DNA from: Alphaproteobacteria bacterium
Lineage (GTDB): Bacteria; Pseudomonadota; Alphaproteobacteria; JAEULC01
Assembly (NCBI GenBank): GCA_020851015.1
Contig: JADZDN010000413.1
Span: 1-27,402, forward strand
Reading direction: 5' to 3'
Length of the DNA stretch: 27,402 bases
Positions 1 to 27,402 of this stretch are shown here, one piece after another. Numbering within the stretch: the stretch's first letter is position 1; each line of letters starts with the position of its first letter. The notes beneath the pieces are model-generated. The model saw only the letters and a list, made by a program, of their open reading frames with translations. It ran no database searches and was not told the DNA's origin. A program made the translations under genes and the position numbers.

Positions 1-1367
1 ACGCGGGTGACCTCGGCCGAGAAGGCGTTCAGCTGGTCGACCATCGTGTTTATGGTTTCCTTGAGCTGCAGGATCTCGCCCGAGACGTTGACCGTGATCT
101 TCTTCGACAAGTCGCCGCCCGCGATGGCGGTCGCCACCTCGGCGATGTTGCGGACCTGGGCCGTCAGGTTGCCGGCCATCGAGTTCACGTTATCGGTCAG
201 GTCCTTCCACGTGCCCGCTACGCCCGGCACCGTCGCTTGTCCGCCCAGCTTGCCGTCCGTGCCCACCTCGCGCGCCACGCGCGTCACTTCCGAGGCGAAG
301 GCGTTCAGCTGGTCCACCATCGTGTTGATGGTGTCTTTCAGCTCCAGAATCTCGCCACGGACGTCGACGGTGATCTTGCGCGACAGGTCGCCGCGGGCCA
401 CCGCCGTGGTCACGTTGGCGATGTTACGCACCTGGTCGGTGAGGTTGCCGCACATCGCGTTGACCGAGTCGGTCAGGTCCTTCCAGGTGCCGGCGACGCC
501 GGGCACGATCGCCTGGCCGCCCAGCTTGCCTTCGGTACCCACTTCGCGCGCCACGCGCGTCACTTCCGAGGCGAACGACCGAAGCTGGTCCACCATCGTG
601 TTGATGGCTTCCTTGAGCTGAAGGATCTCGCCGCGCACGTCCACGGTGATCTTCTTCGACAAGTCGCCGTTGGCCACCGCGATCGTGACCTCGGCGATGC
701 TGCGGACCTGCGCGGTCAGGTTGCTTGCCATCGAGTTGACGCTTTCGGTCAGGTCCTTCCAGACGCCCGACACTTCGCGGACCTTGGCCTGGCCGCCGAG
801 CTTGCCGTCCGTCCCCACCTCGCGCGCGACGCGCGTCACTTCGGAGGTGAAGACGTTGAGCTGCTTGATCATCGTGTTGACGATCTTGGCGGAGCGAAGG
901 AACTCTCCCTGCAACGGGCGGCCATCGACCTCCATCCGCATGCTTTGCAGCAGATCGCCCTGCGCCACCGCGCCGATGGCGCGGATCGCCTCGGTTGTCG
1001 GCCACAGCAGATCGTCGATCAGCGTGTTGACCGAGGATTCCATTTCGCCCCAAGCCCCGTCGGTGTTGCCGAACTTCACGCGCTGGCGGGTCTTGCCTTC
1101 GCGCCCGACCACCTGGCCGACGCGCTCGAGCTGCACGGCCATGCGTTGGTTCGCGATCACGATGTCGTTGAAGGTGTCGGCGATCTTGCCGGCGATGCCG
1201 GTTTGATGGCCCGGCAGGCGAACTGAAAAATCGCCGGCCCGAACAGCTTGCAGCGCGGAAAGCAACTGCTCAAGGCTGGGCTGATTTCCCGGCTCGAAAT
1301 CCGGAGGCGCGGATGGCCGCGCGGACGATGTGTTGGCCGTGACCTGGTCAGCCCCATTGCTGCGCAT
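1..1367 (-). CDS. Cytoplasmic HAMP-repeat sensor histidine kinase, N-terminal part (cut by left edge)
   Basis: About 455 N-terminal codons of a larger protein whose reading frame stays open past position 1. The start is ATG at 1365-1367; an in-frame GTG sits immediately before it, and GGGAG lies upstream. After about 30 low-complexity residues come one or two diverged HAMP-like segments, then a regular series of 92-residue HAMP units, each with [33 protein letters not shown] and INTMVDQL. No membrane segment precedes the HAMP array, so the protein is probably soluble. This architecture is known from group III (Nik1/Os-1-type) hybrid kinases and related bacterial kinases, where stacked HAMP domains relay an osmotic or other signal to a C-terminal kinase core. 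The HisKA, HATPase and any receiver domains would lie outside the window, so the kinase call rests on the HAMP array only. A methyl-accepting protein is less likely because there is no membrane anchor. Confidence 0.85.
15..842 (-). repeat. Three full tandem 276-bp HAMP-coding repeats, with a fourth starting at the left edge
   Basis: The coding DNA repeats with an exact 276-bp period. The block read on the plus strand as GCGCGTCACTTC ends at 290, 566 and 842, and a diverged copy ends at 14. Units are therefore about 15-290, 291-566 and 567-842. Each encodes 92 residues, one poly-HAMP unit. Long stretches between copies are identical or nearly so at nucleotide level, including many synonymous positions, which points to recent duplication or gene conversion rather than only protein-level constraint. 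Confidence 0.9.
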
Positions 1368-1370
1368 CAC

Positions 1371-1693
1371 GCCGCTCCCGTGCGAAGGTTATTGTTGAAG
1401 GGGCATGGTGAAGCTGGCGAAGACCGAACACAGCCGGCCGTGCGTGCGCCAATGCACGAATGCGATCCCGGCGTGCGACCGCCGCCGGACTTGGTCGCCC
1501 TGTTCATGCGTCCCCTTATTCAAAGCGCAAGCCGACACAACGGTCATCAACGGGCCGGCAGCGAAAAGGTTGCCGTGCCGTTCGATTTTATTCATCTACA
1601 GGCCAATGCCCTGATGGCTCGGGAACTTTGTGCGTCACCTCACCTTCTCGGAAGGCGCAACCAAAACCCCACAAAAATTCGGGCATAGTTTGC
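1371..1693. other. Divergent intergenic region between HAMP kinase and MscS gene
   Basis: These 323 bp separate the minus-strand kinase from the plus-strand MscS gene and should hold both promoters. Frames across it give only compositionally odd, Arg/Pro-rich translations that look non-coding. The part from about 1560 to 1690 is richer in A+T than its surroundings. A short imperfect inverted repeat, CGGCAGC and GTTGCCG around GAAAAG, lies at about 1556-1575. I see no convincing -35/-10 pair and no RNA gene. Confidence 0.5.
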
Positions 1694-2197
1694 ATGGACT
1701 TTTCCGTGCCCAATCTCGGGGCCGCCGCCTTTCACCTTGGCGGGCGGATCTTGATCGCGATCGGCATCATGGTCGGCGCGCTCATCCTGGCCAAGCTTGC
1801 CCGACGCCTTGTTGAGCGCATTGGCCTAAGCCGCGCCCCGCTGCGACGCGAGGTTCTGCGCATCCTGTCGTCGCTGGCCTATTTCGTGATCATGGCGATG
1901 GGCGTCGCCACGGCGCTCGGCACGCTTGGCATCGACGTGGCCGCCTTGGTCGCCGGGGCGGGATTGGCGGGGCTGGCGCTCGGCCTCGCGCTGAAAGACC
2001 CGATCGGCAACGCCGTCGCAGGCCTGATGATGCTCTATTTCGAGCCGTTCCGCGTGGGCGACCGAATCGCGATCCTGGGAATCCACGGTCAGGTGGATGA
2101 CATCGACCTCCGCTATACAAGGATTGCCACGGACAAAGAGATTGTCCTGGTACCAAATACCATGCTGTTGACAAGCACGATCTCGGTCGAGCGGTGA
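1694..2197 (+). CDS. Minimal MscS-family mechanosensitive ion channel (167 aa)
   Basis: Inner-membrane channel of the small-conductance mechanosensitive (MscS) family, which releases solutes on hypo-osmotic shock. The N-terminal 75 or so residues give two hydrophobic helices (about 12-35 and 55-78). They are followed by the pore helix with the Gly/Ala-rich packing pattern GAGLAGLALGLALKDPIGN (about 93-111), then FEPFRVGDRI leading into the beta domain, and a conserved VPN near the end. Family members such as E. coli MscS (286 aa) continue with an alpha/beta cytoplasmic cage; here the frame stops right after the VPN segment, so the cage is missing. The ATG at 1694 is chosen because the upstream extension has implausible composition; no clear ribosome site is visible. 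Converges with the minus-strand gene ending at 2276. It could be a natural short form or a truncated gene. Confidence 0.8.
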   Translation: MDFSVPNLGAAAFHLGGRILIAIGIMVGALILAKLARRLVERIGLSRAPLRREVLRILSSLAYFVIMAMGVATALGTLGIDVAALVAGAGLAGLALGLALKDPIGNAVAGLMMLYFEPFRVGDRIAILGIHGQVDDIDLRYTRIATDKEIVLVPNTMLLTSTISVER

Positions 2198-2275
2198 CCG
2201 CCGCGGCCGACGCGGATATGCGACGGTCGCGATGGTTGCGTGGACAAGTCGAATATTAGCGGGGATATCGCCCTT

Positions 2276-2764
2276 TCAGCTGCAAGGCTGGATGTTCGCG
2301 TTCGGCGGGTTGTTACCGCTCATGTTGCAGGGGCGCCCCTGGGTGTCAACGCTCCTTCCGGGGGCCGGCGGTACCTCGCCAGGCCGAGGCTGATAGAGAT
2401 TGGGATTCTGTTGCAGCGTCGAGTTGGCGTTCGGTGCCGGCATCGAGTTGCTGCTGGGGCTGGCGGTCGAGCTGTTTGTGCCCGCTCCCGGACTTATTGT
2501 CCCCAGCGTTCCGCCGGTGGGACTGGGGTTGGTAGGGCCGGTTGTCGTCGCGCCAGGGTTGGTTGTGCCGATCCCGGTTGCGCTTCCACTCGTACCGCCG
2601 CCGGTCAGGCCGCTGGGGGAAGCAGTAGTACCTGCCTTGCCCCCCGCGCTGCCGGCACCCCCGCCCGGCGAACCGCTCCCGGACGTTTGAGCGCCTGCAC
2701 CCACCATTCCGGTAATGCCAAGCAGCAAGGCCGCCGCAATCCCCGACCGCATCATCCTGTTCAT
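2276..2764 (-). CDS. Secreted low-complexity Gly/Ser/Thr/Pro/Asn-rich protein
   Basis: A 162-residue protein of unknown function. It begins with a short basic stretch (MNRMMRS) and a hydrophobic core (GIAAALLLGITGMVGAGA), with likely signal-peptidase cleavage after AGAQ at about residues 25-27. The rest is almost entirely Gly, Ser, Thr, Pro, Asn and Ala in runs such as GTTNPGATTTGPTNPSP, with no hydrophobic core typical of a folded domain. Two cysteines near the C-terminus (PCNMSG and QPCS) could form a disulfide. The ATG at 2762-2764 is preferred over upstream starts because GAGGAG lies 7 bases before it and the signal peptide starts there. A strong hairpin sits in the leader (2802-2839). 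Similar proteins occur widely in alphaproteobacteria as uncharacterised periplasmic or surface proteins. Confidence 0.75.
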   Translation of the reverse strand: MNRMMRSGIAAALLLGITGMVGAGAQTSGSGSPGGGAGSAGGKAGTTASPSGLTGGGTSGSATGIGTTNPGATTTGPTNPSPTGGTLGTISPGAGTNSSTASPSSNSMPAPNANSTLQQNPNLYQPRPGEVPPAPGRSVDTQGRPCNMSGNNPPNANIQPCS

Positions 2765-2801
2765 GCTCGAACTCCTCTGTGGCGAAGTCCCCACGAACGA
2801 C

Positions 2802-2839
2802 AGCGGGCGAGTCCTCGCGTTGGCAAAGACTCGCCCGCT
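2802..2839 (-). promoter_or_regulatory. 12-bp perfect inverted repeat in leader of the secreted low-complexity gene
   Basis: AGCGGGCGAGTC at 2802-2813 is exactly complementary to GACTCGCCCGCT at 2828-2839, with a 14-base loop. It lies 37 bases upstream of the ATG at 2764 and before the GAGGAG ribosome site, so it would fold as a GC-rich hairpin in the mRNA leader if transcription starts further upstream. No T-run follows on either strand, which argues against a simple intrinsic terminator. It could be an attenuator, a stability element or a protein-binding palindrome. Confidence 0.6.
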
Positions 2840-3022
2840 TCCAGGGGGACACGCGTCGCCGCGCGGACCTGGATTTCGAGACGCCTTGGTTAAGGAATGC
2901 CCGGCGCATCGAAACGTTGCCCGAATGGTGCATTTGCGGAGCCGGACAATCTTGCCGATCCAATGCAACCGTATCCGTGGCGATCCGTTTCCAACGCCTC
3001 GACCCGTTCAGGAGTTGGCGCG

Positions 3023-3232
3023 ATGCCCCGCTTCATCTTTCCCCGCCGCGGCAGACCAGATGGCCGCTCCCGCCTTGAAGCGCTGCGCCGACTGCATCGC
3101 GAAGGATTTGCACCGCCGGGCGAGCTGATGCAGGCGGCGGACGGAGCCTGGAAGGGTTCCAGTGTGATGAACGGGCGCGTCGTGCATCTCACCATCGATC
3201 ACCAGGGGACCGTGATCGCGGTTCCCGCCTGA
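3023..3232 (+). CDS. Small hypothetical protein (69 aa)
   Basis: Unrecognised. The ATG at 3023 has AGGAG eight bases upstream, which decides the start. The N-terminus is very basic (MPRFIFPRRGRPDGRSR), followed by an amphipathic stretch and a C-terminal half that could form beta strands (GRVVHLTIDHQGTVIAVPA). No signal peptide or membrane segment is seen. The stop is 12 bases before the ATG of the next plus-strand gene, so the two are probably co-transcribed. The basic N-terminus would suit nucleic-acid binding, but this is only a guess. Confidence 0.55.
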   Translation: MPRFIFPRRGRPDGRSRLEALRRLHREGFAPPGELMQAADGAWKGSSVMNGRVVHLTIDHQGTVIAVPA

Positions 3233-3244
3233 CCTGGATTGGCC

Positions 3245-3646
3245 ATGGCGGAAGGGACGATCGACCTCTCGGGAATGCCGCTTCGGCAGTGGCTTGAATA
3301 CCGCCGCTTCAGCCTTACAGCGGACTACCTCCGCCGCGGGCGTGCCAATGGCCGCTTGTCGACGCCGGCATTGCGTCTTCGCTGGCTAGAGGTCCTGGTG
3401 GAATGGTCGAACCACTACGAATCCGACACGCTGCGAGACAGAGCCTGCGATCTTCAGCTCGAACTTTTCCTGCGACAGGAAGAACCGCCGTGGAGAATCG
3501 CGCGCCCGATCCTGCGGCGGTTGCACGCACGGGCGCGCCAGCATCATCGTAGCCTGTCGCCGCAAGCGGCTGCCAAGGCAGCGGCGAGCACGGTTGCGGA
3601 GATCCGCAGGGTCAGCGGGGAAATCGAGACAGCAATCCGTCATTGA
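3245..3646 (+). CDS. Hypothetical Arg-rich helical protein (133 aa)
   Basis: Unrecognised. The ATG at 3245 or an in-frame TTG at 3239 may start it; neither has a clear ribosome site, so translational coupling to the gene ending at 3232 is likely. The protein is rich in Arg, Leu and Ala and predicted by eye to be mostly alpha-helical, with blocks such as MPLRQWLEYRRFSLTADYL and RPILRRLHARARQHHRS and an Ala-rich C-terminal helix. It has no signal peptide, membrane segment or cysteine cluster. It converges with the TPR gene with only 5 bases between stops. Confidence 0.5.
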   Translation: MAEGTIDLSGMPLRQWLEYRRFSLTADYLRRGRANGRLSTPALRLRWLEVLVEWSNHYESDTLRDRACDLQLELFLRQEEPPWRIARPILRRLHARARQHHRSLSPQAAAKAAASTVAEIRRVSGEIETAIRH

Positions 3647-3651
3647 GCGAT

Positions 3652-4314
3652 CTAGGAAGCTGGCGCAGCGTTTCGCTTGGCAGGATTGCCGCCTGGGGCC
3701 AAGCCAAAGCCTGCCATCTGTTTCTCGATTTCCGGATTCGCCTCCCGCGCCTTCGCGAAGTCCTCGGCTGCCCGGGCATCGTCTCCCTTGCGCTGCCGCG
3801 CAACACCGCGTCCCCACAGGGACGAGGCATACAGCGGATCGATCGCTAGCGCGGCGGTGTAGTCCCGGATGGCACGGTCGATGTCCCCCGCTCGCAGGTG
3901 GGCGTAGCCCCGTGAATCGAGCGTCGGCGGGTCCGGTTCCTTGAGGCGCAGGGCGCGATCGCAGTCGGGGATCGCGCGTGCCGTATCGCCCATTGCCGCC
4001 AGGAAGAAGCATCGGTTGTTGAGCAGCGACGGATCGTCGGGCTTCAATCCGATGGCCTGGTCGAAATCTTTGATGGCGGTCTTGAATTCCCCGCTCTGAC
4101 CGAATGCCACGCCACGATTGTTATGCGCCTTGGCTCGCTCTGCCGGGTCGAGGCCTTGGCTGTTCAACAGGCGGCTGCAGCTTATGATTCGCTCCTCCGG
4201 ATCTCCCTGCGCATTCGAACACGCAGCACGATCATTGGCCTTCGCGGCACCGGCCGCGATTGCCGACAGAAGAACCAGCGCCGTGCCGGCCGCTCGAAGC
4301 GTTGTTGCAACCAT
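3652..4314 (-). CDS. Exported TPR-repeat protein (220 aa)
   Basis: Periplasmic or secreted tetratricopeptide-repeat protein; such proteins act as scaffolds for protein-protein contacts, and the partner is unknown. The start at ATG 4312-4314 is chosen because a signal peptide follows directly (MVATTLRAAGTALVLLSAIA, cleavage likely near AKAND). A Cys pair (AACSNAQ and IISCSRLL) sits before the repeats. At least three to four TPR units follow, with recognisable Ala/Gly/Asp positions: NNRGVAFGQSGEFKTAIKDF, NNRCFFLAAMGDTARAIPDC, DSRGYAHLRAGDIDRAIRDY and WGRGVARQRKGDDARAAEDF. The C-terminal tail is unstructured (PGGNPAKRNAAPAS). It is divergent from the PEP-CTERM gene, with 229 bp between them. Confidence 0.8.
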   Translation of the reverse strand: MVATTLRAAGTALVLLSAIAAGAAKANDRAACSNAQGDPEERIISCSRLLNSQGLDPAERAKAHNNRGVAFGQSGEFKTAIKDFDQAIGLKPDDPSLLNNRCFFLAAMGDTARAIPDCDRALRLKEPDPPTLDSRGYAHLRAGDIDRAIRDYTAALAIDPLYASSLWGRGVARQRKGDDARAAEDFAKAREANPEIEKQMAGFGLAPGGNPAKRNAAPAS

Positions 4315-4420
4315 GCGCGGTCTTTTCGTATTGCCAAGCCAACATATGGGAACGTGAAGCAACGCGGTTGGTTCCAACACCAGAAAAGCAATATTCGCAG
4401 TGTCAAGCGAGCGCTACGGC

Positions 4421-4448
4421 TTGATGTCGGACCGCTTTACAGTATGCG
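4421..4448 (+). promoter_or_regulatory. Possible weak promoter upstream of the PEP-CTERM gene
   Basis: TTGATG at 4421-4426 and TATGCG at 4443-4448, 16 bases apart, lie about 95 bases before the ATG at 4544, in a stretch locally richer in A+T. The match to a sigma-70 promoter is modest and could be chance. Confidence 0.25.
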
Positions 4449-4543
4449 CGTCCGCATCGCGACGGATCGCCAATTCGCGCGCGGCACAGCGGTTGCAAGC
4501 GGAAACGTGGGGACTCCGACGCTTCCACAGGAGTCAACTCGTC

Positions 4544-5263
4544 ATGAAGACGAAGATCCGCTTCAGGCACGCGCTCATCGGCACCGCGGGCGCGCTTGCC
4601 TCTCTCATCCTGCTTATCGGTTCGGGCAGCGATTCAATAGCAGGACCTCTCACGCTCCAGCTTTCCGACGGAACAACCACCGTCACGACCGTCGACGGTA
4701 GCGGCGGCGACCTGAACAGTGCGGCGGGCGCGCTGACGTTCATCGGGCCGATCGGAAATTTCACCGTCAATGTTGCCTCGGGGTTGAGCAATCCCGCGCT
4801 GGCCGCACCGTATCCGCACCTCGACCTCAGCAGCGTCAACGTCGCATCGGCCGCCGGCGGATCGCTGACGGTCAGGCTGTCGCAGACGGGCTTCACCAGC
4901 CTGGATACGGCGCGCAGCTTCGCGACAAGCTGGGGCGGGACGCTGAGCGGCACGGGCAGCACGGCGTCGTTCGATGTTTTCGTCAACCCGGATGACGGCC
5001 TGTTCTCCACCACCGGTACCCAGGTTGCGGACCTTGGACCGGCAGGTCCGGGCGCGTTCGCGGACACGGCCAGCACCGCTGCGGCAGTGGACGACTCCTT
5101 CTCGGTCACGCTGGTATCGACCATCAGCTTCGTTTCCGGCGGGACCTTCAGCAGCGACGGCGAAACGCAGATCGCCGTGCCCGAGCCGGCCTCGCTGGGC
5201 CTCTTGGGCATGGCGATGCTCGGGCTGGGGCTGATCGGCCAGCGCCGCCGCAAGCGGGTGTAG
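4544..5263 (+). CDS. PEP-CTERM sorting-signal protein (239 aa)
   Basis: Secreted protein expected to be processed by an exosortase (EpsH/Xrt family) and delivered to the cell surface or extracellular matrix. The start at ATG 4544 has AGGAG about ten bases upstream and opens an N-terminal signal peptide (KTKIRFRHALIGTAGALASL). The middle is a Ser/Thr/Gly/Ala-rich, beta-strand-like domain with no recognised catalytic motif. The C-terminus is a textbook PEP-CTERM tag: VPEPASLGLLG, a hydrophobic helix, then the basic end QRRRKRV. No exosortase is encoded in the window, so the processing enzyme must be elsewhere. A perfect 10-bp hairpin follows the stop. Confidence 0.85.
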   Translation: MKTKIRFRHALIGTAGALASLILLIGSGSDSIAGPLTLQLSDGTTTVTTVDGSGGDLNSAAGALTFIGPIGNFTVNVASGLSNPALAAPYPHLDLSSVNVASAAGGSLTVRLSQTGFTSLDTARSFATSWGGTLSGTGSTASFDVFVNPDDGLFSTTGTQVADLGPAGPGAFADTASTAAAVDDSFSVTLVSTISFVSGGTFSSDGETQIAVPEPASLGLLGMAMLGLGLIGQRRRKRV

Positions 5264-5275
5264 CGCCTGCTGCGA

Positions 5276-5302
5276 TGCGGGACGCCCGAATTGCGTCCCG
5301 CA
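5276..5302 (+). terminator. Hairpin downstream of the PEP-CTERM gene
   Basis: TGCGGGACGC at 5276-5285 pairs perfectly with GCGTCCCGCA at 5293-5302 around a 7-base loop, starting 12 bases after the stop codon. No T-run follows, so it may be a stabilising 3' hairpin or a weak terminator rather than a canonical intrinsic terminator. Confidence 0.5.
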
Positions 5303-5469
5303 CCGTGCTGCCGCCGCCGGAGGAAAACCGGGATGTCAAGAGCGCCGCGGCCGCGGCGCGGGCGGAGAAATCGATCACGCGCTGATGAAATTTCGTCCAC
5401 GATTCCGGACAAGGGAATGGCGCACCCGACCGCGCGTTGTCATCACATCCGCTTCCGTTGGAGGTCGAG

Positions 5470-5739
5470 ATGTCGAACCAGGCAACCGCCGAGGGTGCGC
5501 CCTACCCGATCTGTACTTACCCCACCGTCCATTTCTGGACCGCGCAGGAGCACGAGGGGAACTATGTGGTGACGATCATGCGCCGGCATGATCTGCACGC
5601 CTGCTTTCCGGTGCTCAACCTGCTGACGCTTCCCGCGGTCAGCATGGACAAGGTCATCAACCTCAGCGAAATAGCCGACGCAATCTGCGCCAATCTCGAC
5701 CGCCAACTGGTGGAAAATGGCGAGAAGGCTGGCGCCTGA
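5470..5739 (+). CDS. Hypothetical small protein (89 aa)
   Basis: Unrecognised. The ATG at 5470 follows GGAGG six bases upstream, a good ribosome site. The protein looks soluble: no signal peptide or membrane helix. It starts with MSNQATAEGAPYPICTYPTV and has an aromatic/His/Cys-containing middle (VHFWTAQEHEGNYVVTIMRR, HDLHACFPVLNLL) and a probable C-terminal helix (LSEIADAICANLDRQLVEN). Isolated plus-strand gene, about 200 bp after the PEP-CTERM gene and converging on the IdnD-like gene. Confidence 0.6.
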   Translation: MSNQATAEGAPYPICTYPTVHFWTAQEHEGNYVVTIMRRHDLHACFPVLNLLTLPAVSMDKVINLSEIADAICANLDRQLVENGEKAGA

Positions 5740-5750
5740 CGACGCCAAGC

Positions 5751-5799
5751 AAAAAAGGCGGAGCTGCGGTCGCCGCCACGATGCGACCGCAGCGCCTTT
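5751..5799 (-). terminator. Strong, probably bidirectional intrinsic terminator
   Basis: GCTGCGGTCGC at 5763-5773 pairs perfectly with GCGACCGCAGC at 5783-5793 around a 9-base loop. AAAGGC (5754-5759) and GCCTTT (5794-5799) extend the stem across a 3-base bulge. Read on the minus strand, the stem ends in a run of six T (5751-5756 as A on plus), a canonical intrinsic terminator for the IdnD-like transcription unit. On the plus strand it follows the stop of the 89-aa gene by about 10-25 bases but is trailed only by TTTG. Confidence 0.75.
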
Positions 5800-5853
5800 G
5801 TCCGTCCCCCGACATACCTGACCAGCGACGGGCAGGGCTCCAACCCCCGGCGA

Positions 5854-5867
5854 GGGAACGCGTTCCC
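5854..5867. other. 14-bp perfect palindrome
   Basis: GGGAACGCGTTCCC is its own reverse complement, flanked by CGGC at 5848-5851 and GCCG at 5868-5871, which could extend the symmetry across two unpaired bases. It sits between converging genes, so an operator role is not obvious; it may be part of the 3' end structure of the IdnD-like transcript. Confidence 0.5.
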
Positions 5868-5874
5868 GCCGCAG

Positions 5875-5896
5875 CAAAAAATCGGTGGAAAAACCG
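5875..5896 (-). terminator. Possible weak terminator just after the IdnD-like gene
   Basis: On the minus strand a short 4-bp stem (CGGT/ACCG, 6-base loop) is followed by six T, about 20 bases after the stop codon of the dehydrogenase. The stem is short, so the stronger hairpin at 5751-5799 is the better terminator. Confidence 0.3.
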
Positions 5897-5916
5897 TCGA
5901 ATTGTTTGGCCCATAA

Positions 5917-6942
5917 TCAGTCCGCGGTCAGCACGATTTTCGCGCTGCGCCGCCGATCGGATGCCAGTTCGAATGCCTCGCCGGCGCGGCTGAGGGGCAC
6001 CGTCGCCGTGATCGCCGGTTTCACGTCAATGGTTCCGTCCGCGATCAATCCGACTGCCTGGGCATACACATCGGCGAAACGGAACGATCCGCGGATATCC
6101 AATTCCTTGGCCACTACCGCGTTGAACGGCACCGGAAACGGGTCGCCCGGCAGGCTGCCGACCTGCACCAGGATACCGCCGCGCCGGGCAGCATCGATTG
6201 CGCTGGCCACGCCGCGCGGGCTGCCCGAAGCCTCGAATACGACGTCGTAGCTTCCGGTGCCCGGCGGCGCGCCGGCATGGGCGTGGTAGACCGCGTCCGC
6301 CCCCATGGCGCCCGCACGATCGAGCGCCGATTGCTCCAGATCGGTAGCCGCGACATGGCCGGCGCCCCGCCATTTCGCGACCGCCGTCAGGAACAGCCCG
6401 ATGGGACCGGCGCCGACGACCAGCACCTTGCGCCCATCGAGCGGGCCGGCCCGGTTGGCGGCGTGCAGGCAGACCGACAAGGGCTCGGCCAAGGCTGCCT
6501 CCGCAAAGGGCAGGTGCGCCGGGATCTTGACGCATTGGCCGGCCCGCACGTCGATCGTCTGTGCGAAACATCCCTGCATGTGCGGCCGCTTGCTGGCGCT
6601 GCCCATGAAGAAGACGTCGGGGCACAGGTTGCCGCGCCCCTCGCAGCAGCGCGCACAGGTCCCGCAACTGCGCGACGGATTGACCGCCACGCGATCGCCC
6701 ACGGCCAGCCCGTCGGCCGTGCCTGCAATTTCGATTACCCGTCCGGCGAATTCGTGGCCGAGCACCAGCGGCTCGACCACCGCGAACGATCCGGTTCGGC
6801 CATGCAGGAAATAGTGCAGATCGGAGCCGCAGATGCCGCCGCAGCCGAAGCGCAGTCGCACCCATCCTTCGGCGAGGGACGGTTCGGCCACGCATTCGAA
6901 GCGCAGGTCGCGGGCGGCATGGATGACGGCGGCAAACCGCAT
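5917..6942 (-). CDS. idnD: Zinc-dependent alcohol dehydrogenase, L-idonate 5-dehydrogenase-like
   Basis: Medium-chain zinc dehydrogenase of 341 aa, close to IdnD, which oxidises L-idonate to 5-keto-D-gluconate with NAD(P)+. Catalytic-zinc signatures are present (GGICGSDLHYF with Cys, GHEFAG with His-Glu), as are the four structural-zinc cysteines (CGTCARCCEGRGNLC) and a Rossmann fingerprint (VLVVGAGPIGLFLTAV). The FMGSA segment, HMQGCFA and the ending pattern RGSFRF also match IdnD. The ATG at 6940-6942 has AAAGGAG six bases upstream. It lies 81 bp downstream of the TMADH-family gene on the same strand, so the two may be co-transcribed. No gluconate kinase or ketogluconate reductase partner (idnK, idnO) is present, so the physiological substrate may be a different polyol or sugar acid. 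Confidence 0.75.
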   Translation of the reverse strand: MRFAAVIHAARDLRFECVAEPSLAEGWVRLRFGCGGICGSDLHYFLHGRTGSFAVVEPLVLGHEFAGRVIEIAGTADGLAVGDRVAVNPSRSCGTCARCCEGRGNLCPDVFFMGSASKRPHMQGCFAQTIDVRAGQCVKIPAHLPFAEAALAEPLSVCLHAANRAGPLDGRKVLVVGAGPIGLFLTAVAKWRGAGHVAATDLEQSALDRAGAMGADAVYHAHAGAPPGTGSYDVVFEASGSPRGVASAIDAARRGGILVQVGSLPGDPFPVPFNAVVAKELDIRGSFRFADVYAQAVGLIADGTIDVKPAITATVPLSRAGEAFELASDRRRSAKIVLTAD

Positions 6943-7023
6943 GGCGGCTCCTTTCGTCGTTCGCGTCAATTCGTACCAGCCGGCCCCGGCGGCGGAAATC
7001 CCACTTCCGGCAAACACAAATCC

Positions 7024-9087
7024 TCAATGCGGGGCGAGTTCGACATTCTCGCGCCGGAAGCTGACTTCGTCCGATTCGGCAAGATCAAGCTCGCGGGCGA
7101 AGCGATGGCCCGACCACACGGCCGCCGCGATGATGCCTGGCGCCAGCGCGTCGCCGATCCGGACCAGCTTCCGGATTCCAGCGGCCGCTAGCGCCTCGCC
7201 ACGCGCCGCCAGATCGTGGAACAGCGCATCCTGCGGCGTCTGCATCGTGACCAGCACGGCGCCGGCGGCGGGGATGCGCCGCCGGCGGCCGGTGTAGGCG
7301 CAGGCGATTTCGGCCTCGCCCGCGTGGAGCGCGACGAGGTCGGTCGCCGTCAGGATCGTCACGCCCAGCTCGATCAGCCGCGCCTGGATGCGCGCCTGCT
7401 CCAGCGTGTACTGCGTAAAGGCCGAGACCATGCTCTCGGGCGTCACCAGCGTGACGGCAAGCCCGGCGCGGCAGAGTTTCTCGGCAACCACACCGCCCAT
7501 GTAGTAGTGGTCGTCGTCATAGACCACGACCGGTCCGCGCGGCAGCGACGCCTCGTCCATCACGTCGTCGGGCGTCAAGACGGGCATGCGGTCGAGCCCG
7601 GCGAGCGGAAAGCTATGCCGGCGCCCGACACCGTCCCTGCGCCAGCGCGCGCCCGTCGCCACGGCGACGACACTGCATTCGGCGGCCAGCACGTCGTCGA
7701 CCGTCATCCGGCTTTCGCGATAGATCTCCACGTTGGGCAGCTTGCCGAGCTGGCCAACGCGCCAATCCTGCACGCGGCCCCAGGTCGCAAGGCCTGGCAG
7801 CCGCGCCTCGCGCGCGACCCGCCCGCCCAGATCGCGAGTCGCCTCGGCCAGGCTGACCCGGTATCCGCGCTGGCCGAGCGCGCGCGCGGCCTCGAGACCG
7901 GCGGGGCCCGCTCCGACTACCAGGATTTTTTCGTCGCGTGTACGCGGGGGCAGCCGCTCGGGATGCCAGCCGCGGCGCCATTCCTCGCTCATCGTCGGGT
8001 TCTGCGTGCAGCGCATGGGATGCGCCAGGTTGTTTCCCGAGACGCAGATATTGCAGCCGATGCACTCGCGGATGTCCTCGGGCCGCCCCTCCTCGATCTT
8101 CTTCGGCAGGAAAGGGTCGGCGATCGAAGGTCGGGCCGCGCCGATGAAGTCGAGCACCTTCCTGCGCACCAGGTCGGCCATGCGGTCGGGCGAGGTGTAG
8201 CGGCCGACGCCGACGACGGGCTTGGTCGTCAGCGACTTGACGAAGCCCGTGTAGCGCTCCTGGAATCCTTCCTCGCCGAACCGCGCGGTCAGGCTGTCGT
8301 TCTCCCAGGCGCTGATGTTGACGTCCCAAAGGTCCGGCAGCTCGGCCAGCATCTCGACCACCTCGCGCCCTTCGTCGGCGCTGGTGATCCCGTCCTCGCC
8401 CAGCAACTCGTCGACGGCGATCCGCAGCGCCACGGCGCAGGTGTCGCCCACGGCCTCATGCGTGTCCTCGATGAGTTCGCGCAGCAATCGCGCCCGGTTT
8501 TCCAGGCTGCCGCCATACTCATCGGTGCGGCGATTGTGTCGGCGCGCCAGGAAGTGCATCGGCAAGGCCAGGTCATGGCCCGCATAGACATAGACGATGT
8601 CGAAGCCGGCCTTGCGCGCGTTGAGCGCGGCCTGGCGGTGCCAGCGGCGAACCGCGCGGATGTCCGATTTGTCCATCGCCCGCGCCGTCACCGGCAGGAT
8701 GCCATAGACCGGACGCGCCGACGGCGCGAAGGGGATCTCGCGCGATTCGAAATTCGCCATCTTGTAGCCGTTATGGACCAACTCGATCCCGGCGAGGCTG
8801 CCGTGGGCGTGGATCCGCTCCGCCGTGCGCGCCAGCGGCGGAATGTCCTGCTCGTCCCACAAGCGCACCTGGCGCAGGACGTTGCCGGTCGGATGAATGT
8901 CGCATTGCTCGGTGCACACCACCGCCCAGCCGCCCTCGGCCTTGATGCCCCGGCTGACCGCGCTGGGCGTCGGCCACCACCGTCCCATGCCGGTGCAGTG
9001 CGGCACCTGATAGAAGCGGTTGCGCGCCGTTTTCGGACCGATGCGAACGGGTTCGAACAGCAGGTCGAATCGCGGATCTCGGGTCAT
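7024..9087 (-). CDS. Trimethylamine/histamine dehydrogenase-family flavo-iron-sulfur oxidoreductase
   Basis: A 687-aa enzyme of the old-yellow-enzyme-like family that includes trimethylamine, dimethylamine and histamine dehydrogenases. Order: TIM-barrel FMN domain (1-340), a 4Fe-4S motif with Cys342, Cys345, Cys348 and Cys360, then a Rossmann domain (ILVVGAGPAGLEAARALG) and a second nucleotide-binding-like region. The start matches TMADH closely (RNRFYQVPHC); Cys31 aligns with Cys30, which binds FMN covalently through the 6-position. Tyr168, His171 and Asp264 match the TMADH active-site residues. The substrate bowl differs: TMADH Tyr60, Trp264 and Trp355 correspond by eye to Gln61, Trp261 and Asn352. 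Known family members dehydrogenate amines and pass electrons to ETF. The altered pocket argues against trimethylamine and resembles the Gln/Trp/Asp set reported for histamine dehydrogenase. The start at ATG 9085-9087 has GAGGGGG upstream. Likely first gene of a unit with the IdnD-like gene. Confidence 0.8.
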   Translation of the reverse strand: MTRDPRFDLLFEPVRIGPKTARNRFYQVPHCTGMGRWWPTPSAVSRGIKAEGGWAVVCTEQCDIHPTGNVLRQVRLWDEQDIPPLARTAERIHAHGSLAGIELVHNGYKMANFESREIPFAPSARPVYGILPVTARAMDKSDIRAVRRWHRQAALNARKAGFDIVYVYAGHDLALPMHFLARRHNRRTDEYGGSLENRARLLRELIEDTHEAVGDTCAVALRIAVDELLGEDGITSADEGREVVEMLAELPDLWDVNISAWENDSLTARFGEEGFQERYTGFVKSLTTKPVVGVGRYTSPDRMADLVRRKVLDFIGAARPSIADPFLPKKIEEGRPEDIRECIGCNICVSGNNLAHPMRCTQNPTMSEEWRRGWHPERLPPRTRDEKILVVGAGPAGLEAARALGQRGYRVSLAEATRDLGGRVAREARLPGLATWGRVQDWRVGQLGKLPNVEIYRESRMTVDDVLAAECSVVAVATGARWRRDGVGRRHSFPLAGLDRMPVLTPDDVMDEASLPRGPVVVYDDDHYYMGGVVAEKLCRAGLAVTLVTPESMVSAFTQYTLEQARIQARLIELGVTILTATDLVALHAGEAEIACAYTGRRRRIPAAGAVLVTMQTPQDALFHDLAARGEALAAAGIRKLVRIGDALAPGIIAAAVWSGHRFARELDLAESDEVSFRRENVELAPH

Positions 9088-9154
9088 CGCAAGCCCCCTC
9101 GATGGCGCGCCACCATGAAGGAGCTTCGACTTCCGCGCAAACGTCCCTTGGCGG

Positions 9155-11212
9155 CTAGTCGGTCCGCGCCACCCGGAAGCCGTAATTGTCGTAGCGCGTG
9201 GCCACGGTGCTCTTGCTGCGGAAGGCTGAACGGATGCCGCTGGGAAGATTGGACCACGAGCCGCCGCGGACAACGCGCTTGCTGCAGTCGCCGCTTGTCC
9301 ACGCACCGCCGTTCGCCGGCGCTTCAATGTAGGTGGGATTGTAGCAGTCCTCGACCCATTCCCAGGCGTTGCCGTGCATGTCGTGCAACCCGAAGCGGTT
9401 TGGCAGGAAGCTGCCGACATCGACCGTCTGCTCGTAGTAGACGCTCTTGTCGTCCGCGACGAAGTTCGCCTGCTCCTGCGTGATCGACATGCCGGTGTTG
9501 TAGGGAGTCGTGGTACCCGCCCGCGCGGCATACTCCCATTCCGCCTCGGTCAGCAGCCGATACCGCTTGCCGGTGCGCCGGGAAAGCCAAACCGCATATT
9601 GGGTTGCATCCTCCCAGCTCACGTTTGTGACCGGATGGTTGTCGCGCCGCGCGGCAATGGCCCAGCTCTTCTCCTCCAGGTGCCGGCTGCAGCCGCCGTC
9701 GGCCACGCAGGCGGCCCATTCGCCCACGGTCACCTCGTATTTTCCGGCCGCGAAGCTGCGAATCGAGACAAGGTGCTGCGGGCCCTCCGCATCGCTGCGG
9801 CCGATCTCCGTCGGCGGCGAGCCCATCATGAAGCTGCCGGCGGGAATCGTCACCATCTCGGGACAGAATTCGCAATCGCGAGGGCCGCGCGGCCCGGCCG
9901 TCGCGGCGGCAAAAGACGCAACGAGGCCCGCCTGCAGCTGGTCCGCGCCGCGGCGCTTCCAATAGGCTTTCCGCTCTTCGACCAGCCAGGCCGAGACGTA
10001 GGCCGGCGCCGTACCGCCGCGATCGACCTGCAGCCACGGCCGGCCATTGACCTTGCCGACGATGGTCAGCAGAGCGCCCTCGCGCAGCACCGCCAGTTGC
10101 TTGGATCGCATGTCGGGCGCCTCGCGCAGGCGGATCGTCTGCGCCGCGACATATTCCTTGTCGATCATGTCAATCACCGTTGCCGGCTTCGGCGGCGTGG
10201 CGGCGGCCGACGCCAGCGTCGATATCGTCGGCGTCGGAATGGTGGGTAGTGGCGGGAGCGGGGGAATCGTTGGCATTGCGGGTTGTGCATTGGCCATCTG
10301 CAGGCGCGAACGGGCCAGGGCAGCGAAGACGCCTTGCGGATACTGCTTCAAGTAGGCTTCGTATTCGTCCGGGCGATTGCTGGCTTGCACCGATTGCCAG
10401 AAGATCGCTTCGCGATCCGCCGTGGCGACCGCGCCGGCCGCCGCCCCCCCTGCGGACTGGTTCAGGACCAAGTCACCCACGAGGGCCGACTGCTCCCAGG
10501 GCGTCTGCGCGCCGCGCGTCTGCTCCAGCACCATAAGACGCGCCCGCTTGAAGACCTCCTCCGCCTTCAAACCGGGCTCTTCAAGCGCCTTCAGAAGCGC
10601 TCCGGTATAAACGCTGTTGGCGCCGTCCCCATCGGCGGCGACGCTGCCCGGCGCCGTGGCGAACGCCACCAGCGCGCCATGGGCGGCCTCCATCGGCGCC
10701 AAGCCACGGCTTGCGCCCAGCCCGCGCCGGCGTTCGAACGGGTTGTTGCGGCAGGCATCCAGCACCATGAGGCGCACGCGCGCACCGGTCTGGTCCATCG
10801 TCTCGTTGATCAGCCCCACGTCGATCGCGCTGAAAGGCACCGACGATTCGGTCTCGATCTCGGCATCGACCGGAATCAAATAGTTCCGCGCGCGCACCTG
10901 CATGCCGTGCCCGGCGTAGTAGAACAATGCCACCGATGTGGAGGTGACCTTGCCGGCAAACTCGGCGATCCCCGTCGAGAACTGCGCGCGCGTCGCGTTT
11001 TCGCGCATCACCACGTCGAACCCAAGCTGGCGAAGCCGCGCCGCGACGGCACGCGCGTCGTTCCCTGGATTCTGCAGCGGCTGATCCTTGTACGCCGAAT
11101 TCCCGATAACCAGCGCAATTCTCTTTTCCAACTGTGCCGCCGCGGTCGCTGACGACAAGCCTACGAAAGTAAGCGCTATCGCCGCCCGCGCGATGAGTCC
11201 TGGCCGCCCCAT
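9155..11212 (-). CDS. Exported caspase-like protein with SH3 and FGE-like (SUMF1) C-terminal domains
   Basis: A 685-aa protein from ATG 11210-11212; an in-frame TTG at 11245 is an alternative. A signal peptide (residues 1-26) precedes a peptidase C14 caspase-like domain (about 30-250) with the catalytic dyad His102 (YYAGHGMQV) and Cys154 (LDACRNNPF). Then follow a short helical segment (about 268-305), a Pro-rich linker (PTIPPLPPLPTIPTPT), a bacterial SH3 domain (about 355-412) and a formylglycine-generating-enzyme-like domain (about 450-685) with IPAGSFMMGS, YRLLTEAEWEYA and GNAWEWVED. The FGE active-site cysteines expected after RGGSW are absent (SNLPSGIRSAFRSKS), so this domain probably binds ligand or protein instead of converting cysteine. 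Caspase-FGE fusions are widespread in bacteria, but their substrates are largely unknown. Divergent from the Sel1/TAXI operon. Confidence 0.85.
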   Translation of the reverse strand: MGRPGLIARAAIALTFVGLSSATAAAQLEKRIALVIGNSAYKDQPLQNPGNDARAVAARLRQLGFDVVMRENATRAQFSTGIAEFAGKVTSTSVALFYYAGHGMQVRARNYLIPVDAEIETESSVPFSAIDVGLINETMDQTGARVRLMVLDACRNNPFERRRGLGASRGLAPMEAAHGALVAFATAPGSVAADGDGANSVYTGALLKALEEPGLKAEEVFKRARLMVLEQTRGAQTPWEQSALVGDLVLNQSAGGAAAGAVATADREAIFWQSVQASNRPDEYEAYLKQYPQGVFAALARSRLQMANAQPAMPTIPPLPPLPTIPTPTISTLASAAATPPKPATVIDMIDKEYVAAQTIRLREAPDMRSKQLAVLREGALLTIVGKVNGRPWLQVDRGGTAPAYVSAWLVEERKAYWKRRGADQLQAGLVASFAAATAGPRGPRDCEFCPEMVTIPAGSFMMGSPPTEIGRSDAEGPQHLVSIRSFAAGKYEVTVGEWAACVADGGCSRHLEEKSWAIAARRDNHPVTNVSWEDATQYAVWLSRRTGKRYRLLTEAEWEYAARAGTTTPYNTGMSITQEQANFVADDKSVYYEQTVDVGSFLPNRFGLHDMHGNAWEWVEDCYNPTYIEAPANGGAWTSGDCSKRVVRGGSWSNLPSGIRSAFRSKSTVATRYDNYGFRVARTD

Positions 11213-11581
11213 GCCATACCCCGCAAACGCCCCGATTCTCTCCAAGGTTCTTTTCTTGCTACATCGAAGTCGGCCAAACGTGATCCCGGCGCCGGCCCGT
11301 ATCGATCAAACCACCGGCGCCGCGACGCCTTCCCGGCAAGAAATTTTCGATGCCCCGAAGCTCGCCAGAGCCTATCGACGTCGTGCTGCGGCTACTGTGA
11401 TCAATCGATGTCGGGGATCGCGTGAATTGTAGCAATTGCGTGACACGGTCAAATACTTCCCAAAACACCGCGGTATTGCGCCATTTCTCTGCGAACACGG
11501 CGCGGTTGTTGTCGGCATTTTTCCGAAAATCCAATCTTTCGCGTGCGCGACAGCGGGAATACGGAAGGCTATCTTGTGTCC
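11213..11581. promoter_or_regulatory. Divergent intergenic region between caspase-like gene and Sel1/TAXI operon
   Basis: These 369 bp are clearly richer in A+T than the neighbours and should hold both promoters. Visible symmetric elements are AATTG-TAG-CAATT near 11425-11437, flanked by GCGTG on both sides, and TTTTC-C-GAAAA at 11519-11529. Both are short and may be chance. I see no convincing coding frame or RNA gene. Frames crossing the region give low-quality translations. Confidence 0.4.
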
Positions 11582-12778
11582 ATGAACTGGCGAATCAGCA
11601 TCGCGATCGGGATCGGTCTTCTTGCGGCGCTTCCGGCGCTCGGCGACGAGCGGCCGCCCGCGATCGGCGCCCTCAACAGCCTGAACGACGAGATGATGGA
11701 CTGCTTCTCGTTCTACGGGATCAGCGCAGAGGGGCTGCGGCGGCGGAACCCGAAGGACGAGCAGATCGGCCGGACCGAGGCAATGCTGCAAACCCTGCTG
11801 GATCTGATGGCGCCGATCCAACGTCAACTCGGCGTCAGCGGCGTGGACTCCAACGCACAGATCCTTGCCCGGACCAAACGCCAGCTGGAGGAAATCGGCG
11901 ATACATTCGACTATGCCGTCCTGTTCGAGAAATACGGCAAGCCCTGCCAGGCATTGGTTGACGATCCTGCCGCCCGTCTGCGCTACTGGGCCGAACGCGG
12001 GACAAAGCTGGCCGGCAGCGCGCGCGAGGCGCCCGTGGAATCCCGCCCGGCGACCGTGGCTTCGACTGCCGACCTGTACGCCGATTCGCGCTCGATCGTA
12101 TTGGCGGCATCGGGCCCTGCTTCCCCGCCTCCATCCGGTCAGAAGCCCGCGCCGATAACCTTGCCGGCAGTGGCGGACGGTTCCGATCTGGACCGGAAGG
12201 TGGTGATCCACCAGCCGGCGGTCGCCCAACAAGCTGCAGCCGAGTCGTCGGTGCGCCCCCCGACCGAAGCACTGCCGGCAACCGGCCCGGCGCCGAGAGC
12301 CGATGCCCGCCCGCCTGCCGCTGTCACACCCGCGCAATCATCCAAGACCGTCGCGCGGCCGGCGGAGCCTGTGGTTCCGGCGGCACGGCCGGCGCAGGAG
12401 ACGCAATCGCCTGCGAAATCCGGGGCGACCGCAACCGCCGCGGAACCAGCCAAGACGGCAACGGTCGCAAGCCAGACGCAGGCCACGAGCCAGGTACCGG
12501 CCGATGGCCGCACCACGCTCGATTCCGCACAGGCACCGATGATGCTGCGGCGCGCCGATGCGCTGGTTGCGATCGGCGATTTTTCCGGGGCGCGGCTGTT
12601 CTACGAACGCCTGGCCAATGCGGGCTACAAGCAGGCCGCGATGGCACTGGCGCGCAGCTACGACCTGGTCTGGCTGCGCCAGAAGGGCGCGGTCGGCGTT
12701 CAGCCCGACGCCGCGCGCGCGGCCTATTGGTACGAACGCGCAGCCACCCTGGCCGAGGTGCCGCAGACCCGCCCCTGA
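11582..12778 (+). CDS. Exported Ala/Pro-rich protein with C-terminal Sel1/TPR-like repeats
   Basis: A 398-aa protein whose function I do not recognise. The ATG at 11582 is preferred because it opens a signal peptide (MNWRISIAIGIGLLAALPAL, cleavage near LGDE); an upstream GTG is possible, and GGAAGG lies about 15 bases upstream. The N-terminal 110 or so residues form a helical domain with two cysteines (MDCFSFYG and KPCQALVDD). A long disordered linker rich in Ala, Pro, Ser and Thr follows (about 140-310). The C-terminus resembles Sel1/TPR repeats (MMLRRADALVAIGDFSGARL, YERLANAGYKQAAMALARSY, AAYWYERAATL). The stop is 28 bases before the TAXI gene, so the two form an operon. The Sel1-like end may dock another envelope protein. 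Confidence 0.65.
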   Translation: MNWRISIAIGIGLLAALPALGDERPPAIGALNSLNDEMMDCFSFYGISAEGLRRRNPKDEQIGRTEAMLQTLLDLMAPIQRQLGVSGVDSNAQILARTKRQLEEIGDTFDYAVLFEKYGKPCQALVDDPAARLRYWAERGTKLAGSAREAPVESRPATVASTADLYADSRSIVLAASGPASPPPSGQKPAPITLPAVADGSDLDRKVVIHQPAVAQQAAAESSVRPPTEALPATGPAPRADARPPAAVTPAQSSKTVARPAEPVVPAARPAQETQSPAKSGATATAAEPAKTATVASQTQATSQVPADGRTTLDSAQAPMMLRRADALVAIGDFSGARLFYERLANAGYKQAAMALARSYDLVWLRQKGAVGVQPDAARAAYWYERAATLAEVPQTRP

Positions 12779-12806
12779 CCCCCGACCCATCGACAAGGAT
12801 TGTCCC

Positions 12807-13934
12807 ATGCGTCGTCTTGCACGAATTTTCGCACTGCTGTGCCTTGCGCTCCATCCGGCGCTCGCGTCCGGCCAGACTCCGGCGCCAGGATCGCCGCAGG
12901 CCGTCGAGGCGGCCAAGGATCGCGCCAATCGCGGTGCCGTTGGCGTGGTCTCGGGCGGTGTCGACGGTACCTATGTCCGCATCGCGGCCGACCTGGCGGC
13001 TGTGCTCGACGGGCCGGACCTGCGCGTATTGCCGGTGCTGGGCAAGGGTTCGCTGCAGAACCTCAACGATCTCGTTTACCTCCGCGGTGTCGATATCGCG
13101 ATCGTGCAGTCCGACGCGCTCGCCTATGCGCGACGCGAGAAGCTGCTGCCGTCCGACCGCTCGATCGCCTACATCGCCAAGCTCTACAACGAGGAATTCC
13201 ACCTTCTCGCGTCTACCGAGATCAAGGACATCGCCGAGCTGGCCGGCAAGCCCGTCAACCTCGACACGCGCGGCAGCGGCAGCTACCTGACCGGCACGCT
13301 GCTGTTCAACCTGCTGAAGATCCCGGTCGAACCGGTCTACAACGACCAGCAGCTCGCGCTCGAAAAGCTCCGCCGGGGCGAGATCGCCGCGATGGTCTAC
13401 GTCGCCGGCAAGCCGACACGGCTATTCCGCGAATTGAAGCCGGAGGACGGCGTCCACTTCCTGCCGGTGCCGCTGGCGGCCGAGCTGATCGAAACCTACC
13501 TGCCGTCGCGGCTGTCGCGCGAGGACTACCCCCAGCTGATCGCCGAGGGCGCGGAGATCGACACGGTGGCCGTCGGCGCGGTGATGGCCGTCTACAACTG
13601 GGCCGCGGATACCGAGCGCTATCGCCGGGTGAAGCGCTTCGTCGATGCCTTCTTCTCGGACTTCGGCAAATTCCTCGATGCGCCGAGGCATGCGAAATGG
13701 AAAGAGGTGAACCTGGCGGCGCAGGTACCGGGCTGGCAGCGCGTGAACGCCGCGGACCAGTGGCTCGCGGCCGCCGCCAGCCGGGGCGGCCCGGAAGAGC
13801 AGTTGCGCGCGAATTTCCGTGCGTTCATGGAACAGCAGGCCAAAGCGGGCGGCATCACGCAATCGAGCCGCCAGCAGCAGGACGAGCTGTTCGAGCAGTT
13901 CGTCCGCTGGCAGTCGCAGCGGGCTCGACGCTAG
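12807..13934 (+). CDS. TAXI-family TRAP-type solute-binding protein (no permease nearby)
   Basis: Periplasmic solute-binding protein of the TAXI (TRAP-associated extracytoplasmic immunogenic) family, 375 aa. The ATG at 12807 has AAGGA eight bases upstream. A signal peptide comes first (RRLARIFALLCLALHPALAS). Family hallmarks follow: a GVVSGGVDGTYVRIAADLA motif, LPVLGKGSLQNLNDL, DIAIVQSDAL, the hinge region NLDTRGSGSYLTG and MVYVAGKP. TAXI proteins normally work with a fused 4TM-12TM TRAP permease for carboxylic acids; none is in this window, and the upstream partner is the Sel1-like exported protein. The C-terminal 60 residues or so (after VNLAAQVPGW) form an unusually long, Gln-rich tail. 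It may serve a distant permease or act as a sensor. Confidence 0.8.
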   Translation: MRRLARIFALLCLALHPALASGQTPAPGSPQAVEAAKDRANRGAVGVVSGGVDGTYVRIAADLAAVLDGPDLRVLPVLGKGSLQNLNDLVYLRGVDIAIVQSDALAYARREKLLPSDRSIAYIAKLYNEEFHLLASTEIKDIAELAGKPVNLDTRGSGSYLTGTLLFNLLKIPVEPVYNDQQLALEKLRRGEIAAMVYVAGKPTRLFRELKPEDGVHFLPVPLAAELIETYLPSRLSREDYPQLIAEGAEIDTVAVGAVMAVYNWAADTERYRRVKRFVDAFFSDFGKFLDAPRHAKWKEVNLAAQVPGWQRVNAADQWLAAAASRGGPEEQLRANFRAFMEQQAKAGGITQSSRQQQDELFEQFVRWQSQRARR

Positions 13935-14005
13935 CCAAGCGTCCCCGCGTACGCCTAGCCGCGCTGCTGCGCCGCGAGGCGGCGGCCCGCCGCGTTCGCC
14001 ACCCG

Positions 14006-15790
14006 CTATCGGGGACTGCGGCGCCTCTGCGTTCGCAATGCCTTGGTCGCGGCCAGGTCCACGGCCGGCGGCGCGCCGTCGATCACGACGCCATAGCTTT
14101 CGCGTGCGTGGGCCGCGGTGATCTTGCCCTCGGCGACATCAGCCAGGACCGCGTCGGGATCGCGCTCCAGCGGATCCCCGAAACCGCCGCCGCCGGCCAT
14201 CCGCACGGCGAACACGTCGCCCTTGTTGACGCGGGTCAGGAACTTGGCCGGCAGGTGGTCGATTTTGCCGTCGGCGCGGCGGATCGACACGTCGGAAGCG
14301 GCGCCCTGCCCGCCGCCCGCCAGCCCGTAGGTGCGATGGTCGCGCCGGTCGGACCTGATCTGCAGCACGGCATCGTCAGCCTTGAACCGCAGATGCCGCT
14401 CGATTGCCAGCCCGCCGCGGAAACGGCCCGGGCCACCGGTATCGGGCACGAAAGCATAGCGCTCGACCGCCAGCGGCTGGTCGGCCTCGATCATCTCGGC
14501 CGGCGTGTTGGAATAGTTGACCAGCGTGCCGGTGCAGGCATCCATGCCGTCGCGATCGGGGCCGCCGCCCCAGGACGACAGCAGGAATTCCAGATAGACG
14601 AAGGACTTGCCCTGCGCATCCGTGCCGCCGAACGACACGCCCACCTCCGGCAGATTCGATCCGCAGGCCGGAATGAGGTGCGGCACGGCCTGCGCCAGCG
14701 CGCCGAACACCGTGTCGGCGATGCGGATGCCGGTGATGCCGCGCGCCGCCACCGCGGCCGGCGGGCGCGGATTGACGATCGGGCCTTCCGGCGCGATCAC
14801 CTTGATTGGCCGGAAATACCCGGCATTGTTGGGGATCGACAGGTCGACGATCGACCGCACGCAGGCCAGCGCCGTCGACAGGGTGAAGGGATAGACGCAG
14901 TTGATCGCGCCGCGGACCTGCGGCGACGTGCCGGTGAAGTCGATCGTCAGGTCGTCGGCGCCGATCGTCACGGTGGCAACGAACGGGATCGGCCGCGGGT
15001 CGATGCCGTCCCCATCCAGATGGTCGACGAAACGCCATGTGCCCTTCGGCAGCTTGGCGATCTCGGCGCGGGTGAAGCGCTCGGTGTAGTCGAGTAGGTC
15101 GATGCAATACTGCCGGAGCGGCCCGGAGCCATAGCGGTCGGCGAGCTTGATCATCTCGCGCTCGCCCACCATGCAGGCCGCGATCAGCGAGCGTATGTCG
15201 CCGATCACCTTGTCCGGCACGCGCACGTTGCGCTCGATGATGCGGAACAAATTCTCGTCCGGCACGCCCTGGTGCCACAGGCGCGAGGGCGGGATGCGCA
15301 AGCCTTCCTGGTAGACCTCGGTGGAATCGCTGGCGTTCCCGCCGGGGATTCGCCCGCCGATATCGGTCATATGCGCGAGCGCCGAGGAAAATCCCAGCAG
15401 CGCGCCTTGATGGTAGATCGGCCGGACCAGCACGACGTCGGGCAGATGCGTGCTGCCGTCATAGGGATCATTGGTCACGAACAGGTCGCCCGGCCGGATC
15501 CGCCCGCCGAAGGTATTCAGCACCGACCGCACCGCGAACGGCATGGCGCCGAGATGGAACGGCAGGCAGGTGCCCTGGGCGATCAACTCGCCGTCGGCCA
15601 GGAACAGCGCGGTCGAGAAGTCGAGCGCCTCCTTGACGACGAAGCTGCGGGCGGTGCGCGAGACGGTCAGCGCCATCTCGTCGGCGAGCGTGACCAGCGC
15701 GTTCTTGATGAGCTCGAGCGCGAAGGGATCGCGGGTCTGCAGCATCTCCCTGCGCAATACAGCCTCGCCCGATGCTTGTGCCTGCACCAT
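14006..15790 (-). CDS. hyuB: N-methylhydantoinase B / HyuB-family subunit
   Basis: The 594-aa subunit of ATP-dependent hydantoinase/oxoprolinase/acetone-carboxylase-type enzymes. HyuB carries the hydrolysing site and pairs with the ATP-using HyuA. The diagnostic stretch FVTNDPYDGSTHLPDVVLV and the following ALAHMTDIGGRIPGG supply the conserved Asp/His metal-site residues. PRPPAAVAARG and the Gly-rich end (TYGLAGGGQGAA, MAGGGGFGDPLERDP) are also typical, and length matches the family. The ATG at 15788-15790 lies 4 bases after the hyuA stop, with TAGGGG as ribosome site; an overlapping TTG at 15808 is less likely. Last gene of the five-gene minus-strand operon. The family covers hydantoin, 5-oxoproline, N-methylhydantoin and ketone carboxylation, so the substrate cannot be read from sequence. 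Confidence 0.9.
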   Translation of the reverse strand: MVQAQASGEAVLRREMLQTRDPFALELIKNALVTLADEMALTVSRTARSFVVKEALDFSTALFLADGELIAQGTCLPFHLGAMPFAVRSVLNTFGGRIRPGDLFVTNDPYDGSTHLPDVVLVRPIYHQGALLGFSSALAHMTDIGGRIPGGNASDSTEVYQEGLRIPPSRLWHQGVPDENLFRIIERNVRVPDKVIGDIRSLIAACMVGEREMIKLADRYGSGPLRQYCIDLLDYTERFTRAEIAKLPKGTWRFVDHLDGDGIDPRPIPFVATVTIGADDLTIDFTGTSPQVRGAINCVYPFTLSTALACVRSIVDLSIPNNAGYFRPIKVIAPEGPIVNPRPPAAVAARGITGIRIADTVFGALAQAVPHLIPACGSNLPEVGVSFGGTDAQGKSFVYLEFLLSSWGGGPDRDGMDACTGTLVNYSNTPAEMIEADQPLAVERYAFVPDTGGPGRFRGGLAIERHLRFKADDAVLQIRSDRRDHRTYGLAGGGQGAASDVSIRRADGKIDHLPAKFLTRVNKGDVFAVRMAGGGGFGDPLERDPDAVLADVAEGKITAAHARESYGVVIDGAPPAVDLAATKALRTQRRRSPR

Positions 15791-15794
15791 GCCC

Positions 15795-17864
15795 CTACCC
15801 CAGCTCAATCTCGATCGTGTCCCAGGCGATGCGGCGCGCGCGGCCCCCGGGCGGGATCACGGTGGTGCTGTCGAATTCCTCCACAAGCAACGGCCCCTGA
15901 CGCCACGCCTCGCCGAGGTCGCCGCGCGCGTAGATCGGTGTCTTCACCCAGCCGATCTCCGGCCCGAAATAGACCTGCCGCGCCCCCATGCCCGCACGCG
16001 CTTCCGCGCCCAGCGTCAGGCGTTCCGGAACATGCGACTCGGTCGCGACCCCGCGGGCGATGACCCGCAGGTTCATGATCTCCACCGCCTCCTCGTCGGA
16101 GCGATAGCCATATTGGCTTTCATGCGCCGCACCGAAGCGTTCGCGCAGCGATCTTGCGTCATTGCCGCCATACGCGACAGTCAGCTCCGAGTTCGCGCCG
16201 ACATAGCGCAGGTCCGCCTGCCGTTCGAACCGGCGCATTGCCGGTGCGAAGCCCTCTTCCGCGAGCGCCTCGCCACCCTCCTGCTCCATGGCGCGATAGG
16301 TCTGCTCCAGCGCCGTGCTGTCCAGCCCGGCGAGGCCGCGCTTGAAGGTGCGGACGTAGTGGCGCTCGACCGCCGGGAACAGCATGCCCAGCGCGCTGAA
16401 CAGGCCCGGCACCGGCGGCACCAGGATGCGCCCGATCTCCAGCAGCCGCGCCAGGGTGGCGGCGTGGACCGGCCCATTGCCGCCGAAGGCGAGGATCGCG
16501 AAGTCGCGCGGGTCGCGACCGCGTTCGGTCGACACGGCCCGCAGCGCCCGCGCCATGGCCGCGTTGGCGACGCGATGCACGCCCCAGGCCGCTTCCTCCA
16601 GCGACAAGCCCATCGGCGTCGCGACGGCCTGTTCCAGCGCCTTGACCGCCAACTCGCGCCGCAGCGGCAGGCCGCCGCCCGCCAGCGCCACCGGATTGAT
16701 GAAGCCCAGCACCACGTTGGCGTCGGTGACCGTCGGCTGCGTGCCGCCCTGGTCGTAGCAGGCCGGGCCGGGCATGGCGCCGGCGCTTTCGGGCCCGACC
16801 TTAAGGCCACCGCCGGCGTCGATCCGCACCAGGCTGCCGCCGCCCGCGCCGACCTCGGCGATATCGATCGCCGGCGCCCGCACGTGGTAGCCGCCGCCGC
16901 TCAACAGCCGCCCCGAAATGTTGATGCCGCCGCCAACCTCCAGCGATCCGACCCGCAGGTATTGGCCCTGGTCGACCAGCGCCGCCTTGGCGGTGGTCCC
17001 GCCCATGTCGAAGCTGAGCAGGCTGAGGTCGCCCAGGCGTCGCGCCAGTTCGGCCGCACCCACCACGCCCGCCGCCGGGCCGGATTCGATGATGTGGATC
17101 GGCCGTTCCGCGGCCGCCGCCGCGCCCATCGCACCGCCGCTCGACTGCATGATCGTCAGCGGCCGGGCGATCTTGCGCCTGCGCAGTTGCGCCTCGAGCC
17201 GGCCGAGATAGTGGCGGACGACGGGAAGCACATAGGCATTGACCACCGTCGTGCTGGTCCGCTCGTACTCCCGTATCTCCGGCAGCAGCTCGCTGGACAG
17301 GGTGACGGGAATCGCGGCGTCGCGCGCCCGGACCAGCTCGCGCACCAGGCGCTCATGGGCGCCATTGGCATAGGCGTTGAGCAGGCAGACGGCGATGGCG
17401 TCGACCTTCTCGGCAAGAACCCGCTCGACGACCTGGCGGGCGCCAGCCTCGTCCAGTGCCCGCTCGACCTGGCCCTCGTGATCGATCCGCTCCGCCACTT
17501 CGAAGCGAAGCCGGCGCGGAACCAGCGTCTTGGGCTTGCGCCAGCGTATGTCGTAGAGCACGGGCATGCGCAGCCGGCGGATTTCCAGCACGTCCCGGAA
17601 TCCTTCGGTCGTGATCAGCGCGACCCGCGCGCCCTTGCCCTCGAGGATCGCGTTGGTGGCGACGGTCGTACCGTGCATGATCTGCGCCACATCGGCGATC
17701 CGCAGCGAGCCGCCGGCCAGGGTCGATTCGATGCCGGTCGCGATGCCCAGGCTGTAGTCCTCGGGTGTCGACAACACCTTGGCGCGCTCCACCCGGCCGT
17801 CCGGGGTCAGGAACACCAGGTCGGTAAAGGTGCCGCCGATATCGATGCCGATGCGCGTTGCCAT
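15795..17864 (-). CDS. hyuA: N-methylhydantoinase A / HyuA-family ATPase subunit
   Basis: The 689-aa ASKHA-fold ATP-binding subunit of a hydantoinase/5-oxoprolinase-type complex. It activates the cyclic amide by phosphorylation for ring opening with HyuB. Visible motifs are the N-terminal phosphate loop GIDIGGTFTDLVF (5-17), HGTTVATNAILEGKG (about 64-78), SSGGAMG and ESGPAAGVVGA, the second phosphate loop SFDMGGTTAKAALV, and FGGNGPVHAATLARLL in the C-terminal half. Full length for a stand-alone HyuA. The ATG at 17862-17864 is 9 bases after the amidohydrolase stop, and hyuB begins 4 bases after its own stop, so translation is probably coupled. The operon carries no separate hydantoin racemase or carbamoylase. 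Confidence 0.92.
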   Translation of the reverse strand: MATRIGIDIGGTFTDLVFLTPDGRVERAKVLSTPEDYSLGIATGIESTLAGGSLRIADVAQIMHGTTVATNAILEGKGARVALITTEGFRDVLEIRRLRMPVLYDIRWRKPKTLVPRRLRFEVAERIDHEGQVERALDEAGARQVVERVLAEKVDAIAVCLLNAYANGAHERLVRELVRARDAAIPVTLSSELLPEIREYERTSTTVVNAYVLPVVRHYLGRLEAQLRRRKIARPLTIMQSSGGAMGAAAAAERPIHIIESGPAAGVVGAAELARRLGDLSLLSFDMGGTTAKAALVDQGQYLRVGSLEVGGGINISGRLLSGGGYHVRAPAIDIAEVGAGGGSLVRIDAGGGLKVGPESAGAMPGPACYDQGGTQPTVTDANVVLGFINPVALAGGGLPLRRELAVKALEQAVATPMGLSLEEAAWGVHRVANAAMARALRAVSTERGRDPRDFAILAFGGNGPVHAATLARLLEIGRILVPPVPGLFSALGMLFPAVERHYVRTFKRGLAGLDSTALEQTYRAMEQEGGEALAEEGFAPAMRRFERQADLRYVGANSELTVAYGGNDARSLRERFGAAHESQYGYRSDEEAVEIMNLRVIARGVATESHVPERLTLGAEARAGMGARQVYFGPEIGWVKTPIYARGDLGEAWRQGPLLVEEFDSTTVIPPGGRARRIAWDTIEIELG

Positions 17865-17873
17865 GCGTGCCGC

Positions 17874-18965
17874 CTAGCGCCCGATGCCGACGAGATCGGC
17901 GGCATTTTCGCCCAGGATCTTGTCCTTTTCGGCGGCAGTTAGGAACGTGCAATGCTTGCGCACGTAGTCCACGCATTGCCGATAGGTGCAGAAGCGCTCG
18001 ACGTTCGGCATGTCCGAGCCCCACAGCAGCTTGCCCGCGCCAAAGGTGTCGCGCATCTCGCGGATCAAGGCCTGGGCCTCGGGATAGGGGTAGTCCCAGA
18101 CCCCGCCCCAGGCGATCGGGAACATCACCTCGAGCTGCAGGTTGTCGCGCTTGTAGACCGCCATCGCCTCCTCGGGGAATTCCCAGGTTCCCCGCGGCGC
18201 GAAATGCCCGACCGATGGGCCCATGACGAACAGGAAGCGCGTCTGGGGCAGGCGCTCAAGGACAGCATCGAGAGCCTTCAGATTGCCGATGTAGCTCGCG
18301 CGGTCGTAGTTCGGTGTCGAGGACAGTTCCAGGAAGACGGGCAGCTTGTAGCCGGCGATCTTGTCCCAGAACGGACCGAAGTCCCTGTGGTCGACGTTGC
18401 GCGCGTAGCCGTGCCGCGACATGTCGTGCGCATAGTAGAGGCCCTTCAGCCCCAGCCTCGTCACCGCGCGGTCGACCTCGCCAAGCTGTTCCGGCTTGTC
18501 GGCCATCGCCTCGTCGACATGCAGCAAGCCGGTGAAACGACCGTCATGCTCGGACTGGGCGAAGGAATTGTAGTCGTTCATCGCGCCATAGCCGCCGCCG
18601 GCCTGCAGGATGCAGTGGTCGACCCTGGCCTCGATCATCTGGGCGATCATGAACTCGGGCGAGCAAACGATCTCCTGCATGCCCACGGGCATGTACTGCA
18701 CGTAGTAGTCCTCGCCCTCCCAGGTGAAGGCGAGCTGGCCGTTGTGCCCCACGCGGAAGCCGACCTCCGTCAGCCCCGCCCAGGTATTGTCGCCAGGGCG
18801 GAACAGCATGGTCGGCGTGATCTCCTTGCCGTCCCGCGCGCGATAGGCGCGGGCCGAGGGCCGCGTCACCACCTTCTGCAGGTATTTCAGGTGGACCGCG
18901 TTCGACGGATGGCCGCAGGCGCCTTGCCAGTACTGGAAGACGTGGGCGTGGCAATCGATGATCAT
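17874..18965 (-). CDS. Amidohydrolase-2 family TIM-barrel protein with altered active site
   Basis: A 363-aa member of the amidohydrolase-related family (PF04909 type), which includes ACMSD, resorcylate decarboxylases and lactonases. The metal-site HxH is at His6 and His8 (MIIDCHAHVF), and the late Asp ligand is Asp318 (LLWGSDMPNVERF). The strand that normally carries the next metal-ligand His reads KLPVFLELSSTP, with Glu213 in that area, and the strand normally ending in the catalytic His reads FLFVMGPSVGHF. These histidines therefore look replaced, though His254 lies nearby and this is a by-eye alignment. No signal peptide, so cytoplasmic. It sits 9 bases upstream of hyuA, suggesting action on the same substrate, before or after ring opening. 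Substrate unknown. Confidence 0.75.
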   Translation of the reverse strand: MIIDCHAHVFQYWQGACGHPSNAVHLKYLQKVVTRPSARAYRARDGKEITPTMLFRPGDNTWAGLTEVGFRVGHNGQLAFTWEGEDYYVQYMPVGMQEIVCSPEFMIAQMIEARVDHCILQAGGGYGAMNDYNSFAQSEHDGRFTGLLHVDEAMADKPEQLGEVDRAVTRLGLKGLYYAHDMSRHGYARNVDHRDFGPFWDKIAGYKLPVFLELSSTPNYDRASYIGNLKALDAVLERLPQTRFLFVMGPSVGHFAPRGTWEFPEEAMAVYKRDNLQLEVMFPIAWGGVWDYPYPEAQALIREMRDTFGAGKLLWGSDMPNVERFCTYRQCVDYVRKHCTFLTAAEKDKILGENAADLVGIGR

Positions 18966-19035
18966 GGCGCTCGCAGGCGTTCAGGTCGGGACAGCGGGGC
19001 AAGCCTGGCCTGCCCCGCCGTGGGACTGCAGGGAC

Positions 19036-19908
19036 CTAGGCGGCGCCCAGCTTTTCCATGTGAAGCTTGAACAGGCGGTCCATCTCGCCGTTGACCACCA
19101 CGAAGGCACCCCAGAAATCGAGGAACGCCTTCCATTCCGCGTCGCCGTAGCGCACGGCCCAGGTGTTCGGCCGCTTGTCGATCGGCTTGTCCGGCTCGAT
19201 GACCACGGCCCAGCTCGCGTTGCGCTTGGCAAACAGCAGCACGTCGCTGTCGCCGCTCATCCACACATCGGCCTTCTTGGCGCGCACCGGCTCGGCGCCC
19301 AGCGCCACCTGGCCGGCCGTGGTGATCAGCTTCGCCTTCGGCCAGATGATCGGGATGCGCGGCTCCTCGCTGCCGCCGGCGACAACCGAGAAGGTCACGT
19401 CGGGATTGTTGAAATCCTCGGAGGTCTTGTACTTGCCGACGTTGTCCTTGTGGATCATCAGCAGGCTGCCCTTGGAATAGAGCGGCCCGACATAATTCAC
19501 CGTCAATGCCCGTGGGATGGTGTAGGTGAGCGACGAGCCGTACAGGTCGTAGTCGCCCTTGCGCAGCCCGACGGTCGCGTTGGCGAAGGTAACCTCCTTG
19601 TAGTCGACCTTGATCTCCAGCTCCTTGGCCAGGCGGTCGACGACATCCTTGTAGATGCCGCCGAGCTCGCCGGTCTTGGCGTCCTTGTAGAACCAGGGGC
19701 CGGTTTGCGAATAGCCGACCCGGATCACCCCTTCCTTGCGGATCTTCGCCAGGGTGGAATCGTCGCGCACCCCCGTCTCCAGGACCTGCGCCAGGAGTTC
19801 GCGCGGCGCCATCGCCGCGCCCGCTGCCGCGAACACGCTGGAGGCCGCGCCGAGCGTCGCGGCGCCCTTCAGGAAATCGCGCTTGCTGTTGTTGACCGCA
19901 TCAGTCAT
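19036..19908 (-). CDS. Polar-amino-acid-type ABC transporter substrate-binding protein
   Basis: A 290-aa periplasmic binding protein of solute-binding family 3. The ATG at 19906-19908 has GGGGAG six bases upstream. The N-terminus shows a Tat-like signal in its Lys-Arg form (SKRDFLKGAATLGAASS), so export may be of the folded protein. After residue 50 come family features: GVIRVGYSQTGPWFYKDAKT, GGIYKDVVDRLAKEL, a mid-protein GLRKGDYDLYGSSLTYT and RYGDAEWKAFLDFW near the end. It lies in the aldolase/hydantoinase operon, while the matching ATPase and permeases are transcribed divergently from 21183, so the transporter is split between two units. Expected ligands are amino acids or related small zwitterions. 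Confidence 0.85.
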   Translation of the reverse strand: MTDAVNNSKRDFLKGAATLGAASSVFAAAGAAMAPRELLAQVLETGVRDDSTLAKIRKEGVIRVGYSQTGPWFYKDAKTGELGGIYKDVVDRLAKELEIKVDYKEVTFANATVGLRKGDYDLYGSSLTYTIPRALTVNYVGPLYSKGSLLMIHKDNVGKYKTSEDFNNPDVTFSVVAGGSEEPRIPIIWPKAKLITTAGQVALGAEPVRAKKADVWMSGDSDVLLFAKRNASWAVVIEPDKPIDKRPNTWAVRYGDAEWKAFLDFWGAFVVVNGEMDRLFKLHMEKLGAA

Positions 19909-19947
19909 GTCGTACTCCCCTTTCGCTGGTTTCCCGCTCGAACCGCA

Positions 19948-21069
19948 TCACGTACTGGCGCCGCGCGCCGCGATCGGCCACAGAGCCTCGACGCGGCCGT
20001 GGCGCACGCCGACATACCAGTCGTGAAGATTGACCGTCGGGTCGCAATGGCCCGGGATCAGCATCACCTTGTCGCCCAGTTTCAGCTTCTTCGCCTTGGG
20101 TCCCAGCTTCAGCTTGCCGTGCTCGTCGGAAATGCCGACCTGCTCGACATCCTCCAGCCCATGCACCCAGGGCGCGCCCTTCTCGGCGCTGTAGGACTTG
20201 AGCCCCGCATCGACGATCGCGCGGTCGGCGGCCGGCACGCTCATCACCGTGGCCAGCACGAACAAGCTGTGCTCGAAATCCGTGTAGCGGTTCGACGTCT
20301 TGCCGCCGATCCGCGCGTAGTCCGTGTCCATGAAAACGTAAGAGCCCGCCTGCAATTCGTTCCACAGGCCGCTCGTGCCCTCGAACTCGTAGGTGCCGGT
20401 GCCGGCGCCCGTGACCAGTTCGCAGGCGATTCCCGCCTGTTTCAAGGCCTCGACGGTCTGGCGCACGGCCTCGGCGGCCCGCTGGATCGCCTGCTGCCGC
20501 TCGGCATAGGTCGCGAGATGCTGGGCGGTGCCGTAATAGGCCTGGAGCCCGCGGAACTTCAACCCGCCCGTCGCGCCGATCAGCTTCGCCAGGTCGCGCG
20601 CCGGCGCGCCCGGCAGCACGCCGCAGCGCTGCATCCCGACCTCGATCTCCACCAGCGCGCCCAGCGTGACGCCGAAGTCGCGCGCGACCGCGCCGGTCGC
20701 CTCGACCTGCTCGGCCGAATCAAAGCAGACGGAGACGCTCGCATCCTTGGCAAGTGCGGCGAGCCGTCGCAGCTTGTGGGTGCCGACGATCTGGTTGCTG
20801 ACCAGGACGTCCTTGACCCCGCCGCGCACCAGCGCCTCGGCCTCGCCGACCTTCTGGCAGCACTGCCCGACCGCGCCCAGCGCGATCTGCTTCAGCGCGA
20901 TGGCCGGGCATTTATGAGTCTTGGCGTGCGGGCGCAGGCGCACGCCCGACTTGCGCGCGAAGTCGGCGAGCTTCGCAAGATTGTGCTCGAAAGCGTCGAG
21001 ATCGACGACCAGCGCGGGCGTATCGATTTCGTCGATGGAGGCGCCGATGCGGGCGGGCGGCGATGTCAT
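19948..21069 (-). CDS. DSD1-family PLP enzyme, D-threonine / 3-hydroxy-D-aspartate aldolase-like
   Basis: A 373-aa fold-type III PLP enzyme (alanine-racemase N-terminal barrel plus D-serine-dehydratase-like C-terminal domain). Lys50 in RPHAKTHKC is the expected Schiff-base lysine. His341 and Asp343 in PGHCDPTVNLHDWYVGVR are the metal-binding pair of D-threonine aldolase. The segments GAVGQCCQKVGEAEAL, FRGLQAYYGTAQH and NELQAGSYVFMDTDY resemble 3-hydroxy-D-aspartate aldolase. Members cleave beta-hydroxy-D-amino acids to glycine plus an aldehyde or glyoxylate, or dehydrate D-serine. First gene of the minus-strand operon, 113 bp from the divergent ABC ATPase gene and 39 bp before the binding-protein gene. 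Exact substrate is not certain. Confidence 0.82.
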   Translation of the reverse strand: MTSPPARIGASIDEIDTPALVVDLDAFEHNLAKLADFARKSGVRLRPHAKTHKCPAIALKQIALGAVGQCCQKVGEAEALVRGGVKDVLVSNQIVGTHKLRRLAALAKDASVSVCFDSAEQVEATGAVARDFGVTLGALVEIEVGMQRCGVLPGAPARDLAKLIGATGGLKFRGLQAYYGTAQHLATYAERQQAIQRAAEAVRQTVEALKQAGIACELVTGAGTGTYEFEGTSGLWNELQAGSYVFMDTDYARIGGKTSNRYTDFEHSLFVLATVMSVPAADRAIVDAGLKSYSAEKGAPWVHGLEDVEQVGISDEHGKLKLGPKAKKLKLGDKVMLIPGHCDPTVNLHDWYVGVRHGRVEALWPIAARGAST

Positions 21070-21182
21070 CGTGTGTTGCCAATCGGTCGGCGGTTGGACA
21101 TCATGAAAGCGCTGCCAAGTTCATCACGCCGACCGTACCCGCGCAAGGGTCGCCGCGGCGACCGGGGCAAGGGGGCCCGCGG
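21070..21182. promoter_or_regulatory. Divergent promoter region shared by aldolase/hyu operon and ABC operon
   Basis: These 113 bp separate the two start codons and must carry both promoters, so the two units are probably controlled together. TCATGAA at 21101-21107 and TTCATCA at 21120-21126 form an imperfect inverted repeat (6 of 7 pairs, 12-base spacer) that could be an operator. TTGGAC at 21094-21099 resembles a -35 element for the plus strand, but no good -10 follows. AAGGGGG upstream of 21183 is the ribosome site. No regulator gene is present nearby. Confidence 0.4.
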
Positions 21183-21941
21183 ATGGACGCGACACCCGCG
21201 ATACGTGTAGTCGACCTCCGCAAGAGCTTCGGCACGCTGGAAGTGCTGCGCGGCGTGTCGTTCGACGTCCATCGCGGCAACGTCGTCAGCATGATCGGCG
21301 CCAGCGGCTCGGGCAAGAGCACCCTGCTGCGCTGCATCAACCGGCTGGAGACGCCGAGCGCGGGCGAGGTCTACATCGACGGCGCGCCGATGGGCGCGGT
21401 CGACGGCCGGGACCGTCCGCTGTCGGAAATCAACAAGATGCGCCGCGACCTGGGCATGGTCTTCCAGCAGTTCAACCTTTGGCCGCACATGACCGTGCTG
21501 GGTAACGTGATCGAGGCGCCGATCCGCGTGCTGGGCATGAATCGCAAGGCGGCCGCGGCGCTGGGCGAGGAATGCCTGGCGCGCGTCTATCTTTCCGAGA
21601 AGGCGCGCGAATATCCCGCCCGCCTGTCCGGCGGCCAGCAGCAGCGCGTCGCGATCGCCCGCGCGCTGGCGATGCGGCCGAAGGCGATGCTGTTCGACGA
21701 GCCGACCTCCTCGCTCGACCCCGAGCTGACCGACGAGGTGCTGGCGGTGATGCGCGAACTGGCGAAGTCCGGCACGACCATGATCGTGGTGACCCACGAG
21801 ATGGGCTTCGCGCGCGACGTCTCGCACCGCGTCCTGTTCCTGCATAACGGGCAGATCGAGGAGGAAGGGTCGCCGGCCCAGGTGTTCGGCAGCCCCAAGT
21901 CGGAACGCTGCCGCCAGTTCCTGTCGAAGCATCTGCAATAG
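21183..21941 (+). CDS. Polar-amino-acid ABC transporter ATP-binding protein
   Basis: The 252-aa ATPase of the HisP/GlnQ class that powers amino-acid uptake. Walker A is GASGSGKST (39-47), the Q-loop is in VFQQFNLWPHMTV, the signature is LSGGQQQRVAIARALA and Walker B is MLFDEPTSSLDP, followed by the H-loop in VVTHEMGFA. The length is standard. The ATG at 21183 has AAGGGGG about eight bases upstream. First gene of a plus-strand operon with two permeases; the binding protein is in the divergent operon. Confidence 0.92.
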   Translation: MDATPAIRVVDLRKSFGTLEVLRGVSFDVHRGNVVSMIGASGSGKSTLLRCINRLETPSAGEVYIDGAPMGAVDGRDRPLSEINKMRRDLGMVFQQFNLWPHMTVLGNVIEAPIRVLGMNRKAAAALGEECLARVYLSEKAREYPARLSGGQQQRVAIARALAMRPKAMLFDEPTSSLDPELTDEVLAVMRELAKSGTTMIVVTHEMGFARDVSHRVLFLHNGQIEEEGSPAQVFGSPKSERCRQFLSKHLQ

Positions 21942-21959
21942 GGGCCGAGGTTGTCCGAC

Positions 21960-22652
21960 ATGCTGATCGAAGCCCTCGATCCGACGATGTTCTGGGAATA
22001 CCGGCTGGTCCTGCTGCGGGGCCTGGCCTTCAACGCCTATGTGTTCCTGGCCGCCGCGGCGGTTGCCCTGTCGGTCGGGCTGGTTGCGGCCCTGCTGCGG
22101 ATCAACCGCGCCTGGCCTTTCCGCTGGATCGGCACGCTGCATGTCGAGGTGTTCCGCAACGCGCCGGACTACATCATGGTGGTCTGGGTGCATTTCGTGC
22201 TGCCGCTGCTGCTGGGCGCGGCGATCGGGCGGCGGATCGAGTTCAATCCCTTCGTGTCGGCGGTGATCGCGCTGGGCTTCGTCTACAGCGGCTATTTTGC
22301 CGAGACGTTCCGCGCGGGCATCCAGTCGATTCCGCTCGGCCATGTCGAGGCCGGGCGCGCCTGCGGCATGGGCGAGTTCCTGATCCTGCGCCGCGTCATC
22401 CTGCCCCAGGTTGTGCGCCGCATGCTGCCCGAGGCGATCAACCAGTTCGTGTCGCTGTTCAAGGCGACGACCATCGTCTCGCTGATTGCCGTGCCGGACC
22501 TGATGTACCAGGTTTCGATGGTGATCCAGCAGGAGATGAAGCCGCTGCCCCTCTATACCAGCGCGGCTGTAACCTATTTCGCAGTGATCTATGTCGTCGC
22601 GGGCCTGGTGCGCGTGTTGTCGGAGCGCTGGCGCAACCGGATCTACGCCTGA
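21960..22652 (+). CDS. Polar-amino-acid ABC transporter permease (first)
   Basis: A 230-aa inner-membrane permease of the HisM/GlnP class with about five hydrophobic helices. The coupling (EAA) loop reads EAGRACGMGEFLILRRVILPQ, which contacts the ATPase; the preceding YSGYFAETFRAGIQSIPLGH is also typical. The ATG at 21960 is chosen with GAGG about nine bases upstream; an in-frame TTG at 21951 lies directly on that site. It starts 18 bases after the ATPase stop. Its stop overlaps the start of the second permease by one base, indicating coupled translation of a heterodimeric permease. Confidence 0.9.
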   Translation: MLIEALDPTMFWEYRLVLLRGLAFNAYVFLAAAAVALSVGLVAALLRINRAWPFRWIGTLHVEVFRNAPDYIMVVWVHFVLPLLLGAAIGRRIEFNPFVSAVIALGFVYSGYFAETFRAGIQSIPLGHVEAGRACGMGEFLILRRVILPQVVRRMLPEAINQFVSLFKATTIVSLIAVPDLMYQVSMVIQQEMKPLPLYTSAAVTYFAVIYVVAGLVRVLSERWRNRIYA

Positions 22653-23323
22653 TGAGCAACTGGGAGCGCCTGGTCTGGAATCAGCGCGGAGTCCTGCTGC
22701 AGGGGCTTGTCGTCACCGTCGAGGTCTGCCTGATCGCCTTCGTGCTGGCCGTACTGGGCGGCCTCGCCCTCTGCCTGGTGCGGATGTATGTGCGGCCGCT
22801 GAAGCCTCTGGCGGTCCTGCTGACCGAGTTTTTCCGCGCCACTCCGATCTTCGTTCAGCTGATGTGGGTCACCTACGTGTGGCCCGAAATCTTCGGCTGG
22901 CCGAACAGCTTCTTCACCGCGGGATGGGTCGCGCTGGGGCTGCAATCCAGCGGCTACCTGGCCGAAACCTTCCGCGCCGGCATCGAGGCGGTGCCCCGCG
23001 GCCATCGCGAGGCAGGCTACTCCGTCGGCATGTCGCCGATCCTGGTCTTCGGCCGCATCGTACTGCCTCAAAGCCTGCTGACGGTCGCCCCCTCGATCGT
23101 CAACCAGTTCACGGTGATCGTGAAATCCTCGACCCTGGTCTCGGTGATCACGGTGCAGGACCTGATGTTCCAGGCGCTGAAGCTGGTCAATGTATGGTAC
23201 GAGCCGATCGAGATCCTGACCGCGACGGCGGGCATCTATATCGGCTTCATCTTCCTGGTCTCGACCGCCGGCAAGATGCTCGCCGACATGTTGCGCCGTC
23301 GCTTCGGCCTGGCGGCGGCGTAG
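22652..23323 (+). CDS. Polar-amino-acid ABC transporter permease (second)
   Basis: The 223-aa partner permease. The ATG at 22652 shares its A with the TGA of the previous gene. Hydrophobic helices and the family pattern FFRATPIFVQLMWVTYVWP are present, and the coupling loop reads HREAGYSVGMSPILVFGRIVLPQ. Together with the previous gene it forms the membrane channel for the amino-acid-type ABC importer. Its stop lies 22 bp from the stop of the converging flavoenzyme gene, with no clear terminator hairpin between them. Confidence 0.9.
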   Translation: MSNWERLVWNQRGVLLQGLVVTVEVCLIAFVLAVLGGLALCLVRMYVRPLKPLAVLLTEFFRATPIFVQLMWVTYVWPEIFGWPNSFFTAGWVALGLQSSGYLAETFRAGIEAVPRGHREAGYSVGMSPILVFGRIVLPQSLLTVAPSIVNQFTVIVKSSTLVSVITVQDLMFQALKLVNVWYEPIEILTATAGIYIGFIFLVSTAGKMLADMLRRRFGLAAA

Positions 23324-23345
23324 GCATTGACGCGGCTCACGGCGC

Positions 23346-24590
23346 TCAGAATCGATCCGCGCGATATGGCGCGAGGTCGATGGTCGTCGGCTTGCCCGCG
23401 GCCAGTTCGCCGATCAACCGGCCGCAGATCGCCCCCAGCGTCAGGCCGAAATGGCCGAAGGCGAAATAGACGTTCGGATGGCGCGGCGAGCGGCCGAGGA
23501 TCGGCAGGGAATCGGGCGTCGACGGGCGCTCGCCCATCCAGCGCGACGCACCCTGGGGGTTGATGCCAGGAACGAGGATTCGCGCGTGATGGAGTACCTT
23601 TTCGGTCAGCTCCATGCGCGGCTTCGCCTTGGTGCCGGCGAATTCGCCGATGCCGCTAACGCGCAGCCCCCCTTCCATCGGCGTGATGGTGATGAAGCGG
23701 TCATAGGACATGACCGTCCGATTGAATTCCACGCCGGGGTTCGGCATCGACAGGTGATACCCGCGCTCGGATTCCATCGACACCTCGGTGCCGAGCGCGG
23801 CCGCCAGTTCGCGCGACCAGATCCCCGCCGCGATCACCACGCGATCGACCGCGATGCTGCCCTGCGCCGTCACCACCCGCGTGGGCCCGTTCGCTCCGAC
23901 CTCGAACCCGCGCACGGCGTCGCGCCGAAGGATGCCGTTGCGGCGCACGAAGTCCTCGACGATCGTCGTCGTCAGGCGATGCGGCGAGACCGTCCAGCCG
24001 TAGTCCGGCCAGAATACCGCCTTTGCGACGCTGGGTCCCAGCGCGGGTTCCATCTCGCGCGCGGCGTTGCCGTCCAGCACCTCGCGCCGCACGCCATAGC
24101 GGTCCTGCAGCGCGTACTTGAACTGGTCGCCGGCGAACGCTTCTTCGCTTTCGTAGGTGTAGAGCTTGCCGTTGCGGCGGATCAGGTCCGCCATCTTGGC
24201 CGGGCCGAGCAGCATTTCGTAGGATTCGAAGACGCGCGAGAGGATCGCATGCAGGGCCGGCACGATCTGCTCGACCCGGCTGCGCCGGCTGTTGCGGACG
24301 AAGCGCCAGAAATACGGAAGCGCCGAAGGGAAATGCCGCCAACCGACGTGCAGCGGGTGCAGCGGGTTGGTCAGCATGCGCGGCACGCGCCAGGGGAGAC
24401 CCGGCAGGGCGTTGGGCGCCACGCCTCCCACCGAGAAGTTGCCCGCGTTTCCGAACGAACACCCCAGGCCCGGCTCGTCGCGGTCGATCAGCGTGACGGA
24501 AAAGCCCTCGCGCTGCAGGAAAGCGGCGCAGGAGGCGCCGACGATCCCCGCGCCGATGACCAGGAAGTCGGTGGATGCCGCCTCGGCCAT
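23346..24590 (-). CDS. FAD-dependent oxidoreductase, D-amino-acid dehydrogenase-like
   Basis: A 414-aa DAO/DadA-family flavoenzyme. Glycine-rich FAD motif: FLVIGAGIVGASCAAFLQRE (9-28), followed by the acidic ribose-binding end VTLIDRDEPG; then CSFGNAGNFSVGG, typical of DadA-like members. The C-terminal part shows GASRWMGERPSTPDSLPILG and FGHFGLTLG, the second FAD-contact region of the family. DadA oxidises D-amino acids to 2-oxo acids and passes electrons to the respiratory chain. The ATG at 24588-24590 is 8 bases after the dctM stop, so it is co-transcribed with the TRAP genes, suggesting the transporter delivers its substrate. Other DAO-family substrates (sarcosine, hydroxyproline, opines) remain possible. 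Confidence 0.8.
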   Translation of the reverse strand: MAEAASTDFLVIGAGIVGASCAAFLQREGFSVTLIDRDEPGLGCSFGNAGNFSVGGVAPNALPGLPWRVPRMLTNPLHPLHVGWRHFPSALPYFWRFVRNSRRSRVEQIVPALHAILSRVFESYEMLLGPAKMADLIRRNGKLYTYESEEAFAGDQFKYALQDRYGVRREVLDGNAAREMEPALGPSVAKAVFWPDYGWTVSPHRLTTTIVEDFVRRNGILRRDAVRGFEVGANGPTRVVTAQGSIAVDRVVIAAGIWSRELAAALGTEVSMESERGYHLSMPNPGVEFNRTVMSYDRFITITPMEGGLRVSGIGEFAGTKAKPRMELTEKVLHHARILVPGINPQGASRWMGERPSTPDSLPILGRSPRHPNVYFAFGHFGLTLGAICGRLIGELAAGKPTTIDLAPYRADRF

Positions 24591-24598
24591 CGGCCGAC

Positions 24599-25891
24599 CT
24601 ACTTTGCCGCCAGCCCGAACACCAGGTTCGGCAGCCAGGTAGACAGTTCGGGTACCGCCGTGATGACCAGCAGGCTCAGCAGCAAGGGGACGCAGAAGGG
24701 CACGACGGCCTTCAGCACCTCTTCGACCGGGATGTTCGCTACGCGCGACGCGACGTACAGGCCGATGCCCATCGGCGGCGTGATGATGCCGATGATCAGG
24801 TTGAAGCAGATGATGATACCGAAATGAACCTGGTCGATGCCCAGCGACTTGATCACGGGCATCAGCACGCTGGAAGCGATGATCAAGGCCGGCAACGAGT
24901 CGATCAGCATGCCGACGATCAGCAGAAATCCGTTGATGGCAAGCAGCGCGAGGAACGGATCCTTCGTCAATCCACCCACGTATTCCGTCAGATGATGGGC
25001 GATGCGTTCCTGCACGATGATGTCGCCCAGCACCGTCGAAACCGCGATCAGGTACATGATGATCGCGGTCGTCCCGAGAGTTGATGCCACGCACGCGTAG
25101 AGGTGACGCCACGTCAACTGGCGATTGGCGACGCCAAGAAACAACGAATAGAGCGTCGCGAACACGCCTACCTCGGTCGGCGTCGCGGTTCCGGTCAGCA
25201 GCAGGCCCACGATCACGACCGGGGTCAACAGCTCGAGCTTCGCCCGCCACGCGGTGCGAAACAGCTCGCGCCACGAGAAGCGTTCGGTCGGTCCGAATTC
25301 TTGCGGCCGCCAGTAGGAGTAGAAGTAAACCGCGATCATCAGGAAGACGCCGATCAGGATCCCGGGAATGACGCCGCCCAGGAACAGGCGTCCGATCGAC
25401 ACCTCGGTCATCAGCCCGTAGACGACCAGCACGATGCTGGGCGGAATGATCGGGCCGACCGTGCACGACGCCAGCGATACGGCGGCCGCCATCCGCACCG
25501 AATAGCCGTGCTCGCGCATCGCCTTGATCTCGATCACGCCGAGCGCTGCCAGATCGGCGACGGCCGCACCCGACATGCCGGCGAACACCATGCTGCCGAA
25601 GACGTTCACCTGCGCCAGCCCGCCCCGCAGGTGGCCGGTGGCGGCGCGGGCGAAGTCGAAGATCCGGTCGGTCACGCCGGTCACGTTCATCAGATTGCCG
25701 GCAAGGATGAAAAACGGGACCGCCAGCAGGATGAAATTGTCGACGCTGCCCACCATGGTCCGGCTGACCACGTCAAGCGGCGCGCCGATCCACAACACGC
25801 CCGCGAGCGCCCCGAGCCCGACCGCGATCTCGACCGGGACGCGCACGACCAGCAAGACGACGAAGATGCCGAGCATCAGGAAGGCGACCAT
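24599..25891 (-). CDS. dctM: TRAP transporter large permease DctM
   Basis: A 430-aa integral membrane subunit of a tripartite ATP-independent periplasmic transporter, driven by a sodium or proton gradient. It is hydrophobic throughout, with family segments such as AVPFFILAGNLMN, FAGMSGAAVADLAALG, SLASCTVGPIIPPSIVLVVY and NLIIGIITPPMGIGLYVAS. The ATG at 25889-25891 has AGGAGG nine bases upstream. It begins 12 bases after the dctQ stop and ends 8 bases before the flavoenzyme start. Standard length. Confidence 0.95.
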   Translation of the reverse strand: MVAFLMLGIFVVLLVVRVPVEIAVGLGALAGVLWIGAPLDVVSRTMVGSVDNFILLAVPFFILAGNLMNVTGVTDRIFDFARAATGHLRGGLAQVNVFGSMVFAGMSGAAVADLAALGVIEIKAMREHGYSVRMAAAVSLASCTVGPIIPPSIVLVVYGLMTEVSIGRLFLGGVIPGILIGVFLMIAVYFYSYWRPQEFGPTERFSWRELFRTAWRAKLELLTPVVIVGLLLTGTATPTEVGVFATLYSLFLGVANRQLTWRHLYACVASTLGTTAIIMYLIAVSTVLGDIIVQERIAHHLTEYVGGLTKDPFLALLAINGFLLIVGMLIDSLPALIIASSVLMPVIKSLGIDQVHFGIIICFNLIIGIITPPMGIGLYVASRVANIPVEEVLKAVVPFCVPLLLSLLVITAVPELSTWLPNLVFGLAAK

Positions 25892-25903
25892 CCCGCGCGC
25901 CTC

Positions 25904-26455
25904 CTAGCCCACGGTGGCGAAGCGGCGGTCGGGCGGAACCAGGGCGTACCGCTCTTCGATCTCCGACAAGGGCGCGTCCGGCGGCAAGTCGCGCGCCGCG
26001 ACCAGCGCCGCGACGGCGAAATAGGCCGAGGTCAGGCCCATGGAGATCGAGCCGACGATCAGCGGCAGCGTCCAGTAGAACCGCGGCACGCCGATCACGA
26101 ACGAGGGGAAATCGAGTTCCTGGTGCGCGATGCCGACGGCGGCGACCACCACGACGACGCAGAACACGATCACCAGGAACTGAGTGAACACGTAGAGCCA
26201 GATCCGCCAGCGCAGGCGCCAGCTGGCGATCAGGAATTCCATGATGATCATCTGGCGTGCCTGGTAGATGAAGCTGGTCCCCAGGAAATAGGCGTACATG
26301 ATCAGAAGCTCGGTCCACTCCTGTGCCCACCACAGCGAGTAGCTGAGTTGGCGCGCGAGCACCTGGGCCATGACCAGCAGCAGGATTATCCAGAAGGAAA
26401 GCATCGCGATCGCGAGTTCCGCGAGCCCGATGACCGTCAGTATCCTGCGCGACAT
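25904..26455 (-). CDS. dctQ: TRAP transporter small permease DctQ
   Basis: The four-helix small membrane subunit of the TRAP transporter (183 aa from ATG 26453-26455; a GTG at 26527 would give 207 aa, and neither start has a good ribosome site). Four hydrophobic helices are visible: LAIAMLSFWIILLLVMAQVL, MYAYFLGTSFIY, a central VFTQFLVIVFCVVVVVAAVG and WTLPLIVGSISMG. The WWAQEWTELLIMY segment matches the conserved DctQ core. It lies between dctP and dctM in the expected order. The C-terminal tail is charged and cytoplasmic. Confidence 0.88.
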   Translation of the reverse strand: MSRRILTVIGLAELAIAMLSFWIILLLVMAQVLARQLSYSLWWAQEWTELLIMYAYFLGTSFIYQARQMIIMEFLIASWRLRWRIWLYVFTQFLVIVFCVVVVVAAVGIAHQELDFPSFVIGVPRFYWTLPLIVGSISMGLTSAYFAVAALVAARDLPPDAPLSEIEERYALVPPDRRFATVG

Positions 26456-26596
26456 CTGGAGCAAGGCGTCAGCTCCCGAAACGCCGCGCCGCGCCGCGGG
26501 CGCGGCATGGCGGAGCGGCCCGGCCACCTAGCCGGGATGCTTCGCCGTTTCGGTCGGCAGGATAGGATATCGGGAGCCCCCGGGCGCCGGCGGGCG

Positions 26597-27402
26597 TCAG
26601 TATTTCAGCTGCGCGATGTAGTCGACCGTTTCCTTGGGAATCAGCCCGGCCTTGATGAACTCCTCGTGCGCCGGCTTGATCTTCTCGATCCACGGCTTCA
26701 GCGGCGTACGGATCAGCTTCACGTCGAACTGCTCCATCGCGATCTTCTCGTATTCCTGGAGCTGGCGCGTGCTTTCCTTCTTGTAGACCTCGCCGCCCTC
26801 CCAGATCGCCTGCTCGATCGCCTTCTTCTGCGCGTCGGTCAGCTTTTCCCATGACTTGCGGCTGAAGGACGGCGACACGACCTGGTAGTAGAGCTCGAGC
26901 GTCGTGTAGTACTTCGCCGCCTCCACGTGCTTGGATTGCACGGTCTGGGCGAGCGTCGTCTCCAGCCCGTCGACCGTACCGGTCATGAGCGCGGTATACA
27001 CATCGGGCCACGGGATCACCTGCACATTGGCGCCCAGCGCCATCAGCCCTTTGATCGGCATTTCCGCCTGGTATTGCCGGATCTTCTGCGGCTTCAGGTC
27101 ATCCGGTAGGAATACGGGCTTGCGCATCAATACGCCGCGCTGCTCCTGCTTGAACCAGTTCATGCGATCACTGTTCACGATCTTGATGCCCTTGTCGTAG
27201 ATGACGGCGGACATCTCCTGGAACAGCGGGCTCTTCAGGAAGGCGTCGAACTGCTCGAAGCTCTTGAAGCAATAAGGGCAGGCGATGATGTTCTGGCGCT
27301 TGTCCCAGTTGCCGAAATACGCCAGCAGCTCGACGAAGCCGTCGAGGTCGCCGCTGACCAGCGACTGCATGACGACCGGGATGTTCTTGCCGAGCTGGCC
27401 GT
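26597..27402 (-). CDS. dctP: TRAP transporter solute-binding protein DctP (N-terminus cut by right edge)
   Basis: The C-terminal 268 or so codons of a DctP-family periplasmic binding protein; the frame continues past the right edge, so the signal peptide is not seen. Family features: GIKIVNSDRMNWFKQEQRG, a KPVFLPDDLKPQKIR segment with the conserved arginine region, GANVQVIPWPDVYTALMTGT and VDGLETTLAQTVQSKHVEAA, then the helical C-terminus SWEKLTDAQKKAIEQAIWEG. It is upstream of dctQ, dctM and the flavoenzyme in one minus-strand unit. DctP proteins mostly bind carboxylates and related acids, including keto acids and amino-acid derivatives. Confidence 0.9.
   Translation of the reverse strand, partial: GQLGKNIPVVMQSLVSGDLDGFVELLAYFGNWDKRQNIIACPYCFKSFEQFDAFLKSPLFQEMSAVIYDKGIKIVNSDRMNWFKQEQRGVLMRKPVFLPDDLKPQKIRQYQAEMPIKGLMALGANVQVIPWPDVYTALMTGTVDGLETTLAQTVQSKHVEAAKYYTTLELYYQVVSPSFSRKSWEKLTDAQKKAIEQAIWEGGEVYKKESTRQLQEYEKIAMEQFDVKLIRTPLKPWIEKIKPAHEEFIKAGLIPKETVDYIAQLKY

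Follow-up and report, generated by a model that had tools for sequence, protein, structure and literature searches.

This locus raises the question of whether its ATP-dependent hydantoinase-type subunits, aldolase, amidohydrolase, D-amino-acid dehydrogenase-like flavoenzyme and two importers, all encoded side by side, serve a single pathway, and if so for what kind of compound. The initial annotation of the window (the whole stretch of DNA analysed, 27,402 nucleotides) proposed a catabolic island of three adjoining transcription units, and by profile search every gene that it named was found at the position and on the strand given for it, with a clear family match:

14006..15790, minus strand: hyuB, metal subunit of the ATP-dependent lactamase/hydantoinase type (PF02538 Hydantoinase_B, 9.5e-173); alternative starts possible at 15745 or 15808
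15795..17864, minus strand: hyuA, ATP-binding subunit (PF01968 Hydantoinase_A, 7.3e-93; PF05378, 1.3e-52)
17874..18965, minus strand: amh (protein AMH), amidohydrolase-2 family with an altered metal-ligand set (PF04909 Amidohydro_2, 1.7e-20)
19036..19908, minus strand: sbp3, periplasmic binding protein of amino-acid type (PF00497 SBP_bac_3, 1.7e-14)
19948..21069, minus strand: dta, metal- and PLP-dependent aldolase of the D-threonine aldolase/BhcC group (Ala_racemase_N, 1e-24; D-ser_dehydrat, 9.9e-24)
21070..21182, no strand: divergent intergenic region, 113 bp separating dta from the ABC ATPase gene and presumed to hold promoters
21183..21941, plus strand: ABC importer ATPase (PF00005 ABC_tran, 2.4e-35)
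21951..22652, plus strand: ABC permease 1 (PF00528 BPD_transp_1, 2.1e-19); start at 21951 or 21960
22652..23323, plus strand: ABC permease 2 (PF00528 BPD_transp_1, 3.6e-19)
23346..24590, minus strand: dadA-like FAD oxidoreductase (PF01266 DAO, 2.9e-60), adjoining the conserved unit and outside it
24599..25891, minus strand: DctM, TRAP large permease (PF06808, 1e-111; TIGR00786, 392.7 bits against a cut-off of 268.45)
25904..26455, minus strand: DctQ, TRAP small permease (PF04290, 1.2e-12); a longer start is possible at 26527
26597..27402, minus strand: DctP, TRAP binding protein (PF03480, 1.7e-37), truncated N-terminally where the window stops (267 aa, no start)

Gene order, strands and gaps all agree with the three units proposed: dta-sbp3-amh-hyuA-hyuB on the minus strand (intergenic gaps of 39, 70, 9 and 4 bp), the ABC ATPase and two permease genes on the plus strand, and dctP-dctQ-dctM-dadA on the minus strand. 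The first two form the conserved core, a divergon spanning 14006-23323 whose arms diverge around the 113-bp region, an arrangement retained in near relatives. There were no Rfam matches at gathering scores in the window together with six loci (143,379 bases).

In the classical hydantoin pathway a carbamoylase and a racemase are found beside the hydantoinase. A family scan of 21 of the 22 proteins called in the window found no carbamoylase, racemase, dehydratase or imine reductase, so that the earlier remark that the first, third and fourth of these are missing is right for those 21. A racemase gene of the Asp/Glu/hydantoin family does occur downstream of AMH in three loci of the Stella type (L007, from Stella vacuolata ATCC 43931, where the protein was scanned, and L009 and L011, assigned by clustering).

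Linkage around the AMH gene

A genome scan with AMH as the query gene yielded 80 loci carrying an AMH relative. Among the 20 nearest (67-94% identity) the ABC genes were present in 15, SBP3 in 16, HyuA in 14, HyuB in 12 and the aldolase in 11, where copy numbers in 13 genomes (chosen mostly for having the cluster, and used for copy numbers alone) would lead one to expect 0.003-0.030 aldolase-family genes and 0-0.25 HyuB genes per locus. Conserved linkage, which the initial annotation had put forward as the test of its proposal, is thus beyond chance for HyuAB, aldolase, AMH and the ABC genes. Over all 80 loci an aldolase-fold gene was found in 21, HyuA in 17 and HyuB in 15, and 20 of the 26 loci with SBP3 have an aldolase-fold gene; for L060, L061 and L071 (few or no genes called) and L056 (AMH miscalled) the content was taken from tblastn rows. 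In a less selected sample AMH occurred in 10 of 385 alphaproteobacterial genomes, at 12 places, and the nine close loci among these (eight of them already present in the first scan) had ABC genes plus SBP3 in six cases, HyuA in five and the aldolase in four.

By their record titles, the loci with the full linkage come from alpha-, beta- and gammaproteobacteria; linkage without HyuAB is seen in NC10/Methylomirabilota MAGs (HyuAB is absent from L021, L024, L064 and L078, all of this type). L005, L008, L010 and L012 have none of the ABC, SBP3, HyuAB or aldolase genes, and among the 50 loci whose AMH is 50-66% identical, 40 are without SBP3 and 48 without HyuAB at the thresholds used. No match to AMH or the aldolase was found near the non-island HyuAB relatives L141, L142 and L144 (L143 is the L060 island itself), nor any AMH on plasmids (tblastn of 72,556 plasmid records, E 1e-20). 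Among the papers that searches of an open-licence library listed, none seems to describe this gene cluster.

Might the real unit be AMH and its importer only, with aldolase and HyuAB as independent accessory modules for other compounds that merely share a favoured insertion site? Some loci look just like this: L016 and L018 keep AMH and the ABC genes with neither aldolase nor HyuAB nearby, L004 and L020 have no aldolase in the stretch covered, and a TRAP system precedes AMH by 41 bp in L030 and by 26 bp in L063, again without aldolase or HyuAB. HyuAB also moves about, lying downstream of AMH, behind permease 2 (L007, L009, L011) or on the opposite strand (L003, L060, L061). However, AMH still has an aldolase-fold gene beside it in a locus with a different kind of importer (Peripla_BP_6/BPD_transp_2, in L073) and in loci where the aldolase relative itself is of the HAC (HxC) type (L034, L059), and HyuAB of a different clade occupies the same neighbourhood in L003, L019 and L020 (in the tree, HyuB of these three and of L067 falls in another clade than the 12 other rows). 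We regard this alternative as unlikely, if the most serious of those considered.

Other partners vary in a comparable way. A DoeB-like deacetylase is present in L005, L008, L010 and L012 and an amidase in L034; the aldolase relative of L073 has HCC, and those of L060 and L061 have YSD rather than HxD; DgaE-like proteins occur in L014, L023, L063 and L076, MR_MLE-family proteins in 13 loci, and a BhcA-like aminotransferase (348.4 bits, cut-off 650) beside AMH in L048, its cluster being represented in seven loci. For the MR_MLE, DgaE-like and DoeB-like proteins the roles are read from family names; their scores fall short of the curated cut-offs (for the DoeB-like protein of L005, 284.9 against 402.7), and the scan covered one or two members of each cluster. 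Deacetylase or amidase would stand in for HyuAB, and the HxC relative, a DgaE-like lyase or an MR_MLE-family enzyme for the aldolase. Such exchange of partners for similar ones suggests a common theme in which a beta-hydroxy amino acid, N-blocked or cyclised, is imported, unblocked, and then cleaved or subjected to beta-elimination. A 1282-aa ORF of L016, considered as a fused replacement for HyuAB, was rejected, since it matches FecR and TPR.

The neighbouring DadA-TRAP unit

The third unit behaves differently from the divergon. Whole, it was found in just one of the 80 loci, the near-identical L001; at a threshold of at least 35% identity DadA occurs in two (L001, L056), DctM in three (L001, L030, L056), and DctQ and DctP in one. 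The DadA-like protein falls within the DAO family, and scores 170.4 bits against the PRK00711 D-amino acid dehydrogenase model, for which the cut-off is 383. Of the island of three units originally proposed, then, the two arms of the divergon are indeed linked, while DadA and this copy of the TRAP system are unsupported as conserved members.

A reading in which the whole island acts together, DadA oxidising the freed D-amino acid and the TRAP system belonging to the same pathway, would accord with the adjoining position of the unit in the window and in L001, and with two partial parallels: in L003 the corresponding site holds a different TRAP pair, which converges on permease 2 but is not accompanied by DadA (the DctM of this pair is 31% identical to that of the window), and L056 has a 37% relative of DadA beside AMH and a 36% relative of DctM 6.5 kb away. 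TRAP large permeases of any kind were also found in the fetched stretch of 13 of the 80 loci, and in nine of the nearest 20 (representing only four arrangements) as against about 1.7 expected (527 copies in 97.9 Mb of these 20 genomes, 321 kb fetched), so that TRAP import as such may belong. Against this stand the low counts given above and the surroundings of DadA homologues elsewhere: these are present in 79 of 289 alphaproteobacterial genomes, and in none of the 30 loci fetched was DctM, AMH or the aldolase nearby (within at most about 1.5 kb on each side). We therefore consider a joint role for all three units quite unlikely.

Active sites of the conserved enzymes

Membership of AMH in PF04909 is clear (74.4 bits, gathering cut-off 26.4), although a single-sequence search at 1e-3 gave no PDB match. 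Using a predicted model (pLDDT 77.1), the nearest solved folds are ACMSD and PDC hydrolase, the Foldseek match to human ACMSD having E 9.7e-11 and TM 0.55/0.60. With the ACMSD, LigW, LigJ and PDC lactonase branch of PF04909, AMH shares the barrel, the strand-1 HxH and the Asp after strand 8. Amidohydrolases of the ACMSD type bind metal through His residues of strands 5 and 6; in AMH, in contrast, the alignment of 30 rows (down to 36% identity) has no conserved His at these positions, H6 and H8 being the sole invariant His, with H25 close to invariant. E213 lines up with the His that 4inf and 4qs5 have at strand 6, a Glu occupies the strand-6 place in close relatives, and E279 is invariant. The alignment thus bears out the unusual active site noted earlier for this protein.

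In the case of HyuAB the site is intact. The phosphate and adenosine motifs DxGGTxTD, DxGGT and GxxPGP (DIGGTFTD, DMGGT and GAMPGP in the window protein) are present in HyuA of the window and in 17 of 17 HyuA sequences from the loci, while D57, H115, D118 and H140 of HyuB correspond to the Asp-His-Asp-His metal tetrad of CapB and are identical in 16 of 16 island rows (motifs and tetrad as given in an excerpt of PMC8453981). The best PDB match of HyuA is N-methylhydantoinase (7hk5, 2.3e-130), followed by 6yra_A (2.7e-109), deposited as 5-oxoprolinase and, judged from its chain lengths of 696 and 581, probably CapA. HyuAB keeps the ATP motifs and metal tetrad of the ATP-dependent lactamases, but scores 505.4 and 315.2 bits against the CapAB caprolactamase NCBIfam equivalogs, under the curated cut-off of 1000; in a tree of 76 rows, with the known enzymes outside it, window HyuB lies in a clade of island copies only. 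A cyclic amide is the presumed substrate. HyuAB could instead be an ATP-dependent carboxylase of the acetone/acetophenone carboxylase type, which belongs to the same superfamily, and HyuA does score 288.1 bits with the ApcC model; however, its CapA score is much higher, both N-methylhydantoinase and 6yra_A outrank acetophenone carboxylase (1.7e-83) in the PDB search, and no third carboxylase subunit was found among the 21 of 22 window proteins scanned, making a carboxylase distinctly improbable.

The ABC system shares gene families and sizes with the EhuABCD and HisJQMP importers of the ectoine/amino-acid type, but differs in that its binding-protein gene lies in the opposite, catabolic arm and in that the best equivalog models for the ATPase (HisP, TcyN, GlnQ, EhuA) all score below their cut-offs. 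In amino-acid binding by SBP_bac_3 proteins an Arg contacts the carboxylate and an Asp the free amino group. R133 of SBP3 is kept in 26 of 26 covering rows, while at the position of the AncCDT-1 Asp it has G219 (27 of 27 rows), with D220 coming directly after (26 of 27). The N-terminal KRDFLK of SBP3 is Tat-like.

The aldolase matches 7dib (1.6e-106), 6qkb (BhcC D-3-hydroxyaspartate aldolase, 4.3e-106) and 4v15 (AxDTA, 7.9e-103) in the PDB. All 11 residues given for the AxDTA active site in an excerpt of PMC4401734 (K59, Q81, R157, Y187, H193, T233, Q249, S252, Y260, H347, D349) have equivalents, read by motif rather than from a structure, in the window protein (K50, Q72, R148, Y178, H184, T224, Q240, S243, Y251, H341, D343), and these are invariant in 19 rows; the HCD motif is present in 120 of 120 aldolase relatives among the matches listed. 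The match to AxDTA and BhcC is thus full-length, including the Lys, the His base and the His/Asp metal pair; what differs is the score against the BhcC equivalog model (462 bits, cut-off 690) and an operon shared with an importer gene, AMH and HyuAB. That the locus encodes a modified beta-hydroxyaspartate cycle, in which the aldolase would condense glycine with glyoxylate instead of cleaving, is very improbable, because the BhcC score and the BhcA-like aminotransferase score of L048 that might suggest it both lie below their equivalog cut-offs, the cycle's dehydratase and imine reductase were not found among the window proteins scanned, and the cycle has no known place for AMH, HyuAB or the importer. 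The Pfam families expected for bhcA, bhcB and bhcD were likewise not found among the 21 of 22 window proteins scanned. The bhcABCD genes form a cluster, according to an excerpt of PMC11323563.

A candidate salvage route

The reading that we prefer, though we would put it somewhat short of an even chance, is that the conserved unit serves to salvage a beta-hydroxy alpha-amino acid, N-blocked or cyclised and most likely of the D series. Going by its family, SBP3 would bind the carboxylate of the compound, which the ABC importer would then bring in; HyuAB, with ATP, would then open a stable cyclic amide (a lactam, hydantoin or similar), and the aldolase, given its intact site, would split the freed beta-hydroxy-D-amino acid into glycine and an aldehyde. 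Between these, and as the weakest step, AMH might carry out a further metal-dependent hydrolysis or decarboxylation, its substrate being one that the AMH loci share. Both the identity of the substrate and this order of steps are what we infer from the gene set, and the DadA-TRAP unit would be a neighbour, at most a lineage-specific addition. Against this reading count the loci described above in which AMH is without aldolase, HyuAB or SBP3, the YSD of L060 and L061, and the TRAP importers near AMH, which do not fit a single importer. The compound may be hydantoin-like, as originally suggested, but in other AMH loci a deacetylase or an amidase takes the place of HyuAB.

A broader and somewhat unlikely extension is that catabolic loci for N-blocked beta-hydroxy-D-amino acids form an undescribed family, extending from proteobacteria to Fermentithermobacillaceae, with AMH as its signature enzyme. 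The metal enzyme AMH, with its rearranged ligands (HxH, E279, D318), would then catalyse the shared step, and the importer, the unblocking enzyme and the enzyme that breaks the C-alpha/C-beta bond would be exchangeable. Were this true, it would provide a physiological role for a clade of D-threonine aldolases, and the cluster may hint at the purpose of a little-understood kind of aldolase: with an intact-site clade in a conserved neighbourhood that has its own importer and ATP-driven ring opener, the question of role becomes testable. One lead as to substrate is ectoine or hydroxyectoine, from weak EhuB/EhuC scores, the DoeB-like deacetylase and PhyH genes; the one PhyH protein run against NCBIfam matched only a "chlorinating enzyme" model, with 101.4 of 226.3 bits.

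Layout and linkage of the cluster

The divergent gene cluster at 14006-23323 of the window is a real, uncharacterised and modular catabolic cluster. Its enzymes are of known kinds; their combination, together with its amidohydrolase-2 family protein (PF04909, here AMH), is undescribed as far as searches of the open-licence literature reach, no published description of such a cluster being apparent in open-licence PMC papers (titles and starts of abstracts; subscription papers fall mostly outside this scope). The initial annotation had proposed a catabolic island of HyuAB, aldolase, AMH, DadA, ABC and TRAP genes, and family matches located all of these in the window. The (-) arm is co-directional, with successive intergenic gaps of 39, 70, 9 and 4 bp:

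19948-21069 (-), dta, D-threonine-aldolase-like aldolase
19036-19908 (-), sbp3, SBP_bac_3 binding protein (SBP3)
17874-18965 (-), amh, AMH
15795-17864 (-), hyuA, HyuA of the ATP-dependent lactamase/hydantoinase pair HyuAB
14006-15790 (-), hyuB, HyuB of the same pair

Genes for an ABC ATPase and two permeases diverge from dta at a spacing of 113 bp, and a third unit, dctP-dctQ-dctM-dadA, converges with the permeases across a gap of 22 bp. The window holds no regulator gene next to the cluster; at L059, one of the related loci found via AMH, a LysR-type regulator (5469-6452) adjoins the ABC arm and belongs to a protein cluster common to L034 and L053.

A scan of genome contigs with an AMH alignment gave 126 matching stretches, of which 118 were relatives; the best 80 loci were kept, and window proteins were placed on these by tblastn and tabulated with identity thresholds. 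Among the 20 loci with AMH at least 66% identical, SBP3 was found at 16, the ABC ATPase with both permeases at 15, HyuA at 14, HyuB at 12, the aldolase at 11, and DadA and DctM at one each, counts that are lower bounds because some contigs end inside the region (e.g. L015, with 301 bases on one side). Four of the 20 (L005, L008, L010, L012) have a wholly different neighbourhood, and at L016 and L018 only the ABC genes accompany AMH. At 50-66% identity (50 loci) SBP3 with both permeases occurs at 10, an aldolase-fold gene at 9, HyuAB at 2, DadA at 1 and DctM at 2; below 50% (10 loci) an aldolase-fold gene and HyuAB occur at one each. L188 carries a tandem AMH pair (8763 to about 11090; 77% and 80% to the window), beside which no importer, aldolase or HyuAB matches were found in the 19.9 kb fetched.

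Copy number was sampled in 13 genomes, selected by us mostly because the cluster is present: each has 1-5 aldolase-family (PF14031) genes, 0-32 HyuB genes and one AMH (two in one genome). A stretch of equal length would then be expected to hold 0.003-0.030 aldolase-family and 0-0.25 HyuB genes; the best 80 loci have an aldolase-fold gene at 21, HyuA at 17 and HyuB at 15. In the L060 genome, HyuB near AMH would mean little by itself, because there are 25 copies in 2.1 Mb. The L006 genome has 32 HyuB-family genes in 7.2 Mb and 51 TRAP large permeases. A less selected sample of 385 alphaproteobacterial genomes contained AMH at 12 places in 10 genomes, giving nine loci once two distant copies (37-38%) were dropped and a tandem pair was counted once; ABC genes with SBP3 were present at six of the nine, HyuA at five and the aldolase at four, although eight of these loci were already in the first scan, so that this is not an independent replicate.

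DadA and TRAP-type import

AMH loci do not in general share the DadA-TRAP unit of the window. Among the best 80, DadA at 35% identity or more occurs at two (L001, L056) and DctM at three (L001, L030, L056), and the whole unit lies beside AMH in L001 alone, a near-identical relative of the window (93-98% identity by tblastn; DctQ 84%); membership of DadA in the island is not supported. A DadA homologue is present in 79 of 289 alphaproteobacterial genomes, and DctM, AMH and aldolase were found around none of the 30 such loci fetched, with flanks of at most about 1.5 kb per side limiting the comparison; within those flanks L170 has a partial HyuA match and L145 an amino-acid ABC system. The window (at 27402) and the 46-kb L001 contig (at its start) both break within dctP at nearly the same spot, as if assembly halts there from a common cause.

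For TRAP import the proposal finds loose support only: the window's copy is not shared, but TRAP large permeases of some kind occur at 13 of the 80 fetched loci (L001, L003, L005, L007-L012, of mixed kinds, L030, L056, L063, L067). Nine are within the nearest 20. Those 20 genomes together carry 527 copies in 97.9 Mb, so that about 1.7 would be expected in the 321 kb fetched. The nine represent four arrangements only:

L001: window-like dctP-dctQ-dctM-dadA
L003: another DctM (31% to the window's) at the window's place
L005, L008, L010, L012: TAXI/fused-permease system
L007, L009, L011: DctP-type system about 5 kb away

At L030 and L063 the permease gene is upstream and ends 41 and 26 bp from AMH. 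Given this proximity and the excess over expectation, TRAP uptake may be one among exchangeable importer types of AMH loci. Downstream of AMH, L007 (11633-16209) has an Asp/Glu/hydantoin-racemase-family gene, an EamA transporter, two PhyH proteins and a TRAP system, with the same protein clusters in L009 and L011. Adjoining hyuB in the window is a lone gene for an NMT1_3/TAXI-type TRAP binding protein (12840-13934, +), found among the best 80 loci at L001 only (at least 35% identity).

Exchanged partner genes

In a tree of 16 island HyuB sequences (from AMH neighbourhoods) and 60 others from 12 of the 13 selected genomes, all 16 fall within one supported clade of 22, in which 12 form an island-only clade and those of L003, L019, L020 and L067 group with non-island copies; the starred branches require at least three label changes. 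AMH and the ABC genes are close at L003, L019 and L020, the first two of which have the aldolase also, so a paralogue has replaced HyuAB at these loci without a change of neighbourhood. At L067, AMH is 44% identical to the window's and the aldolase is absent.

Other partners vary too. One protein cluster lies directly before AMH in L005, L008, L010 and L012 (at L005 and L010 with one gene between them); the member from L005 is DoeB/EutE-like at 284.9 bits, below the cut-off of 402.7. L034 has an amidase gene after AMH. A DgaE/SelA-like PLP protein cluster occurs near AMH in L014, L023, L063 and L076, with a Pfam SelA or NCBIfam DgaE match for all four proteins, and an MR_MLE cluster, two members of which were scanned, is represented at 13 AMH loci. 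Among 21 aldolase-fold neighbours the motif is the aldolase's HCD in 16, HAC in two (L034, L059), HCC in one (L073) and YSD in two (L060, L061); the metal pair of D-serine dehydratase is His and Cys (PMC4401734). A common logic may lie behind these exchanges.

Active sites, putative pathway and other genes

In AMH, H6, H8, E279 and D318 are invariant in all 30 aligned rows, at identities down to 36%, and the HxH pattern fails on 2 of 120 relatives among the matches listed. Histidines of strands 5 and 6 are metal ligands in the known enzymes of this group. No conserved His was found in the strand-5 segment of the 30 rows, and E213 aligns with the strand-6 His of 5-carboxyvanillate decarboxylase; Glu occupies that place in 116 of the 120 relatives among the matches listed (the pattern failing on four), and the most distant aligned rows have other residues there, His in none. 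The predicted AMH model (pLDDT 77.1, with stretches under 50 that include residues 7-25 and 319-326) matches structures of ACMSD, PDC hydrolase and LigJ/LigW.

HyuA has the motifs DIGGTFTD, DMGGT and GAMPGP. D57, H115, D118 and H140 of HyuB, kept in all 16 island rows, correspond to the caprolactamase Asp-His-Asp-His tetrad, which is required in that enzyme (PMC8453981). All 11 AxDTA residues listed in PMC4401734 are present in the aldolase and invariant across 19 rows, and HCD occurs in 120 of 120 aldolase relatives among the matches listed. SBP3 keeps, in all 26 rows covering the position, the Arg to which the carboxylate is bound in amino-acid binding proteins. At the position of the AncCDT-1 Asp that would contact a free amino group, all 27 SBP3 rows have Gly, and 26 of the 27 have an Asp adjacent to it, a pattern compatible with either a free or a blocked amino group.

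From the families, intact sites, linkage and HyuAB replacement, all of them observed, we infer a substrate class, an order of steps and an AMH role: a carboxylate whose amino group is blocked or cyclised would be taken up, its ring might be opened at the expense of ATP, AMH would then act, and cleavage would yield glycine and an aldehyde.

Three further genes were seen elsewhere in the window. One (9155-11245, -) encodes a protein that combines a caspase-fold peptidase (Peptidase_C14) with bacterial SH3 and FGE-sulfatase domains and has a relative in L001 (same protein cluster); another (3-1367, -) is a portion of a multi-HAMP protein, and in it a 276-bp tandem repeat occurs about 3.1 times. 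The third (4541-5263, +) encodes a protein that has no Pfam match and ends in the PEP-CTERM-like tail VPEPASLGLLGMAMLGLGLIGQRRRKRV.
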